DNA from: Pontibacillus marinus BH030004 = DSM 16465
GTDB lineage: Bacteria; Bacillota; Bacilli; Bacillales; BH030062
NCBI RefSeq assembly: GCF_000425225.1
Contig: NZ_AULJ01000001.1
Location: 62,001-126,000 of the forward strand
Length of the DNA: 64,000 bases
Reading direction: 5' to 3'
The notes under the pieces are model-generated. The model worked only from the letters and a program-made list of their open reading frames with translations, was not told the origin of the DNA and did no database searches. Shown in pieces: positions 1-64,000 of the stretch; position 1 is the first letter of the stretch; every line of letters starts with the position of its first letter. The translations under genes were made by a program, and so were the position numbers.

Positions 1-78
1 GGTTTGTATCTCAGCTTCCTTTTAACTGGGGTTATCTGTGCGGTAACATTTGTGATGAATAGGAAATGGAAACATTAA
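1..78 (+). CDS. C-terminal end of a membrane protein (partial)
   Basis: An open frame runs from the window edge to a TAA at 76-78 and encodes 25 residues. They form one hydrophobic helix (LYLSFLLTGVICAVTFVM) followed by a short basic tail NRKWKH. This is the usual end of a multi-pass membrane protein with its last positive residues in the cytoplasm. The family cannot be told from so little. A hairpin terminator follows at once. Confidence 0.6.
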   Translation, partial: GLYLSFLLTGVICAVTFVMNRKWKH

Positions 79-105
79 AAACCCCACATGGTTAGTGGGG
101 TTTTT
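77..105. terminator. Bidirectional intrinsic terminator
   Basis: CCCCAC (82-87) pairs with GTGGGG (95-100) around a 7-nt loop. A run of A lies on the left and a run of T on the right, so it can stop both the truncated plus-strand gene and the minus-strand DUF2935 gene that ends at 109. Confidence 0.85.
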
Positions 106-108
106 AGG

Positions 109-918
109 TTAATAAGGATCATTTGTACGAGGCTTTCCAGGATCACAGTCCGGAAAGTCAGTTTTTGTGGACTCTGCTAATTTATATAGATAATAGCACT
201 CTTCTCTTGCCATATGATCAACCATTAAGCCGGAGAAGGTTCCAAGTACTTTTTCCGAAAGCTCCATTTCCTCAAGCTCCCGAAGAAAACCCTTAAATAA
301 ACGCATTTCCACTTCGACATCACTATTGAAACGATGGAGAGCAGGGAACTCACTTAGGTTCGTGCGCAAGTATCCTGTGAGTTCAACGGCTTTTAAGTAA
401 AACTGCTCAAAATGTTTGGTGAATTCGCTACTTTTCTCTTTTAGCCGCTTTTCGACTCCATCCAGTTCATCATTGATGGCTCCAGCATGGCCGCTAGCAT
501 CAAGGAGCCATAGCATATGGTGATGTAACTCATGGAAAATGGGGGGCACCTCACCTTTATTTAGATAGCTGATCACAAGTAAGTATTCATCAAGTTCATT
601 CACCATATGATTGATAAAAGTTGGAGGTAGGTGGATTCCAACCTTCCCCTGTAGTTGGTCTTCCATTATGTTCAGCTTGAACTGCCGCATCTGTTTGACT
701 ATGCCTTCAACTTCTTTGGAGAACTGCTTAAAATCACTCACATTTCCTTCACGAACGGACGTTAAGTATTGATCGAAAACAGTGACGAACTCTTTTGCCT
801 GATTAATCTTTTCGGTTTCAGATGGATATAGTGAATCTCGAATAAACCTCGCATGGTCCCCTAACACTTGCAGCCAGAAGGTGTGTTCAAACACAGCGCT
901 GTCCTGATAATTTTTCAT
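109..918 (-). CDS. DUF2935 family protein
   Basis: 269-residue soluble protein matching the DUF2935 pattern: two helical repeats, each with an E-H/W-L...DH signature (FEHTFWLQVLGDHARF near residue 10; HELHHHMLWLLDASGHAGAI near 130), and a final HMAREECYYLYKL segment. The conserved Glu/His residues suggest a metal-binding four-helix fold, but no function is established for the family as far as I know. It is a single gene with ribosome-binding site GGGAGGGAAAGA before the ATG, and it ends at the bidirectional terminator. Confidence 0.85.
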   Translation of the reverse strand: MKNYQDSAVFEHTFWLQVLGDHARFIRDSLYPSETEKINQAKEFVTVFDQYLTSVREGNVSDFKQFSKEVEGIVKQMRQFKLNIMEDQLQGKVGIHLPPTFINHMVNELDEYLLVISYLNKGEVPPIFHELHHHMLWLLDASGHAGAINDELDGVEKRLKEKSSEFTKHFEQFYLKAVELTGYLRTNLSEFPALHRFNSDVEVEMRLFKGFLRELEEMELSEKVLGTFSGLMVDHMAREECYYLYKLAESTKTDFPDCDPGKPRTNDPY

Positions 919-988
919 TCTTTCCCTCCCATCTTAGATTCCTATAAATATATATGAGAGGGGAGGGGGGAAAAGAAGATTCTTTTGG

Positions 989-1825
989 TTAATGTGGGCG
1001 GTCTTCTGGCGTAGCTTTTTCATAAAAGTTATCGAGCAAATCTTTTAAGGAAGCTCTTAGTTCTTCACCTTCCATCGACATACCGTGCCCAGTGACTGCC
1101 TTTTTTGGAGATAAGGCAGCTAACTCCTCGATCGAGTGTTTGGCTTTAATCCAGTCTGATGTGAAATACCTTGGTGGTCCGCTGATGTGTTTGTTTTGTG
1201 TGATTACGTTGTATAAGGACTCTTGTTTTACCGTTACAAATGCATCACCTGCAATAAGAAATCCATCTTCTTCACGGAATAGGGAAATATGTCCTTCTGT
1301 ATGTCCTGGTGTGTGAACCCATTTCCATCCGGCCATTTCTGGGACTTCCCCATTGCTTGGGAGCTTTCTTACATTCTTTGAAATATCAATGCCGTGATTC
1401 GGAAACATGGGGGACATGCTACTGACTAACCCTCCGCCAGCTTCTGGATTCCCCTTTGGATAGTTCTTCTTACCGGTTAAGTAGGGTAGTTCTTGTTCAT
1501 GAGCATAAACCGGAACGTCCCATTCTTCTAATAAAGGTTCAAGCGCTCCAACATGGTCGAAGTGCCCATGTGTCAAAATAATAGCCGCTGGTTTCCCTTT
1601 GTTTTCAAACCGTTCTTTCGCCACATTTATAATGTCTTCTTTCGCATGGGGCATCCCTGCATCAATTAATACCCATTGATCTGAAGTAGCCTCACCATAG
1701 AAAAATACATTAACAATTTTGTTGACGTATTGGTAAAGGTCTTCGACTACTTCTTCTCCAAAGCCATTTTTTAAGCTGAAAACGGGCAGGTGGCTTTCAG
1801 AGAAATCATTATCGATCTGTTTCAT
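989..1825 (-). CDS. MBL-fold metallo-hydrolase
   Basis: 278 residues of the metallo-beta-lactamase fold. The zinc motif THGHFDH is at residues 85-91, HTPGHTEGH follows near 170, GDAF near 193 and a final GHG near 248. This is the ligand set of glyoxalase II-like hydrolases with two metal ions. There is no signal peptide, so it is cytoplasmic. The substrate cannot be told from sequence; thioester hydrolases and quorum-quenching lactonases share the same motifs. The start is supported by AAGGAGGATGA upstream. It is a single gene transcribed in the same direction as the DUF2935 gene. Confidence 0.85.
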   Translation of the reverse strand: MKQIDNDFSESHLPVFSLKNGFGEEVVEDLYQYVNKIVNVFFYGEATSDQWVLIDAGMPHAKEDIINVAKERFENKGKPAAIILTHGHFDHVGALEPLLEEWDVPVYAHEQELPYLTGKKNYPKGNPEAGGGLVSSMSPMFPNHGIDISKNVRKLPSNGEVPEMAGWKWVHTPGHTEGHISLFREEDGFLIAGDAFVTVKQESLYNVITQNKHISGPPRYFTSDWIKAKHSIEELAALSPKKAVTGHGMSMEGEELRASLKDLLDNFYEKATPEDRPH

Positions 1826-1981
1826 GTCATCATCCTCCTTGTATTAGAATTTGCCTCGAGGATTTAAATATGTATGAAGGAATTTTTCTTGTGTGAAAAT
1901 TTGGTTGTGAATCGTGTGGGGGTTTGAAATAATTGGTATAAATTGTTTGTATTCACCTACATAGACAAGGGGGGAGATCAT

Positions 1982-2410
1982 TTGAAGAAGAAAATCATTT
2001 TAATTTTGTCTTTAATAGTTTCAATTTCCATAGCGGTTTATAGCTACAATTATTGGTCTAGTTATCAAGAAAAATCAATGATAGAAGCGGTCGATGTGGA
2101 AGAGGATGATATTGATGCGATATACTTTTTCCCTTCAGAAAAGTCAGACGTGTCAGGAGCTGTAAAAGACGAAGAAAGCATCCGTGAATTTGTTTCATTT
2201 TTGGAAAGTTATCAAGTGAAAAAACTCAATAAAAGAGGACATACATGGGAAGATGATAAGCTCTTCTTATCGTTCATAAAAGAGCATGGAAGTATATGGA
2301 TAAAAGCAGAACAGGATCTCTTCCGAACAAATCAAGCCTATTATCAAGTGTTAAATGGGCCGATTGATATGGAGTGGGTTCGAGAATTTAAGTCAGCGCA
2401 GATCGACTAG
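1982..2410 (+). CDS. Small exported or membrane-anchored protein of unknown function
   Basis: 142 residues from a TTG at 1982, chosen because GGGGGGAG lies just upstream. A longer frame back to 1943 has no ribosome-binding site. The N-terminus (LKKKIILILSLIVSISIAVYSY) is a signal anchor. The rest is acidic and hydrophilic (EEDDIDAIYFFPSEKSD, ESIREFVSFLESYQVKKLNKRG) and is probably outside the membrane. The layout recalls small Bacillus proteins of about 150 residues of unknown function. I do not recognise the family. Confidence 0.65.
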   Translation: MKKKIILILSLIVSISIAVYSYNYWSSYQEKSMIEAVDVEEDDIDAIYFFPSEKSDVSGAVKDEESIREFVSFLESYQVKKLNKRGHTWEDDKLFLSFIKEHGSIWIKAEQDLFRTNQAYYQVLNGPIDMEWVREFKSAQID

Positions 2411-2563
2411 CTACACATCCCGACTTAAGTACTTAGCAAAATTCACTCCCACATACGTCATGATAGAGCCGGCATGCAATACTAGTATGGGTCCGCCGTA
2501 TTCGATATCAAGTGGTATGGGGATAATCAACAATAGAAGTAAGTAAAAGAAAAATTTATACAT
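2411..2563 (-). CDS. Small hydrophobic protein, 50 residues
   Basis: A 51-codon minus-strand frame from ATG 2563 to TAG at 2411. The product starts MYKFFFYLLLLLIIPIPLD, continues IEYGGPILVLHAGSIMTYVGVNF and ends AKYLSRDV: one or two hydrophobic segments with a charged end. It exactly fills the space between the preceding plus-strand stop and the next promoter region, and its composition is membrane-protein-like rather than random. No convincing Shine-Dalgarno site precedes it, which lowers confidence. Confidence 0.45.
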   Translation of the reverse strand: MYKFFFYLLLLLIIPIPLDIEYGGPILVLHAGSIMTYVGVNFAKYLSRDV

Positions 2564-2652
2564 AGAGAATCTGTCCAATCTATAAGTCTATTAGTAGTAT
2601 AGTAGAGGATGGTTGGATTGAAAAGAATAGTGTATAAACCTGGGGGAATAGG

Positions 2653-3339
2653 ATGAAACGTAGTTATTTATTTTTACTGTTGGGCCTTGCAATAGCCATT
2701 CTCGTTTTTGTGGAGAAAAAGGCAGGAGCGATGGAGATTACCTATGATGAAGCGGTAGAAAGTTATAATGAATATAAAACTGAAGTCAAGAGCTTCGAAG
2801 AAAACCCTGATGAAGATAAAATCTTAAAGCTCACAAAAAGAGGAAGAGAACTCACAAAAACGTACGATGCGATCATAGAACATCAAACGTTCGGAAACAA
2901 CTTATTTAATGTTAAGCCTATACTGAATGAACAGGAAATCAAACATTTAAAGGAGTTAAACTCAAACCTTGAACAATATTATGGAAAGATTGATGAAGCT
3001 GTTTTAAAAGAGAAGTATAGCGCTAAAGATCTTGCTCCTTTGATAAAAATAGCGGAGAAAGAAGGTGAGTACCATTCTGGTGGGATCGACATCACGTTTG
3101 AGCCTGTAGGTTTTTATGAAATATCGATAGACGGAACATTTCGTGATGAGCATTCTTCAATTATTTCAAGAAAATACTTTATTTTTGAAACGAATCAAGG
3201 AAACTTTTATTGGAGAAAGCCAAGCGGTAATCGCATGATATCTTATGGGGAGAATGAAGCAACCGTACGTTTTGATCAAAAGCAATATACGATAAAAGGA
3301 AACATTATTCATAAAGGATTTGAGGGGATTGGAGATTGA
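2653..3339 (+). CDS. Exported protein of unknown function
   Basis: 228 residues starting with a signal peptide (MKRSYLFLLLGLAIAILVFVE, likely cleaved near AGA-ME at about residue 26). A helical, charged region (27-115) resembles a four-helix/coiled-coil segment, and a beta-rich C-terminal part contains GGIDITFEPVGFYEIS and FETNQGNFYWRK. Ribosome-binding site GGGGGAA precedes the ATG. It converges with the lipoprotein gene downstream, with only 12 bases between the stops. I do not recognise the family. Confidence 0.65.
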   Translation: MKRSYLFLLLGLAIAILVFVEKKAGAMEITYDEAVESYNEYKTEVKSFEENPDEDKILKLTKRGRELTKTYDAIIEHQTFGNNLFNVKPILNEQEIKHLKELNSNLEQYYGKIDEAVLKEKYSAKDLAPLIKIAEKEGEYHSGGIDITFEPVGFYEISIDGTFRDEHSSIISRKYFIFETNQGNFYWRKPSGNRMISYGENEATVRFDQKQYTIKGNIIHKGFEGIGD

Positions 3340-3351
3340 TACGATCCCCAT

Positions 3352-3759
3352 TTATGATGATGCTTCTGTCTCGTATGTCGAAGATGGAAGAGGCGTTTTG
3401 ACTTCATAAAGATACCCCTCATACATATACATTCCACTTCCCCCATCTAAATGAAGAAGTCTTTTATAATAGCCAACGCGGATAAGCTCTTCATCCTTGT
3501 GATAGATCGCTAATGTAAGTTCAGGGTTAGGAAGGTCTATGTTATGGGTTGTCTCCTTATCGGCGCTTTGTAGCTCATCTACGATTTTTTCTATTAATTT
3601 TTGATCCGTTACTTCATTCACCAGTTTATCTGTCTTCCGATCAAGAACTTTGATACTTGTAGGAGATTTTCCCTCAAAGCTAAATTCCTCATTTTGATTA
3701 CACGCACTTACCATGAACAAGGCTAACCCGATAAACAAAACTGAGAAGTGTCTCTTCAT
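3352..3759 (-). CDS. Small lipoprotein of unknown function
   Basis: 135 residues with a lipoprotein signal: basic start MKRHF, hydrophobic core, and lipobox VSAC with Cys at about residue 20. The mature part is a small beta-rich domain (TSIKVLDRKTDKLVNEV, ELIRVGYYKRLLHLD) anchored on the outer face of the membrane. Its ribosome-binding site AAGGAG lies inside a perfect 10-bp inverted repeat (3769-3800), so translation may be controlled by mRNA folding. The Spo0E-like gene lies 55 bases upstream on the same strand. Confidence 0.7.
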   Translation of the reverse strand: MKRHFSVLFIGLALFMVSACNQNEEFSFEGKSPTSIKVLDRKTDKLVNEVTDQKLIEKIVDELQSADKETTHNIDLPNPELTLAIYHKDEELIRVGYYKRLLHLDGGSGMYMYEGYLYEVKTPLPSSTYETEASS

Positions 3760-3768
3760 AATTGTTCA

Positions 3769-3800
3769 CTCCTTATATCCAATTGGTCGAATATAAGGAG
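3769..3800 (-). promoter_or_regulatory. Inverted repeat that can mask a ribosome-binding site
   Basis: CTCCTTATAT (3769-3778) and ATATAAGGAG (3791-3800) are perfectly complementary, with a 12-nt spacer that itself contains the palindrome CCAATTGG. In the minus-strand transcript the arm nearer the start codon holds AAGGAG, the Shine-Dalgarno site of the lipoprotein gene. The folded RNA should therefore block initiation. A DNA operator is the alternative reading. Confidence 0.55.
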
Positions 3801-3814
3801 AAGAAGTTACAGAA

Positions 3815-4036
3815 TCATGAAATCTCAGAATAATCATATCGAGAAGTATGAAGGATAGTACTAGCCCCAGAGCGATTTTGGTATTCCGTTATGTACTCAT
3901 CCAATGTCTTACTTATTTCGAGAGTTTTGGTGTTGCTTATTCCTAAAGTTAAACCAAGTGTGACCATATCATATCTAAGTTTTTCAATTTGATTTTCAAG
4001 GTCTTTAGTTGATAAATATTTCAAACGTTGAGTCAT
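3815..4036 (-). CDS. Spo0E-like aspartyl-phosphate phosphatase
   Basis: 73 residues. The first half (LENQIEKLRYDMVTLGLTLGISNTK) and the motif ISKTLDEYI match the two-helix Spo0E family, whose S-x-x-L-D motif removes phosphate from Spo0A-P. The role would be to delay sporulation. The C-terminal tail (residues 55-73) is longer than in minimal members. ATG start with AAGGAGATAAATCG upstream. Two more Spo0E-like genes occur in this window, at 20660 and 39665. Confidence 0.85.
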   Translation of the reverse strand: MTQRLKYLSTKDLENQIEKLRYDMVTLGLTLGISNTKTLEISKTLDEYITEYQNRSGASTILHTSRYDYSEIS

Positions 4037-4159
4037 CGATTTATCTCCTTATCACATCATGTTAACAAATTTTATTATAGGTTAACATTACTAGTGATAA
4101 ATTACCATAATTATCTAAGAAGAAAATCGTTAAATGAATAATTAGGACTACAAAAAAGA

Positions 4160-4209
4160 GTGCCTGACCCCCGGTGCGGTAACGCATTAACGTACTAGGG
4201 GTCAGGCAC
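4160..4209. repeat. 50-bp hairpin repeat, copy A
   Basis: Arms GTGCCTGACCCC/GGGGTCAGGCAC, extended to 15 bp by AGA/TCT. The asymmetric core is in the reverse orientation (AACGCATTAACG). A TTTTT run follows. It lies between the Spo0E-like gene and the sat promoter. Confidence 0.9.
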
Positions 4210-4256
4210 TCTTTTTAGGTAAATTGGCTCAATAGAAAAAATTTTTAAAAAACTCT

Positions 4257-4323
4257 TCACTTTTTTAGAGTGAAGGTTTTATAATATTAAATTAATACCA
4301 ACTAAATCTATAGGAATTAGTGG
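4257..4323 (+). promoter_or_regulatory. Probable promoter and operator of the sulfate-assimilation operon
   Basis: TTCACT (4257-4262), a 17-bp spacer and TATAAT (4280-4285) fit a sigma-A promoter. Just downstream, CCAACTAA (4298-4305) and TTAGTGG (4317-4323) form an imperfect palindrome that would cover the transcript start, a typical repressor position. A 7-bp inverted repeat (4255-4275) also overlaps the -35. A sulfur regulator such as CymR is conceivable but not shown. The short leader has no S-box/SAM riboswitch. Confidence 0.55.
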
Positions 4324-4399
4324 TTTAATGTTTTGTTTCTTTAGAAAAATACAGTTGTTTATGTTTGTTCATATTTTTTTATATTGAGGAGGAGAAGGA

Positions 4400-5551
4400 A
4401 TGACAACGAACGTTCATGGTACTCATCTTGTAAATCGAGAGCTAAAAGGAAGTGAAAGACAAAAAGCATTGGAAGACGCTAAGTCATTAAAAAAACTATC
4501 CATATCAGCTTGGACGATTTCTGACTTAGAATTAATTGGGATTGGCGGCTTTAGTCCTCTTGAGGGTTTTATGACCAGACAAGATTATGAAAATGTCGTT
4601 CATAATATGAGATTAGAAAATGGGGAAATTTGGAGCATTCCTATTACTCTTCCTGTATCGGAAGCACTCGCCGAGAAATATCAAGTTGGGGAAGAAATCG
4701 CTTTGGTTGGGGAAGATGAGTTTATCTATGGAACCATGATTATTAAAGATAAATACACCTATGATCAGGAACTAGAAGCGTTAAATGTTTATGGAACAAC
4801 AGATGAAGAGCATGCTGGAGTTCAAAAGCTTTATGAAAAAGGAAATGTGTACTTGGGAGGGCCAATTACCTTATTAAACCGACCAAATCATGGAGAGTTT
4901 CAGGATTTTTACTTAGACCCTGCCGAGACACGTCAATTGTTCGCTGATTTAGGATGGAAAACCGTTGTTGGATTTCAGACCCGTAATCCTGTGCATCGTG
5001 CTCATGAATATATTCAAAAAACAGCCCTTGAATCAGTAGATGGGTTACTTTTAAACCCTTTGGTTGGGGAAACAAAAGCCGGAGATATCCCAGCGGATGT
5101 TCGTATGGAAAGCTATCAAACGATACTCAAACTTTATTACCCGGTGGACCGAACACGTCTAGTGATTTATCCAGCTGCCATGCGTTATGCGGGACCGAGA
5201 GAAGCGATTCTCCATGCAATTGTAAGAAAAAATTATGGATGTACTCACTTTATTGTAGGTCGTGATCATGCAGGAGTAGGTGATTACTATGGCACTTATG
5301 ATGCTCAAAAATTAATTTCACAATATGAAGATGAGTTAGGCATTACGATATTTAAATTTGAGCATGCCTTTTATTGTGAAACATGTGAAAACATGGCGAC
5401 GTCTAAAACTTGCCCACATGATAAGGAACATCATATCCATTTAAGTGGGACGAAAGTTCGTGAATTGTTACGAAATGGGGAACGTCCACCTAAAGAATTT
5501 TCACGCCCAGAAGTTGCAGATGTTTTAATCAAAGGGATGCAGGAAGTCTAA
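4400..5551 (+). CDS. sat: Sulfate adenylyltransferase
   Basis: 383 residues, the usual length of bacterial single-domain ATP sulfurylase. It makes adenosine 5'-phosphosulfate (APS) and pyrophosphate from ATP and sulfate in the cytoplasm. Seen: [12 protein letters not shown] (near residue 195, the family's HxxH-type ATP site), [12 protein letters not shown] (near 290), and a C-terminal Cys/His cluster CETC...TCPHDKEHH typical of the Bacillus enzyme. First gene of a ten-gene operon, preceded by GAGGAGGAG. The permease gene follows after 15 bases. Confidence 0.97.
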
Positions 5552-5566
5552 AGAGGATGTTCCGCT

Positions 5567-7342
5567 ATGAGCTCTGAAATGATTATCGTAATGGTTACTG
5601 TTTTACTTATGTTGATCGGGTTAATTTTTGAGATAACCCGTCCTGATTTAATCGTATTAGGTACTCTCTTTTTGTTTATTCTGATGGGGTTTGTATCACC
5701 AGAGCAAGCCTTGGCTGGATTCTCTAATCCAGGAATGCTGACCATTGCGTTGTTATTCATTGTCGCGAAGGTGTTTGAAAATAGTGGTTTGATCGAGAGA
5801 TATATGAAAAGGTTTTTAGAAAAATCAAATACGAGTACAAGTGCATTGGCTCGAATTGTGGTTCCCATTTCAGGTGTATCAGCGTTCTTAAACAATACAC
5901 CCATAGTGGTTACGTTAACGCCAATTATTCAAAATTGGGCTACGAAGCATAACTTATCTCCATCTAAATTTTTAATTCCTTTATCATATGCAGCAATTAT
6001 GGGTGGGACGGTCACACTTATGGGAACGTCAACAAATCTTGTTATTCATGGCTTACTATTAGACTTTAATACGTCAGGTTTATCCTTTTTCCAATTAGCC
6101 CTTGTTGGTATACCTGTAACACTTGTTGGTTTATTGTATTTAATATTTTTCGCTCCTAAACGATTACCGAATCATCCTAGTTTAAAAGCTAGAATGAACG
6201 AAAATACAAAAGACTATTTAAGTGAGCTAATCGTTTTAAGTGATTTTCCTTATATAAATCGTACTGTTGAAGATGCTGGCTTACGTAATCTTGAGGGAAT
6301 ATATTTAATCGAAATTATAAGGAAAGCAGAAAAGATATCCCCTGTAACACGAAAGACTCTGTTACAGGAGGGAGACCGCCTCATTTTTACAGGTAAGATT
6401 GGTACAATGGCCAATTTGCAAAAACGAAAAGGATTGCAATTCGATACAGGTACAGACTTAACATTGGATGATCTGAAAAACGGTAAAACGAAACTGCAGG
6501 AAATCGTCATCTCTCACCAATCTACTTTAACGGGTAAAACCATTAAAGCAAATCGGTTTCGAAACGTGTATGATGCAGCAGTTATTGCTGTCCATCGAAA
6601 TAATGAACGAGTAAAAGGAAAAGTCGGAGATATAGCCCCGAAAGCTGGAGATGTTTTGTTATTAATAGCCGGAGAAGAGTTTGAGAAGAAAAGCAATGAA
6701 CAGCATGACTTTTATGTCACTTCGCATATGGATAGCCAACCATTCCATGAAAGTGAATCGAAAGGTTGGTGGGCATTAGCGATTCTAGGAGTCATGATTT
6801 TACTTGTCACATTTCAAGTATTATCGATCTTCAAAGCCATGGCCCTTACAGTAGGTCTTTTCCTAATCACCAACATGATTACGATTAAAGAAGCTAAATC
6901 TGCATTACAGTTTCAGGTCCTGTTGCTTATTGCGAGTGCAATAGGGATAGGAAACGTGATTATCGAGACTGGAACGGCGAAGTGGATGGCCAATCAATTA
7001 ATCAGTCATTTAGCACCTTTAGGCACATTAGCTATTCTTCTTGCCATTTACATTTTAACGAATATATTTACCGAATTGATCACGAATAATGCAGCCGCTG
7101 TCATTATGTTTCCCATAGCATTCGAGGTTGCAAAGGATGCAAATATTGAGCCAATCGGAATGGCAATCATGGTTGCGATGGCTGCTTCAGCTAGCTTTTT
7201 ATCCCCAATAGGTTATCAGACTAACTTAATTGTTTATGGTCCTGGAGGATATAAATTCAAAGATTATACGCTAACGGGTTTACCATTAACGATTATAGCC
7301 ATGGTGATCACCGTAGGCATCGTTTACTTTCAATTTGCATAG
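5567..7342 (+). CDS. SLC13/DASS-type permease with two RCK_C domains, probable sulfate importer
   Basis: 591 residues. Hydrophobic helices occupy about 1-200 and 400-591 and enclose a soluble middle part with two TrkA-C (RCK_C) domains (about 205-290 and 300-380). The segments NNTPIVVTLTP and TNNAAAVIMFP are the paired helical-hairpin motifs of the DASS/ArsB fold, and GTSTNLVIHG follows the first. Members of this shape transport sulfate or dicarboxylates with sodium. Its place between sat and cysC makes sulfate the likely substrate; this replaces the CysP permease found in the B. subtilis operon. Confidence 0.88.
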   Translation: MSSEMIIVMVTVLLMLIGLIFEITRPDLIVLGTLFLFILMGFVSPEQALAGFSNPGMLTIALLFIVAKVFENSGLIERYMKRFLEKSNTSTSALARIVVPISGVSAFLNNTPIVVTLTPIIQNWATKHNLSPSKFLIPLSYAAIMGGTVTLMGTSTNLVIHGLLLDFNTSGLSFFQLALVGIPVTLVGLLYLIFFAPKRLPNHPSLKARMNENTKDYLSELIVLSDFPYINRTVEDAGLRNLEGIYLIEIIRKAEKISPVTRKTLLQEGDRLIFTGKIGTMANLQKRKGLQFDTGTDLTLDDLKNGKTKLQEIVISHQSTLTGKTIKANRFRNVYDAAVIAVHRNNERVKGKVGDIAPKAGDVLLLIAGEEFEKKSNEQHDFYVTSHMDSQPFHESESKGWWALAILGVMILLVTFQVLSIFKAMALTVGLFLITNMITIKEAKSALQFQVLLLIASAIGIGNVIIETGTAKWMANQLISHLAPLGTLAILLAIYILTNIFTELITNNAAAVIMFPIAFEVAKDANIEPIGMAIMVAMAASASFLSPIGYQTNLIVYGPGGYKFKDYTLTGLPLTIIAMVITVGIVYFQFA

Positions 7343-7354
7343 GAGGAAAGATCA

Positions 7355-7957
7355 ATGAAATCGACTCATATCACATGGCATGACTCAGAAATTTCGAAAG
7401 AAGACCGTCAAAATTTAAATCATCATCAAAGCCCAGTACTCTGGTTTACGGGATTATCTGGATCTGGGAAATCAACCCTCTCAGTTGAAGTGGAAAAAGC
7501 TTTGTACGAAAGAGGTGTTCATGCCTACCGATTAGACGGAGATAACATAAGACATGGGTTAAATAAAAACTTAGGCTTTAGCCCAGAAGATCGAACAGAA
7601 AACATCCGCCGTATTGGTGAAGTAGCTAAACTAATGAATGATGCTGGATTAATGACATTAACAGCATTTATTTCACCATATCGTGAAGACCGTGATAACG
7701 TACGCGCTTTATTTAATGAAGGGGAATTTATTGAAGTATATACAAAGTGTTCGCTAGAAGAAGCGGAAAGTCGAGACCCCAAAGGCCTTTACAAGAAAGC
7801 ACGCTCAGGTGAGATAAAAGGATTTACTGGAGTGGATGCTCCTTATGAAGAGCCAAATGAACCGGAAATTATAGTAGAAACGGATAAGCAATCATTAGAA
7901 GAATCTGTTCAGGAAGTGATGGATCATTTGCATCGTATTGGAGCCATCTCCATTTAG
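7355..7957 (+). CDS. cysC: Adenylylsulfate kinase
   Basis: 200 residues. Phosphorylates APS to PAPS. The P-loop GLSGSGKST is at residues 33-41, the DGDN.RHGLN substrate motif is near 60-67, [10 protein letters not shown] is near 105, and [10 protein letters not shown] with FTGVDAPYE forms the mobile lid near 145-165. ATG preceded by AGGAGG, 12 bases after the permease. Since CysH below has the cysteines of an APS-type reductase, PAPS may be an alternative substrate or serve sulfation. Confidence 0.96.
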
Positions 7958-8012
7958 GGGGTAGGTCAGAAATAGTTTCATGGCAACTATATCATTTTGT
8001 AGGGAGGTAACC

Positions 8013-8732
8013 ATGAAAAATAAGTTATTGTTATATGAGAACTTTACCGGCGATCCATTTGAAGAATTTCAACCTGAGGATGAAACAAAAGGTGCAGCAC
8101 ACGTACTAGAATGGGCCTATAATACGTATGGTTCATCCCTTGTGTATGCCTGTAGTTTTGGTGCTGAAGGGATTGTATTGATTGACTTAATATCCAAAAT
8201 TAAGAAAGATGCAAAAGTTGTATTTTTGGATACAGGAATTCATTTTCAAGAGACTTATAATCTTATAGATAAAGTGAAAGCTAGGTATCCAGAGCTTGAT
8301 ATTGAGATGAAGAAGCCTGAACTCACTTTAGAGGAACAGTCTGAGCAATATGGATCGGCTCTTTGGAATAGAAACCCTGATCAATGTTGCTATATACGAA
8401 AGATTAAACCACTTGAAGATGCACTTGATGGTGCTACAGCTTGGCTATCAGGTTTGAGAAGAGAACAGTCTCCAAGTCGTGCTAATACCAATTATGTTAA
8501 TAAGGATGATCGATTTCAATCTATTAAGGTATGTCCTTTAATTCACTGGACATGGGAAAACGTATGGGAATATATCCAAGTAAACAACTTGGATTACAAC
8601 GAATTGCATGATCAGGACTATCCAAGTATAGGTTGCATTCCTTGCACATTTAAAGCTGAGGGGGATGATCGTTCGGGGAGATGGAAAGGATTTAACAAAA
8701 CGGAGTGTGGCCTTCATACGCCTGGTAATTAA
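8013..8732 (+). CDS. cysH: APS/PAPS reductase
   Basis: 239 residues from ATG 8013, which has GGGAGG six bases upstream. An in-frame ATG at 7980 lacks such a site. Reduces activated sulfate to sulfite with thioredoxin. Seen: CSFGAEG and [11 protein letters not shown] of the PP-loop-like fold, the paired cysteines QCCYIRK and GCIPC, which together bind a [4Fe-4S] cluster in APS-type enzymes, and ECGLH at the C-terminus with the catalytic Cys. The B. subtilis enzyme with this layout accepts both APS and PAPS. Confidence 0.95.
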
Positions 8733-8756
8733 GAAAAGCGCGAGCGCCCGGTTAGC
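8733..8756. repeat. Fragment resembling a Bacillaceae GC-rich intergenic repeat
   Basis: AAAAGCGCGAGCGCCCGG followed by TTAGC, directly after the cysH stop. Its GC content is unlike the neighbouring sequence. It resembles the end of AAGCG..GCGCC-type repeats that I recall from Bacillus genomes. Only this fragment is present. Confidence 0.35.
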
Positions 8757-8809
8757 ATACTAGTGTGTAGAAGAACAGCACATTGAATATAAGAAGGGGG
8801 AGGAAACGA

Positions 8810-9577
8810 ATGACAAAAGTGTACATCGTAGGTGCAGGGCCAGGCGATAGTGAGTTGATAACTGTAAAAGGTTTGAAGGCTATTCAGAATTCAGATGTAA
8901 TTCTTTACGATCGCCTCGTGAATGAAGAATTACTGAACGAAGCACGTCCTGAAACGGAATTCATTTTTTGTGGAAAAGCTCCGGATAATCATTCTATGAC
9001 ACAATCAACCATTAATGGATTGCTCTGTAAGTTTGCATTACAAGGGAAAACCGTTACTCGATTAAAAGGTGGAGACCCATTTGTATTTGGTCGAGGTGGA
9101 GAAGAAGCAGAAGAGTTAGCCAAGAAGAACATTCCTTTTGAAATCGTTCCTGGCATCTCTTCTGGCATAGCCGCACCAGCCTATGCAGGTATCCCTGTTA
9201 CTCACCGACATTATAGTTCATCGGTTGCTTTTATTTCAGGGGTGAGTAAGCTCGATAAAGATGAAGAAGAGTATTGGAAACATGTCGTTAAAAGTATGGA
9301 TACCATTTGTATTTATATGGGTGTGAAAAAACTACCGGAAATTTGTGATCGTCTAATTCAGTTTGGTCGAGATCCTCATACTCCCATTGCGCTAGTCCAT
9401 GCTGGAACAACAAAAGAGCAGAAGACCGTGACAGGTACCCTTGTAACGATCACAAACAAGGCAAAGGACATTCAAAATCCTTCGATGATTGTAATTGGAG
9501 AAGTTGTACGATTTAGAGAATCCATACAATGGTTTGAACAACAAATCGGCAATGAAGAAGAGAAGGTCCCCGTTTGA
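8810..9577 (+). CDS. sumT: Uroporphyrinogen-III C-methyltransferase
   Basis: 255 residues from ATG 8810 (GGGGGAGGA just upstream; a TTG at 8783 is less likely). Methylates uroporphyrinogen III twice with SAM to give precorrin-2, the first step toward siroheme. Seen: VGAGPGDSELIT at the start, RLKGGDPFVFGRGGEE (SAM site, residues 84-99), and GIPVTHR. It is a single-domain methyltransferase rather than the fused CysG of enterics. The gap before it (77 bases) is the largest in the operon. Confidence 0.95.
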   Translation: MTKVYIVGAGPGDSELITVKGLKAIQNSDVILYDRLVNEELLNEARPETEFIFCGKAPDNHSMTQSTINGLLCKFALQGKTVTRLKGGDPFVFGRGGEEAEELAKKNIPFEIVPGISSGIAAPAYAGIPVTHRHYSSSVAFISGVSKLDKDEEEYWKHVVKSMDTICIYMGVKKLPEICDRLIQFGRDPHTPIALVHAGTTKEQKTVTGTLVTITNKAKDIQNPSMIVIGEVVRFRESIQWFEQQIGNEEEKVPV

Positions 9578-9607
9578 AAAGTGATGCGATAAAGGAGTGG
9601 CGTAGAG

Positions 9608-10426
9608 ATGCAGGGAGTTTTATATGTCAGTCATGGAAGTCGGGTAGAGGAAGCAACAATTGAGGCTATTTCTTGCATCCGTGCTGCCCACCAACATGTA
9701 GGTACTTCTTTATGGGAAATCTGTTTCTTAGAACTTACTGACCCCACAGTTCAGCAAGGAATGGAACGATTAGTCCAGCAGGGGGCTACTTCCATAATCA
9801 TTGTTCCTGTGTTGTTGTTAAGTGCTGGGCATTATTTTAAAGATCTCCCTCATGAAGTAGAAGGATTCAAGAAGCAATATCCAAACGTTACCTTTAGGTA
9901 TGCAAAACCACTTGGTGTTCAAGAGCGAATTATAGATGTGCTAGTCGAGCGGATAGAAGAAGTCCGGTCTGAACCTGAAACAAATATAGATGTTTTGCTC
10001 GTTGGAAGAGGGAGTCGCTATCCCGAAACAAAACGTGATATAGAAGCCATTGCTCATAAGCTTAAAAAGAAACTGAACGGGGCTGAAACAGAAGTTTCCT
10101 ATCTTGCTGCTGCTTCCCCAACTTTTGAGGAAGGCTTATCAACTACATTAACGAAACAAGGATCCCAGACAATTGTCGTCCCTTACCTTTGGTTTACAGG
10201 TAAGTTAATAGGTTCAATGCAGAAAAAAATTAACGACCTTAGAGAAAAGAATGTGGATATAAAACTCTGTGGTTATTTAAACAATCATCCCAATATGGTT
10301 CTTGCCCTATCTGATAGGGTGAATGAAGTTTTACAAAAACCAGCTGGTAGTGACATTGAGCACACATTTGATACCAGGACTAAAAAAGGTGGAGGTTATG
10401 TTGAGTACTATCCCTATAATGGTTGA
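9608..10426 (+). CDS. sirB: Sirohydrochlorin ferrochelatase (two CbiX domains)
   Basis: 272 residues. Inserts iron into sirohydrochlorin, the last step of siroheme synthesis. There are two CbiX-type halves: VLYVSHGSR at the N-terminus and VLLVGRGSRYPETKRD near 130. The first half keeps the metal-binding His residues (SHGSR; SAGHYFKDLP), while in the second the His of HGSR is replaced by Arg (GRGSR). This is the long SirB form of Bacillus. The C-terminus (IEHTFDTRTKKGGGYVEYY) overlaps the next gene by 29 bases. Confidence 0.92.
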   Translation: MQGVLYVSHGSRVEEATIEAISCIRAAHQHVGTSLWEICFLELTDPTVQQGMERLVQQGATSIIIVPVLLLSAGHYFKDLPHEVEGFKKQYPNVTFRYAKPLGVQERIIDVLVERIEEVRSEPETNIDVLLVGRGSRYPETKRDIEAIAHKLKKKLNGAETEVSYLAAASPTFEEGLSTTLTKQGSQTIVVPYLWFTGKLIGSMQKKINDLREKNVDIKLCGYLNNHPNMVLALSDRVNEVLQKPAGSDIEHTFDTRTKKGGGYVEYYPYNG

Positions 10427-11042
10427 TTTAAGAGGGAAAGACGCTCTCATTATTGGGGGTGGCAATGTAGCTTATAAAAGGGCAAATCTATTATGTGAAA
10501 GTGAAGCTCGCATAACCATTGTAAGTCCAGAACTATCAAATCAATTAAAAGGAATGTGGCAACGAAAAGAAGTGAAATGGAAGAAGAAAAAGTTTGAACC
10601 AGAGGATTTACAAGGTGCCTATATAGTCGTCATTGCTACAAATGATACTGAAGTAAACGAGCAAGTACTTCATTCAGCAAAGCATGTTCCTTTCGTTAAT
10701 GTTGCTAGCCATGCAGAGAGAGGAAACGTTCAATTTTCCAACTATATATCACGAGGAAAATTAACCATTTCGATATCAACCAACGGTGCGAGTCCTAAGT
10801 TATCTTCCAAAATAAAAAAAGATTTAGAAAAACAATTTGATGAAAGATACGAAGCGTATGTAGATTTTTTGTATGAATGTCGGCAAAGGATTAAGCATTC
10901 GTCTATTTCAAAAGAAGAACAAAACGAAATACTTTCTACACTTTTAAGTGAAGTTTATTTTGATAAGACCGAACAAGACCAATTTAAAGATTGGTTGGAA
11001 CTTACACTGAAAGGGGGGCAAAAGGATGAAGGGGCTGGATAA
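10398..11042 (+). CDS. sirC: Precorrin-2 dehydrogenase
   Basis: 214 residues from ATG 10398, which has GGTGGAGG upstream; an earlier in-frame start at 10323 is unsupported. Oxidises precorrin-2 to sirohydrochlorin with NAD. Seen: the Rossmann motif LIIGGGNVAYKRANLL, IATNDTEVN, and NYISRGKLTISISTNGASPKLS, diagnostic of this family. It is longer than the B. subtilis protein (about 160) by a helical C-terminal region, as in enzymes that keep the CysG dimerisation domain. It overlaps sirB by 29 and hemD by 17 bases, suggesting translational coupling. Confidence 0.93.
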   Translation: MLSTIPIMVDLRGKDALIIGGGNVAYKRANLLCESEARITIVSPELSNQLKGMWQRKEVKWKKKKFEPEDLQGAYIVVIATNDTEVNEQVLHSAKHVPFVNVASHAERGNVQFSNYISRGKLTISISTNGASPKLSSKIKKDLEKQFDERYEAYVDFLYECRQRIKHSSISKEEQNEILSTLLSEVYFDKTEQDQFKDWLELTLKGGQKDEGAG

Positions 11043-11835
11043 CAAACGCATTGCCGTAGCTGCTAGTCGAAAAGCAGATACTATTTCTATCCTCCTTGAA
11101 AAGAAGGGTGGAAAACCCATTCCTTACCCCATACAAGGTGAAATGGAACTCCATGAACAAACAAGTTTTCAAAATGTAAGAGATTTAGTCGAGCAACCAT
11201 TTGAGTGGGTTGTTCTGACTACTGGTATTGGTTCAAAAACGCTTACTCAAGCCGCGGCAAATAATGCCTTGCATAACGCGTTTTTTGAGAAATTGAAGCA
11301 AACGAATATTGCCATCAGAGGAAGTAAAACCATGAGTTGGCTTAAAGAAAACGAATTATCTCCTACGATCGTTACTGAAGACGGTACAATGGAAACTTTG
11401 CTTCATGATTTAGAGAGAAGGAAATCACCTGAGTCTTATAATCGGTTATTTCTTCAAGCCTATAATCAGGATGATGCAGTATGGAAGGATGCTTTAGAAG
11501 ATCTAGGATTTACGGTGTACCTTTCTCAGCCATATGCCTATAAACGTCCAGATGAACAAGTGACAAGGGATTTAAGACAAGAAATCATCAAGCAATCTAT
11601 TGATGCTGTCCTTTTTACAAGTAAAACACAAGTTCAAAATTTATTTGAAAAGCAAGGGGATCATCAGCTTGTCCACTCATTTAATGATCAGGTATTGGCA
11701 GTGGCTGTTGGGAAGGTGACAGCAAAAGAGCTAGAAAAACAAGGAATTGTGCATGTCCTTCAGCCAGAAACCCCAAAAATGGGGGCTATGGTTGTGGAAT
11801 TGGATAATTACTATCGTCAGAAAACAAGAACATAA
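11026..11835 (+). CDS. hemD: Uroporphyrinogen-III synthase (HemD family)
   Basis: 269 residues with the two-lobe HemD fold: N-terminal IAVAASRKADTISILLEKKGGKPIPYP, central WVVLTTGIGSKTLTQAA, and C-terminal DAVLFTSKTQVQNLFE and AVAVGKVTAKELEKQGI. Cyclises hydroxymethylbilane to uroporphyrinogen III, the substrate of SumT. A second copy in the heme operon would be expected elsewhere; this one would boost siroheme precursor under sulfate-assimilation conditions. Overlaps sirC by 17 bases; AAAGGGGGG ribosome-binding site lies inside sirC. Confidence 0.9.
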   Translation: MKGLDNKRIAVAASRKADTISILLEKKGGKPIPYPIQGEMELHEQTSFQNVRDLVEQPFEWVVLTTGIGSKTLTQAAANNALHNAFFEKLKQTNIAIRGSKTMSWLKENELSPTIVTEDGTMETLLHDLERRKSPESYNRLFLQAYNQDDAVWKDALEDLGFTVYLSQPYAYKRPDEQVTRDLRQEIIKQSIDAVLFTSKTQVQNLFEKQGDHQLVHSFNDQVLAVAVGKVTAKELEKQGIVHVLQPETPKMGAMVVELDNYYRQKTRT

Positions 11836-11864
11836 CACAAATTACTTTTGCGGAGGTGAACGTA

Positions 11865-13694
11865 TTGCAGTTCCAGGTTATGAACAGCCCATTTAATGAA
11901 GAACAAGCAGAACTTTTAAATCGCCTATTATCGACTCTTAATGAAAGTCAAAAAGTCTGGTTAAGTGGATATTTGGCAGCCCCTTCATCAGCAGCTGCAG
12001 CTACTGTTGAAAAGGAAGTCTCACCAGAAAGCGCCACTGCTGTAGCCGCTCCTATAAACACACGTGAGGTAACCATACTCTATGGATCTCATACAGGAAA
12101 TTGTCAGGAACTTGCTGAAAATCTATCTCAGAAACTAAAACAACAAGACTTTGATGTTACGCTTTCTTCCTTAGATGATTTTAAACCAAAATCAATCAAG
12201 AAAGTTGAAGATTTACTGATATTAACGAGTACTCATGGTGATGGGGACCCACCTGACAATGCCATGTCTTTTTATGATTTTCTTTTTAGTAAGCGTGCTC
12301 CTAAATTAGACGGGGTCCGTTATTCCATTTTAGCTTTAGGGGATAGCTCATATGAATACTTCTGCCAAACAGGTAAAGATTTTGATCAGAGGCTAGAAGA
12401 ATTAGGAGCTGAACGCATTCATCCTAGAATAGATTGTGATGTGGATTATGAAGAACCTGCAGATGAATGGTTTACAGGTGTTATCAATCAATTAAATGAA
12501 CAAAAGTCAGGACAACAAGGTAACCAAGCGTCTACTGGAGACCTTCAGGAACAGACCGCCGTTCACACGGAATTTTCAAAGAGTAACCCTTTTGAAGCGG
12601 AGATTTTAGAAAATATCGATCTTAATGGACGTGGCTCAAACAAAGAAACCCGTCACATTGAATTAGATTTAGAAGGATCGAATCTAGAATACGAACCAGG
12701 AGATAGTCTCGGTATTTTCCCTGAAAACGATTCTAGTTTAGTAGATACCTTGATTGAAGAGATGCAGTGGGACCCGCAAGAAAATGTAGCTGTCAACAAG
12801 CAAGGGGAGTATAGACCGCTTCGAGAAGCCCTTACCTCTTATTTTGAAATAACTAATCTAACCAAACCTTTGCTTGAAAAAGTGACCCAATTTACGAATA
12901 ATGAAAAACTCACCCAACTTATAGCAGAGGATCAAGAAGAGCTTAAGGCTTATATTCATGGAAGAGATTTAATTGATTTGGTACGTGATTTTGGACCATG
13001 GCAAGTATCACCACAAGAATTCACTGGAATTCTACGAAAAATACCATTTCGACTCTATTCGATTGCTAGTAGTTCAAAGGCAAACCCAGACGAAGTTCAT
13101 CTCACTATTGGGGCCGTACGCTATAACGCTCACAATCGTGACCGCACCGGGGTCTGCTCAGTACAATGTGCAGAACGATCAGAAATAGGAGATACACTGC
13201 CTATTTTCGTACAACGTAATTCGAACTTTAAGCTACCAGAAAACCCAGATACTCCAATTATTATGATTGGAGCTGGAACAGGTATAGCCCCATACCGAGC
13301 ATTCTTGCAAGAACGAGAAGAAATAGAAGCGACTGGAGAGTCTTGGCTGTTTTTCGGAGAACAACATTTTGAATCCGATTTTCTATACCAAGTTGAGTGG
13401 CAAAGAATGCTTCAGGAAGGAACATTGACGAAGATGGATGTTGCTTTTTCTCGAGACAATACAGAAAAAGTATATGTGCAGCATCGCATGCTTGAAAAGA
13501 GTGATGAACTGTATCAGTGGATTAAAAATGGTGCACATGTGTATGTATGTGGCGATGAAAAGTACATGGCGAAAGATGTGCATGCTGCCTTACTAACGAT
13601 TTTTGAAAAAGAAGGCAACATGACGCCAGAAGAAGCAGAAGAATTTCTTTCTGAATTACGTAAAACGAAACGATATCAAAGAGATGTTTATTAA
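11865..13694 (+). CDS. cysJ: Sulfite reductase flavoprotein (alpha) subunit
   Basis: 609 residues from TTG 11865, chosen because CGGAGG ends 8 bases upstream and the product then starts LQFQVMNSPFNEEQAELLNRL like the B. subtilis protein; a GTG at 11856 overlaps that site. Passes electrons from NADPH through FAD and FMN to CysI. Domains: flavodoxin (about 65-210, ILYGSHTGNCQELAENL), FAD-binding (RLYSIASS near 395), NADP-binding (MIGAGTGIAPYRAFLQER near 465 and YVCGDEKYMAKDV near 560). Confidence 0.96.
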   Translation: MQFQVMNSPFNEEQAELLNRLLSTLNESQKVWLSGYLAAPSSAAAATVEKEVSPESATAVAAPINTREVTILYGSHTGNCQELAENLSQKLKQQDFDVTLSSLDDFKPKSIKKVEDLLILTSTHGDGDPPDNAMSFYDFLFSKRAPKLDGVRYSILALGDSSYEYFCQTGKDFDQRLEELGAERIHPRIDCDVDYEEPADEWFTGVINQLNEQKSGQQGNQASTGDLQEQTAVHTEFSKSNPFEAEILENIDLNGRGSNKETRHIELDLEGSNLEYEPGDSLGIFPENDSSLVDTLIEEMQWDPQENVAVNKQGEYRPLREALTSYFEITNLTKPLLEKVTQFTNNEKLTQLIAEDQEELKAYIHGRDLIDLVRDFGPWQVSPQEFTGILRKIPFRLYSIASSSKANPDEVHLTIGAVRYNAHNRDRTGVCSVQCAERSEIGDTLPIFVQRNSNFKLPENPDTPIIMIGAGTGIAPYRAFLQEREEIEATGESWLFFGEQHFESDFLYQVEWQRMLQEGTLTKMDVAFSRDNTEKVYVQHRMLEKSDELYQWIKNGAHVYVCGDEKYMAKDVHAALLTIFEKEGNMTPEEAEEFLSELRKTKRYQRDVY

Positions 13695-13718
13695 TTATAT
13701 ATAAAGGAGCGTTCTGAG

Positions 13719-15434
13719 ATGGCGAAGCAGCAATTCCCTTATCATGGTGGCCCTCCAAGTGAAATGGAAGGGATAAAGGAAAAAAGTAACTTTTTACGAG
13801 GTACTCTGTTAGATAGTATGCAAGATCCGATTACGGCTAGTGTACCAGTAGAAGATACGAAAATCATCAAATTTCATGGTAGCTACATGCAGGATGACCG
13901 TGATGTGCGAAATGAACGTAAGAAAAAGAAGCTTGAGCCTGCATATCAATTCATGGTGCGAATCCGTGCAGCAGGAGGTGTTGCTACTCCAAAACAATGG
14001 CTCGTTATGGATGAACTAGCAAACACTTATGGAAATAAGACATTGAAGTTAACGACTCGTCAGGCGTTTCAACTACATGGGATTTTAAAGTGGAATATGA
14101 AAAATACGATCCAATCTATCGATCAAGCATTAATGGATTCCATAGCGGCATGCGGTGATGTGAACCGTAATGTAATGTGTAATCCCAACCCATACCAATC
14201 CCAGATACACTCAGAAGTTCACGAATGGGCCCAACAGGTGAGTGACCACCTAACGCCAAGGACAGAGGCCTATCATGAAATTTGGCTAGATGAAGAAAAA
14301 GTTGTCGATAGTCGAGAACCTGAAGAGGTGGAACCGATTTATGGGACGTACTATTTACCGCGTAAATTTAAAATCGGAGTAGCTGTCCCTCCTTCGAACG
14401 ATGTAGATGTCTTTTCTCAGGATCTAGGCTTTATTGCCATCTTAGAAGATGGTGAATTAAAAGGTTTCAATGTTGCGGTTGGAGGGGGAATGGGAATGAC
14501 CCATGGGGATCCGAATACTTACCCTCAATTAGCTCGTGTCATTGGATTTTGTTCAGCTGAGAATATTGTTGATGTAGCAGAGAAAATCGTAACCATACAA
14601 AGAGACTATGGAAATCGATCTGAACGGAAAAATGCTCGTTTTAAATATACGATTGATAGAAATGGGATAGATTGGCTGAAGGAGGAGCTGAATACCAGAC
14701 TAGGATGGTCGCTTGAAGAGGCGCGTCCTTATTCCTTTGACCATAATGGGGATCGTTATGGTTGGGTGAAAGGGGAGGATAAATGGCACCTCACTCTATT
14801 CATTCAAAACGGGCGTGTATTCGATTCAAAGGAAGTTTCCATGATGACGGGCTTACGGGAGATTGCTAAAGTTCATACAGGTGATTTCCGATTAACTCCT
14901 AATCAAAATTTGGTCATTGCGAATGTATCTGAAGAAATGAAAGGGGCTATTCAGGAACTTGTTGATCAGTATGGTCTTACAGATGGAAAACATAATTCAA
15001 GTTTACGTCAGAATTCAATGGCCTGTGTATCGATGCCAACATGTGGTCTAGCTATGGCGGAAGCTGAACGTTATCTTCCTTCCCTTATAGATAAAATCGA
15101 CAATATACTTGATCAAGCTGGTCTCTCTAATGAGGAAATAACCATACGTATGTCAGGTTGCCCGAATGGATGCTCTCGACCAGCATTAGCTGAGATAGCT
15201 TTCATTGGTAAGGCTCCAGGAAAGTATAATATGTATCTTGGGGGAGGATTTAAAGGCGACCGATTAAACAAACTTTACCGAGAAACCATAGGAGAAGAAG
15301 AAATTTTAGAAATCTTAAACACACTCTTGTTTGAATATGCCAAACATCGAGAAGAAAATGAACATTTTGGTGACTATGTCATTCGCGCAGGATATGTGAA
15401 AGAAGTAAAATCAGGATTAGACTTTCATGAATAA
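13719..15434 (+). CDS. cysI: Sulfite reductase hemoprotein (beta) subunit
   Basis: 571 residues. Six-electron reduction of sulfite to sulfide on a coupled siroheme-[4Fe-4S] centre. Seen: siroheme contacts [15 protein letters not shown] (near 110) and [13 protein letters not shown] (near 145), and the cluster cysteines [16 protein letters not shown] and [11 protein letters not shown] (the C-x5-C...C-x3-C pattern, near 430-480). ATG with AAGGAGCG upstream, 24 bases after cysJ. Last gene of the operon; a 50-bp hairpin repeat follows and may act as terminator. Confidence 0.97.
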
Positions 15435-15465
15435 AGTATAGGAAGAGTCGCAACGTAACATAAAA

Positions 15466-15515
15466 GTGCCTGACCCCCAGTGCAGTAACGCATTAACGTA
15501 CTGGGGGTCAGGCAC
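15466..15515. repeat. 50-bp hairpin repeat, copy B
   Basis: Perfect 16-bp arms (GTGCCTGACCCCCAGT and its complement), reverse-orientation core. It fills the space between the convergent cysI and ankyrin genes. Confidence 0.92.
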
Positions 15516-15519
15516 CGCT

Positions 15520-16986
15520 TTATTCTCTGTATTGATCTTGAATTGGACTGTCGCAGGTTCCGCATTGTTTCGGAAAGTTATCGAAGACTACATAATCTGT
15601 TTTTCTATTTATTACCTTGGCGTTCTTGTATTGGTTGGCTACATCTATTCCTTGTTGGATAGTTGGAAAATCGCCTATGTGCTTCTCACCCTGATAGACA
15701 CTTGATGGCTTATTATCCCAAATTGGAACATTAGGGGTGTAGACTTCAGCTTGTTCATACTGTTTTGCATAAGCGATAGCTTTATCGCGGTCATAGAAAC
15801 GCTTCTTTACGTTTTCATGAACCGTTACAGTGAATTCTGGTGGAAATTCTTCGTGACTCACTTGTTCTTTCTTTTGCCTATACTGTTCAATGACCTCTAA
15901 CACATCATAATGACCCTCAGCTCGAGCAAAGCGAATAGCATTCCAGCCTGCATTATTTTCAAGAGTAGGATCAGCACCGTGTTTCAGTAAGGTTTCAACT
16001 AAATCGACATGACCATCCTCAGCTAATCGCATTAAAGGTGTCATTCCCATATTATCAGCGCCCATATCTGGTTGTGCACCGCCTTCCACGAGGAGTTCAA
16101 TCATTCGATATTGTTCAGACCAGTAGAGCTCGTGTAAGATGCTATTTCCCGTATCACGAGTGATATTTGGATTATAACCTAATGCTAAAAATTGTTTCAC
16201 AGCATATGTATCGTTTGTTGTAATGGCGTATTTAAATTCGTCTTTACCTAGTGTGTAATCAAGGGACTTGAGAATTTCTTCCGGACTTTTACCGGCAATA
16301 TTCCAATTCTCACAATCTTCTAGGCTATACTTTCCACTTTTCATTTCTCTGTCCAGAAGCTCGATGATTTCTTTTCGGTCATCACGTCTCACGCTGATCG
16401 CTTTATCCTTAGCTGTTTCACCACGCATATCGGTACAAAGAGGGTTGGCTCCATGGTCTAATAAAAGCTGAACCATTTCCTTTGTCCCATCAAACTTCGC
16501 TGCTGCCATTAGGGGAGTAATGCCGTGAATATTAGGTGAGGTTGGATCTGCTCCATGTTCCAGCAATGAAACAGCAGCATCGTAATGTTTTGGCCTCCAG
16601 CCGTCGTTGGCTGCTGCGATGGAAATAGGGGTGATCTCCTCCGTATCCTCACCTTGATTCGTAAAGTTCGGATCCACACCTTCTGCTAACAAAAGTGGCA
16701 CACTCTCCGGAGAGTAGTGAGCTGCCCATAAGATTGGCTTATCTCCATATTCATTCATATGAGTAAGGTCAACACTTCCTTCTTCAATGATTTTTTTCAC
16801 TTCAGATACCTTGTTATCCATAAGATTAGACATCAAGCGGTCATAATCGGATTTTTCTGAAGTAGATTCAGTTTCACTTGTATTGGCCTCAGTAGAGTTT
16901 AAGTTAAGCTGACTGATTATAGTCGGCCATAATATGATGTTGCCAATGATTAATAATAAAAAAAGGATCTTATTCGATTTTGTCAT
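15520..16986 (-). CDS. Exported ankyrin-repeat protein
   Basis: 488 residues. An N-terminal signal anchor (MTKSNKILFLLLIIGNIILW) is followed by a Ser/Thr/Glu-rich linker. Ankyrin repeats follow (about 50-210 and 260-375), with typical units such as GITPLMAAAKFDGTKEMVQLLLDHGANP and NAGWNAIRFARAEGHYDVLEVIE broken by a divergent stretch. The last 110 residues are not ankyrin (RFYDRDKAIAYAKQYEQAEVYTP; DYVVFDNFPKQCGTC) and look like a separate sequence-repeat module with two cysteines. Likely an extracytoplasmic protein-binding protein; partner unknown. It is a single gene, flanked by hairpin repeats on both sides. Confidence 0.85.
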   Translation of the reverse strand: MTKSNKILFLLLIIGNIILWPTIISQLNLNSTEANTSETESTSEKSDYDRLMSNLMDNKVSEVKKIIEEGSVDLTHMNEYGDKPILWAAHYSPESVPLLLAEGVDPNFTNQGEDTEEITPISIAAANDGWRPKHYDAAVSLLEHGADPTSPNIHGITPLMAAAKFDGTKEMVQLLLDHGANPLCTDMRGETAKDKAISVRRDDRKEIIELLDREMKSGKYSLEDCENWNIAGKSPEEILKSLDYTLGKDEFKYAITTNDTYAVKQFLALGYNPNITRDTGNSILHELYWSEQYRMIELLVEGGAQPDMGADNMGMTPLMRLAEDGHVDLVETLLKHGADPTLENNAGWNAIRFARAEGHYDVLEVIEQYRQKKEQVSHEEFPPEFTVTVHENVKKRFYDRDKAIAYAKQYEQAEVYTPNVPIWDNKPSSVYQGEKHIGDFPTIQQGIDVANQYKNAKVINRKTDYVVFDNFPKQCGTCDSPIQDQYRE

Positions 16987-17034
16987 CTCTTGCTCTCCTT
17001 CTATTAAATTACAACGAGTTTCATTATACCATGG

Positions 17035-17084
17035 GTGCCTGACCCCCGGTGCTGTAACGCATTAACGTACTGGGGGTCAGGCAC
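17035..17084. repeat. 50-bp hairpin repeat, copy C
   Basis: Arms GTGCCTGACCCCC/GGGGGTCAGGCAC, reverse-orientation core (GTAACGCATTAACGTAC as in copies A and B). It lies 48 bases upstream of the ankyrin gene's start, so here the element sits in a 5' intergenic region and not only at gene ends. Confidence 0.92.
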
Positions 17085-17203
17085 TGTTATGAAATTTGGA
17101 ATATATAAACCTAAATAACCGGTCGTATTTACCCGTATAAGCAGAAGGAAAAAGATGCTAGCATATGTATGTAAGCGCACAATTAAAGAAAAAGGAGGAA
17201 ATT

Positions 17204-19318
17204 ATGCATTTATCTGTTAAGAAGTTCATGTTTCTTTTGCTTCCGGTATTATTGTTCGGTATTATCACGCTATCTAATCAGCAGGTGTTTGGAGAGGGAG
17301 CTACAGATCCGGCACCTACGATTGATGCGCGAGGTAGTGTTAACGGCCTCCAGGTTTTATTTGATAACACTCATGGACAGACAGCAGGAGCAGCAGATTG
17401 GGTCATTGACGGAGGATTTTCAGATTTTGCAAATGCCATTGCTGATAATGGCTATGCTGTAAAAGAACTGCGTAAACAAGGCGCGATCACGTATGATGAT
17501 CTTAAGGATTACGATGTTTTCGTTATGCCTGAGGCGAATATTCCGTACAAATCCACTGAGCAGGATGCCATCATTCAGTACATACAAAATGGTGGTAGTG
17601 TATTTTTTATCTCCGATCACTATAATGCGGATCGTAACCTGAACCGTTGGGATTCTTCAGAAGCTTTTAACGGTTACCGAAGAGGTGCTTGGAACGATCC
17701 AACAAAAGGGATGAGCACAGAAGAGGCGAATTCCGATCGCATGACAGGAGTTCAATCTTCTGACTGGTTAGCAAACAATTTTGGAGTGCGATTCCGCTAT
17801 AACGCACTTGGGACCGTAACGGCTGATAACATTGTGGCACCAAGCCAGTCGTTTGGAATCACAGAAGGCGTGAGTACGGTTGCGATGCATGCAGGATCAA
17901 CACTTGCCATTTTAGATCCAAATAAAGCAAAAGGGATTGTTTATCTACCACAAACAGACGCAGCGTGGTCTTATGCAGTAGACCAGGGCGTGTACAATGG
18001 TGGTGGCGTTGAAGAAGGTCCTTATGTTGCTATTTCAAAATTAGGAGCAGGTAAAGCAGCGTTCATCGGTGACTCCTCACCAGTCGAAGATAGCACTCCA
18101 AAATATAAACGAGAAATGGATGGAACGACTAAAACAACCTATGATGGGTTCCAAGAACAAGACGACGCAACACTCCTAACGAATTTAATCGATTGGTTAG
18201 CTGCACAAGAAAGTTATACAAGTTTTGATCAAGTAAGCGGGTTAGAGCTAAGCCCAGAAACACAATTATTAAGCATGGAAAATCCACAAAATTCTACGGA
18301 ACCTGAATCAGAGCCCTGGTCTCAGCCAGATGCAGGTTATGATTGGTGGGATCCAACAACGTTTGCGTCAGGATCTTACGGACCGATTGATGGAAGTGGT
18401 GGAGATACAGGTGGCGATGGTACAGGCGCTGGCGTCTTCATTTCTGAATATGTAGAAGGTAGCAGCTATAATAAAGCGCTCGAAATCTACAATGGAACTG
18501 GATCAAGTATCGACCTTTCCAATTATTCAGTGGAACTATCGAATACATCATCCGATATTGCTTTATCCGGGACACTGGCTGCTGGGGATGTTTTTGTAGT
18601 AGCCAATCCAAACGCGTCAACTTCAATTCTGAGTGAAACAGATCTACAAGATTCAGGTGTAGCGTTTAACGGAGATGATCAAGTTACCTTGAAGGAAAAT
18701 GGAACAGCGATTGATGTGGTAGGTGTATCGGGAAGTACATGGGGTGAAGATACAACGCTTGTACGAAACGATACGGTATCTGAGGGTGTAACCTCCTATG
18801 ACAGCAGCCAGTGGGATTCCTATGCTGGGGATACATTCAGCTATTTAGGTACTCATAGCGCACCGATAAGTGGCGGCGGTTCATCCTCTGAGCTGTTTTT
18901 CTCAGAATATATTGAAGGAAGCAGTTATAACAAAGCACTCGAGATTTATAACGGAACAGGTTCTTCGATTGATTTATCGAGTTACACGATTGACCTGTCC
19001 AACACAGGAAGTTCAATCACATTAAGCGGCACACTAGCATCAGGTGATGTTTTTGTTATTGCAAATCCAAATGCAAGTACGAGTATTCTATCTGAAACGG
19101 ATCAGCAAGACAGTGGTATAGCCTTTAATGGCGATGACTCTGTAACCTTACTGAAGAACGGAACAGCGATAGATGTAATTGGAACAGCTGGTTCAGTTTT
19201 TGCGGAGGATACAACCCTAGTACGAGAAAACACAATCACCGATGGAACTACAACCTATGAATCTAGTGAGTGGACCACTTACAGTCAAGATACATTCTCT
19301 TATTTAGGTAGTCGGTAA
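17204..19318 (+). CDS. Secreted protein with two lamin-tail domains
   Basis: 704 residues from ATG 17204 (AAAGGAGG upstream; an in-frame ATG at 17165 has no such site). A signal peptide ends near VFG-EG (residue 30). Residues 35-345 resemble an alpha/beta DUF4350/GATase-like domain (LQVLFDNTHGQ, YDVFVMPEANIPY, GGSVFFISDHYN, GKAAFIGDSSPVED). After a Gly/Asp linker come two tandem lamin-tail domains (about 415-550 and 570-704), each starting SEY(V/I)EGSSYNKALEIYNGTG. Such domains occur on secreted bacterial nucleases and binding proteins. No membrane or wall anchor is seen, so the protein is probably released. The DHYNADRN stretch is a possible catalytic or metal site. Confidence 0.85.
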   Translation: MHLSVKKFMFLLLPVLLFGIITLSNQQVFGEGATDPAPTIDARGSVNGLQVLFDNTHGQTAGAADWVIDGGFSDFANAIADNGYAVKELRKQGAITYDDLKDYDVFVMPEANIPYKSTEQDAIIQYIQNGGSVFFISDHYNADRNLNRWDSSEAFNGYRRGAWNDPTKGMSTEEANSDRMTGVQSSDWLANNFGVRFRYNALGTVTADNIVAPSQSFGITEGVSTVAMHAGSTLAILDPNKAKGIVYLPQTDAAWSYAVDQGVYNGGGVEEGPYVAISKLGAGKAAFIGDSSPVEDSTPKYKREMDGTTKTTYDGFQEQDDATLLTNLIDWLAAQESYTSFDQVSGLELSPETQLLSMENPQNSTEPESEPWSQPDAGYDWWDPTTFASGSYGPIDGSGGDTGGDGTGAGVFISEYVEGSSYNKALEIYNGTGSSIDLSNYSVELSNTSSDIALSGTLAAGDVFVVANPNASTSILSETDLQDSGVAFNGDDQVTLKENGTAIDVVGVSGSTWGEDTTLVRNDTVSEGVTSYDSSQWDSYAGDTFSYLGTHSAPISGGGSSSELFFSEYIEGSSYNKALEIYNGTGSSIDLSSYTIDLSNTGSSITLSGTLASGDVFVIANPNASTSILSETDQQDSGIAFNGDDSVTLLKNGTAIDVIGTAGSVFAEDTTLVRENTITDGTTTYESSEWTTYSQDTFSYLGSR
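18430..19312 (+). repeat. Internal tandem duplication coding for two lamin-tail domains
   Basis: Two adjacent coding segments of roughly 420 bases (from about 18436 and 18898) encode near-identical starts (EGSSYNKALEIYNGTGSSI), NPNASTSILSETD and FNGDD.VTL blocks. The DNA has diverged at third codon positions, so the duplication is not recent. Confidence 0.8.
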
Positions 19319-19325
19319 TAATAGA

Positions 19326-19375
19326 GTGCCTGACCCCCGATGCGGTGAAGTATTAACGCATTGGGGGTCAGGCAC
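19326..19375. repeat. 50-bp hairpin repeat, copy D
   Basis: Arms GTGCCTGACCCCC/GGGGGTCAGGCAC; the core is the most diverged (TGAAGTATTAACGCA). A run of 8 T follows, so it would also terminate the lamin-tail gene's transcript. Confidence 0.9.
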
Positions 19376-19480
19376 CTTTTTTTTAGAAGTATTTATAATT
19401 CTGAATTGGGAAAGATAAGGGATACATCTATTTTAGAGTTTTAATTATAAAAAGTTATAAAGTTATACGGAAGTGTATAA

Positions 19481-19984
19481 ATGAAGGAGATATGTCTTAT
19501 GATTGGACTTCCTCTCACTATATTATTGACTATATTTATATCTCTTTTCTTTTTCTTTCAAAGGAAAAGCTTTACTTTTACAGAGAATTCAATTGTTTTT
19601 ATGATTATTACGATTTTAACAACCAATGTTATTACTATATTGAACTTAAACCTACAAATGATTAAAACAACAGAAAATCCGTTTTTATTTCCTGCAGTTC
19701 TTCTGTATCGAAATATAATCATTCCATTGCTTGTTTTAAGTTTGATTAATGTTTCTCACGCGTGGTCAACGTTAAAAGGAAAATTTTTTTATTTCATTTT
19801 TATTTTTGCTTGTATTAATGGAATTGAAACACTATTAATTTTTATGGACGTATTTAAATTGATTAAATGGAATTCCTTCAATTCAGCCATTATTAATGTT
19901 GCATACCTTTTTATCGGATTAGGGAGTTCAAAAATTGTTTTGTTAGTTTCTAGAAGGAGTTTAAAGAATGATAGTGGTTTATGA
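19481..19984 (+). CDS. Small integral membrane protein
   Basis: 167 residues with about five hydrophobic segments (MIGLPLTILLTIFISLFFFF; NSIVFMIITILTTNVITILNL; FLFPAVLLYRNIIIPLLVLS; FFYFIFIFACINGIETLLIF; IINVAYLFIGLGSSKIVLLV). Function unknown. It overlaps the next membrane protein gene by 17 bases, so the two probably act together. Start ATG 19481 has a weak site; an alternative ATG lies at 19499, after AAGGAGATATGTCTT. Confidence 0.75.
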   Translation: MKEICLMIGLPLTILLTIFISLFFFFQRKSFTFTENSIVFMIITILTTNVITILNLNLQMIKTTENPFLFPAVLLYRNIIIPLLVLSLINVSHAWSTLKGKFFYFIFIFACINGIETLLIFMDVFKLIKWNSFNSAIINVAYLFIGLGSSKIVLLVSRRSLKNDSGL

Positions 19985-20459
19985 AACAGCTTTTGACTGG
20001 AATGAATGGTTTGTTATTATTACTCTTGTATCTTTAAGTTTCTTTATTTTCAGGATCCCTAAAATTTTTCCTCCTATTGAGGCGATTGGGTATTATTTAT
20101 TTGGGATAACGATTGTGTATTTCTTTGATCACACAACAAGTGTTAGACCATGGGATTTGTATGATGTGAATGACAGTTCAAAATATCAACTAATGGACTT
20201 TATATATTATGTAATGAATGGTCCGTTTAGTTATATGTTTATATACCTATACTCAAAACTGAATATAAAGGGACATTACAATATTCTCTACATCTTTATT
20301 TGGTCAAGCTTCTCCGTTTTAGCTGAATGGATCGGGGTCAAAATCGGTTTATTTCATTACGATAAAGGATATAACATGTATTGGTCATTACCAATATACA
20401 TGTTAGTTCAAATCATACTAATCATCTACTACCATCTCGTACAAATATCTAAGAAGTAA
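19968..20459 (+). CDS. Membrane protein, CBO0543-like
   Basis: 163 residues with about four to five membrane helices (WFVIITLVSLSFFIFRIP; AIGYYLFGITIVYFF; FSYMFIYLYSKL; LYIFIWSSFSVLAEWIGV; LPIYMLVQIILIIYYHL). The SFSVLAEWIGVKIGLFHYDKGYN block recalls the CBO0543 family of spore-former membrane proteins of unknown function. ATG preceded by AGAAGGAG within the upstream gene. Paired and probably co-translated with that gene. Confidence 0.75.
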   Translation: MIVVYETAFDWNEWFVIITLVSLSFFIFRIPKIFPPIEAIGYYLFGITIVYFFDHTTSVRPWDLYDVNDSSKYQLMDFIYYVMNGPFSYMFIYLYSKLNIKGHYNILYIFIWSSFSVLAEWIGVKIGLFHYDKGYNMYWSLPIYMLVQIILIIYYHLVQISKK

Positions 20460-20482
20460 ATTGGATTAGAGGAGGTTGAGAG

Positions 20483-20578
20483 ATGAGGGTTCTATACATA
20501 ATTAATAGGATAAGGAAACAGACCGTAAAATATACAAAGTGTAACACAAAACGTTTATTTGCGGTCTGTTTGTTATGA
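20483..20578 (+). CDS. Possible short peptide gene (31 residues)
   Basis: An excellent ribosome-binding site (GAGGAGG) precedes ATG 20483 by 5-6 bases. The frame encodes a basic peptide (MRVLYIINRIRKQTVKYTKC...RLFAVCLL) ending inside the hairpin at 20516-20571. It follows the two membrane protein genes in the same direction. It may be a real small third gene, a leader peptide, or the remains of one. Confidence 0.35.
   Translation: MRVLYIINRIRKQTVKYTKCNTKRLFAVCLL
20516..20575 (+). terminator. Intrinsic terminator
   Basis: AAACAGACCG (20516-20525) pairs perfectly with CGGTCTGTTT (20562-20571) across a 36-nt AT-rich loop; TTTG follows. The long loop and short T run make it a weaker match than the other terminators here. 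Confidence 0.5.
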
Positions 20579-20659
20579 TATACAAAAATCATCTATTCTT
20601 TTTACTTCCTTTTTTTAGTACAATAATAGTAATAAGTCATTTATATGTGAGGTCGTTAT

Positions 20660-20827
20660 GTGGAATTGAAGAGCTTAGAGAGTGAGATTAAAAGATTACA
20701 GACGCAATTATATGATATAGGCAAAGAGACAGACGAATACTCTAGTGGAGAGATTCTTAAGCTGAGTGAAGAGTTAGATAAGAAGATTATCCTTTATCAA
20801 AAGCTGCAATACGGCATCAACAATTAA
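20660..20827 (+). CDS. Spo0E-like aspartyl-phosphate phosphatase
   Basis: 55 residues from GTG 20660 (GAGG 8-11 bases upstream). Two short helices: ELKSLESEIKRLQTQLYDIG, then the family motif LSEELDKKIILYQKLQ (S-x-x-L-D). Spo0E proteins dephosphorylate Spo0A-P; members with LSEKLD-type motifs include Bacillus YnzD/YisI. It lies just upstream of the sensor kinase at 20892, so the pair could feed opposite signals into the sporulation phosphorelay. Confidence 0.8.
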   Translation: MELKSLESEIKRLQTQLYDIGKETDEYSSGEILKLSEELDKKIILYQKLQYGINN

Positions 20828-20891
20828 CTCTAAACTTATATAAAATTTCTCCAGGGTCAATGATCACACCTGGTTGCTAGGGGCGTGCGGG

Positions 20892-22484
20892 ATGAGTAGT
20901 TTTGAAACATACATAGAAAACTCTAAAAGAAATTGTTCAGAACTGTATGGGTTAGACCCAGAAGTTATACCGAAGTTAAAAGTGGGACTTACAGAAGAGG
21001 AACTCGAGCGGAAGAAGGAAATCTTCTCAAGTGTTTTGGGTATCGTTAAGCACTTTATGCAAAAGTTAATCTATTATATGGATGGGACTCCAACACTTGT
21101 TATTATAACGGATCATGAAGGTTCTGTTCTTGATATATATGGCGATCCGAGTATAAAAGAAATGGTCGATGCGATTGATCTTAAGGTAGGAGCTCAGTTT
21201 TTAGAAGAAGAGGTTGGGACCAATTCGGTGTCACTAGCCTTAAGACATGAAGAACCAATTGCTTTAATAGGTAATGACCATTACCAGCAAGCTCTATCAG
21301 GCGTTGCTTGTTATTCAGCTCCTTTTGCTTATTTTGATGAGGGAGGTCTTGCTGGAACCGTCTCGATGATGACACTGATTGACTACGCCAGTCAGTTCCA
21401 TTTGGGGCTTCTTTCGTCTGCCGTGGATTCCATAGAAAGAGAACTTCAATTACAGAAGCAAAACGAGCAGCTTCAATTGCTGAATCAGGTATTAATCAAT
21501 TCTACTCCACTAGGTATCGTGATGACCGATAACTATGGAAGTGTTTTGGAATATAATACGGCTGCAGAAGAAATAACGGAGATACCAAAAGAATTTATCT
21601 ATGAAACAGGGATTGGACAAATTGCAGAAATAGAAAACTACATAAACCAAGCTTTGATGAATGGAGAAAAGATCGAGAATAAAGAGATCACGATGATAAT
21701 GAAGGATGGCCAATCGAAAGTGTGCCATTTAGATGTGTTTCCTCTATTTAGCGAAGGTCAAATCATTGGAGCTTTTGCACAATTTAGGGATATGACTCAA
21801 TACCATGAACTTCAGAAACAAGTGGTTGAATCTGAAAAACTATCGGCAATAGGTAAGTTGGGAACCGGACTGGCCCATGAAATCCGAAATCCACTTACTT
21901 CGATTATGGGATTAACCCAATTGCTGCAAGAAAACAACCAACAAAATAAATATCTTGAAATTATCACAGACGAACTAGAGAGAATGGCAAGTTTGGTCAA
22001 TCAGTTCGTGATCTTAGGGAAACCGACAGATATTCAGCGTGAAAGCTGTGATGTAAATAGACTTCTATCTAATACGGTTGAATTAATGAAAAGCAACACA
22101 CGTTTGCAAAATAGTACAATTACGTTTCAACCATCTCAGTACAATCTTGAAACTCAGATTGATCCATCAAAAATTAAACAAGTCTTGATTAATTTTATTA
22201 AAAACGCATTAGAAGCGATGCCGAATGGTGGAGAAGTTGTCGTAGATTCAGCTTTACTAGAGGAAACTGAAGAAGTACACATCTCGATTCAAGATAACGG
22301 AGAAGGGATGACAGAAGAAGAGATAAGCCAATTAGGTAAGCTCTTTTTCACAACGAAGGAAAATGGCATTGGAATGGGCCTACCGATCTGCTTTGATATC
22401 GTAAAAGCCCACCTTGGAAGAGTTGAATATGATTCAGAAAAAGGACAGGGTACCCAGGTAAATCTGTACCTTCCTGTTAGCTAA
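20892..22484 (+). CDS. Soluble sensor histidine kinase (GAF-PAS-HisKA-HATPase)
   Basis: 530 residues from ATG 20892. Residues 1-180 resemble the sensor domain of AcoR/DhaR-type activators (DGTPTLVIITDHEGSVLDIYG; EEEVGTNSVSLALRH). A PAS domain follows (about 200-305, INSTPLGIVMTDNYGSVLEYN), then HisKA with GLAHEIRNPLTSIMGLTQLL (phospho-His near 330), and HATPase with NFIKNALEAMPNGGEV, DNGEGM and GIGMGL. No membrane segments. The catalytic core is like the sporulation kinases KinA/KinE, and no response regulator is adjacent, so an orphan kinase feeding Spo0F is plausible. Confidence 0.9.
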   Translation: MSSFETYIENSKRNCSELYGLDPEVIPKLKVGLTEEELERKKEIFSSVLGIVKHFMQKLIYYMDGTPTLVIITDHEGSVLDIYGDPSIKEMVDAIDLKVGAQFLEEEVGTNSVSLALRHEEPIALIGNDHYQQALSGVACYSAPFAYFDEGGLAGTVSMMTLIDYASQFHLGLLSSAVDSIERELQLQKQNEQLQLLNQVLINSTPLGIVMTDNYGSVLEYNTAAEEITEIPKEFIYETGIGQIAEIENYINQALMNGEKIENKEITMIMKDGQSKVCHLDVFPLFSEGQIIGAFAQFRDMTQYHELQKQVVESEKLSAIGKLGTGLAHEIRNPLTSIMGLTQLLQENNQQNKYLEIITDELERMASLVNQFVILGKPTDIQRESCDVNRLLSNTVELMKSNTRLQNSTITFQPSQYNLETQIDPSKIKQVLINFIKNALEAMPNGGEVVVDSALLEETEEVHISIQDNGEGMTEEEISQLGKLFFTTKENGIGMGLPICFDIVKAHLGRVEYDSEKGQGTQVNLYLPVS

Positions 22485-22491
22485 AAATAAA

Positions 22492-22541
22492 GTGCCTGAC
22501 CCCCAGTGCGTTAATGCTTTAATGCGGTGGGGGTCAGGCAC
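22492..22541. repeat. 50-bp hairpin repeat, copy E
   Basis: Arms GTGCCTGACCCCC/GGGGGTCAGGCAC with forward-orientation core (GTTAATGCTTTAATGC). It stands between convergent genes and is followed by T6 and the second repeat type. Confidence 0.92.
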
Positions 22542-22545
22542 TATT

Positions 22546-22592
22546 TTTTCGACAAATTCCGGGGCGTGACAGGCACCGGAATTTGTCGAAAA
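22546..22592. repeat. Second hairpin repeat, complete copy
   Basis: TTTTCGACAAATTCCGG (22546-22562) and its exact complement (22576-22592) form 17-bp arms around GGCGTGACAGGCA. It ends one base before the stop codon of the YeeE gene. The left part recurs at 26517 and 27333 without the right arm. Confidence 0.9.
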
Positions 22593-23708
22593 TTAATCCA
22601 AATCCAGTTTTTGAAATAACAGTAATGGCATTTTAAAGATATAGGCTGTTGCGATGAAGACGCCTAGGATCATTCCGACGACAACGATGATGCTGCTTAA
22701 GGAAAGTCCTCCTAATCCAGGGATCACATTGGCAATGTTACAGCCAGGTGCTAGGCGGGAGGAGATGCCCATGATTAAGCCGCCACCGATTGCGTATGGA
22801 AGGCGTCTTGCTTTTGGATAACGGATCTTGAAGCTCTTACTTAACAGAGCAGAGATGAAGGCACCGACGATCATGAAGATGATGAGGGTTTCTTCTGGTC
22901 CAAGTCCGATTGTAGGGAAGTCAGCGAACATTTGATTTAAATACGTATTGTTATAGACAAAGTCCTCTCCAAACACGAATGAAAGGGCTACCCCTGCGAT
23001 CCTAGTTTCAGGTCCTGTAATACTAATCGTAGATAAAAGGATAAACTGCAACGTCGCAACGACACCAAGTAAAAATGCAACAAGACGTATATCCCAATGT
23101 GATTTTGTTAGTGGATTTCCTTTAAGGTCTTGAATGGAATCCTTCACTCCTTGGATTACACCTTTAATGCCGAATTGGCGGATCGTAATGAATAGCATAA
23201 ATCCGACCACGACTAAAGGTAAAAGAAGGTAGGGAAGATTCAACTGATAAAAGGAAAAGCCAGTTTCGGTTGCTTGAAGAGGCTCCTGGACTGCAGCTCC
23301 CCATGGATCATAGATGAGGGCAAACAAAATATTGCCGGCTAACATGCTTGCGATAACAATCCAAAATTGGATATATCCCATTCCTGCTCGGTAAAGAGCA
23401 CCTGAGGCACAGCTACCTGCAATCGTCATGCCAATGCCAAAGATAACGCCACCGATCAGGTTCATCCCACCAACGGGTACGGACCAAACCTGACCAATAG
23501 ACGCCCAACCGAATGTAAGTGCTAATCCCCAGCCGACAAGGGCCGTTGCGATTAAAACAAGAACCCCTTTTCCGATGCGACTGTCACGTACGCTAATATA
23601 ATCGCGAACGGAAGCCACAAAACAGAAATCTGCCTTTTGAATAAGAAATCCGTATAAGAAGCCAAAAACGGCTGCTAGGATAAAACGGTCAATTAAGAAA
23701 AACTCCAT
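22593..23708 (-). CDS. YeeE/YedE family thiosulfate transporter (TsuA-like)
   Basis: 371 residues, about nine to ten membrane helices. Family marks are the Gly-rich segments with cysteines facing the channel: IAGSCASGALYRAGMG (near 97) and SSRLAPGCNIANVIPGLGG (near 318), plus QKADFCFVASVRDY near the N-terminus. TsuA of this family imports thiosulfate through a cysteine relay. It is the last gene of a four-gene minus-strand operon with three sulfurtransferases, which supports that substrate. Confidence 0.9.
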   Translation of the reverse strand: MEFFLIDRFILAAVFGFLYGFLIQKADFCFVASVRDYISVRDSRIGKGVLVLIATALVGWGLALTFGWASIGQVWSVPVGGMNLIGGVIFGIGMTIAGSCASGALYRAGMGYIQFWIVIASMLAGNILFALIYDPWGAAVQEPLQATETGFSFYQLNLPYLLLPLVVVGFMLFITIRQFGIKGVIQGVKDSIQDLKGNPLTKSHWDIRLVAFLLGVVATLQFILLSTISITGPETRIAGVALSFVFGEDFVYNNTYLNQMFADFPTIGLGPEETLIIFMIVGAFISALLSKSFKIRYPKARRLPYAIGGGLIMGISSRLAPGCNIANVIPGLGGLSLSSIIVVVGMILGVFIATAYIFKMPLLLFQKLDLD

Positions 23709-23717
23709 GAGATCACC

Positions 23718-23972
23718 TTACAACTTCTTTAAATAAATTTTGTAAATGCCGTTCTCTTCAACAATTCCAAGCACTTCTGCAAGTTTATTCATTTTTACAG
23801 CAGAAGGGATTGTTTTTGTTGCAATGGAATGGTCTGTTTCTTCCACAACAACTTCACCTGGTTTTGCTTTTTTAAGTGCTTTTAATGCAATGTTTAACGT
23901 GTGAGGGCAAACTTCACCGATTCCATCTACTGTATGATCAATTTGAACGTCTTTTAACTCTTCTGTACTCAT
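23718..23972 (-). CDS. TusA-like sulfur carrier protein
   Basis: 84 residues of the TusA/SirA fold with the sulfur-carrying Cys in GEVCPHTLNIALKALKK (C-P motif, near residue 22). It would take a persulfide from thiosulfate on the cytoplasmic side of the YeeE channel (TsuB role). Nine bases separate it from the YeeE gene. Proteins of this family carry sulfur to rhodaneses, so it probably hands it to the adjacent single-domain rhodanese. Confidence 0.9.
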   Translation of the reverse strand: MSTEELKDVQIDHTVDGIGEVCPHTLNIALKALKKAKPGEVVVEETDHSIATKTIPSAVKMNKLAEVLGIVEENGIYKIYLKKL

Positions 23973-23974
23973 GT

Positions 23975-24364
23975 TTATTCCTCCTCAGATGTTGGGTTAT
24001 AAATCTCTGAAACTTCTTTCACGATATTGGTTTCACCAGTTTCAATCTTGCCTTGCCACTCCAGCATACCGCCTTCGTAGTTGCTGACTGCTTCAATGCC
24101 GTTCATCTTAAAAAACTTCGCAACTTCTTGACTGCGACGGCCACTGCGGCAAATGAAGACATAATCGTGATCTTTTTCAAATTCATCAATTAAGTCTACA
24201 ATTTCGCTCATCGGAATTAACGGAATCCCAGGGATGTGGCCTTCAATATATTCTTCATACTCGCGAACATCTAGTAAAATCTTTGGTGTGGGATGATTCA
24301 CGAGTTTTTGTAATTCAGGATAGTCGATCTGATTAATTCCTTCTAATTCCTTCATCAAAATCAC
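23975..24364 (-). CDS. Single-domain rhodanese sulfurtransferase
   Basis: 129 residues, cytoplasmic (no signal). One rhodanese domain with ILLDVREYEEYIEGHIPG near 28 and the active-site loop VFICRSGRRS near 70 with catalytic Cys. Moves sulfur from thiosulfate or persulfides to acceptors. Its stop and the TusA start are 2 bases apart, and its start abuts the stop of the lipoprotein, so all four genes are one transcription unit. Confidence 0.92.
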   Translation of the reverse strand: MILMKELEGINQIDYPELQKLVNHPTPKILLDVREYEEYIEGHIPGIPLIPMSEIVDLIDEFEKDHDYVFICRSGRRSQEVAKFFKMNGIEAVSNYEGGMLEWQGKIETGETNIVKEVSEIYNPTSEEE

Positions 24365-25294
24365 CTACTTTTCAATTGGTGCGTCCGCTGTATTACCCCA
24401 TTGAGCCCAAGAGCCTTCATATGGGCTAACTTTTTCATAGCCTAGTAGACGCAATGTGAAATAAGTGTGCGCGCCACGAACGTTTGTCTGGCAATATGGC
24501 ACAACTTTTTTATCTTTTACAATTCCTGCGCCTTCGAATTGCTTAAGAAGTTCCTCATTTGATTTGAATACAGGAACACCATCTTCGTTTTTCGTAATTG
24601 AATTCTTCCATTCTAGGTGAACAGCGCCAGAAATATGTCCTCCGCGCTCAGCACGTACTTTTTCACCAGTATATTCAGCGTCAGAACGTGTATCTAAAAG
24701 AACAACATCATCGCTTTTTAGATTGTTTTTCACTTCTTCTTGTGAGGATTGAAGGTCTTTGTTTGCGGAAGCTTGGAAGTTTCCTTTAGTTGGATTTGCT
24801 TTTCCAGTGGCTACTTCATTTCCTGCATTTAACCAAGCTTGATATCCACCATTTAGAATTTTAACGTTCTTATGACCAAAGTACTCTAAGGCATAAAATA
24901 GACGAGCAGCTCCTAAGCTATTTCCACCGTCATAGACAACGACTGTGGAGTCATTATTAATTCCGATGTTTTGCATGGATTTTGTGAATGTGTCTGCATC
25001 AGCTAGAAATCCATCAACTTTATAATCTTTACGTGTTAAAGCTCCCCACGTCATGTTCACAGCACCTGGAATATGACCAGCTTCAAAGCCTTCTCCACGC
25101 ATATCAACAAATTGGATGTTTTCATCGTCTTTATGTTCCTTTACCCATGACGCTTCGACTAATAAATCGCCATTTGCGTAACCTTCCTCTTCTGATTTTG
25201 CATTTGCATTGGTGTCTTGGTTACTTGAGCACCCTGCTATAAAAATTCCTAGTAATAAACTAAGGATTGCTAAACTTTTCTTCTTTAATTTCAT
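24365..25294 (-). CDS. Two-domain rhodanese lipoprotein (thiosulfate sulfurtransferase)
   Basis: 309 residues. Lipoprotein signal with IAGCSS (Cys near 22), so it sits outside the cytoplasmic membrane. Two rhodanese halves: an N-terminal one (VDMRGEGFEAGHIPGAVNM; VVVYDGGNSLGAARLF, where the loop has Asp instead of Cys, so inactive) and a C-terminal active one (VVPYCQTNVRGAHTYF with the catalytic Cys). This is the layout of SseA-type thiosulfate/mercaptopyruvate sulfurtransferases. First gene of the thiosulfate operon; it may deliver extracellular sulfane sulfur to the YeeE channel. Confidence 0.92.
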   Translation of the reverse strand: MKLKKKSLAILSLLLGIFIAGCSSNQDTNANAKSEEEGYANGDLLVEASWVKEHKDDENIQFVDMRGEGFEAGHIPGAVNMTWGALTRKDYKVDGFLADADTFTKSMQNIGINNDSTVVVYDGGNSLGAARLFYALEYFGHKNVKILNGGYQAWLNAGNEVATGKANPTKGNFQASANKDLQSSQEEVKNNLKSDDVVLLDTRSDAEYTGEKVRAERGGHISGAVHLEWKNSITKNEDGVPVFKSNEELLKQFEGAGIVKDKKVVPYCQTNVRGAHTYFTLRLLGYEKVSPYEGSWAQWGNTADAPIEK

Positions 25295-25444
25295 GTTGTT
25301 TCCCCCTATTTGTCATGTGATCGAACCGATAATATCATTATCCCGATAAAAATACAAGGGATTAATTCACAGTAAACTTATATGAATTAATATATATAAT
25401 GTGTTAGAATGATTTTTGTTACTTTTTAATAAGGAGAGACCAAC

Positions 25445-26458
25445 ATGTTGCAGCGATTAATGTTAAGTCTAGTTTTACCGTTATCCTTAGTGCTGACGGG
25501 TTGTGCGATGGTGACTAAAGCAGATTTAGAAAAACAAAAAGAAGCAGGTAAATTAACGAATGTTCAATTTTATGTCCCGAGTGAACAGGATCATAAAATT
25601 TCGATTATTGATATTCCAAGCAGTAAAGTGGTTGGAGAGATTAAAACAGGGAAGAAACCCGCAAATGTTGTGTTTACAAGTACAATGCGTAATGCATACG
25701 TAGCTAACCAGAACAGTAGTACCGTAGGAGTAATTGATACGAAGTCATTAAAGATGACTAAAGAAATTGAAGTAGGACCACGTCCACATGGAGTTGCTTT
25801 AACTCCCGATAACAAAAAACTTTATGTCACTGCAGTAGGCGATCAATACGTGTATGTGATCGATACGGAGAAGGAAAAAGTAGTGAATGAGATTGATATG
25901 GGATCTGGTGCGAAAACGAATTATTTAGCGCTTAATGATGGTCGTATGTATGTAAGTGATCATGAGAATAATCGCGTTTATGTTGTTGAAAATGATAAAA
26001 AAATCGATACGCTTGAAACAAAGCAGACGCCACGTGTTGTGAGGGTAAATCAGGATGGAAGCAAGTTGTATGTCGCTTCAGCTGGAAGCGGTACGATTGA
26101 GGTATTTAATACGAAAAGCTTGAAAAAAGAGAAAGAGGTTGAAGTAGGCGAAGGAGCAACAGACTTTGTGCTAAAAGAGGATGGTTCGCAGCTTGTATCG
26201 ACCAATATGGAAGCAGGTAGTGTGACCATTAAAGATCTACAATCCAATAAAACACTTAAGACGATCGAAGGACTTGAATCACCGAAGCACATTTCCTTCA
26301 ACCGAAAACAAACGAAAGCCTATATAACGTTAAATGGAACCAACAAGGTTGCTGTGATTGATATGGAAAAGCAAGAAGTGATTGAAACTATTGAAGTAGG
26401 AGAAGCACCACATGGAATTGAAATCAAAGCTTTACCTGGAATAGGCGGAAGCTGTTAG
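25445..26458 (+). CDS. YVTN-type beta-propeller lipoprotein
   Basis: 337 residues. Signal with lipobox LTGC (Cys near 20). The mature protein is about seven beta-propeller blades of the YVTN/cytochrome d1 type, for example ISIIDIPSSKVVGEIKTG, NAYVANQNSSTVGVIDT and LYVTAVGDQYVYVIDTEKEKVVNEI, repeated about every 40 residues. It acts on the cell surface; the partner is unknown. It starts 150 bases from the divergent thiosulfate operon. ATG with AAGGAGAGA upstream. Confidence 0.88.
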   Translation: MLQRLMLSLVLPLSLVLTGCAMVTKADLEKQKEAGKLTNVQFYVPSEQDHKISIIDIPSSKVVGEIKTGKKPANVVFTSTMRNAYVANQNSSTVGVIDTKSLKMTKEIEVGPRPHGVALTPDNKKLYVTAVGDQYVYVIDTEKEKVVNEIDMGSGAKTNYLALNDGRMYVSDHENNRVYVVENDKKIDTLETKQTPRVVRVNQDGSKLYVASAGSGTIEVFNTKSLKKEKEVEVGEGATDFVLKEDGSQLVSTNMEAGSVTIKDLQSNKTLKTIEGLESPKHISFNRKQTKAYITLNGTNKVAVIDMEKQEVIETIEVGEAPHGIEIKALPGIGGSC

Positions 26459-26465
26459 ATTTTAC

Positions 26466-26514
26466 GTGCCTGACCCCCACCGCGTTAAAGCATTAGCGCA
26501 GTAGGGGTCAGGCA
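26466..26514. repeat. 50-bp hairpin repeat, copy F (49 bp)
   Basis: Arms GTGCCTGACCCC / GGGGTCAGGCA; the last base of the right arm is missing. Reverse-orientation core (GTTAAAGCATTAGCGC). It sits between convergent genes and is followed by T6. Confidence 0.88.
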
Positions 26515-26516
26515 TT

Positions 26517-26548
26517 TTTTCGACAAATTCCGGGGCGTGACAGGCACC
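26517..26548. repeat. Second repeat type, left part only
   Basis: TTTTCGACAAATTCC followed by GGGGCGTGACAGGCACC is identical to the left arm and loop of the complete copy at 22546, but the right arm is absent. It directly follows copy F. Confidence 0.85.
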
Positions 26549-26555
26549 TCCCGAT

Positions 26556-27167
26556 TTACATTTCTTCGAGAGCTTCTTTATTATATTGGTCATACCAGTC
26601 TTCTGGGAGATTGTTCTTTTCAATTAATGAAATAAATGTCTCGACTAGATCTCCGTCGTATTGTTTCCACTTACATCGTCTTAGTTCATGGATTGCTTCT
26701 TGGTGAGAGAGGTTGTTTTTATGATAGACTCTTCGATCATAAGTCATGGTATCGAATGAATCGCAAATTCGGATAATTCTTCCCTGTAAGGAGATTTCTT
26801 CGCCTTCTAACCTTCTAGGGTAACCTGTTCCATCCCAGTTTTCATGGTGGTCCCGGACAAATTTAGCTGGGCGCGTTTTTCCAAGAACCTTACGTACAAT
26901 CGTGTTTCCAATGTGACTATGACTTTCTACAATCGTCATCTCAAGGTCAGTTAACCTACTGGGTTTCAACAAAATCTCACTTGATAACCCCATCTTCCCG
27001 ATATCATGAAGTAAGGCAGAAATCCTCATATCTTCATCATAGCATTCAACTTCTTTAGCAAGCATTGTAGAAAGGTACATTACGCGGAAGGAATGATGTT
27101 TAAATACGTTTAGTACTAGATTGTCTTGAGCGATTTGGCTAAATAGATTTTCTGGACTTTGTTCCAT
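26556..27167 (-). CDS. HD-GYP domain protein, possible c-di-GMP phosphodiesterase
   Basis: 203 residues from ATG 27167 (AGGAGG upstream; a longer frame to 27200 is unsupported). HD-GYP signature: LLHDIGKMG (near 64), ESHSHIG (near 92), DHHENWDGTGYP (near 117-128, the HHExxDGxGYP motif) and ICDSFDTMT (near 147). HD-GYP enzymes cleave c-di-GMP, and several c-di-GMP genes follow from 29974 on. It is a stand-alone catalytic domain without sensor. Confidence 0.88.
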   Translation of the reverse strand: MEQSPENLFSQIAQDNLVLNVFKHHSFRVMYLSTMLAKEVECYDEDMRISALLHDIGKMGLSSEILLKPSRLTDLEMTIVESHSHIGNTIVRKVLGKTRPAKFVRDHHENWDGTGYPRRLEGEEISLQGRIIRICDSFDTMTYDRRVYHKNNLSHQEAIHELRRCKWKQYDGDLVETFISLIEKNNLPEDWYDQYNKEALEEM

Positions 27168-27269
27168 CAGGATACCTCCTAATGTGAAATTCACTTCCAC
27201 AATAATTGTAAAATCATTTTATCATAATTTTTGTAAACATCTATTCCTATGTGCTTAATCAGTATAGGA

Positions 27270-27319
27270 GTGCCTGACCCCCGCCACGCTAATGCTTTAA
27301 CGCGGTGGGGGTCAGGCAC
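27270..27319. repeat. 50-bp hairpin repeat, copy G
   Basis: Arms GTGCCTGACCCCC/GGGGGTCAGGCAC with forward-orientation core (GCTAATGCTTTAACGC), followed by a T7 run. It lies between two divergent genes, where a terminator has no obvious use. Confidence 0.92.
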
Positions 27320-27332
27320 TTTTTTTGGCACC

Positions 27333-27364
27333 TTTTCGACAAATTCCGGGGCGTGACAGGCACC
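27333..27364. repeat. Second repeat type, left part only
   Basis: Identical to 26517-26548. Here it is preceded by TTGGCACC, and CGTCGAATT beyond it may be a remnant of the right arm. Confidence 0.85.
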
Positions 27365-27412
27365 CGTCGAATTGATAAACTATGAACACATCAATGTATA
27401 GGACGTGTAAGC

Positions 27413-29698
27413 ATGCAAAACTCCACGATGCCCTCTCAAAAGTTAGAGGAAAACCGTGAACTCCACTTCCCTGAAGGGGCAACCAAGAAAGAAATTCCAA
27501 AAGCTGAAATGGCCAATTCTAAGACGACGGTTGAATTGGTGAGTGACCAAGAACCTGATGCCTATTATTTTCGTTCCCTAGAACAAAAAGGTGTGAAGTT
27601 GAACGAACCACAGCTTCAAGCAACTCGACACCTGGATGGACCAGCCTTGGTACTTGCTGGGGCAGGGAGCGGGAAGACCAGAGTTCTGTCATCTCGTGCT
27701 GGGTATTTACTTTCGATCCACAATGTAAATCCAAAGCAGATCTTATTACTAACCTTTACGAAAAAGGCTGCCGACGAAATGAAAGAACGCATTGGATTGT
27801 TACCAGGCCTCTCTCCAAGAAGCGTGAGAGAAATAACAACGGGAACTTATCACTCTATTTTCTTGAAGCTTTTAAAAGGAAGAGGGGATTCGCGGAGCAT
27901 CTTAAGTAATGAGAAACGCAAGCATATCTATTTGAAAAACATCATGAGAGAGATGAATGTAAAAGATGATTATGAACCTGAATCATTGCTCGCGATCTTA
28001 TCTCATTACAAAAATAATATGACTCCCGTGGAAGGACTACCTACCGAAACACCGGTTGAAAAAGAAGTGAAAAAGATTTTAACGAAATACGAAAAGATCA
28101 AGCATCAAGAAGGATATATGGACTTTGATGATATTTTGCTAGATGCTTATCACTTGTTGAAGCAGGACCAGCACGTACTAGATATGTTGCAAAAGCGATA
28201 CTCTTTTGTGTTATGTGATGAGTGGCAAGATACGAATCCCGTTCAATATGAATTAATTAAAATGATCGCTGCGCCTCAAAATAACCTGTTTGTCGTGGGG
28301 GATGATGACCAGACAATCTATGAGTTTAACGGTGCTGATTCCTCCATTATTTTAAATTTCAACAAGCAGTATCCGGGAACGAAAACCTATAAGTTGGATA
28401 TTAATTATCGTTCGAATACCAAAATTGTTGGATTAGCTAATAATGTCATCTCGATCAATAAACAGCGTTATGAAAAGACATTACAAGCGTCAAAAGAAAA
28501 TGAAGCATCACCTTCCTTTTTACGACCGAAAGATCCAAATGAGGAAGCGGAAAAAGTGGTTCAACAAATCGTGAATGAGGTTAGCGAGGGGAAACGATCT
28601 TATCGAGAGTTTGCGATATTGTATCGTGCTAATAGCAACAGCCGTGCGATTTTTGACCAGTTTGTTTTACAAGGCATTCCTTTTGTAACTTATGGAGATA
28701 CGAATACCTTTTATGAACAATCAATTGTAAAACCAGTGATAGACCACTTGCGTTTAGCGCTGGATGCCAAAAATATGGACGCTGTTTATGGCATGTTGCC
28801 AACGCTTTATCTCAACCGGGAAAAAACGTCCGATTTTATCTGGAACAAAGAGTCAAGGGATCCAAAGAAACACCTTTTATCGCACGCTCTGGACTTAACG
28901 CATTTAAAGGAGTTTCAGAAAAAGCAAATCAAGGAACGCATTCAATTACTGGACAAAATCCGGACCATGAAGCCTCTAGAAGCGGTAAGAGAGATTCGCT
29001 CATTTTATGATAAGTATATAGATGCCAATGAGAAAAAGAACCTCACGATGCATAAAGAAATGGTGAAAGATACCTTATCAGAGATCGAATCTTCAGCAAG
29101 CCGATATAAGACAATCGATGAATTTTTGGCGTTCGTTGATGAAATCATTGAAAAGAACAAAGACATGGTAGCGTTACGAAAAAATCCTGAAGCGGATGTC
29201 GTGAAAGTCATGACGATTCACAAATCAAAAGGGCTTGAGTTCCCCGTCGTTTTTCTAATCGGTGCTTCAGAGAACGTTCTACCACATCGATCTGCTTTAG
29301 ATGCAAATGAGCGAAAAGATATGGTTATCGATTCAAAAAAGAAAATCGCTGCAGCTATTGAAGGGGAACGTCGTCTTGCTTATGTGGCCATAACCCGAGC
29401 AGAGGAAGAGTTGGTCATCAGCTCACCATGCACTTTTCGAGAGAAGCAGGTCCCGATTTCACGGTTTATTATGGATGTTTTTTCGCCTGAGCAACGAAAT
29501 ATTAAATATGCTAAGAAGAATAAAAATCAGGGTCAATCATCCGGCGAAAAGGTATCCATATTGGTTTGGGCATGCACGAGTAATGATTGTATTGCCTGGA
29601 AGCGTATTGAGACTTATAAAGATACGTTAGTAAAATCAGTCGATTGTCCGTTGTGTGGAGGAACGATGGTGCAGGGGAATCGTGAGGTGGAGAAATAG
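27413..29698 (+). CDS. UvrD/PcrA-family DNA helicase (YjcD-like)
   Basis: 761 residues, superfamily 1A. Walker A GAGSGKTRV (near 83), LTFTKKAADEM (Ia), VLCDEWQDTNPVQ (motif II with DEWQ instead of DEFQ), GDDDQTIYEFNGA (III), NYRSN (IV), KVMTIHKSKGLEF (V) and AYVAITRAEEEL (VI). After the helicase core the last 50 residues carry two Cys pairs (ACTSNDC; CPLCGG), a likely zinc ribbon, which resembles B. subtilis YjcD more than PcrA. The Lys/Glu-rich first 60 residues precede the core. DNA repair role inferred. Confidence 0.88.
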   Translation: MQNSTMPSQKLEENRELHFPEGATKKEIPKAEMANSKTTVELVSDQEPDAYYFRSLEQKGVKLNEPQLQATRHLDGPALVLAGAGSGKTRVLSSRAGYLLSIHNVNPKQILLLTFTKKAADEMKERIGLLPGLSPRSVREITTGTYHSIFLKLLKGRGDSRSILSNEKRKHIYLKNIMREMNVKDDYEPESLLAILSHYKNNMTPVEGLPTETPVEKEVKKILTKYEKIKHQEGYMDFDDILLDAYHLLKQDQHVLDMLQKRYSFVLCDEWQDTNPVQYELIKMIAAPQNNLFVVGDDDQTIYEFNGADSSIILNFNKQYPGTKTYKLDINYRSNTKIVGLANNVISINKQRYEKTLQASKENEASPSFLRPKDPNEEAEKVVQQIVNEVSEGKRSYREFAILYRANSNSRAIFDQFVLQGIPFVTYGDTNTFYEQSIVKPVIDHLRLALDAKNMDAVYGMLPTLYLNREKTSDFIWNKESRDPKKHLLSHALDLTHLKEFQKKQIKERIQLLDKIRTMKPLEAVREIRSFYDKYIDANEKKNLTMHKEMVKDTLSEIESSASRYKTIDEFLAFVDEIIEKNKDMVALRKNPEADVVKVMTIHKSKGLEFPVVFLIGASENVLPHRSALDANERKDMVIDSKKKIAAAIEGERRLAYVAITRAEEELVISSPCTFREKQVPISRFIMDVFSPEQRNIKYAKKNKNQGQSSGEKVSILVWACTSNDCIAWKRIETYKDTLVKSVDCPLCGGTMVQGNREVEK

Positions 29699-29832
29699 AG
29701 AGTGGTCCCCCTTTCATTCAGGGTTATTAAAGGATTCCATCTATCAAAGTGGACCATATATACTATAAACTGAACCTTTGGCGTATATTTAGTTGACGAG
29801 TTTATGAAGGGCATACAAAATAATAGGTGATA

Positions 29833-29860
29833 CTACTATTTTCCCCCTTTTTAATAGTAG
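29833..29860 (+). promoter_or_regulatory. Inverted repeat upstream of the PilZ gene
   Basis: CTACTATT (29833-29840) and AATAGTAG (29853-29860) flank a C5-containing loop. It could terminate read-through from the helicase gene or act as an operator; the sequence does not decide. Confidence 0.3.
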
Positions 29861-29873
29861 ATATTATAGAAGA

Positions 29874-29952
29874 GAACAGATGTAAAAAGATACATTGTCT
29901 CAATAGAATGAATAGCCATTTTAATAAACGAGGGAATGTATCTATTCTGTTC
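29874..29952 (+). promoter_or_regulatory. Long-range hairpin in the PilZ gene leader
   Basis: GAACAGA (29874-29880) pairs with TCTGTTC (29946-29952), and AGATACATT (29888-29896) with AATGTATCT (29935-29943). The two stems are in register around a 38-nt loop and end 22 bases before the PilZ start codon. Confidence 0.5.
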
Positions 29953-29973
29953 TAAAAGAACGGAGAGAAGAGT

Positions 29974-30363
29974 ATGGCATATATGTTTTCGAATCGTACA
30001 GAAGGGTTTCGGTATCAATTTGGTAACCCTTTACCATGTCATTTTCAGATTAAAAAGGTAGATGGAGAGTTAATTGATTCATCTGAAGGCCCAGCTTCTA
30101 TTCAAGATATTAGTCCGAGTGGAATGAGATTCAACTCAGAATTGTTCATCCCCGAAACAGAGCAAAAGGATATTCAATTATCGATCCGGTTTACTCTTAA
30201 TGAATATGAATATAAATTTTTTGGCTCTATCGTCTGGAAAAAAGAGTATGAACATACATGTGATTATGGAATTCAGTTAGATATAGGGCAAGAAGAAGAA
30301 GAGGAGTTAATAGAACAATTAAAAGTTTATTCTAAACGTTTGCTAAAAGAAAATAATAAATAA
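29974..30363 (+). CDS. PilZ-domain protein
   Basis: 129 residues: a single PilZ beta-barrel with DISPSGMRF (the D/NxSxxG motif, near 45) and GIQLDI near the end, then an acidic helix EEEEELIEQLKVYSKRLLKE. The usual RxxxR c-di-GMP motif is not clean: the N-terminus reads NRTEGFRYQF, with one extra residue between the arginines. Binding of c-di-GMP is therefore plausible but unproven. Likely an effector for the c-di-GMP enzymes downstream. ATG with GGAGAGAAG upstream. Confidence 0.82.
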   Translation: MAYMFSNRTEGFRYQFGNPLPCHFQIKKVDGELIDSSEGPASIQDISPSGMRFNSELFIPETEQKDIQLSIRFTLNEYEYKFFGSIVWKKEYEHTCDYGIQLDIGQEEEEELIEQLKVYSKRLLKENNK

Positions 30364-30380
30364 AAAGTCATCATCTATGT

Positions 30381-30427
30381 TGCCTGTTCCTCCGCATCAA
30401 TAGCGGTAAGGAAGGGGCATTTTTTTT
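30381..30427 (+). terminator. Intrinsic terminator
   Basis: A TGCC...TCCT-CCGC stem pairs with GCGG..AGGA.GGGGCA around ATCAATA, followed by T8. It separates the PilZ gene from the response regulator operon. Confidence 0.8.
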
Positions 30428-30569
30428 GATTTCCTATACCATTCTATAAAAATAGGAAGAGCTTCCTAATGGATAAGAGGAAAAATAGGAATACTAGTGG
30501 GATGTAATTCAGCCCATTTTAACCGATGATTAAATTAGTAATAGATTAAACATTAAGGGGCGAACGCTC

Positions 30570-31298
30570 ATGAAAAGGTTTAAAGTGCTGATTGCTGAGG
30601 ATCATAATGATGCAAGAGAGATCTTAAAAGAATTTGTAAATTTGCATTCTGAATATGAAGTGATTGATGAGATCGATAATGGAAGAGAATTATTAGATGC
30701 GATTAACCAAAGTAAACCAGATTTAGTATTAGTTGATATCAATATGCCTTATATGAATGGAATGGATGCCATTAAAGATTGTGTGAATGTATACCCTAAT
30801 CTCCATTATATATTTGTTACAGCTTATGATGATTATGCTGCTGAAGCTTTTAACATCAATGCTATTGATTACGTAGTAAAGCCTATTCAAAAAAAGCGAG
30901 TATTTGCAGCTCTTGAGAAAGCGTTACCATATTTGCATAAAGAGACAGGAAAAACATTGAAAGCACCAGGTGAAAAATTGGAGGTTAAGTTTGGGAGAGA
31001 GCTCTATTTCATCACCATGAAGGATATATTGTATGTTGAAAAGATTGAAAGAAAATTATATATTCATACCCCATATAAAGTATATGAAACGATAGATACT
31101 TTAGAGCGATTCCAGGAACAGTTAGATGAGAGGTTCATCTTTTCTCATCGGTCTTACATTATTAATGTGAAGCGTCTTTCTCACATTACAGTATCAGGGA
31201 AAACATATTTGGCGTATTTTACAAATTATGAAAGTCCAGCTAGTATATCAAAACAAAAAATTGATGAAGTAAAAGATTATATAAAGAAAATCGGTTAA
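30570..31298 (+). CDS. LytTR-family response regulator
   Basis: 242 residues. Receiver domain at 1-125 with acidic pocket IAEDHND, phospho-Asp in LVLVDINMPYMNG (near 55), conserved Thr (YIFVTAYDDYA) and Lys (DYVVKPIQKKR). LytTR DNA-binding domain at about 138-240 (LEVKFGRELYFITMKDILYVEKIERKLYIHT; FIFSHRSYIINV). Such regulators bind paired direct repeats. It begins an operon with two kinases (28 and 12 base gaps), either of which may phosphorylate it. Possible target sites are the shared promoter regions at 35669 and 42462. Confidence 0.93.
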   Translation: MKRFKVLIAEDHNDAREILKEFVNLHSEYEVIDEIDNGRELLDAINQSKPDLVLVDINMPYMNGMDAIKDCVNVYPNLHYIFVTAYDDYAAEAFNINAIDYVVKPIQKKRVFAALEKALPYLHKETGKTLKAPGEKLEVKFGRELYFITMKDILYVEKIERKLYIHTPYKVYETIDTLERFQEQLDERFIFSHRSYIINVKRLSHITVSGKTYLAYFTNYESPASISKQKIDEVKDYIKKIG

Positions 31299-31326
31299 TT
31301 TCAAAATGTAAGTTAGGAGAGTGTGT

Positions 31327-33324
31327 ATGGAAAATGTACTCCAAAAAGATTTAATGCATGCACTTGTTGGGGAAGTAACAGATGGATATATGATTATTGA
31401 TAACCAAGGAGACATCGTTACTAGCGATATAGATGAAATCGTTGTATTCAATAAAATGGATGACGATAGGGAACAAAAGAAAAACATTTGGAATTTAATT
31501 GATCATGCATATAAAAATAGATTGCAAGAAATGGTTAATTTTATATGTGAGAATAAGACCATATCTAGCTATTTCTTAGAGGTTGACGATTATCCGAGAG
31601 TCGTTTATCAAGTTCGAGTCTTCCCGTTTAATAACTTTATAGGAATTGTATTTTGGGATGTAACAGTTGAGCAAAATATTCGACAAGCTATTGAGGAGAA
31701 TTATAAAAGCTTGTCATTATTACATGATGCAGCTGAAGACATTATCCATAAGCAAACTCCTAAAGAACTATTGGATTCCTTGTTTGATAAATTATCTGAA
31801 GAGTTAGGTCTAGATATTTATGTTAATTATATTTTAGATCCTGAGGTAGGAAAAATTTATCTTATGAATCATAAAGGGATCCCTAGTGAAGTTGCTGAAG
31901 AGATCAAGTGGTTAGAGATGGGACAAGCTGTATGCGGTACAGTAGCGCAGACAGAAACTCGAATGTGTGTTGAGAATATCCCTCAATCCACGGATCCATT
32001 GGTGGATTTAATAAAATCATTGGGGATAAAAACATATGCATGTCACCCTCTATATTCTAAAGGGAAATTGATTGGGACATTATCATTTGGGTCTAGCCAT
32101 AAAGAAAGGTTTACACAGAGTGAACTAGATCTTCTTGAAAAAATTTGTGACCAAATCGCAAAATCATTAGAGAAGTCGTTTATGATTTCTGAATTAAAAG
32201 AAACAAATTCATCTATAGCGAACATGAACCAAAAACTAAAAGAACAGCAACAAAGACTAACAAATATCTTTGAAGGTGCCATCGATGGGATTGTAATTAC
32301 GGATCAAGATTTCACGATTATCGATGCGAACTCTGCTGCATTAGATTTATTAGAGGTTAGGGATAAGGACACCTTACCATTTAATTTCTTTAACCTTTTC
32401 CCGGATGAAGAGAAGGCGCTGGCGAAAAAATATGCAAAGGATTTAATTGAGAATGGAAAGGTTTACGGAGAAATTCATGTAAATTCTATAAAGGGAAAAA
32501 GGAGAGTTATAGGGTTTTCGGGTGTATTAGATATAAATCCAGATCGTAACTTAATTATTTATCGAGATATTACCCATCAAAAGGAATTAGAAAAAGAATT
32601 GATAAAAGTTAAAAATGAAGCCGAACGAGCTAATCAAGCAAAAACTGATTTCCTATTAGAGATGAGCCATGAGTTTCGGACACCTCTCAATACAGTGATT
32701 GGTTATTCTGAATTGTTACAAGAACTAGATAAAGAAGGTTTTTCTGATCAACAGCGAGATCGAATCCAAAAAATCAATCATGCAGGTCAAGAGTTATTAT
32801 ATAAAGTCAATCAGATTATAAAATATACGAGTGAAGATCAAGAAAAGGAGTTTTCCCAAAATTCTATTCATGTTTCAAGTTTATTTAATCGAATTTTTCA
32901 ACACTTGAAATTAGAAGCGGAGCAGAACCAAATAAAATTGGACCTCTTATACAGTGATGTGGATTTTATTAAGATAAATGGAGATCAAGAACAACTTTTT
33001 CAAGCTTTAAAGGAAATTGTACGAAATGGGATTCAATACAATTACACGGGAGGAGTTGTTCAATCTAAAGCTTATAAAGAAGCTGGGAAGTTTATTATAG
33101 AAATTATCGATTCAGGGATTGGGTTATCTGAGCAACAAATTAATCATCTTTATAATCCATTTAAAAGAAATGAAGAAAACCACCATAACACTACTGGGAT
33201 GGGGATGGGATTATCGATCGCACTTCGCATCATACATGAACTTAAAGGAACTTTGAGTGTGACAAGTGAAATGGAGAAAGGAAGTATATTTAAGGTATCA
33301 ATACCAATATGCCTTAAGCAGTAG
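31327..33324 (+). CDS. Soluble histidine kinase (GAF-PAS-HisKA-HATPase)
   Basis: 665 residues from ATG 31327 (GGAGAG upstream; the frame also opens at GTG 31321). A PAS-like N-terminus (1-120), a GAF domain (about 125-280, GQAVCGTVAQTETRMCVENI; ACHPLYSKGKLIGTLSFG), a coiled-coil hinge, PAS (about 310-420), HisKA with FLLEMSHEFRTPLNTVIGYSELL, and HATPase with a recognisable but weak N-box, DSGIGLSEQ and GMGMGLSIALRI. No membrane helix, so it senses a cytoplasmic signal. Co-transcribed with the LytTR regulator before it. Confidence 0.9.
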   Translation: MENVLQKDLMHALVGEVTDGYMIIDNQGDIVTSDIDEIVVFNKMDDDREQKKNIWNLIDHAYKNRLQEMVNFICENKTISSYFLEVDDYPRVVYQVRVFPFNNFIGIVFWDVTVEQNIRQAIEENYKSLSLLHDAAEDIIHKQTPKELLDSLFDKLSEELGLDIYVNYILDPEVGKIYLMNHKGIPSEVAEEIKWLEMGQAVCGTVAQTETRMCVENIPQSTDPLVDLIKSLGIKTYACHPLYSKGKLIGTLSFGSSHKERFTQSELDLLEKICDQIAKSLEKSFMISELKETNSSIANMNQKLKEQQQRLTNIFEGAIDGIVITDQDFTIIDANSAALDLLEVRDKDTLPFNFFNLFPDEEKALAKKYAKDLIENGKVYGEIHVNSIKGKRRVIGFSGVLDINPDRNLIIYRDITHQKELEKELIKVKNEAERANQAKTDFLLEMSHEFRTPLNTVIGYSELLQELDKEGFSDQQRDRIQKINHAGQELLYKVNQIIKYTSEDQEKEFSQNSIHVSSLFNRIFQHLKLEAEQNQIKLDLLYSDVDFIKINGDQEQLFQALKEIVRNGIQYNYTGGVVQSKAYKEAGKFIIEIIDSGIGLSEQQINHLYNPFKRNEENHHNTTGMGMGLSIALRIIHELKGTLSVTSEMEKGSIFKVSIPICLKQ

Positions 33325-33336
33325 GGGGGAGATTAG

Positions 33337-35607
33337 ATGATTCAGATTAATGGAATGTTCCACATAGAATTTATTTTATTGTCTGTTATAGTGATGATCA
33401 TTTCATCATATATCACGATGGATATGGTTCTAAGATCTGAAAAAGGTATTCAAAAATTCTGGGGAAACGTGTGGGTGCTTTTTGGTTCACTCATTTTTGG
33501 ATTAGGGATTTGGTCTATGCACTCTATTGGGATGTTAGCTTATTCTCTTCCTGTTTCTACGAAATTTAATTGGGTTCTAATTATACTTTCTTTACTCTTT
33601 ATAGTGTGTACATCTGTTTTTGCTTTTTTTATTAGTTATAAAAAAAAGCAATCATCCGTCTATCAGTCGCTGTCCACCGTTTTGACAGCGGTAGGAATAA
33701 TAACCACGCACTTTATAGGAATGGAATCATTGAAGTTTCAAGGTTTAATGGAGTATTCGTTAATTTCTATGCTTATATGTGGCGTTTTATCGCTTTTATT
33801 TTCAGGGATGGCTTTATTTAGTCTATTTAGTGGAAAGTTGAGTTTTTACGTCCTCAAAAAATATAAATGGGTTTTTGCAATCTTAGTGGGACTGGGGATT
33901 TCTTCTGTCCATTATATAGCTTTAAGTGGAACTAGCTTTTTTGTGGATGGAACTAATAATAATATTCCTCCTCAGGAAGCTCAAGGTTCTTTTATTACAA
34001 ACGGAATTATCGTCAGTATTATGATCCTGTTACTAGCTATTCTTTTTCTAGCTTATTTTGATAAATACAAAGCTTTGAAAAATAGTATCGATAAGGATCA
34101 GCAATATTTAGCTCTTTATTACAATAGTCCAAATTTACTTTGTACAATTACTTCTGATGGTAATATTTATAACGCCAACACCCCTTTTGTAGAAAAAATA
34201 GGAGTGATTCCTGGTGAGAATAATAAGTTTCCTTCATTATTCTTGAACCCGGTTTACATTGAAGAACAAATAAATGAAGCCATGCTAGGAAATCATGTAC
34301 ATTACCAAGCTCAAATGATATCAAAACAAAGTAAAATTCTACAAGTTGATGTGACACATATACCAATTAAAGTTGATAGAAAAGTAACGGGAATTACTGC
34401 GGTCATCGAGGATGTGACAGAGGTTATAGAAGCTAAAAAATTTGCTGAAGAAAAAATGTACTTAAAAGAAGCCATATTAAAAACATTATCTGAAGGATTG
34501 TTTGTATATGATACAGATGGTAATCCCATACGTTTAAACCATAGGGCTGCAGAAATACTAAAGATTTCCTTTGAAGATGTATCTAAAATTAATCCTTTTA
34601 AAACTGATTTGCCTTTTGTAGATGAACAGGGGAAGAAGCTGCCTAAGGGTGAGTGGCCAGCAATTAAGGTCCTTAAAGAACATAAATCATTTAACAATTA
34701 TATTTTAGGTATATTGCAATCTGATAATGAAATACAATGGTTATCGATAAATGCCTCCCCTTTAATCATGCATGGAAAAGTTGCAGGTGCAGTTGTTACC
34801 TTTACAGATGTCACAGAAATGCGTGATCAATCTATAAAGTTAAAGCGAGCTAATCAACATTTGAAAGAATCTATTAGAGAAGCTATTCAGGCAAACCAAG
34901 TGAAAACTGAATTTCTATCAAGAATGAGCCATGAGCTAAGAACTCCTTTAAATAGTATTATTGGGTATAGCGAATTACTGATGGAGGGGAAAGAAGCTAG
35001 TGTTTCTAATTCAAGTAAACAGTACGATCAACTTCAGAAGATTCATCGATCTGGTGTACACCTACTCCATCTAATTAATGAAATATTAGATCTTTCCAAA
35101 ATTGAAAAGGGTGAGTTTGCAGTAAGGGAAGAATGGATTAATGTCGAGGAAACGGTGAGAGATGCAGTTGATATTATAGGTCCAATGGCAACTGAAAAGA
35201 ATGTTCATGTATCCTGTGAACTTATGGATGATAGGGAATGGGGAATTCAAGCTGACCCCTTATACTTACGTCAGATTTTAGTGAATTTGTTATCGAATGC
35301 TCTTAAATATAATAAACCAAATGGTAAGGTTTCAGTCTATCAGGAACGAGATGGAGACTCGATCAAGATATGTATTCAAGATAATGGTATTGGGATTAAA
35401 AGTGAATACATCCCACATTTATTTGATTCATTTTACCGCGTCCCAAATCAAGAAGTTTCTGGTACGGGGATAGGGTTGAGTATCGTAAAACGCCTTGTTG
35501 AAAAAATGAATGGATCTTGTGGAGTACAAAGTAAGGAAAATGAAGGAAGCAAGTTTTGGGTCTCGTTCCCATTAAAAAATAGAGTAAAAGAATTTTTAAA
35601 GGTATAA
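33337..35607 (+). CDS. Membrane histidine kinase with MHYT sensor (MHYT-PAS-PAS-HisKA-HATPase)
   Basis: 756 residues. The first 235 form seven membrane helices with MHYT-type motifs: WSMHSIGMLAY (near 60), THFIGMES (near 128) and SVHYIALSG (near 190). MHYT is thought to bind copper and sense a gas such as O2 or NO. Two PAS domains follow (about 260-365 and 375-505), then HisKA FLSRMSHELRTPLNSIIGYSELL and HATPase (NLLSNALKYNKPNGKVSV, DNGIGI, GTGIGLSIVKRL). In B. subtilis YkoW MHYT is fused to GGDEF-EAL; here it drives a kinase. Last gene of the LytTR operon. Confidence 0.92.
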   Translation: MIQINGMFHIEFILLSVIVMIISSYITMDMVLRSEKGIQKFWGNVWVLFGSLIFGLGIWSMHSIGMLAYSLPVSTKFNWVLIILSLLFIVCTSVFAFFISYKKKQSSVYQSLSTVLTAVGIITTHFIGMESLKFQGLMEYSLISMLICGVLSLLFSGMALFSLFSGKLSFYVLKKYKWVFAILVGLGISSVHYIALSGTSFFVDGTNNNIPPQEAQGSFITNGIIVSIMILLLAILFLAYFDKYKALKNSIDKDQQYLALYYNSPNLLCTITSDGNIYNANTPFVEKIGVIPGENNKFPSLFLNPVYIEEQINEAMLGNHVHYQAQMISKQSKILQVDVTHIPIKVDRKVTGITAVIEDVTEVIEAKKFAEEKMYLKEAILKTLSEGLFVYDTDGNPIRLNHRAAEILKISFEDVSKINPFKTDLPFVDEQGKKLPKGEWPAIKVLKEHKSFNNYILGILQSDNEIQWLSINASPLIMHGKVAGAVVTFTDVTEMRDQSIKLKRANQHLKESIREAIQANQVKTEFLSRMSHELRTPLNSIIGYSELLMEGKEASVSNSSKQYDQLQKIHRSGVHLLHLINEILDLSKIEKGEFAVREEWINVEETVRDAVDIIGPMATEKNVHVSCELMDDREWGIQADPLYLRQILVNLLSNALKYNKPNGKVSVYQERDGDSIKICIQDNGIGIKSEYIPHLFDSFYRVPNQEVSGTGIGLSIVKRLVEKMNGSCGVQSKENEGSKFWVSFPLKNRVKEFLKV

Positions 35608-35668
35608 AAATCCTATAGTACATTGAATGGATTCTTTAAAAGCATGAAAAGGGAAATAAGGAATCTGT

Positions 35669-35762
35669 GAAATCCCTTTCAATGCATCGAAATAGTCTTA
35701 ATGAAATAGACCAAAAGAACCGGTTGACATATTATAAGATTAGAAGACAATTTTAGACATGT
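35669..35762 (+). promoter_or_regulatory. Promoter-region element shared with the riboswitch operon (copy 1)
   Basis: About 90 bases closely matching 42462-42554 in the same order: 16 identical bases GAAATCCCTTTCAATG, then AAATAGAC-AAAAG-AC, TATTATAA, and the direct repeat AGACAA...TTTAGACA. A TTGACA (35724-35729) with GACAAT (35746-35751) is present only in this copy. A regulated promoter for the EAL-GGDEF-Spo0E operon is inferred. Confidence 0.6.
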
Positions 35763-35797
35763 TGAGAAAGAAGAGCCTGGGTTGTCTTCATCAACAT
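35759..35797 (+). promoter_or_regulatory. Leader hairpin of the EAL gene
   Basis: ATGTTGA (35759-35765) pairs with TCAACAT (35791-35797), with a second AAGA/TCTT helix inside. No T run follows, so this is not a standard terminator. It lies 28 bases before the EAL start codon. Confidence 0.4.
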
Positions 35798-35824
35798 CAT
35801 TAATTTATAAAAGGGTGTGACATT

Positions 35825-37498
35825 ATGAATGATGTGGAATATGCTTCTGGTAATCGAGAAGGACCTGTCACTGTTGCGAATTTAAAAGCATCCCATATTA
35901 TTTCTATTAATAAAGATGGAATGATTACGAGCTTGAATCCGAAAGCTGAGTCACTCTTTTACAATTATAATGGTTCAATAATAGGCAAGTCCTTTTTGAC
36001 CTTTGTTCATCAAGAAGATCGTGATCTTACAAGACAAACCTTTGAAGAGATGATTCATACACAAGAGGTCCGTCATTTTCATATCAGGATGGATGGTCAA
36101 GAAGACACGTTGTACACCATCAAAGCGATTACCATTATTAACAACGGTTTAGAAAAAGAGATCCTACTTATCATTTGTGATCATAGACAGACGGTGATCA
36201 ATAGAGGCAAATCCTATGTTAATCAAACAATGGATTTGTATGATAAAGAAGATTTGCTCAATGATGTAGAATTACTCATTCAACGCCAGGACCCATTTAC
36301 ATTAGTAAGCTTAAAGGTTGATCATTTAAAGAAATTGATGGGGATGTTTGGAAAAGAAGCTGAATTATTTATATTCCAAAGTATCCTTCAACGTATTAAT
36401 CAATTTTATAGTTCAAAAGTTAACCTTTATCGAATGAATAATGATGAAGTTGCACTGGTACTGAGCAAAGAGTTAACACCCGCACTTCAAGATGAACTTA
36501 AGGAATTACTCATACATGTCAACCTACCAATCAATTATAAGCTACATGAGATGAAAGTAAATATAAGAATGGGAATCGTACGATATCCTGAGGACGCTGA
36601 CAGTGCATTCACATTATTTCACCATAGTGATATGGCTTTAGAAATGAGCGACCGTTTAAATAAGCCATGTTATGTCTTTGAGAAGAATGATGAATCACGC
36701 TTTTTAAAAGAAATTCGTTTGGAAAGAGAAGTGTTTAAGTCTGTTACAGAAGAACAATTTATTCTACATTATCAACCCATTGTGAATCAAAATCAGAATA
36801 GAATAGTAGGTTTTGAGGCACTATTACGTTGGGACCACCCTGAGTTCGGAATGATTCCGCCTAATGAATTTATCCCTTTACTTGAAAGTACGGGTTTAAT
36901 TGTTCAAGTTGGATATCAAACTATTAAAAAAGCATGTCAACAAATAAAGACCTGGGAGCAAAATGGTTTTAACGATATCAAAATGCATGTGAATTTATCT
37001 GTTAGACAACTATTTTCAGAGGAATTAGTCTTGCAACTTGAGAACATTCTTGCAAAGGAAAAGATAAATCCAAAACGTTTAACGATTGAAATAACAGAGA
37101 GTATGATTATGGAGGATAGCGATCACTTCATCAACATGCTTGATGAAATTCGAAAGTTAGGGATTGAAGTGAGTATAGATGATTTTGGGACAGGTTATAG
37201 TGCTTTAAGCTATTTAACTAGACTTAACGTTGACAGTATCAAAATTGATCAATCTTTTGTACAACAAGTTGGTTGTGGAGATAAAGGAGATGCTGTGATC
37301 AAATCCATCATTTCATTAGCTCGTCATTTGGATTTAAACGTTATAGCAGAAGGGGTGGAAGAAGAAAGACATATCTCATTCTTGTTAGAGAATGAATGCA
37401 GTGAAATGCAAGGTTTTTACTTCAGTAAACCTTTAACAGAGTATGAGGCAAATCAATATTTGTTTACCTATCATCAAAAAGTGTCAGGCAATCATTAG
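35825..37498 (+). CDS. c-di-GMP phosphodiesterase (PAS-degenerate GGDEF-EAL)
   Basis: 557 residues, cytoplasmic. PAS at about 20-120, a GGDEF-like domain at 130-285 whose signature is RMNNDEVALVL (no GGDEF, so no cyclase activity expected), and an EAL domain at 300-550 with all catalytic landmarks: GFEALLRW, MHVNLSVRQL, IEITESM, DDFGTGYSALSYL, SIKIDQSF and AEGVEEERH. It should therefore degrade c-di-GMP to pGpG; the dead GGDEF part may bind GTP as a regulator. First gene of an operon with the cyclase at 37525 (26 bases on). Confidence 0.93.
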   Translation: MNDVEYASGNREGPVTVANLKASHIISINKDGMITSLNPKAESLFYNYNGSIIGKSFLTFVHQEDRDLTRQTFEEMIHTQEVRHFHIRMDGQEDTLYTIKAITIINNGLEKEILLIICDHRQTVINRGKSYVNQTMDLYDKEDLLNDVELLIQRQDPFTLVSLKVDHLKKLMGMFGKEAELFIFQSILQRINQFYSSKVNLYRMNNDEVALVLSKELTPALQDELKELLIHVNLPINYKLHEMKVNIRMGIVRYPEDADSAFTLFHHSDMALEMSDRLNKPCYVFEKNDESRFLKEIRLEREVFKSVTEEQFILHYQPIVNQNQNRIVGFEALLRWDHPEFGMIPPNEFIPLLESTGLIVQVGYQTIKKACQQIKTWEQNGFNDIKMHVNLSVRQLFSEELVLQLENILAKEKINPKRLTIEITESMIMEDSDHFINMLDEIRKLGIEVSIDDFGTGYSALSYLTRLNVDSIKIDQSFVQQVGCGDKGDAVIKSIISLARHLDLNVIAEGVEEERHISFLLENECSEMQGFYFSKPLTEYEANQYLFTYHQKVSGNH

Positions 37499-37524
37499 AA
37501 ATCACCTAAGAAGAGGGAATGACC

Positions 37525-39612
37525 ATGAACAAATTGTTAGACTTATTTCAGATGTTGATTCATGACCAAAATGAGCCAATGTCTAAATATTTATTGACTC
37601 ATTTATTAGATGGAACTTCTGATTTAATATTTCTGATGGAAATCAACGATGACTCTTATCAGTATGCTTTTATGAATAATGCTGCCAAAAACCATCTCCA
37701 GATTGACTGTAAATGGTTAGGTAAAACATTGGAAGATGTTCTCCCGGAGAATCATTGTCAGCAAATTAAAGAAAAATACAATGAAGCTAAGGAAACAAAA
37801 AAATCGGTTGCCTATGAGGACCAAGCAGAATTGAAAGGTAGCATTTTCTTTGGGCATAATATCTTATCACCTTTATTAAATGACGAGGGTGAATGTACTC
37901 ATATTCTATCAATCACCCGAGACATCACAGACCGAAAGTTAAAGGAGCAAGAATTAACAAGAATAAATGAACTTTATAGCTCTTTAATGACGAACTCAGC
38001 TGATGCAATTTTAATCTTGTCAAATGAGTTAAAAATTGTAGAAGTAAACCCAGCATTTGAGGAGATATATGGTTGGAGTAAATCAGAATTACAAGATAGA
38101 CATCTTCCTTTTATACCAAATAATAAAGAAGAGGATGCAAAAGCCCTTTTGAAACAAGTATTAAATGGTGATAAAATAAGCGGCTATGAAACACAAAGGT
38201 TGAAAAAAGATGGAGTTTTAGTTGATGTATCCATTTCTATGTCTCCGCTTTATAATGCCAATCAAGAAGTAGTAGGTGTTAGCTCCTTAATAAGAAACAT
38301 TACTGAACAGAAAAGAATCGAAAACAAGCTTGAAAAAAGCAAATCACGCTATGAATCCTTATTCAAGTATAACCCGGATCCCGTATTACAGATGGATTTA
38401 CATGGAGTGATTCAAAAGGCGAATCCTAGCTGTGAGCGGATCTTAGGACTATCTGTGAAAGAATTACGGAATACATCAATTCTCGAACTTGTTACAGATC
38501 AAGAGATCGAACATGTTCGACACCAGTTACAAATGTTAAAACAACAGGAAAGCACCATATTTGAAATAAAGTTGCATTGTAATCAATATCAAGGTCATGT
38601 TAGAACGTTTGATGTTGTAACATTTCCCATCGTATTAAATCAAGAGCTTCATGGAGCCTACTTTATCATGCAAGACAAGACAGAGAAGGTAGAGGTTTTT
38701 GATGCGTTACAAAAAAGCGAGGAAAAATATAGGCTTATTGCTGATCATTCCTTTGACTTAATAACATTCCATGATACCAAAGGATATATCACGTATGCTT
38801 CACCATCTCACTGCTATCTAGTTGATGAAGATCCTACAGAAATTCAAAATCAACCATTAACATTTCAAGTCCATGAAGAAGATCAAAAGAGTTTAAAAAA
38901 AAGTTTTTTTGAATCTTTAATGACTCTCGAATCCTTTTCTATCAAATTAAGAAAGAAAAATTCACGGAATGAATGGGTTTGGCATGAGTCAAAAGGGACA
39001 CCTGTAGAAGGAGAAGATGGAAGAGTTAGTCATGTTGTTATAGTGTCTAGAGACATTTCCGAGCAAATGAACTATGAAGACCAATTGAAAGAGATTGCTT
39101 ATTTTGATCATTTAACCAATTTACCAAACCGTCGCTTATTTGAAGATCGATTAAACCAAATGTTAGCACACAGTAATAGGAGTAATAGATCCTTTGCATT
39201 AATGTATCTTGATGGTGATGAATTTAAGGAAATAAATGATGATTTGGGACATGATATTGGAGATGAATACTTATATTTTGTAGGAAAGAGAATAAAGAAG
39301 TGGATGCGTGAGGAGGACACTGTAGCAAGAATCGGCGGTGATGAGTTTGCCGTTATATTGCCAAATATAGAGACAAGAGAAGAAGCTGAACGTGTGGCTA
39401 AAAGGTTACAACACTCTTTGTCGCAACCCTATAATATTAAAGGGGCAACGATTCAGTCATCATTTAGTATAGGAATTTCACTATTCCCTGAAGATGGACA
39501 GACAAAGGAACAAGTCATTCAACACGCTGATAAGGCTCTGTATTATTCAAAAGAAAAAGGGAAAAATGAAATAAGTACTTACCAAGATATTTTGTCACAC
39601 ATTCAAATCTAA
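37525..39612 (+). CDS. Diguanylate cyclase with several PAS domains
   Basis: 695 residues from ATG 37525 (AGAGGG at suitable spacing; the ATG six bases earlier is too close). About four PAS domains occupy 15-500 (TSDLIFLMEINDDSYQY; NSADAILILSNELKIVEVN; YNPDPVLQMDLHGVIQKA; DHSFDLITFHDTKGYITYAS). The GGDEF domain is at 520-690 with intact ARIGGDEFAVIL and, five residues before it, REED, which fits the RxxD inhibitory I-site. It makes c-di-GMP from GTP with product feedback. It is paired with a phosphodiesterase in one operon. Confidence 0.94.
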   Translation: MNKLLDLFQMLIHDQNEPMSKYLLTHLLDGTSDLIFLMEINDDSYQYAFMNNAAKNHLQIDCKWLGKTLEDVLPENHCQQIKEKYNEAKETKKSVAYEDQAELKGSIFFGHNILSPLLNDEGECTHILSITRDITDRKLKEQELTRINELYSSLMTNSADAILILSNELKIVEVNPAFEEIYGWSKSELQDRHLPFIPNNKEEDAKALLKQVLNGDKISGYETQRLKKDGVLVDVSISMSPLYNANQEVVGVSSLIRNITEQKRIENKLEKSKSRYESLFKYNPDPVLQMDLHGVIQKANPSCERILGLSVKELRNTSILELVTDQEIEHVRHQLQMLKQQESTIFEIKLHCNQYQGHVRTFDVVTFPIVLNQELHGAYFIMQDKTEKVEVFDALQKSEEKYRLIADHSFDLITFHDTKGYITYASPSHCYLVDEDPTEIQNQPLTFQVHEEDQKSLKKSFFESLMTLESFSIKLRKKNSRNEWVWHESKGTPVEGEDGRVSHVVIVSRDISEQMNYEDQLKEIAYFDHLTNLPNRRLFEDRLNQMLAHSNRSNRSFALMYLDGDEFKEINDDLGHDIGDEYLYFVGKRIKKWMREEDTVARIGGDEFAVILPNIETREEAERVAKRLQHSLSQPYNIKGATIQSSFSIGISLFPEDGQTKEQVIQHADKALYYSKEKGKNEISTYQDILSHIQI

Positions 39613-39664
39613 TGATGAAGATGTTAAGTTTTTGGCAAATCATTTTTATAAGGGCTGATTGACT

Positions 39665-39847
39665 ATGGAAAATGATCATGGTCTAGAATTAAAACGATTG
39701 GAACTTGAGATTAAACAACTAAGGGAACGGTTATATCTTTATCAATCTGAACCAAATCTCACAAAACAATCTATTGTCAATTTGAGTGAGAAGCTAGATA
39801 AGAAGATTATCCAATTTATGTATTTGAGTAATCATATTGACATATAA
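39665..39847 (+). CDS. Spo0E-like aspartyl-phosphate phosphatase
   Basis: 60 residues from ATG 39665. Helix one LELKRLELEIKQLRERLYLYQ and helix two with the S-x-x-L-D motif NLSEKLDKKIIQFMYL. It is closely similar to the Spo0E-like protein at 20660 (LDKKII shared). It lies 52 bases after the diguanylate cyclase, before a terminator, so it is probably co-expressed with c-di-GMP turnover and would link that operon to Spo0A phosphorylation. Confidence 0.82.
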   Translation: MENDHGLELKRLELEIKQLRERLYLYQSEPNLTKQSIVNLSEKLDKKIIQFMYLSNHIDI

Positions 39848-39906
39848 AACCACTTTCTAAAATATAGATATTTGTTAAAATAGAAGTATTGAAATGTAAT
39901 GTATTC

Positions 39907-39932
39907 CCCTTTTGTGAAAGGGTTTTCTTTTT
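39907..39932 (+). terminator. Intrinsic terminator
   Basis: CCCTTT (39907-39912), loop TGTG, AAAGGG (39917-39922), then TTTTCTTTTT. It ends the EAL-GGDEF-Spo0E operon. Confidence 0.8.
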
Positions 39933-40023
39933 GGTTAAAAAAATATAGGTGAAATACGGACTTCTCAATTAGCAAAGTTTTCTAATAGTAAAATAAAATA
40001 AACCTTTAAAGAAGGTGTAACAT

Positions 40024-40251
40024 GTGATTGAGGAAAATCAATTGACATTAGAGTTAGCATGTATCCAATATTTTGAAGGAAATCAAGATGCATCAACTAC
40101 GATCAATAACTTATCTCTCAGAACTGGTGTGACGGTTGATGAACTGTCTCCTGTTCTTGAACAACTTTTAAAGTTATCTATCATTGAAAGGATAGAAACA
40201 AGGGATGGGGAATTATACCGTTATGTTCAACCTAGGAGAGAACAAATTTAG
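40024..40251 (+). CDS. Small winged-helix-like protein
   Basis: 75 residues from GTG 40024 (AAGAAGGTG upstream; the overlapping ATG at 40022 meets a stop at once). Sequence pattern of a small winged helix: helix LELACIQYFEGN, turn, NLSLRTGVTVDELSPVLEQLLKLSIIERIE, then a wing with DGELYRYVQ. Probably DNA- or protein-binding. It lies 10 bases before the LuxR-type regulator and is probably co-translated with it. No family name can be given. Confidence 0.65.
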   Translation: MIEENQLTLELACIQYFEGNQDASTTINNLSLRTGVTVDELSPVLEQLLKLSIIERIETRDGELYRYVQPRREQI

Positions 40252-40261
40252 GTGATATGTT

Positions 40262-42319
40262 TTGAAAAGTGAAATATTAAAATCTGTATTAGCCGCTTAC
40301 CATTCCTATTTAATGGTACCGGTAACGTTATTAAATCATAAAAGTGAAATCGTAAGCACAAGCTCAAGAGCTTATGCATCGGACTGTCAGTTAACTTTGA
40401 AAAATGCGCTTGAGGCTTACTCCATAATAGATTCCGTTGCTGCTGTACAAATGCCTTACTCAGTCCCAAAGAACACACAATACCTTGTTACCTATGGGGG
40501 ATATTATGACGACCAGAAATGTTATGTTCTAGCTGGTCCTTTTTATGTTTCTTCCCCTAAAACGTGTGAAAATGATATTTCTAGTTTAACTGTTAATCAG
40601 GTAAAGCAATCGTATCAAACGATTGCTGAACTAGGAGATGTAATTCAGAGACTAAACAATGATAAAAGTGGATCACTATTTTCTTATTTATCCATGCTCG
40701 ATTTATTTTATGAAATTGACCAATCTCAAACCGTAATTGATGATAATCGACTTCACCAACATCTTACATCGTACTTGCCCAATATAACATTTAGCGGTAT
40801 AGCCGTTAAAACAAATGGCGCCCATACCTACAAGGTAACGAAATTTTTTGCAAATGATCAGGTAGATTTGTGTGAATATACATTTAATCTTGGAGAAGGT
40901 TTTTTAGGTCAATCTGTTGTTACTATGCAACCAAATATGTGGGAGAATATCACTCATGATCTACGGACTATAAATTTACAAGCTTATGGTTTATATCCTA
41001 AGGCTTTGTATTGTTATCCATTAACTATAGAAAATGGAAATGTCGCTGTCCTATTTGGAGGGTCTACTACAAATCCACTTTTCTCTTCTGAAACGATGTT
41101 TATGTTGCGTCAAGTATTTCAATTTATTGAACGCAGTATAGCTTATCAACGTATTGATAAAAACTTGTCAGATGTTCACACTCGATTAAATGTAGTGAAT
41201 GAGATTTTTGCTGTCATTTCTAAGATTAAGGACAAAAGTCGAATCTTGTATGTTTTAACAGATGCTACGTTGACTTTAGTTAAAGGACGTTTTTCAGCTA
41301 TATTGACAAAACCAGAAACAGATGTTCAATCATTTGATATGGTATCAAGAGGATTACAATCTGATGAGGTTAATAAATATAAAGAAGACTTAATTAATCG
41401 GTATTTTCAAGAAGAAGATTCAGTGAAAAGCGATTCAAACTCCACTCTAAAACAAACAACATGGGGTGATTGGGTTTATGAAAGTCCTTTAACAAGCGGG
41501 AATAAAGTGCTTGGAGTTTTATGTGTGAATATCGCTAATAAAGATCATAATGGTAAGCATACTGAGTTTTTAGAAAGCATTTCACAAATTGGCGGAATTG
41601 CAATTGATTTAATTAATGTGGAACAATCTAAGAAGAATGCAGATGTGGTTATTGAATGCTTGTTTGGTGCAATTGAAGAATTTGAACCTAATCAATATGA
41701 GAAAATGAAAAAGATGTTAAGAGGTGTAAAAGACTTTTCGGAATATCTTCGGTTAAACCAGGAAGAGAAATTACAATGTCTTAAGGCTTGTAAACTATCA
41801 GCTTATTCTCTTTCCTTTTTAGAGAATAAAGGTTTTAATCAGTCTCTAATTCAAATAATCGGCCATTATAATGAGTTAACGAAGGATATGATACCGAGTA
41901 AGCCATCCCCACTTCCATCTCAAATCTTATTTGTTATTCATTATTATATATCAAATGGGGAAATACCGCTTTTTCATAAACACTTACATGAAGAGTTAAA
42001 AATAAAATTTTCAGCTTTCATTCTACAGGAAAATGAAGAAGACAGTGAAAAAATCACACAAGCCTTACCCCAGCAAAAAAATATCAGTGTTGAGTTTGAT
42101 GTTATTCAAGTGCAATTTAAGCTCTCTAAAAGAGAAATTGACGTGTTGGAATTGATTATACAAGGGATTAGTAACAAGGAAATTGCACAAACTTTATATA
42201 TAAGTGAACATACGGTTAAAAACCATTTAAGTAATATTTTTCGAAAACTATCGGTTAAGGATCGATCTCAAGCGATTGCCAAGTGTTATCATCTATCACT
42301 CAACCAAGATTCTGAATAA
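40262..42319 (+). CDS. Large LuxR-type transcriptional regulator with GAF-like sensor domains
   Basis: 685 residues from TTG 40262 (AGGTGAT upstream). The C-terminal 65 residues are a clear LuxR/GerE helix-turn-helix ([43 protein letters not shown]). Before it, residues about 1-130 form a sensor with YVLAGPFYV, and 150-290 and 305-460 look like two GAF domains ([29 protein letters not shown]). A helical region links to the HTH. No receiver domain, so it responds to a ligand. It lies directly upstream of the riboswitch operon and may be its activator. Confidence 0.88.
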
Positions 42320-42330
42320 GTTATAAGTGG

Positions 42331-42375
42331 ACCTAGATAATTAGTGCTATAAAAGTGCTGTTATCTAGGTTTTTT
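42331..42375 (+). terminator. Intrinsic terminator
   Basis: ACCTAGATAA (42331-42340) pairs perfectly with TTATCTAGGT (42361-42370), then TTTTT. It isolates the LuxR-type gene from the riboswitch operon. Confidence 0.85.
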
Positions 42376-42461
42376 GTGTTTTAATGACTTTCTCCATGAA
42401 GTATTTAAATGTATCTAAATGGTATAGAAAATCTACATCAAAAGGTAATTCTCATACTTAC

Positions 42462-42554
42462 GAAATCCCTTTCAATGACTTGAAAGGGGACAAATTAAAT
42501 AGACGAAAAGTACTATCACATATATTATAACTTTATAGACAAATTTAGACAATG
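42462..42554 (+). promoter_or_regulatory. Promoter-region element shared with the EAL operon (copy 2)
   Basis: Matches 35669-35762 over about 90 bases. Here the first block also forms a perfect 9-bp hairpin, CCCTTTCAA (42467-42475) with TTGAAAGGG (42480-42488). TAGAC occurs twice at 10-base spacing (42536 and 42546), one helical turn, as expected of a binding site for a direct-repeat regulator. It lies directly upstream of the riboswitch aptamer, so it should contain the promoter. Confidence 0.6.
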
Positions 42555-42557
42555 ATT

Positions 42558-42657
42558 TCTCCCTACGAAAATGGCAAACTCATTGAAAAATGGGGACGCA
42601 AAGCCTATGGGTCTAAGGTATTTAACTACGATAGCCAGGTTACCGAAAAGGGTGGAG
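42558..42657 (+). promoter_or_regulatory. Cyclic di-GMP-I (GEMM) riboswitch aptamer
   Basis: Matches the GEMM-I consensus in order: ATGGCAAAC (42571-42580), P2 stem CATT/AATG with GAAA tetraloop (42581-42592), the hallmark GGGACGCAAAGCC (42593-42605), a P3 arm with CTA...TAGCC, and GGTTACCG (42638-42645). Closing P1 pairs can form between CTCCCT (42559-42564) and AGGGTGGAG (42649-42657). The aptamer senses c-di-GMP and precedes a terminator and then folE, so it controls the whole pterin/partner-switch operon. Confidence 0.93.
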
Positions 42658-42716
42658 TATTGGGTTGGTATATTATACCAAACTAGATATCCACCATTAT
42701 ATATGGTGGATTTTTT
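42651..42716 (+). terminator. Riboswitch expression platform: terminator with competing antiterminator
   Basis: Terminator: ATCCACCAT (42689-42697), loop TATAT, ATGGTGGAT (42703-42711), then T6. Antiterminator: GGTGGA (42651-42656) can pair with TCCACC (42690-42695), bridging a small TTGGTA/TACCAA hairpin. The GGTGGA strand also takes part in aptamer P1, so ligand binding should free the terminator. This predicts an OFF switch: high c-di-GMP lowers expression. Confidence 0.8.
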
Positions 42717-42731
42717 ATAGGAGGCTTTATT

Positions 42732-43313
42732 ATGTCCATTCAATCCATGAAAGAAAAAGAAGGATTAGTAGAAAAGAATGTTCGATCCATATTGGAGGAA
42801 ATTGGAGAAGATCCTCAACGCGAAGGTTTACTGGATACACCTAAGCGAGTAGCAAAGATGTATAAAGAAGTTTTTGAAGGTGTAGGAGTCGATCCATCTG
42901 TTGCCTTAACGACAACATTTGAGTCGGAAGGTTATGACGGAATGGTTGTTGTGCGAGATATTGACTATTACACATTTTGTGAACATCACTTGATTCCGTT
43001 TTTCGGAAAAGCACATATTGGATATATGCCGGAAAATCGTATTGTTGGATTAAGTAAGTTTGCAAGGTTAGTTGAATTGACCGCAAAGCGTCCCCAGGTG
43101 CAGGAACGAATGACAGAACAGATTGCTTCAGCTATTCATGATGTTCTTAGTCCAAAAGGTGTCATCGTAACTGTGGAAGGTCAACATTTGTGCATGTGTG
43201 CTCGTGGAGTGAAAAAGCCTGGAACCTCTACAGTTACAACAGTGAAAAGAGGTTCATTTAAAGAGGATAAATCTCTGGTTCGTGAGTTTGAACGAAGTAT
43301 TGCTACTACATAA
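42732..43313 (+). CDS. folE: GTP cyclohydrolase I
   Basis: 193 residues, the usual length of type I enzymes. Converts GTP to 7,8-dihydroneopterin triphosphate, the entry to pterins. Seen: FCEHHLIPFFGKAHIGYMP (zinc and catalytic Cys/His, near 80-98), SKFARLVE, RPQVQERMT, and GQHLCMCARGVKKPGT with the second zinc Cys. ATG with TAGGAGG directly after the riboswitch terminator. A housekeeping folate copy is expected elsewhere; this one is tied to PTPS and reductase genes, so the product is probably not folate. Confidence 0.97.
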   Translation: MSIQSMKEKEGLVEKNVRSILEEIGEDPQREGLLDTPKRVAKMYKEVFEGVGVDPSVALTTTFESEGYDGMVVVRDIDYYTFCEHHLIPFFGKAHIGYMPENRIVGLSKFARLVELTAKRPQVQERMTEQIASAIHDVLSPKGVIVTVEGQHLCMCARGVKKPGTSTVTTVKRGSFKEDKSLVREFERSIATT

Positions 43314-43329
43314 TGAGGGGGAGATAGAA

Positions 43330-44151
43330 ATGCTTTATTTGTCACGTAGAGTTGATTTTTCATCCATGCACAGCTATCGGAATCCTAAGTGGAGCGATGA
43401 ACGAAATCAAGAGGTTTTTGGCTTGTGCAGTAACCCAAGTGGTCATGGTCATGATTATCAGTTAGAGGTCATGGTTAAGGGAGCGTTAAACGAAGCGTCT
43501 GGTGTAGTTGTAAACACAGTGGACATCAAGAAAATAGTGGGTGGATTCGTGGATCAGGAACTAGACGGGAAGTTCCTAAACAAAGAACATCCCCATTTTA
43601 TGACAAAAATCCCGACAACAGAAAACTTGGTCACATACTTATGGGACGCAATATCCCCGAAGTTACAAAATTGTGAGTTACATAGGTTGCGACTACATGA
43701 AAATCCCTTTTTATATGCAGAGAAGGAGGAAGAAAAGATGGTTCGTTTAACAAGAAAGTATCACTTCAGTGCTGCTCATCGATTACACAGTGATCAGTTA
43801 TCAGACGAAGAAAATATTCGACTTTTTGGGAAGTGTAATAACCCTTATGGACATGGTCATAATTACTACCTTGAGGTTACAGTTGAGGGAATACCAGACC
43901 CTGTTACAGGGATGATTACTGATTTATCTTACTTAGATGAAATAGTAGATTCGGTTGTGTTAAACAAATTTGATCATAAACACTTAAACCTAGATACCAG
44001 TGAGTTTGAGGGACTAAACCCAACTTCTGAAGTAGCTGCCAAAGTTATGTATGATATGCTTTCTCCTTATTTACCCAACCTATATAAAATTGGCCTATGG
44101 GAAACAGAAAAGAACTACTTTGAATACATGGGTCCAGGAGTGAGTGCTTAA
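43330..44151 (+). CDS. Tandem 6-pyruvoyl-tetrahydropterin synthase (PTPS/QueD-like) fusion
   Basis: 273 residues from ATG 43330 (GAGGGGGAG upstream). Two PTPS domains in one chain: 1-135 and 138-273. Both have the zinc His and catalytic Cys motifs (GLCSNPSGHGHDY; GKCNNPYGHGHNY). The C-terminal domain also keeps FDHKHLN and LWETEKN. In the N-terminal domain the first of these reads LDGKFLN, so the catalytic Asp-His pair is lost. The protein would turn FolE product into 6-pyruvoyl-tetrahydropterin in domain two, with domain one perhaps structural. Normal PTPS is 120-150 residues. It starts 16 bases after folE. Confidence 0.92.
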   Translation: MLYLSRRVDFSSMHSYRNPKWSDERNQEVFGLCSNPSGHGHDYQLEVMVKGALNEASGVVVNTVDIKKIVGGFVDQELDGKFLNKEHPHFMTKIPTTENLVTYLWDAISPKLQNCELHRLRLHENPFLYAEKEEEKMVRLTRKYHFSAAHRLHSDQLSDEENIRLFGKCNNPYGHGHNYYLEVTVEGIPDPVTGMITDLSYLDEIVDSVVLNKFDHKHLNLDTSEFEGLNPTSEVAAKVMYDMLSPYLPNLYKIGLWETEKNYFEYMGPGVSA

Positions 44152-44861
44152 TGGTCTACTCCCAATTGAAAGAAAAAGTTGTGGTCATAATAGGGGCCAG
44201 TAGAGGGATTGGTAGAGCAACGGCTGAATTATTGGATCAACATGAAGCAAATCTTGTTCTTGGGGCAAGAGATATAACGGAATTAGGTCAACAATTTACA
44301 AGAAAAGAAGTCTATCCGCTTGAAATCGATGTGCGAGATGAGGAATCGGTTAAACATTTTGTTGACCAGTCTGTTAAACGGTTTGGGCGTATAGATGTTC
44401 TTATTAATGCAGCAGGTGTAGGAACGTTTTCAAGTGTCATAGATTCAGATACAACAGACTTTGATGATATGCTCACGGTTAACCTTCGTGGGACGTATCT
44501 TTCATGCAAATATTTCGGAAAACAAATGAAACAACAACAAGATGGACAAATTTTAAATCTTGTTTCGATTGCAGGTAATACGGCATTAGCAGGTGGTGGC
44601 GGATATTCTGCATCGAAGTTTGGTGTATTAGGGTTAACGAAAGTGCTCCAAGCAGAGTTACGTACAGAAGGTGTGCGAATTACCTCTGTATTGCCTGGAG
44701 CAGTTAATAGCTCTTTTTGGGATCATATTCACCCGAAACCAGATGTAGAAAACATGATTCCAGCTGAATCCATTGCAGAACATATAGCATTTTTATTATG
44801 TCAACCTAAACAGTCTGTAGTGGACGAAATTACAATAATGCCACCTGAAGGGATTTTATAG
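44151..44861 (+). CDS. Short-chain dehydrogenase, probable sepiapterin reductase-type
   Basis: 236 residues of the classical SDR family: cofactor motif IGASRGIGRA (near 15), LINAAGVG (near 85), catalytic Ser in LVSIAGN (near 135) and YSASKFG (near 150). Arg after the Gly-rich start suggests NADPH. Its ATG overlaps the PTPS stop (TAATG), a sign of translational coupling. Position after FolE and PTPS suggests reduction of 6-pyruvoyl-tetrahydropterin toward tetrahydrobiopterin or a similar pterin. SDR specificity cannot be read from sequence alone. Confidence 0.88.
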   Translation: MVYSQLKEKVVVIIGASRGIGRATAELLDQHEANLVLGARDITELGQQFTRKEVYPLEIDVRDEESVKHFVDQSVKRFGRIDVLINAAGVGTFSSVIDSDTTDFDDMLTVNLRGTYLSCKYFGKQMKQQQDGQILNLVSIAGNTALAGGGGYSASKFGVLGLTKVLQAELRTEGVRITSVLPGAVNSSFWDHIHPKPDVENMIPAESIAEHIAFLLCQPKQSVVDEITIMPPEGIL

Positions 44862-44878
44862 CAAAGGAGGGGTAGGCG

Positions 44879-45811
44879 TTGCCAAGTTTATTTAGGAAGG
44901 TTTTTCATCGAAATGAATCAAAAAAAACTGAATTAAACTTTCCTACTCTTCCAAATAAATGTAATCTTCTAACCTTAAAAAGAAAAGTCATTATAGGCAC
45001 TCTTGCTAGAGATCTAGCTTTTTGTTTATTTGAAAATCAAAAATCAGCGGATTCACTATTTTATTATTGCTTAACAAATGAAGAAATCGATGATGAGAAG
45101 AGGTTCATCCACTTAGCAACCAATCTAGTAGAGTGGGTTGAATTAGGCGAAGACATAGAAGATCGAATCCATAAGGCTGTATTATCAACGGATGTTAAAG
45201 ATAGTTTATTAACTGTTTTTAATAAGCACAAAGCTGATTTGTATATCTTGTGTCAAAAGCAGGATCAAAAAACGAAATCACAAGATATATCAGAAGATGC
45301 CAATCAACATGACCAAAGCAAATGGAAAATTTATCGAGATGTTATTTATGCTGCTACACAAAAACAATTTAAATTAATAGAAGAACATGAAATAGAACAA
45401 TATAAAACTGGTGACATTCTATTAAAAGAGAATGTCGACAAGAGAGAAGATATTCCGAAGTGTCGTGATTTAGCAAAAGAAGTGTTGCAAGAAATAGGAA
45501 TCTCCTCAAGTTCTCTTATGAGCTGGCTTTTAGTAATATCAGAAGCTGTTACAAATATATTGAAGCATGCAGATCACGGTAAAGTTTCGATTTTCTATCA
45601 AACTGATTACACCCATGTCATCGTGGAAGATGTGGGGCCAGGTTTTGATTTGGAAAACTTACCGAATATGACATTGATGTCAGGGTACTCGACAAAAGAA
45701 TCGTTAGGACAAGGGTTTACATTAATGATGAAGATCGTTAAGCAAATGATGTTGCATACTTCTTCTAAGGGTTCAACGTTGATATTAGCTTTTGAGAACG
45801 ATGGAAGCTAA
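44879..45811 (+). CDS. Anti-sigma/RsbW-type HATPase with unknown N-terminal domain
   Basis: 310 residues from TTG 44879 (AAGGAGGGG upstream). The last 135 residues are a GHKL ATPase of the RsbW/RsbT type: N box SEAVTNILKHAD, G1 DVGPGFD, G2 SLGQGFTLMMKIV. Such proteins phosphorylate STAS proteins or bind a partner depending on nucleotide. Residues 1-160 are helical (ARDLAFCLFENQKSADSLFYYCLTNEE) and match nothing I know; KQFKLIEEHE leads into the ATPase. STAS and phosphatase genes lie in the same operon, completing a partner switch. Confidence 0.85.
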   Translation: MPSLFRKVFHRNESKKTELNFPTLPNKCNLLTLKRKVIIGTLARDLAFCLFENQKSADSLFYYCLTNEEIDDEKRFIHLATNLVEWVELGEDIEDRIHKAVLSTDVKDSLLTVFNKHKADLYILCQKQDQKTKSQDISEDANQHDQSKWKIYRDVIYAATQKQFKLIEEHEIEQYKTGDILLKENVDKREDIPKCRDLAKEVLQEIGISSSSLMSWLLVISEAVTNILKHADHGKVSIFYQTDYTHVIVEDVGPGFDLENLPNMTLMSGYSTKESLGQGFTLMMKIVKQMMLHTSSKGSTLILAFENDGS

Positions 45812-45845
45812 ATAGGAAGTTTTTAATGAAGGGGAGGGATTTGAA

Positions 45846-46943
45846 ATGAATCTATTACCAAAAGAGGAAGTCAAAACCATACGTAAAACTTTAAAAACGA
45901 CCTATTTGTTTGATGGCTTTTGGGATCGATGGGTGGCGCATGGGTTACATGAAGACTTCCCGAAACAAGACCGTAAGCCATTGACTTCTTTAGAAAACTG
46001 GATTGAATCATTAGAAAATGAAGCTATAAAACGAAAAGAGCAAGCTGAAACGAAGAAACAAACCAATCGCTTCAGAGAGGCTGAACAACTTTTACGACAA
46101 GCTTCACTCTATTATAACTTAATTTATTGGGTTTTTCCTCAGAACAATGAGTATAAACAAGATTGGTACAAAAGGTGCAAAGCTCTTATGAAAGCTGCAG
46201 ACGATTTGTCTTCTATTGAAACGAAATCGGTGGAGCTCATAATTGATGGCCATATTTGTTATGGTAGGACTCGCTATCCGAAAAACCCTAAAGGATGCAT
46301 CATTATTATCAATCCGATTGATTCTTCAAAAGAAGAACTCTATAAATATGAGATGTATTTTAATGAACAAAACTATATCACAGTAAGCTTTGATGGACCT
46401 GGACAAGGTGAAACATACCTGAACGGTTTAATAGGTACACGACAGCGGTGGGAAGCATTTGTTAATGCTGTCATTGACTATTCAGGGGAAAGCTTTCCAG
46501 ATCAGAAAATCTATTTATTTGGTACAAGCTTGGGAGCATCATGGGCACTTTATGGTAGTGCACATCCATTGGTTGAGAAAGTTTCTGCTGTTAGTCCTGG
46601 GGTTGAATTAGAGAATATGAATTTACCAAAGTATTTTATGGAGCGAATGGATTTTTGCCACATAATTAGTCCTGAAACTTCTTCTATTCCGTATTTTGAT
46701 CAAATAAATTATCGAGCTCCAGTGCTTTTATTTCATGGAGGAAAAGATCCGATGGTTCCCTATAAACAAATGGAGCTTTTATTCAAAAAAATTCCTTATG
46801 GTAAACAGTACGTGGAATACCCAGAAGAGTCACACTGTTGTAACCATAAAATTCAGGACCTATTAAAACTAACTGTTGATTGGTTTGAAGACAAACATCC
46901 ACCCCTAGTAAATGAAAGAGGAGATATTTATGTTGAAGCCTAA
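45846..46943 (+). CDS. Alpha/beta hydrolase (FrsA/DUF1100-like)
   Basis: 365 residues. A helical N-terminal part (1-130, FREAEQLLRQASLYYNLI) and an alpha/beta-hydrolase core with nucleophile elbow GTSLGAS (near 225), VSFDGPGQGETY (near 180), FHGGKDPMVPY (acid, near 298) and a late His in EESHCCNH (near 325). The long N-terminal extension is that of FrsA-like esterases and of 2,6-dihydropseudooxynicotine-type hydrolases. It could act on an acyl or C-C bond of a small molecule. Its role among pterin and signalling genes is unknown. It overlaps the receptor gene by 14 bases. Confidence 0.88.
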   Translation: MNLLPKEEVKTIRKTLKTTYLFDGFWDRWVAHGLHEDFPKQDRKPLTSLENWIESLENEAIKRKEQAETKKQTNRFREAEQLLRQASLYYNLIYWVFPQNNEYKQDWYKRCKALMKAADDLSSIETKSVELIIDGHICYGRTRYPKNPKGCIIIINPIDSSKEELYKYEMYFNEQNYITVSFDGPGQGETYLNGLIGTRQRWEAFVNAVIDYSGESFPDQKIYLFGTSLGASWALYGSAHPLVEKVSAVSPGVELENMNLPKYFMERMDFCHIISPETSSIPYFDQINYRAPVLLFHGGKDPMVPYKQMELLFKKIPYGKQYVEYPEESHCCNHKIQDLLKLTVDWFEDKHPPLVNERGDIYVEA

Positions 46944-48507
46944 AACACTTCGCCAGTCATTTTTAACCAAAATGCTATCGATCCTTTTGATTATCACGCT
47001 GCTATCAGGCGTGCTTCAACTCTATTATATAAATGTATATGCAAAAAAAGAAATTAAAAATCAGGCGTTGATGATAGCAGAAAATATAGATAAAAATATT
47101 GAACAAACTAAAATATCTGCTGATGCAATTGAACACCAAATTGATCTGAAACTTATTTCCATGTCTAAAAACATTACAGATAAACTAAAGGGTAAAACTA
47201 TTGATGAAATTTATAACGAAGATCTTGGGAAATTAAAAGATGAGTTTAATTTAGCCGGTATAACTCTTTTTAATAAAACAAAGGATGATATTGTTGGTGT
47301 AAAGTCCACGAACCCTAATGAAATAGGGTTTAGTATAAAGAAATATGGTTATTATGAAGCTGGTAAGAAGATATTCAATGGTGTTAAACCTGATATTGAA
47401 GGGGCAACGTATCTCTCTAAAAATGCCATTGTCCTACCTATTGCACCATCAGGTTCTCAAAATGAAGTTCCCACATTCTTTAAATATGCCTATTATCATG
47501 CCCCAGGAACTTCCTATGTCATTAACATTTATATAGAGGCCAATGAAGTTTATCAATATACGAAAGAAACGGGAACGGAAAAGCGAATCGATGATATTAA
47601 AGACAATACTCCAAATATAAAAGAGATTGCTGTTTTAAATCCTAAAGTATTTAAAGATCCTAGTTTAGAAAAACAATTGTATCCTCCATTGAAGAAGGTA
47701 GAATATGGAGAGTTTAACTATAAGACGGATGATGACATTGAATTTTTAAAGAAAACAGCAGGTAATCTTCAACGAAAAATGATAACGCAATCAATCAACA
47801 ATGAGAAAGTATTTAAAGTATTCTTACCCATTAATGAAGATTATGTCGTCTACACATCATTTGATTATCAAAAGTTAAGTGCCCCTTTATATCGACACTC
47901 TTATATCCTAATTGCAACAGGAATCATTTCTCTATTTGTATTATTCTTGGTAACTGCTAGATTTTTTAATCGAATCTATGAAAATATACAACGGATAAAG
48001 TCACAAATTAGGTTATTGGAATCTGGTAATTTAACTGCTGAAAGTAAAGTGACTGATAACAGTGAGCTACAGAAGCTTTCAGAAAGTGCAAATAGAATGG
48101 CGAACACTCTTGGGGCTGTTCTGAAGGAAACCAGAGAGCAGGCACAAAAAGTGCAACAAATGTCTATTATGTTGGAAGCAGAAGCATCAAAATCCGTTGA
48201 GAAAATGTTTAAGATGTCTACAAAGGAAACGGCTCGTTCACGCGAGCAATTAAACGATACACTAGACTTTTTGGATAAGTTAAAAGATTACCTAAATACT
48301 CTACCAGAAGAAGAAAAGAATGAGGAAATACTAGAGGATATTGAGAACATTAAGCAAGTGGCTAAAGGTCAGACGGCATCATCTACAGATTTTACACTCA
48401 CATTAGCGGACTTACTTAAATCGCTCCATTATGAGTCAAGTGAACTATCAGATATATCAAACCTTGTATTACAACATATGGCTAATTTTAAATTAGAACA
48501 AAAATAG
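46930..48507 (+). CDS. Membrane receptor with extracellular sensor and HAMP, no output domain
   Basis: 525 residues from ATG 46930 (AGAGGAG upstream). TM1 at about 15-36 (MLSILLIITLLSGVLQLYYI), a large outside domain of about 290 residues (Cache-like by size and position), TM2 at about 325-345 (ILIATGIISLFVLFLVTARFF), then HAMP and a long coiled coil ending at residue 525. There is no methyl-accepting, kinase, GGDEF or PP2C domain. Usually such receptors end in an RsbU-type phosphatase; here STAS and phosphatase are separate genes just downstream, suggesting a split signal chain. Confidence 0.85.
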   Translation: MLKPKTLRQSFLTKMLSILLIITLLSGVLQLYYINVYAKKEIKNQALMIAENIDKNIEQTKISADAIEHQIDLKLISMSKNITDKLKGKTIDEIYNEDLGKLKDEFNLAGITLFNKTKDDIVGVKSTNPNEIGFSIKKYGYYEAGKKIFNGVKPDIEGATYLSKNAIVLPIAPSGSQNEVPTFFKYAYYHAPGTSYVINIYIEANEVYQYTKETGTEKRIDDIKDNTPNIKEIAVLNPKVFKDPSLEKQLYPPLKKVEYGEFNYKTDDDIEFLKKTAGNLQRKMITQSINNEKVFKVFLPINEDYVVYTSFDYQKLSAPLYRHSYILIATGIISLFVLFLVTARFFNRIYENIQRIKSQIRLLESGNLTAESKVTDNSELQKLSESANRMANTLGAVLKETREQAQKVQQMSIMLEAEASKSVEKMFKMSTKETARSREQLNDTLDFLDKLKDYLNTLPEEEKNEEILEDIENIKQVAKGQTASSTDFTLTLADLLKSLHYESSELSDISNLVLQHMANFKLEQK

Positions 48508-48563
48508 AGTAGTCCTTAGTAGATAAGAAACAAAAATCGCGGCTTTAAATAGGAGGTGGCGAG

Positions 48564-48893
48564 ATGGGTGAAGATTTAATGGTAAGAAAATCAAAAGAAA
48601 GTAGAGATGAGTGTACATTAAAAATAAGTGGTTATCTAGATTATTCCTCAATGGAACCTTTTATACAGGGAGTACGTTCGATCGAAGAAGGAACGAAGAA
48701 AGTAACAATAAATTTTTCTGAATTAGAATTTATCGACTCCACTGGAATTGGTGCAATTATTAATCTTGCCCATAAAGCAAATGATAAGCAATTTGAGGTA
48801 GAGTTGGTTGGTATGAATCCAGAGGTTCGAGAGGTTTTTGATACCATTGGGGTTTTTGAAATTATGGCTTCCTTGCAAAAGGAGGGTATGTAG
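48564..48893 (+). CDS. STAS-domain anti-sigma factor antagonist
   Basis: 109 residues, one STAS domain: LKISGYLDYSSMEPFI, VTINFSELEFIDSTGIGAIINL with the phosphorylatable Ser in DSTG (near residue 55), and VFDTIGVFEIM. In partner switches the HATPase kinase phosphorylates this Ser and a PP2C phosphatase removes the phosphate. AGGAGGTG precedes the ATG. The phosphatase gene starts one base after its stop, so the two are tightly coupled. Confidence 0.93.
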   Translation: MGEDLMVRKSKESRDECTLKISGYLDYSSMEPFIQGVRSIEEGTKKVTINFSELEFIDSTGIGAIINLAHKANDKQFEVELVGMNPEVREVFDTIGVFEIMASLQKEGM

Positions 48894-48894
48894 A

Positions 48895-49722
48895 ATGTTT
48901 CGGAGAGAAATGTTATTTGAAACTAAAACTGATTACGCCAACAAAACATTAGAACGAGAAATTAAACTAGCTCGTAATATACAAATGGAACTCTTAAATG
49001 GATCACAACCAACGTTAGAGAAAGGGCAGGTAACTGGTTACTCTTTACCGGCACGTCTAATCGGTGGAGACTACTATGATTTTCATGTTCTACCAAATGG
49101 TAAACTTCGGATTATCATTGGAGATGTGATGGGTAAAGGGATTCCTGCGGCTATGCTTATGATATTAACACGAGGGGCGTTTCGCAGTGCTGCTGAAAGC
49201 ACCCAAGGACCATCTGAAACGTTAACGGCTATGAATAAAGCATTGTATTCAGACCTTCGAACATTGAATTCATTTGTTACCGTTTTATGTGCAGATTGGA
49301 ACCCGGAAACAAATGTTTTATCTTATGCGAGTGCAGGACATAACCTTCCTTTGGTTGTTAAATCAAACCAAGATATAGAAGAAGTGCCGAAAGTGAAAGG
49401 TGTAATGCTTGGGGGATTACCCCAAAATACGTATAAAGAAAATTTCGTTCAGTTATTAGATGAGCAACTTGTATTCTTTTATACAGATGGGATCACAGAG
49501 GCACAAAATTCAGATGGGGATATGTTTCAAACAGAACGTTTACGGAAGGTTCTTCAACAAAACTATGCAGAAGCAGTAGAAGATATAGAGAATTCAGTTA
49601 TAGAATCTCTTGATAATTTTACAGAAAATGTACAACAAAAAGATGATATTACGATGGTGTTATTAAAGGTTCATCAAGGTCAAACAAAAGTTTCAAGTTA
49701 TAATTCCCCGGTTTTAAATTAA
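48895..49722 (+). CDS. SpoIIE/RsbU-type PP2C serine phosphatase
   Basis: 275 residues from ATG 48895 (AAAGGAGGG upstream; a longer frame overlapping the STAS gene is unsupported). The N-terminal helix IKLARNIQMELL is the RsbU-type linker/switch helix. The PP2C domain follows with metal motifs GGDYYDFH, IGDVMGKGIPAAM, ASAGHNLPL, FYTDGITEAQN and DDITMVLLK. It should dephosphorylate the STAS protein(s) of this operon. No sensor domain is attached, so the receptor at 46930 may control it through a shared coiled coil. Confidence 0.94.
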   Translation: MFRREMLFETKTDYANKTLEREIKLARNIQMELLNGSQPTLEKGQVTGYSLPARLIGGDYYDFHVLPNGKLRIIIGDVMGKGIPAAMLMILTRGAFRSAAESTQGPSETLTAMNKALYSDLRTLNSFVTVLCADWNPETNVLSYASAGHNLPLVVKSNQDIEEVPKVKGVMLGGLPQNTYKENFVQLLDEQLVFFYTDGITEAQNSDGDMFQTERLRKVLQQNYAEAVEDIENSVIESLDNFTENVQQKDDITMVLLKVHQGQTKVSSYNSPVLN

Positions 49723-49742
49723 CTATAAAGGGGGGCATGAAG

Positions 49743-51827
49743 ATGCAAAGTATCGTCTCCAAGGGGAAAACGATTGAAGATGCTGTAAATGTAGGCTTAA
49801 ATTTATTAGAAGCTTCAAAAAAAGAAGTGAATATTGAAATTTTACAAAAAGAAAACAAAGGTTTTATGGGAGTTGGTAGAAAACAGGCTGTAGTAAAATT
49901 GTCTATTAATCGTCTGGAAGAAAACCAAACTCAACCAGAGAAATCAAGTTTTAAAGCTGAAATGGATTCATTTGAAGAATACATTGAAAATCTTTCCCCA
50001 TATTTAATAGAAAATCAAAAATTGAATATGAATGACTCGTACCCTAGCACAGATATGTCCCCGTCTAATTTAGAAGGGAAAGTATGGGTGAAGGATAATC
50101 AACTTTTCGTGAAAAATTCTCCATCACACTTTTCAACTATAACTTCTTGTAAAGGCGTTAAGCTTATTAAAAATGGTGAAGTTGTAAAGGAACATACCAC
50201 GATAATATCTGAGAAAGATCAATTTGAAATAGAGATAGAAAATCAACAACAAATCAAAGAAACAACATGGAATGTATCGATTGATTCAAGTGGATTAAGC
50301 GCTCGTCTTCATATTGAACCTGGTTGTATCATTAAGAGAAATGTACAAAATATGGAACCGTCAGAACATATTGAATTATGTGTTGAGGAAACGGTAGAAG
50401 TAAGAAATGAAATAGATTATGAAGAGATCATGAAAAAAATAAATGCCCTTCATGTAACTTATGGAATAAATCAAAGTGAAATCATAAAAGCAATGAATAC
50501 TCAAGAGCCTGGAGTCTTCGAGATTGCTAACGGGAAAAAAGCAGAATCAGGTAAAGACGGATGGATCGAATTAAAAATTGATGTAAATCCTAGAAATGGA
50601 CTCGTAGAAGATGAATCTGGAAACGTAGATTTTAGAGAGAGTCGTTCAATTCCAAAACTCGAAAAAGGACAAATTGTTGCAATTGTTCATCCTCCTCTCC
50701 CAGGCACACCAGGAGTTACTGTGACAAATGAACCTATACCAGCTAAACCAACATATCCAATTAAACTTAAATTGGGAAATGGGATGATTGAAGTGGATGA
50801 TAAACTAGTGGCTACAGAATCAGGCCGTCCTTTTGTTGAACGTAGAGGACAACTTGTCTCTGCTTCCATTATGCCAAAATATGTTCATGATGACCATGTG
50901 AATTTATCTTCAGGAAACATTCGCTTCCATGGCGATGTTGATATCTTAGGTGAAGTTGAAGAGAACATGCTAGTAGAAGCTAAAGGTGATATTTATGTGT
51001 ATGGTTCAGTTAATCAAGCTGAATTAAATACGACGAAGTCTATCGTTGTAAAAGGGAATATTGCTAGCTCTGACATAGCTGCAGGTAAGAACAACATGTT
51101 AATTGCTGAACTAGGACATATATTAGGGGTGTTACACGGTCAACTTGAAAAAATGATTGCGGTTATCAAACAGCTATCTCAGACATCAGCCTTTAAATCT
51201 AGTGATGTTTCTGTAAGTGGTCTACAACCCCTTATTCGTATTTTGCTAGAGAGGAGGTTTAAAGGATTCCTTTCTCTTGTAAATCAATATCAAACTGTGG
51301 TAAATAAAGGTGAAAAATATCTGGATAGTGAGGATTGGTCCTTTATTTCTGTATCTTTAACGCAAATATTCCAAACGTTATCAAATCAACTTATCACCAT
51401 TGAACGCTTAGAAAACCTATCGAAGAAAATGTTTGATTTACATGAATTAAGCCAAGAGCCTATCGAACCTGAATCTTATATTACCATATCTGATGCAACC
51501 AACAGTAATTTATATAGCAGTGGAAATATCAATATCATTGGAAATGGCTGTATCAACTCGAAAGTTCATTCTGGAGGAAAACTAAATGTTTTTGGTGTCG
51601 TTCGTGGCGGAGAAGTATATGGTAGATTAGGCGTTCGTATAGATGAGGTTGGGTCAGGCAGCGGTACAAAAACAATCGTATCTGTTCCAAGTGATCAGAA
51701 AATATATATTCATAAAGCCATGGAAGGGACCATTCTGAAGATCGGAAATGTGACCCGTACGTTAAATGCAGATCGAAAGCAAATTACAGGATACTTGAAT
51801 GATCAAAATCAAATCATATTAGAGTGA
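49743..51827 (+). CDS. Jag_N-DUF342 protein (FapA-like)
   Basis: 694 residues from ATG 49743 (AAAGGGGGG upstream; an ATG six bases earlier is also possible). Residues 1-60 match the Jag_N domain (GKTIEDAVNVGLNLLEASKKEVNIEIL; NKGFMGVGRKQAVVKL). Residues about 230-690 are DUF342/FapA: LKIDVNPRNG, GQIVAIVHPPLPGTPG, then repeated beta-helix-like turns (GNIRFHGDVDILGEV, GDIYVYGSVNQAELNTTKSIVVKGNI, GGKLNVFGVVRGGEVYG) broken by a helical insertion (470-590). FapA helps place or assemble the flagellum in Vibrio. Here it may be the output or scaffold of the partner switch. Confidence 0.85.
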   Translation: MQSIVSKGKTIEDAVNVGLNLLEASKKEVNIEILQKENKGFMGVGRKQAVVKLSINRLEENQTQPEKSSFKAEMDSFEEYIENLSPYLIENQKLNMNDSYPSTDMSPSNLEGKVWVKDNQLFVKNSPSHFSTITSCKGVKLIKNGEVVKEHTTIISEKDQFEIEIENQQQIKETTWNVSIDSSGLSARLHIEPGCIIKRNVQNMEPSEHIELCVEETVEVRNEIDYEEIMKKINALHVTYGINQSEIIKAMNTQEPGVFEIANGKKAESGKDGWIELKIDVNPRNGLVEDESGNVDFRESRSIPKLEKGQIVAIVHPPLPGTPGVTVTNEPIPAKPTYPIKLKLGNGMIEVDDKLVATESGRPFVERRGQLVSASIMPKYVHDDHVNLSSGNIRFHGDVDILGEVEENMLVEAKGDIYVYGSVNQAELNTTKSIVVKGNIASSDIAAGKNNMLIAELGHILGVLHGQLEKMIAVIKQLSQTSAFKSSDVSVSGLQPLIRILLERRFKGFLSLVNQYQTVVNKGEKYLDSEDWSFISVSLTQIFQTLSNQLITIERLENLSKKMFDLHELSQEPIEPESYITISDATNSNLYSSGNINIIGNGCINSKVHSGGKLNVFGVVRGGEVYGRLGVRIDEVGSGSGTKTIVSVPSDQKIYIHKAMEGTILKIGNVTRTLNADRKQITGYLNDQNQIILE

Positions 51828-51846
51828 CTAGATTAGGAGGAGAAGT

Positions 51847-52161
51847 GTGGTGCTGAAGTTTTCCATAAATGAAATGGACAGTAGAGGGGTAGTAAATCTA
51901 GTTGGGGACTTGGATATTGAAGCAACTGAAATGATTAATGATGATTTAATCCCTTGTTTACTAGAATTTCAAATAATTCAACTAAACTTTGAGCATGTTC
52001 CTTTTGTCGATTCCTCAGGGATGGGGCTTTTGCTTAACATTGTTAAACGCTTAAAAGAACAAAATATCGAAGTTACAATCTCTGATGTTAAGGAGGAAGT
52101 GTACGAAGTTTTTGATCTATTACAAATTCCTGAGATTGTAGGGGAGGAGACATTTGTATAA
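51847..52161 (+). CDS. STAS-domain protein (second of the operon)
   Basis: 104 residues. Single STAS domain: VNLVGDLDIEATEMI, IIQLNFEHVPFVDSSGMGLLLNI (phospho-acceptor Ser in DSSG, near 57), VYEVFDLLQIPEIV. Two GTG codons are in tandem (51847, 51850) after AGGAGGAG; either may be the start. Together with the STAS protein at 48564 it gives the HATPase kinase and PP2C phosphatase two possible substrates, so the switch may branch. Confidence 0.92.
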   Translation: MVLKFSINEMDSRGVVNLVGDLDIEATEMINDDLIPCLLEFQIIQLNFEHVPFVDSSGMGLLLNIVKRLKEQNIEVTISDVKEEVYEVFDLLQIPEIVGEETFV

Positions 52162-52268
52162 TCTCAAATGAAGGGAATAGCGACTATATATTTGATCTTC
52201 TCTCTAAAAAACATGGTAATTCCAACTTTGGAGCTAGCGTGGATGTATAGAAAAGAGGAGGGGAGCAT

Positions 52269-52574
52269 ATGAAAAGGTTACTAGACGAAACAGAAGTACT
52301 AAAAATAGGAACGAAATGTCGTTTAGTCCATCCAAAGAATAGAAAGAACGCTGGAGCTATTATGGTGTTTAAAGGTAAAACAAAAGATGGTTTTTACTTA
52401 TTTTACTATAACAACGAAGCCATAGTGTGTTATAGCGATACAGAGTTCATCATATTACCTACTTTAGAAGAGTTACAAGAAGTCATTAATTTAACATTAG
52501 ATTTAGGGTGTAAAGATCTTTTTGTGGAATACACAGATCAGTTAAACAACCAGAATTATAACGATGTCAGGTAA
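52269..52574 (+). CDS. Protein of unknown function, last gene of the riboswitch operon
   Basis: 101 residues. ATG with GAGGAGGGG upstream. The first half looks like a small beta-barrel (IGTKCRLVHPKNRKNAGAIMVFKGKTKDGFYLFYYNNEAIVCYSD); the rest is a helix LEELQEVINLTLDLGC. No signal peptide or membrane helix. It shares no domain I can name with known partner-switch proteins. The distance from the STAS gene is 107 bases, the largest within the operon, but no terminator intervenes. Confidence 0.75.
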   Translation: MKRLLDETEVLKIGTKCRLVHPKNRKNAGAIMVFKGKTKDGFYLFYYNNEAIVCYSDTEFIILPTLEELQEVINLTLDLGCKDLFVEYTDQLNNQNYNDVR

Positions 52575-52614
52575 AGTCAGGTCTGCAATTTACTAGAATA
52601 TAGGTACCAAAAAA

Positions 52615-52650
52615 GAAGCTAACCTTATAGTAAATGGTTAGCTTCTTTTT
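52615..52650 (+). terminator. Intrinsic terminator of the riboswitch operon
   Basis: GAAGCTAACC (52615-52624) pairs perfectly with GGTTAGCTTC (52636-52645), then TTTTT. A run of A on the left side makes it usable for the convergent GGDEF gene too. Confidence 0.9.
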
Positions 52651-52721
52651 CGTTTTAAAAGAAACATTTTTATAGAACACATTCATTCCTTATTTATCTT
52701 AAATCCGGTGTACCTGTTCCC

Positions 52722-54449
52722 TTATCTCCCTCTTAGCCTGAAGAAGTGTTTAATTCGCTGCCATAGAGAGTATTGTTTTCTCTCCGCATAGACTCTAAAA
52801 CGATCCCTCCCTCTTTGTTTAGCCTCATATAAAGCATCATCAGCCTGCTTTAAAAGGTTCTCCTCACTAATCTCGTCTCCATAATAAAAAGAGATTCCAA
52901 TACTTGTACCTACGAGGATCGTTAAGTGACCGATTTGGAAAGGGGTGTTCATGGATGATAAGATGCTTTTGGCAGTTGAAGTAGCATCTTCTTTTTTTCT
53001 AATGTCTGGTTGGAGGATTAGAAACTCATCTCCACCTATCCGCGAGACAATGGAACGTTCACTAACATTATGTTTAATACGATTGGCAAATTCTTTAAGA
53101 ACTTCATCTCCAACTTCATGACCGTAATTATCATTGATATCTTTAAAATGATCACAATCTAGTGCAAAAACAGCTAATGGCTTTTTACTTCTTTTTACTT
53201 TTTCCATTTCAGTATCTAAAGCATTATCAAACATTCTACGATTAGGAAGGTTTGTTAAGTGATCGTGTAAGGCTTGATGTTTAAATGCTTCTTCACGTTG
53301 TTTCAGTTTCCCAATATCTCTTGATATCATAATAATCCGATCTACATTTCCTGAAATATCAAGAACAGGGGTGCCCTTTGCTTCGATCCATATGGTTTCT
53401 CGATCTTTTGTGATTCTTCGAAATTCCACACTTTGAGATTGTTTCGTTTGAATGATGCTGTCCATAAAATGTTGGATGTTATTCATATCATCCCCATGTG
53501 AAAACGTAAGAATCGATTTATCTAAATAAAAATCAGGAGGCAACCCTAAAATATCTTGATGAGAAGGTGAAGCATATAGTGTCGTGCCATTTTTATCAAT
53601 GACAGTTACTAAATCAGACACATGATCTGCGATTTGACGGTATCGTAGTTCACTATCTCTTAATTGCTCAGTCATTCTTTTTAATTCAGAAATATCTTTA
53701 TACATGGCTACACCACCTAGGAATTTGCCATTTTCCATGATGGGTGTATAGGAAGAAATAACATCGATTGTATTTCCTTCTTTAGTTAAACGTTTCGATA
53801 AATGGTTTTCAATGACTTCTCCATTGGTAAGTTTTTCTACTATGTTATTGAAATCATCTTTATATTCATCTGGAATAATACTTAGAGATGGGTCATTTAG
53901 CAACTCCTCTTCTTCCCATCCTAATAACCTTGTGAAACCAGGATTTACAGTTACATAACCTCCTTTTGAATCAAACGTAAATACAGCATCAGCGGCATGG
54001 TTAAAGATTATGTCTAATTTGGCTTTCTCTAATCTCAGTTTTTGTTCATGCTCTTTACGTTCCGTAACGTCGTGCGTAATCGAAATAAGATACTCACATT
54101 GATCCTGGTCATTAAAGACTGGAGTGACCCGCGATTCAAAATATCTTTTTTTAAATTGACTAGGATCTTCATCGTGAATAAAGATCTCTGCTTCATAGGA
54201 TACTTCTTTCTTTGATTGAACAGCATTTTGATAGTTTTCTGTAATAATGTCTGCTGAAGTTGTAGGCATGACTTCATGGATCGTTTTGCCAATTAGGTCT
54301 TTTGGCAAGTTACTCTGTTTTATAGCTGCGTTATTTACATTCTTATATCGAAAAGTGCCATCTTTTTGTACTTCTATTAAGAAAACCATATCTTGAATGC
54401 TGTTGAAAATAAGGTTTAAATGTTGATAGTGCTTTAATGTTGAAAACAT
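52722..54449 (-). CDS. Diguanylate cyclase with three PAS domains
   Basis: 575 residues from ATG 54449 (AAGGAGGCG upstream on the minus strand; the longer frame is unsupported). PAS domains at about 15-125, 135-250 and 260-380 (FNSIQDMVFLIEVQKDGTFRYKN; FNHAADAVFTFDSKGGYVTVN; ADHVSDLVTVIDKNGTTLYAS). GGDEF domain at 395-560 with intact VSRIGGDEFLIL. The I-site position reads SERS instead of RxxD, so feedback inhibition is probably lost, unlike the cyclase at 37525. The two proteins share domain order and are likely paralogues. It is convergent with the pterin operon. Confidence 0.94.
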   Translation of the reverse strand: MFSTLKHYQHLNLIFNSIQDMVFLIEVQKDGTFRYKNVNNAAIKQSNLPKDLIGKTIHEVMPTTSADIITENYQNAVQSKKEVSYEAEIFIHDEDPSQFKKRYFESRVTPVFNDQDQCEYLISITHDVTERKEHEQKLRLEKAKLDIIFNHAADAVFTFDSKGGYVTVNPGFTRLLGWEEEELLNDPSLSIIPDEYKDDFNNIVEKLTNGEVIENHLSKRLTKEGNTIDVISSYTPIMENGKFLGGVAMYKDISELKRMTEQLRDSELRYRQIADHVSDLVTVIDKNGTTLYASPSHQDILGLPPDFYLDKSILTFSHGDDMNNIQHFMDSIIQTKQSQSVEFRRITKDRETIWIEAKGTPVLDISGNVDRIIMISRDIGKLKQREEAFKHQALHDHLTNLPNRRMFDNALDTEMEKVKRSKKPLAVFALDCDHFKDINDNYGHEVGDEVLKEFANRIKHNVSERSIVSRIGGDEFLILQPDIRKKEDATSTAKSILSSMNTPFQIGHLTILVGTSIGISFYYGDEISEENLLKQADDALYEAKQRGRDRFRVYAERKQYSLWQRIKHFFRLRGR

Positions 54450-54795
54450 AAGACTTTTACGCCTCCTTAATGTTACCAACTACTATGAATAGGATTTTGC
54501 TAAGATAACCTACTAATGATAAAGAGAGTTTTATAGTAGGTGCTCACAAGTAAAGGTCATTTTGATTTCATCTATGTGTAAGAGAATTATAAAGTTCCTC
54601 AATATAATTATAAGGGATAAATTCTTATACTGTTTCATATATACTCCAAAAGTCTTTTTGGTGATACGAAATGTCAAAAAAATGATGCTAAAAGTACTGT
54701 GAATATTGTACTGAAAACATGTATATTTAAGTCAACTTAAATATTATACCAAGTGCACGTATCAATCTAAAGACCTAAAAGTGTCACCCTAAAAA

Positions 54796-54844
54796 GTGCC
54801 TGACCCCCACTGAGTTAATGCTTTACTGTGGTGGGGGCAGGCAC
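54796..54844. repeat. 50-bp hairpin repeat, copy H (49 bp)
   Basis: Arms GTGCCTGACCCCC/GGGGGCAGGCAC; the right arm lacks one T. Forward-orientation core (GTTAATGCTTTACTG). It lies in the 471-base gap between two divergent genes; the rest of that gap (54450-54795) shows nothing I can name beyond AT-rich sequence. Confidence 0.88.
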
Positions 54845-54920
54845 CAGATAAGAGAAAAGAAGGAAAAAATAACCTATTACAGAAATGAAACAAGAGGGAA
54901 AAGGAAAGGAGATTGATTAG

Positions 54921-55400
54921 ATGGAGAAAACAAATCCTATAAATATAAAGGGTGTAAAAGAAGTAGAGGAAAAGAAATTAGTTGGATTTCGTGTGGTTTG
55001 CGAGGATATGGAAGGGTATGGGAAGGAGATCCCTAAAGCATCTATGTCATTAGATCGACGCAAAAATGAAATAAAACATATAGTAGATCCGGTTAACCTT
55101 ATCGGAGCATTTAAAGCATCAGAGACTTCAAAAGAAGATGACGGTTATTGGGTTTGCTATGAGGTGCATGAATTTGAGGATATTCCTGAAGGGATGGTTA
55201 GTCTAGTTGTTCCTGAACAGAAGTATGCAATACTAAACTTTAAAGGGCATGCTTCAGAGATCTTTCAGGTCTATTCACATCTGCACAAATGGATTGAAGA
55301 GAATGAATATAAAAGAGTACCAGATAAGTGGTCATTAGAAATTTATACGAAATGGACGGAGAATGAAGATAATGTAGGTCTTTGTGATCCTATCTATTAG
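54921..55400 (+). CDS. GyrI-like/AraC effector-binding domain protein
   Basis: 159 residues of the GyrI-like small-molecule-binding fold, without a DNA-binding domain: VEEKKLVGFRVVCEDMEGYGKEIP, central YWVCYEVHEFEDIPEGMVSLVVPEQKYAILNFKGHASEIFQVYSHLHKWI, and C-terminal LEIYTKW. Conserved Glu in this fold binds cationic drugs. Stand-alone forms are thought to sequester or hydrolyse toxic compounds. AAAGGAGATTGATTAG precedes the ATG. It is a single gene between two hairpin repeats. Confidence 0.85.
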   Translation: MEKTNPINIKGVKEVEEKKLVGFRVVCEDMEGYGKEIPKASMSLDRRKNEIKHIVDPVNLIGAFKASETSKEDDGYWVCYEVHEFEDIPEGMVSLVVPEQKYAILNFKGHASEIFQVYSHLHKWIEENEYKRVPDKWSLEIYTKWTENEDNVGLCDPIY

Positions 55401-55404
55401 AAAA

Positions 55405-55454
55405 GTGCCTGACCCCCACTGTGTTAACACTTTAACGTGGTGGGGGTCAGGCAC
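55405..55454. repeat. 50-bp hairpin repeat, copy I
   Basis: Arms GTGCCTGACCCCC/GGGGGTCAGGCAC with inner stem CACT/GGTG and forward-orientation core (GTTAACACTTTAACG). It fills the space between convergent genes. Confidence 0.92.
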
Positions 55455-55458
55455 TGCT

Positions 55459-56817
55459 TTATACTAAGATCACCCATAGAATAATAGAGAATACGATTGC
55501 TGTTATGCCTTGGACCAATGTGGCCATGGTTTGTGCTTTATAGGCATCTGTTACCTCCATGCCACTGAACTCTGTCACAACCCAGAAGTAACTGTCGTTC
55601 ACGTGACTTACCGTCATGGCGCCTGCGCCGATTGCCATGACAACAAGGGCTAGTGGAATCGCTCCTTCAATGCCCATGGTTGGGAGCATAGGTGCAATCA
55701 ATGATGACGTTACAACTAAAGCAGCGGTAGAGGAACCTTGTGCACTCTTAAGAGCTGCAGCGACAACAAATGGAATAAGTAGAATAAGAGCTCCATTTAA
55801 TAATCCGCCATCTGCAAAGCCTTTGATTAGTGAAGCGACTGGTGTTGCTTTAATCACAGAACCGAACGCGCCACCTGCACCTGTAATTAATAGAATAGGA
55901 GCAGCATCGGTAATGCCCTGGCCAACCCATTTTGTCAGCGTTTCTTCATTTAATTGCGGCATAAGTGGGAACGCCGCAAAAATACCAATAATAAGAGCGA
56001 CAACAGGTGCGCCTAAGAAAATAAAGAACTCAGCTACGCCACCAGTCCAACCAAAGAATTTCACAACAGATCCAAGTCCAATTAATAAGATTGGTAGAAC
56101 AATAGGTGCAAATGATTTTGTTGTAGAAGGAAGATCGCCAAACTGTTTAATCACTTCATCATAATCAATGTGGTCATCGTGTTCGCCTTCAATTTCAATA
56201 TTTTTTGCAACACGTGTTGCCCAGAGATATCCAGCAAAAATCGTCGGGATTGCGACAATCGCACCAATTAAAATGATCGTTCCAAGGTAATCGCTCGCAC
56301 CAATATTACCAGCTGCAGCGATCGGTCCTGGAGTAGGTGGGACTAGCGTGTGCGTGGCATATAGACCAGTCGCCAACGCAACGGCCATGGAAGCTAAGGC
56401 AACTTTAGCTCGTTTCGCAAGCGCTTTCTTTAAGCTCGATAAAATTACGTAACCGGAGTCACAAAATACCGGGATACTTACGATTGAGCCGATAATCGAC
56501 ATTGCAAGCTGCGGTCGTTTTTCCCCAACCACACGGAGAACCGTTTCAGCCATGCGGATCGCCGCACCGGACTTTTCTAAAATCGTTCCAATAATCGTTC
56601 CGGCTACAATGACGATTCCGATGTAGCCCATGAGTCCGCCAAATCCATCATTCACGGCACTTACTACGTCAGTTAGTGGCATGCCTGAAAAGATTCCGAC
56701 GCCAAAAGCGGCTACGAGTAAGGTTAGAAATGGGTGTAGCTTCAATTTCGCAGTAGCAAATACAATAAAGGCAACACCTAACACAATAATTAAAAATAAG
56801 AGCGGTCCTTCAATCAT
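55459..56817 (-). CDS. GntP-family permease (gluconate/glycerate type)
   Basis: 452 residues, about 12 to 14 membrane helices, the standard GntP length. Seen: LFLIIVLGVAFIVFATAKLKLHPFLTLL at the start, PVFCDSGYVILSSLKKALAKR (near 115), YATHTLVPPTPGPIAAAGN (near 153, the family's signature) and MTVSHVNDSYFWVV (near 405). GntP proteins import sugar acids with protons. It lies 15 bases after glycerate kinase in the same operon, so glycerate is the likely substrate. Confidence 0.93.
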   Translation of the reverse strand: MIEGPLLFLIIVLGVAFIVFATAKLKLHPFLTLLVAAFGVGIFSGMPLTDVVSAVNDGFGGLMGYIGIVIVAGTIIGTILEKSGAAIRMAETVLRVVGEKRPQLAMSIIGSIVSIPVFCDSGYVILSSLKKALAKRAKVALASMAVALATGLYATHTLVPPTPGPIAAAGNIGASDYLGTIILIGAIVAIPTIFAGYLWATRVAKNIEIEGEHDDHIDYDEVIKQFGDLPSTTKSFAPIVLPILLIGLGSVVKFFGWTGGVAEFFIFLGAPVVALIIGIFAAFPLMPQLNEETLTKWVGQGITDAAPILLITGAGGAFGSVIKATPVASLIKGFADGGLLNGALILLIPFVVAAALKSAQGSSTAALVVTSSLIAPMLPTMGIEGAIPLALVVMAIGAGAMTVSHVNDSYFWVVTEFSGMEVTDAYKAQTMATLVQGITAIVFSIILWVILV

Positions 56818-56832
56818 CTTTTCTCATCCTTT

Positions 56833-57966
56833 CTAATTGGTTTTGAAAGCTTTCACTAACTTGGCGATATTCACAGCCGTTTCATATAAAAGATTCTCTA
56901 CATTTTCCATGGCCTCTTCCAAGCTCATTGGTTTATTCATGATCGAATGATAGCTAACAAAAAGGTCATCTAGCTGATCGATGCCTTCACCTAAACTACC
57001 TGCGATCAACAGACAAGGCTTACAATGTTCCTTCGCTCGCTTTCCTACATAACTCGGAACCTTTCCATAACGAGTTTGAAAATCACTTTGACCTTCTCCC
57101 GTAATAATGAGGTCAGCTTTTTCGATGTTGTTCTCTAGCTGAATTTGATCGGCCACCAGTTTTGCACCGGAATAGAGCTGAGCCCCAATTACGAGGAGAC
57201 CAAATCCTAAACCACCCGCAGCACCAGCACCTGGTGTCCGTTGATAGGACTGACCTAAATGTTTCTCAACTTTTGATGCAAAATGAGCTAAGCCTTGATC
57301 AAGCTGCTCAATTTGTTCGGGTGTAGCCCCTTTTTGAGGACCAAATACGTGGGAGGCCCCTTCTTGACCACAAAGTGGGTTCTCCACATCACTTGCAATT
57401 TTGATTTCACATTCCTGAAGAGTAGGAGAGATCCCACTAAAATCAACTTCATGGATATGTGCTAACGAAGCCCCAATCGGTTGAACAGATCCTCCGTTCC
57501 GATCGGTAAAACGAGCTCCCAAAGCTTGTAGCATGCCCAAACCACCATCATTCGTGGCACTTCCGCCAAGTCCGATAATGAACTTGCGATATCCTTTTTT
57601 CATGGCATGAAGGAGTACTTCACCAATCCCGTATGTGGTTGTCATCAATGGGTTCTGTTGATCTTTTGGAATCATAGGAAGACCAGCGACTTTTGCCATT
57701 TCAATGATCGCTGTTTCACCATCACCAGAAATTCCATAGGATGTGGAGATCTTGTCACCTAATGGACCTGTAGCCTCCAGATGGATTTCCTGGCCACTTG
57801 TAGAAAAGAGTAGTGTATCCAAAATTCCCTCACCACCATCTGCCATTGGAGCGGTTACACAATGAACATCTTCAAACACGTTTGTAAACGCTTTCTTTAT
57901 AATCAAAGAAACATCGATGGCAGATAAACTACCTTTATAGGAGTCGGGAGCAATAAGTACATTCAT
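56833..57966 (-). CDS. glxK: Glycerate kinase (GlxK/GarK class)
   Basis: 377 residues. Phosphorylates D-glycerate, most likely to 2-phosphoglycerate for this class. Seen: MNVLIAPDSYKGSLSA at the start, PMADGGEGILDTLL (near 43), FIIGLGGSATNDGGLGMLQALGA (near 128), ASDVENPLCG, GAAGGLGFGLLVIGAQL (near 247) and LIITGEGQSDFQTRYGKVP (near 288). Minus-strand operon with the GntP permease. AGGAGGC lies before the ATG. Confidence 0.94.
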   Translation of the reverse strand: MNVLIAPDSYKGSLSAIDVSLIIKKAFTNVFEDVHCVTAPMADGGEGILDTLLFSTSGQEIHLEATGPLGDKISTSYGISGDGETAIIEMAKVAGLPMIPKDQQNPLMTTTYGIGEVLLHAMKKGYRKFIIGLGGSATNDGGLGMLQALGARFTDRNGGSVQPIGASLAHIHEVDFSGISPTLQECEIKIASDVENPLCGQEGASHVFGPQKGATPEQIEQLDQGLAHFASKVEKHLGQSYQRTPGAGAAGGLGFGLLVIGAQLYSGAKLVADQIQLENNIEKADLIITGEGQSDFQTRYGKVPSYVGKRAKEHCKPCLLIAGSLGEGIDQLDDLFVSYHSIMNKPMSLEEAMENVENLLYETAVNIAKLVKAFKTN

Positions 57967-58257
57967 TTTTTTGCCTCCTTTCTTTAAGAATCTTTATAAT
58001 TATTAAACAATTTAGAAGGGGGATGACACAATGTGTGTGAGCACGAAGTTGTTGGGGAGGACAAGCTCGTTTCTTGTGCATGTGCACAATAGGTTGTTGT
58101 CATAAAAAAGAAAACACTTGAATGGTGCCAGGCACTAGACAAATTATATAAATATTCTTAAAATTTATATGTATCTCCTGCAGAGCAAATCGTTTTCCAT
58201 CTTTAGTTTTTAAACGAATGGTGTAGATATACATAAAAAAGAAGGTGGTGAGTTCAT
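57967..58257. other. Intergenic region between divergent genes
   Basis: 291 bases between glycerate kinase and the sigma-54 activator. At 58124-58136 it holds GGTGCCAGGCACT followed by AGACAAATT, a short palindrome similar in wording to parts of the two hairpin repeats but not a copy. I cannot assign a promoter with confidence. Confidence 0.4.
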
Positions 58258-59664
58258 TTGCAAAGTGAAATGGGTAAGTTAGTAGAAGATAACAGAAAGT
58301 TGCAACAGAGAAATAAAGAGTTAGAAATGATATTTGATTCTTCCTATGACGAGATCTTTGTTACAGATGGACAAGGCATAACCATTCAAGTGAACTCAGC
58401 TTGTGAACGAAATTATGGCATTGATGCTAAAGATCTGATTGGCAAAACCGTTGAAGAACTTGAAACAATGGGTGTTTTTGATCAATCCGTTACGAAAAAA
58501 GTAATGGATACAAAACAACAAGTTACCATGTTTCAAAAGACTAGCCAAGAAAGGTTTTTATTAGTTACTGCTAATCCAGTATTATCTGAAGATGGAAGCT
58601 TACAGAAAATAATCTGTAACTCGAAGGATCTTACTGAAGTTAAGAAATTGAAAAAGAAACTTGAAGAAATGGAACAATTAGTTGAAAAGTACCATGAAGA
58701 AATTGATGAATTAAAGTCCGCACGCTTCTCAGGTTACGTATTTGTTAGTAAACAAATGCAGCATGTAATGGATTTGGTTTCAAAAGTGGCTAAAACCGAT
58801 GTAACTGTAATGATCACAGGAGAATCTGGTGTTGGAAAAACGGCACTTGCTAAACAACTGCACAATCATAGTACTCGTCAAAATCAGCCATTTCTGACAG
58901 TTAATTGCGGGTCATTACCTGAAAACCTAATTGAATCTGAACTCTTTGGATATGTTGAAGGTGCTTTTACCGGGGCTTCAAAAGGTGGTAAGAAAGGTCT
59001 TTTTGAAAGCGCAGATGGAGGAACAATCTTTCTTGATGAAATTAGTGAACTTCCTTTACATCTCCAGGTGAAATTACTACGGGTTCTTCAGGAAAAAGAA
59101 ATTACTCGGATAGGGAGCATCAAGGATGTTCCTGTTGATGTGCGTGTCATCGTTGCGACGAATAAATCATTGGAAGCCATGGTGGAAGAGAGGCAATTCA
59201 GAGAAGACTTATATTACCGTCTAAATGTTGTTCCAATAGATATCCCGCCTTTAAGAGAGAGAAAAGATGATATTCTCCCATTAATTAAACATTACATAGA
59301 GCTCGTGGAGAACAAGTATGATAAAAACGTTTCCTTATCTACAGATGCTGTTCAACATTTGATGAATTATAAATGGCCGGGTAATATAAGAGAGCTCGAA
59401 AATATGATGGAACGGATTATTGTTACAGCTTCAGGTTCTGAAGTGGATGTTAGAGAGCTACCAGGGAACATCACTGCTTCTAAGCAACAAGTAGTTCATT
59501 ATGATACTATCGATTCACTGAAAAATTTTTTAGAGAAACAGGAAAGAGAATTGTTCCAGGATTTATATAAAGATCATCCATCCTCTTACAAAATAGCTGA
59601 GCTCTTAAACATTAGCCAATCTTCTGCCATTCGAAAAATACAAAAACACATAAGTCAAAAATGA
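58258..59664 (+). CDS. Sigma-54-dependent transcriptional activator (PAS-AAA+-HTH)
   Basis: 468 residues from TTG 58258 (AAGGTGGTGAG upstream). PAS sensor at about 25-125 (IFDSSYDEIFVTDGQGITIQVN), a coiled linker, then the AAA+ domain at 155-390 with Walker A GESGVGKTAL, the sigma-54 contact loop GAFTGA, Walker B GGTIFLDEIS and the arginine finger region REDLYYRLNVVP. A Fis-like helix-turn-helix ends the protein (YKIAELLNISQSSAIRKIQKHI). It should open promoters held by sigma-54; the perfect one at 59797, before gabT, is the obvious target. The ligand may be GABA or a related amine. Confidence 0.93.
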   Translation: MQSEMGKLVEDNRKLQQRNKELEMIFDSSYDEIFVTDGQGITIQVNSACERNYGIDAKDLIGKTVEELETMGVFDQSVTKKVMDTKQQVTMFQKTSQERFLLVTANPVLSEDGSLQKIICNSKDLTEVKKLKKKLEEMEQLVEKYHEEIDELKSARFSGYVFVSKQMQHVMDLVSKVAKTDVTVMITGESGVGKTALAKQLHNHSTRQNQPFLTVNCGSLPENLIESELFGYVEGAFTGASKGGKKGLFESADGGTIFLDEISELPLHLQVKLLRVLQEKEITRIGSIKDVPVDVRVIVATNKSLEAMVEERQFREDLYYRLNVVPIDIPPLRERKDDILPLIKHYIELVENKYDKNVSLSTDAVQHLMNYKWPGNIRELENMMERIIVTASGSEVDVRELPGNITASKQQVVHYDTIDSLKNFLEKQERELFQDLYKDHPSSYKIAELLNISQSSAIRKIQKHISQK

Positions 59665-59687
59665 CTCAAATAACCCAAATGAGACTT

Positions 59688-59733
59688 TAAAAAAGCCCGT
59701 ATGCTTACTGAATCTCTTTTGGGTTTTATTTTT
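59688..59733 (+). terminator. Weak intrinsic terminator
   Basis: An AAAAGCCC...GGGTTTT imperfect stem followed by TATTTTT, just after the activator gene. The stem is short and contains a bulge. Confidence 0.35.
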
Positions 59734-59796
59734 ACCCCTAAAGAGTTCCTCTCTATATCAGTATCTAGAAACCTTTTTAAGGTAAATGCTCCTCAG

Positions 59797-59814
59797 TTGG
59801 CACACTTTTTGCAT
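59797..59814 (+). promoter_or_regulatory. Sigma-54 (-24/-12) promoter of gabT
   Basis: TTGGCAC (59797-59803), five bases, TTGCAT (59809-59814) match the TGGCAC-N5-TTGCW consensus exactly. It lies 39 bases before the gabT start codon and follows a sigma-54 activator gene. Confidence 0.88.
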
Positions 59815-59852
59815 AAAAAGGAAGATAAGTAGATCAAAAAGGAGTGTCGTTT

Positions 59853-61202
59853 ATGACCGTGACAACATCTTATATTAACCTCAAAACAGAATTACCTGGA
59901 CCGAAATCAAAAGAATTATTAGATCGTAAAGAAGAGCATGTTCCACGTGGTCCATTTAATACATCACCTGCTTTTATTGAGGAAGGGGATGGAGCAATTA
60001 TTACCGATGTAGATGGAAACACATTAATTGATTTTGCTGGTGCAATTGGTTCCTTGAACGCAGGACACTGCCCTCCTAAAGTGGTTGATGCTGTAAAAAA
60101 ACAAGTGGAAAAGTATATTCATCCTTGTTTTCACGTGGCGATGTATGAGCCGTATGTGAACCTTGCAGAAAAATTAAATCAAATAACTCCGGGTGCCTTT
60201 AAGAAGAAAACGTTTTTCCTAAATTCGGGTGCTGAAGCTGTTGAAAATGCCGTTAAGATTGCTCGTAAGTATACAGGCCGAAGAGGGGTCGTTTCTTTTG
60301 ATCGAGGGTATCATGGCCGTACCATGATGACCATGTCGTTAACAAGTAAGGTTAAGCCATATAAAAATGGATTTGGTCCTTTTGCAACAGATACGTATAA
60401 AGTCCGCCATCCGTATTATTATCGAAAGCCAGAAGGAATGACAGATGACCAGTTAGACGATTATCTATTAAAACAAATTGATGACTTCTTCTTAGGGGAA
60501 GTACCTCCTGAAGATATTGCGGCATTTATTTTAGAGCCTATACAAGGAGAAGGAGGATTTATCGTTCCGTCAACATACTTCATGCAGGAGATTCAACGCA
60601 TTTGTAACAAGCATGGCATCCTTCTTATTGCTGATGAAGTTCAAGCTGGCTTCGGGAGGACAGGGAAGATGTTTGCTTCCGAGCATTTTGGTTTAGAACC
60701 AGATTTAATTACTATGTCCAAGTCTATTGCTGCTGGATTTCCGATCAGTGCAGTGACAGGTAGAGCTGAAGTAATGGAAGCGCCAAACCCAGGTGAGATT
60801 GGGGGCACTTACGGAGGAAGTCCAATCGGATGCGTGGCCGCTCTTGAGGTCATAAACATGATTGAAGAAGAAGGATTAAATGAAAGAGCTGTAGAAATTG
60901 GAAATATGGTGAAAGACCACTTCAATAGATTAAGTGAAAAAACGGATGTCATTGGTGATGTCCGTGGATTAGGCGCAATGGTTGCGATGGAAATGGTTCA
61001 AGGTGGAGAGTCAAAAGAGCCAAATAAAGAGCTAGCAGGAAAAATCATTGCAGAATGTAATCGACGTGGTGTTGTTATTTTAGGTGCTGGATTATACAGC
61101 AATGTTATCCGCATTTTATGCCCACTTGTCATTACGGATGATCAATTGAATGAAGCTTTACAGGTCATTGAAGAAGTCGTTTTAGATACAGTAGAACAAT
61201 AG
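59853..61202 (+). CDS. gabT: 4-aminobutyrate aminotransferase
   Basis: 449 residues from ATG 59853 (AAAGGAG upstream; a GTG nine bases earlier overlaps the spacing). Class III PLP aminotransferase: NSGAEAVENAVKIARKYTGR (near 115), FILEPIQGEGGF (near 226), IADEVQAGFGRTG (near 260) and MSKSIAAGFPISAV with the PLP-binding Lys (near 288). Moves the amino group of GABA to 2-oxoglutarate, giving succinic semialdehyde. Other omega-amines such as 5-aminovalerate are possible. It is followed after 16 bases by the aldehyde dehydrogenase. Confidence 0.93.
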   Translation: MTVTTSYINLKTELPGPKSKELLDRKEEHVPRGPFNTSPAFIEEGDGAIITDVDGNTLIDFAGAIGSLNAGHCPPKVVDAVKKQVEKYIHPCFHVAMYEPYVNLAEKLNQITPGAFKKKTFFLNSGAEAVENAVKIARKYTGRRGVVSFDRGYHGRTMMTMSLTSKVKPYKNGFGPFATDTYKVRHPYYYRKPEGMTDDQLDDYLLKQIDDFFLGEVPPEDIAAFILEPIQGEGGFIVPSTYFMQEIQRICNKHGILLIADEVQAGFGRTGKMFASEHFGLEPDLITMSKSIAAGFPISAVTGRAEVMEAPNPGEIGGTYGGSPIGCVAALEVINMIEEEGLNERAVEIGNMVKDHFNRLSEKTDVIGDVRGLGAMVAMEMVQGGESKEPNKELAGKIIAECNRRGVVILGAGLYSNVIRILCPLVITDDQLNEALQVIEEVVLDTVEQ

Positions 61203-61218
61203 ATAAGGAGATGAGGTC

Positions 61219-62655
61219 ATGGATTCTACATTAGTAAAAAAGGATCTGTATGTGAATGGGAAATGGGTCGAAGCTAAAAGTTATAAGGATCTATATGCGC
61301 CATACTCTCAAGAAGTATTAGCTGAGGTACCTGAAGCATCTGAAGAAGAAGTGGACCAAGCTGTTCAGTCAGCTAAACGTGCTTCAACTAAACTTAGAAA
61401 AATGCCTGCGCATGAGCGTGCATATATTTTAGAAAACATAGCAAAACTCATGGAGGATCGTTCAGAAGAAGCGGCTCAAATTATTGCTAAAGAAGCAGCA
61501 AAGCCAATTCAGACAGCGAGAGGAGAAGTGGCGCGGACGATTCAGACCTATAAATTTGCAGCAGAAGAAGCCAAACGAATTGGTGGGGAGACGATCTCTC
61601 TTGATGCTGCGCCTGGTGGAGAAAATCGTATGGCTTATACGGTACGTGAGCCGATAGGAGTAGTAGCAGCGATTACCCCATTCAACTTTCCAATGAACTT
61701 GGTTGCCCATAAGGTGGGCCCTGCTATAGCAGCTGGTAACCCTGTTGTTTTAAAACCAGCAGAACAGACGCCATTATCCTCTTTTTTTCTTGCTGAACTT
61801 GCGGAAGAAGCAGGTTTGCCAGCAGGTGGACTAAATGTAGTTACAGGCGAAGGGAGTATTGTAGGGGAAGCGCTTGTAACAGATGGTCGAATAAACGCAG
61901 TCACCTTCACAGGAAGCCCTGAGGTTGGGACTGGTATTCGAAATAAAGCAGGTCTTAAAAAGGTAACATTGGAATTAGGCTCTAACTCAGGAGTGATTGT
62001 AGATGAGGGAGTAGATCTTGATAAGGTTGTACCTAGAGCAGTTCAAGGTGCTTTTGCTTATCAAGGACAAGTTTGTATTTCTCTTCAGCGAATTTATGTG
62101 CACGAACAAATATATGATGCCTTCGTCGAGAAATTTTTAGAAGAGACGAAAAAGCTTGTCATAGGCGATCCATTAAGTGAAGATACCAATGTCTCTTCTA
62201 TGATTTCTAAAAAAGATGTTGAAAGAAGTATTGATTGGCTTCGTGAAGCAGTAGAGGATGGAGCGGAGATTGCCTATGGTGGAGTGGCAGAAGGGACCAC
62301 GTTACACCCTACTGTAGTGAAAAATGCGGGATTACATACTAAAGTCTCGTGCCAGGAAGTGTTCGCTCCTATAGTCTCAATTAACAAAGTATCTTCTGTG
62401 GAAGAAGGGATTAAATGCTTGAATCATTCTAAATATGGACTCCAGGCTGGTGTATATACGAATGACATCCATAAAGGCCTTGATGCTGTAGATGCATTGG
62501 AGGTCGGAGGTGTGCTCATCAATGATATACCAACATTCAGGGTAGATCATATGCCGTACGGTGGTGTGAAACAAAGCGGAACAGGTCGAGAAGGATTGAA
62601 GTACGCCGTTGAAGAGATGACGGAAATGAAACTTGTGATTTTAAATCGAAATTAA
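61219..62655 (+). CDS. gabD: Aldehyde dehydrogenase, probable succinate-semialdehyde dehydrogenase
   Basis: 478 residues, standard length. Seen: ITPFNFPMNLVAHKVGPAIAAGNPVVLKP (near 150), FTGSPEVG (near 230), catalytic Glu in LELGSNSGVIV (near 252) and catalytic Cys in YQGQVCISLQR (near 286). Oxidises succinic semialdehyde to succinate with NAD(P). The motif LGSNSG in place of LGGKS/LGGNAP is closer to the subgroup with lactaldehyde and GAPN-like enzymes, so the aldehyde could differ. Co-transcribed with gabT. Confidence 0.88.
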   Translation: MDSTLVKKDLYVNGKWVEAKSYKDLYAPYSQEVLAEVPEASEEEVDQAVQSAKRASTKLRKMPAHERAYILENIAKLMEDRSEEAAQIIAKEAAKPIQTARGEVARTIQTYKFAAEEAKRIGGETISLDAAPGGENRMAYTVREPIGVVAAITPFNFPMNLVAHKVGPAIAAGNPVVLKPAEQTPLSSFFLAELAEEAGLPAGGLNVVTGEGSIVGEALVTDGRINAVTFTGSPEVGTGIRNKAGLKKVTLELGSNSGVIVDEGVDLDKVVPRAVQGAFAYQGQVCISLQRIYVHEQIYDAFVEKFLEETKKLVIGDPLSEDTNVSSMISKKDVERSIDWLREAVEDGAEIAYGGVAEGTTLHPTVVKNAGLHTKVSCQEVFAPIVSINKVSSVEEGIKCLNHSKYGLQAGVYTNDIHKGLDAVDALEVGGVLINDIPTFRVDHMPYGGVKQSGTGREGLKYAVEEMTEMKLVILNRN

Positions 62656-62663
62656 ATGATAAA

Positions 62664-62706
62664 AACAGCCCCGAATGAAGCATTGGCTCATTCGGGGCTG
62701 TTTTAG
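62664..62706. terminator. Strong bidirectional intrinsic terminator
   Basis: AACAGCCCCGAATGA (62664-62678) pairs perfectly with its complement (62688-62702), followed by TTT and preceded by A5. It serves gabD and the convergent LysR gene. Confidence 0.93.
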
Positions 62707-62714
62707 TTATAAAA

Positions 62715-63608
62715 TTACGGCCATAAGTTCGCAATCTCAATTGTATTCCCCATAAATCGATTCACAACAGGAGTTCTGTAGCGATTTTTCATGGTAACTA
62801 ATACAAGCTTTGTTGTTAGTTCAGGCGCTTTTAACTCGACTAAATGGGCCTCAACGCCATTTAGAGCTTTATACATTTTTGGTGCAAACGAGATTCCAAC
62901 CCCTTTGGAAACCATCTGAAGCATTGGCAGCGTTTCAGTCCCCCAATACACAATGTTGGGTGTGAATCCCTCAGCTTGACAAGATTCAATGATATGGTCA
63001 GAGATCCCGTATCCAAAGGTAGTATTAGGTAAAATAAAGTTCTCATCCTTTAAGTCTAGTAGAGATATCGCTTTTTTCTCAGTTAAATAATGATCTGGAG
63101 GCAGTGCTAATAGCAAGGGTTCTGTTAACAGTGTTGTCGTTTGTAAATCTTCCGCCTGGAAAGTCGTTCGCACGATTCCTAGATCGAGTTCTCCGTTTCT
63201 TAGTTCACTTAAAATATACGAAGAATCGCCTTCCTTAACCCTTGTTACGACATTAGGGGATTCAGAGATAATGTCTTGTACAACGCTAGGGATTAAAAAT
63301 AGATTCGCAGATGTTATACACCCGACGCGTACAGTACCTCTTAAACCTTCTCCTTGTTCTTTTAATTCTAGTTTTATATCTTCTGTTTTGGATAAAAGTT
63401 CGACCCCTCTCTCATAGAGTAGTCTTCCTGTTTCAGTCAAAACTAGTCTCTTTTTATACCTTTGAAATAACGTGACTTGCATTTCTTCCTCAAACCGATT
63501 GATCAGGATACTAAGTGGTGGTTGTGTCATATTTAATGCTTTGGCAGCTTGTGAAATACTGCCGCTTTCAACGACTTGTACAAAATATTTAAGCTTATGT
63601 AAATCCAA
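62715..63608 (-). CDS. LysR-family transcriptional regulator
   Basis: 297 residues from TTG 63608 (GGAGTG upstream; a longer frame to 63662 would add residues outside the family). N-terminal winged HTH: LHKLKYFVQVVESGSISQAAKALNMTQPPLSILINRFEEEM. The C-terminal periplasmic-binding-like domain starts GTVRVGCITSANLFLIPSVVQDI. It is divergent from the PotD-like gene and convergent with gabD, so it may regulate either. The AT-rich 140-base divergent gap would hold its binding sites. Confidence 0.92.
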   Translation of the reverse strand: MDLHKLKYFVQVVESGSISQAAKALNMTQPPLSILINRFEEEMQVTLFQRYKKRLVLTETGRLLYERGVELLSKTEDIKLELKEQGEGLRGTVRVGCITSANLFLIPSVVQDIISESPNVVTRVKEGDSSYILSELRNGELDLGIVRTTFQAEDLQTTTLLTEPLLLALPPDHYLTEKKAISLLDLKDENFILPNTTFGYGISDHIIESCQAEGFTPNIVYWGTETLPMLQMVSKGVGISFAPKMYKALNGVEAHLVELKAPELTTKLVLVTMKNRYRTPVVNRFMGNTIEIANLWP

Positions 63609-63671
63609 GAAATCACTCCAAAAAATCATAGTATATTTACAGAATATATATTTACTATACATTATATATAT

Positions 63672-63701
63672 TTGACGTTTATTTGTGAATAAATTTATAC
63701 T
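63672..63701 (+). promoter_or_regulatory. Probable sigma-A promoter of the PotD-like gene
   Basis: TTGACG (63672-63677), 18-base spacer, TATACT (63696-63701), 47 bases before the start codon, in the AT-rich region shared with the LysR gene. Confidence 0.6.
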
Positions 63702-63748
63702 GAATTTAATGAATTTTTACATAATTCAATCAAATTTGGAGGGGTATT

Positions 63749-64000
63749 ATGAAGAATTTTGCCGGAATTTTTATGATGTTTGTTTTGGTCCTTTCTCTAG
63801 CTGCTTGTGGAAATGACAGTACAGCTGAATCTAAAGGAAGTGACGGAGAGAAAGAATTAGCTGATACGTTAAAAATCTTTAGCTGGGGCGATTACATTCC
63901 TGAATCTGTAATTGAAGGGTTTGAAGAAGAGTACGGTGTTGAAGTGGTTTACGATCCTTATAGCTCAAATGCAGAGATGATGACGAAATTACAGAGTGGT
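63749..64000 (+). CDS. Polyamine ABC transporter substrate-binding lipoprotein, PotD-like (partial)
   Basis: First 84 codons before the window ends. Lipoprotein signal (MKNFAGIFMMFVLVLSLAACG, lipobox LAAC with Cys at 21) and a Ser/Glu-rich linker. The mature start LKIFSWGDYIPESVIEGF, then YGVEVVYDPYSSNAEMMTKLQ, matches PotD/PotF proteins that bind spermidine or putrescine. TTGGAGGGG lies before the ATG. With gabT and gabD nearby, uptake of putrescine or a related amine for conversion to GABA and succinate is plausible. Confidence 0.85.
   Translation, partial: MKNFAGIFMMFVLVLSLAACGNDSTAESKGSDGEKELADTLKIFSWGDYIPESVIEGFEEEYGVEVVYDPYSSNAEMMTKLQSG

Follow-up and report, generated by a model that had tools for sequence, protein, structure and literature searches.

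A predicted c-di-GMP OFF switch precedes a probable pterin and signalling operon in Pontibacillus marinus and in many Bacillus relatives

The 64,000-nucleotide stretch of Pontibacillus marinus BH030004 = DSM 16465 analysed here (GCF_000425225.1, contig NZ_AULJ01000001.1, positions 62,001 to 126,000; hereafter the window) carries a single RNA family match over gathering score. This is a class I c-di-GMP (c-di-GMP-I, GEMM-I) riboswitch aptamer at 42563-42647 on the + strand, which matches RF01051 over the full model (1-87 of 87) with 78.8 bits against a gathering threshold of 35 and an E-value of 8.2e-14. The aptamer landmarks named in the first-pass annotation are present, and GGCAAA, GACGCAAAGC and GGTTACCG agree with the probable ligand-contact residues G20, A47 and C92 in Vc2 numbering, of which the G and the A were confirmed by script. 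Downstream of the aptamer lies an intrinsic terminator, a 9-bp stem at 42689-42711 with a 5-nt loop followed by a T tract to 42717, so that the interval of 42689-42716 first proposed is right to within a base. A pattern scan of 42310-42760 found two terminator-like sites, the two strands of this one stem, against 0.3 expected from shuffles, while no promoter stood out from chance. The leader folds with z = -2.62, and 1 of 200 shuffles folds at least as well. The folE ribosome-binding site, AGGAGG at 42719-42724, follows directly, with the ATG at 42732.

Ten genes on the + strand run from 42732 to 52161, with gaps of at most 71 bases and two overlaps. The first is folE, encoding GTP cyclohydrolase I (42732-43313; PF01227, 246 bits; TIGR00063 over cut-off), and it is followed by a tandem 6-pyruvoyl-tetrahydropterin synthase (PTPS; 43330-44151; PF01242 in two stretches) and a short-chain dehydrogenase/reductase (SDR; 44151-44861; PF00106) for which a sepiapterin-reductase-like role is inferred. 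Next come an anti-sigma-type HATPase with an RsbW/SpoIIAB-like domain (44879-45811; PF13581, NCBIfam hits below cut-off), whose first 180 or so residues match no Pfam family, an alpha/beta hydrolase (45846-46943; PF12146) and a predicted membrane sensor (46930-48507). The operon ends with a STAS-domain protein (48579-48893; PF01740, scanned from the upstream start 48564), a SpoIIE-type PP2C phosphatase (48895-49722; PF07228, 171 bits), a Jag_N-FapA (DUF342) protein (49737-51827; PF20250, PF03961, PF14804) and a second STAS-domain protein (51847-52161; PF01740). The operon is therefore not only one of pterin biosynthesis, as the first-pass annotation had it, since folE, PTPS and SDR are followed without a break by seven genes that are mostly of signalling type. 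Genes with GGDEF or EAL domains lie on both sides, with PAS-GGDEF-EAL at 35825-37498, PAS-GGDEF at 37519-39612, and PAS-GGDEF at 52722-54479 on the other strand, and a 685-aa LuxR-type regulator (40262-42319; GerE domain, weak GAF match) lies directly upstream of the riboswitch on the same strand. The genome as a whole has 11 GEMM-I RNAs in 4.28 Mb, all over cut-off; of the first downstream ORFs of the other ten, Pfam finds GGDEF, MCP, CheW, LRR/Ig-like (two), a pyridoxal-dependent decarboxylase and DUF192, and nothing in three.

The pairing possibilities of the leader suggest how it may switch. GGTGGA at 42651-42656 belongs to the predicted 3' strand (42644-42662) of an extended aptamer helix P1, whose 5' strand is at 42550-42567 (duplex -13.2 kcal/mol), and can instead pair with TCCACC at 42690-42695, the left arm of the terminator (duplex -13.2 kcal/mol, p 0.07 against shuffles for this leader alone). 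Before the right arm of the terminator is transcribed, the free fold uses this antiterminator (-37.9 kcal/mol) and lies 5.3 kcal/mol below the fold in which the pairing is forbidden and P1 forms (-32.6 kcal/mol), whereas the complete leader folds with P1 and terminator together (-47.3 kcal/mol). Forbidding a pairing can only raise a computed energy, so the sign of this difference is no evidence, and the argument rests on geometry and comparison: in the window, P1 and terminator are compatible, while P1 and antiterminator exclude each other. This is how the Cd1 c-di-GMP-I riboswitch of Clostridioides difficile, an OFF switch before flagellar genes, has been described (PMC9262584), with aptamer and terminator that coexist and compete with an antiterminator made from the aptamer-stabilising strand and the switching strand. 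The target here is a pterin and partner-switching operon rather than flagella.

Comparison among loci supports the alternative pairing more clearly than the single leader does. Across 40 aptamers in 36 leaders (see below), a terminator was found by script after 37, the scan having missed three (in loci L106, L111 and L150; L numbers denote sampled loci and G numbers sampled genomes). Because a shuffle test on one leader at a time proved too weak (p from 0 to 0.48 over 18 aptamers), partners were permuted between loci. Matched antiterminator duplexes average -12.9 kcal/mol against -11.2 (sd 0.41) for swapped partners, with 0 of 5000 permutations as low, and with one aptamer per locus (33 loci) the means are -12.8 and -11.1, again with 0 of 5000, although related leaders are not independent in this test. 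P1 itself shows no such covariation, with matched duplexes averaging -6.0 kcal/mol against -6.2 for swapped partners and 3791 of 5000 permutations as low, a result that slightly lowered our confidence in the OFF reading. Moreover, the terminator stem is in the minimum-energy fold of the complete leader in 26 of 37 cases and not in 11, and the overlap of P1 and antiterminator strands in 37 of 37 leaders is partly by design, since the antiterminator was sought only around the aptamer's 3' end.

The arrangement is conserved, although its carriers are patchily distributed. The tandem PTPS occurs in 1 of 9 genomes of the window's family, the others having a weak single-domain match or none, and in 22 of 397 genomes of the order at E 1e-10, 21 of them near full length. 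Of 17 operon loci in the latter sample, the window included, 14 have the aptamer upstream. In a collection of genome contigs the best 80 of 267 related stretches were kept, so that the sample leans to close relatives; of these we class 44 as operon loci (PTPS with a near SDR of at least 50% identity), 17 as GGDEF-EAL loci and 2 as GGDEF/PilZ loci, and 17 are outside Bacilli. GEMM-I lies upstream of the first operon gene in 32 of the 44, and without double counting (adding the window, G130, G034 and G312) in 36 of 48 operon loci, at 85 to 543 bases before the first aligned base of that gene. Of the 36 leaders, 22 were not used to build the search model (R1) with which they were found, and these rest on that model alone. 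By contrast, Rfam finds GEMM-I at 0 of 17 folE loci outside the operon (one preQ1 match; Fisher p 2.8e-8, not corrected for kinship), a control that covers 17 of 19 such matches over cut-off, 13 from genomes with the operon and 4 from genomes with the other arrangements; one of the 17 (L067) holds only 194 nt upstream. The target is unusual, as first noted, but not isolated, recurring in Bacillaceae, Paenibacillaceae, Sporolactobacillaceae and Anoxybacillaceae.

The operon can nevertheless live without the switch, since 12 of the 48 loci have no GEMM-I upstream. Seven of these (L105, L114, L127, L131, L137, L144, L147) were checked by Rfam and two more (L118, L148) through the same genomes, while L119, L143 and L152 were checked only by model R1; L119, at a contig edge with only 228 nt upstream, cannot be judged, and in L118 a GEMM-I about 6.5 kb upstream, before other genes, was counted as a miss. 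Nor does every operon locus show every gene: of 44 stretches, some of which end early, plus-strand matches were found for folE in 40, PTPS 44, SDR 44, HATPase 43, hydrolase 43, sensor 40, first STAS 41, SpoIIE 41, FapA 39 and last STAS 37. In G130 (L047) and L104 folE is absent from the operon and the switch precedes PTPS itself, while in L116 the switch precedes folE and PTPS lies 6 kb further on. Three Domibacillus leaders carry two or three switches in series, reminiscent of the Bc3-5 triple-tandem c-di-GMP riboswitch of Bacillus thuringiensis (PMC4759541), whereas the window has a single switch. A further GEMM-I aptamer lies within about 300 bases beyond the last operon gene, apparently before the next gene, in L047 (16573-16661), L102 (17982-18066), L106 (20662-20748) and L151 (20499-20582). 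A tree of tandem PTPS, which included 10 of the 17 stretches from outside Bacilli, leaves the deep forks among arrangements open, and we claim no ancestral state; GEMM-bearing loci occur in both main groups of operon loci.

The first three genes resemble a biopterin-type trio. The second PTPS half is nearest in the PDB to rat and human PTPS, at about 1e-33 against 4e-8 for QueD entries, and keeps CNN-x2-GHGHNY, DHKH and ET, which include the probable functional Cys, His, Asp-His and Glu positions, in 23 of 23 aligned rows. The first half keeps GHGHDY-like residues in 22 of 23 rows but has DG in 21 of 23, and His in none, where the presumed catalytic Asp-His stands. However, the tandem PTPS also passes the cut-off of the QueD model TIGR03367 (114.7 against 89.25 bits), and although the PDB hits of the SDR include sepiapterin reductase (2bd0), six other SDR chains score higher and the 25 best of 222 NCBIfam matches include no sepiapterin reductase. 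In five Poribacteria and two Armatimonadota stretches, homologues of PTPS, folE and SDR stand together without matches to the signalling genes, which supports one pathway. An AMP-binding (acyl/aryl-adenylating) enzyme occurs in 33 of 44 operon stretches, in L045 between hydrolase and sensor (6576-8090, - strand), but not in the window, and the best matches in the window's whole genome are 31 and 28% identical. Together with the hydrolase this hints, by inference, at an acylated pterin, as in the pepteridine cluster of Photorhabdus (plu2792-plu2799; PMC5384830), which combines GTP cyclohydrolase I, PTPS and pteridine reductase with acyl-coupling enzymes; no NRPS/E2 fusion was seen here.

The membrane sensor gives no Pfam hit, and only weak sensor-kinase/MCP hits at residues 278-445, but appears to comprise an extracytoplasmic dCache-like domain, a TM, a HAMP-like linker and a coiled coil. 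An AlphaFold2 model from 39 sequences has pLDDT 84.3 and pTM 0.53. Foldseek returns first two integrative models of B. subtilis McpB and then dCache-type domains, among them the periplasmic domain of chlamydial RsbU (6mab) and the uric-acid receptor McpH (8bmv), at modest scores (1e-6 to 1e-4, TMt about 0.4). VIA-align mostly matches one subdomain (e.g., 4ywz, Z 12.7, rmsd 3.0, 133 aligned), with whole-domain rows such as 6w3o at Z 9.6, rmsd 7.5 and 218 aligned; its rows list no pterin-binding protein that we recognise, which is no evidence either way. The sensor is present in 21 of 21 genomes with a tandem PTPS and in 32 of 376 without (Fisher p 7e-21, not corrected for kinship), and in two of the 21 (G057, G103) it lies away from the tandem PTPS. 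It is therefore enriched but not exclusive, and a sensor specific for pterin is not supported as stated; in G060 the sensor domain (48% identical over 395 aa) is fused to a histidine kinase (L209, 6405-8666, - strand). The accompanying phosphatase recalls the SiaABCD threonine-phosphorylation module of Pseudomonas aeruginosa, in which a SpoIIE-type phosphatase and partner proteins appear to be tied to c-di-GMP. SiaA is its best NCBIfam hit, but at 51.6 bits against a cut-off of 700; moreover, the present operon contains no cyclase and carries extra FapA, hydrolase and pterin genes.

Interestingly, the same PTPS also meets c-di-GMP genes in two further arrangements. In 17 loci the tandem PTPS adjoins a membrane GGDEF-EAL protein of about 850 residues; Pfam, run on two (L056 and L062, the same genomes as L160 and L136), finds HAMP, GGDEF and EAL, and all 17 proteins keep GGDEF, EAL and DDFGTG motifs. 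An SDR match lies in 15 of the 17 stretches, in L141 far off. In two other loci (L133 and L159, also sampled as L061 and L063) the PTPS lies among GGDEF-EAL, hydrolase and SDR, with Pfam run on L061 adding a second GGDEF protein and a PilZ-like protein just under cut-off. None of these 19 has GEMM-I within 1 kb upstream of the cluster. The N-terminal part of the 17 GGDEF-EAL proteins is homologous to the operon's membrane sensor (E 6e-33 to 2e-19; one alignment, L155, covers the extracytoplasmic part alone), so relatives of one sensor meet the same PTPS with two outputs, a partner switch or a c-di-GMP enzyme.

We propose that the leader is a GEMM-I riboswitch that most likely works as a transcriptional OFF switch, as the first-pass annotation had predicted, and one of the Cd1 type, and we put the probability of this reading, with the operon function set out below, at roughly 80%. 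With little c-di-GMP, GGTGGA would pair with the left arm of the terminator, which could then not form, and RNA polymerase would read into folE; with c-di-GMP bound, P1 would be held, the left arm freed, the terminator formed and the operon turned off. Membership of the RNA family, the terminator, the covarying alternative pairing and conservation before the operon are observed, whereas ligand binding, P1 as the competing helix and the OFF direction in the cell are inferred. The operon probably makes a tetrahydropterin, from GTP to dihydroneopterin triphosphate by FolE, to 6-pyruvoyl-tetrahydropterin by the second PTPS half and then by carbonyl reduction by the SDR to biopterin or a close relative, together with the dCache-like sensor and a partner-switching set of SpoIIE phosphatase, two STAS proteins and HATPase kinase. 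The pterin product, and pterin as a signal in the c-di-GMP network, are likewise inferences.

Of the alternatives, the one that survives best, though less likely than not, is that the riboswitch belongs to the sensor/partner-switching module and that the pterin genes are later insertions between switch and module that share its regulation incidentally. Of six further sensor loci examined, three (L210, L211, L212) hold the sensor-STAS-SpoIIE-FapA-HATPase set without pterin genes, and in L211 a GEMM core motif (near 9833; motif only, without a covariance search) lies just upstream of the HATPase gene (7593-9713, - strand), which is fused there to an HD domain (HD_5). The 32 genomes with the sensor but no tandem PTPS point the same way. 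However, a pterin gene follows the switch in the 36 loci, and in the 17 further loci the same PTPS sits with a GGDEF-EAL protein instead of this module, so pterin genes meet c-di-GMP genes independently of it. It is unlikely, though a little less so given that P1 does not covary, that c-di-GMP turns the operon on. The cGAMP-sensing pilM switch, a close GEMM relative, is paired with Cd1 as the ON case (PMC9262584), but its aptamer and terminator are described as mutually exclusive, whereas in the window the strand that blocks the terminator lies in the predicted P1, and the covarying antiterminator strand starts at the aptamer's 3' end in the other leaders too.

A housekeeping role in supplying folate or queuosine precursors is also unlikely. 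In the window's genome and three others (G148, G270, G386) the operon folE is the only type I FolE, and the QueD model passes its cut-off, but those four genomes all have a type IB enzyme (GCHY-1), 12 of 16 sampled genomes with an operon folE have a second FolE, the 17 folE loci examined outside the operon lack GEMM-I, and a separate single-domain PTPS/QueD-like match exists in the window's genome and in seven of eight other genomes of the family. Supply of tetrahydrobiopterin as cofactor for aromatic amino-acid hydroxylase or nitric oxide synthase (NOS) is likewise unlikely and showed no clear correlation: the biopterin-dependent hydroxylase occurs in 3 of 21 tandem-PTPS genomes and 0 of 20 others, and is lacking in the window's genome and 17 more of the 21, while NOS, although present in the window's genome, is in 12 of 21 against 13 of 20 others, among these all 8 sampled relatives of the window's family that lack the tandem PTPS. 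Least likely is that the aptamer senses 3',3'-cGAMP, for although 6 of 40 aptamers of this set carry A at position 20 (L047 5721-5807, L099 9223-9312, L106 9130-9214, L122 9190-9293, L123 9198-9302 and L134 9206-9290), which in the GEMM-I family can shift specificity towards this ligand, and a crystal structure of G20A GEMM-I RNA with 3',3'-cGAMP has been cited (PMC6274999), the window aptamer and 32 others have G there (one row was not read by the script) and GGDEF/EAL genes flank the operon.

GEMM RNAs are associated with many dozens of different genes (PMC7266159), so an odd single target would not have been remarkable, and it is the conservation that counts. The RNA class and its predicted scheme of action are known; what appears to be new is the conserved use of the switch before a biopterin-type and partner-switching operon, and the wider clustering of tandem PTPS with c-di-GMP genes in Bacilli, since we saw no paper naming folE, PTPS or biopterin as a GEMM target in the open literature searched, which excluded subscription papers and the supplements of the original GEMM studies (PMC7288161, on the GTP cyclohydrolase III fold, and PMC6311696, on ribBA, shared search words but proved irrelevant). 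A comparable system is the PruA-PruR-DcpA pathway of Agrobacterium tumefaciens, in which a reduced pterin lowers c-di-GMP, with periplasmic pterin-binding PruR acting on DcpA, and is linked to surface attachment (PMC13259868); here the link is a riboswitch plus gene clustering, with a dCache-like sensor. A term search of that review finds no riboswitch, Bacillus or PTPS, and it calls biopterin rare in bacteria.

We tentatively raise the possibility, which remains speculative, of a second, Gram-positive pterin/c-di-GMP signalling system. In this model the cell would make a biopterin-like molecule only when c-di-GMP is low, and the molecule, or an acylated form of it, would be read outside the membrane by the dCache-like sensor, whose output would be a partner switch in this operon and a GGDEF-EAL enzyme in the second arrangement. 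If the pterin acts in the same sense as in Agrobacterium, low c-di-GMP would allow pterin synthesis and pterin would keep c-di-GMP low, a self-sustaining state. This loop is hypothesis; the aptamer match and its conservation are not.

The known pterin control of c-di-GMP is a proteobacterial pathway whose active pterin is predicted rather than settled (PMC13259868). Here what looks like a complete biopterin-type gene trio is placed under a predicted c-di-GMP riboswitch, with a candidate receptor and output in the same operon, in genera such as Domibacillus, Robertmurraya, Oceanobacillus and Paenibacillus. This provides a candidate receptor domain that can be tested against pterins, and makes it possible to ask in laboratory Bacilli what bacterial biopterin is for and whether pterins and c-di-GMP regulate each other outside Proteobacteria.
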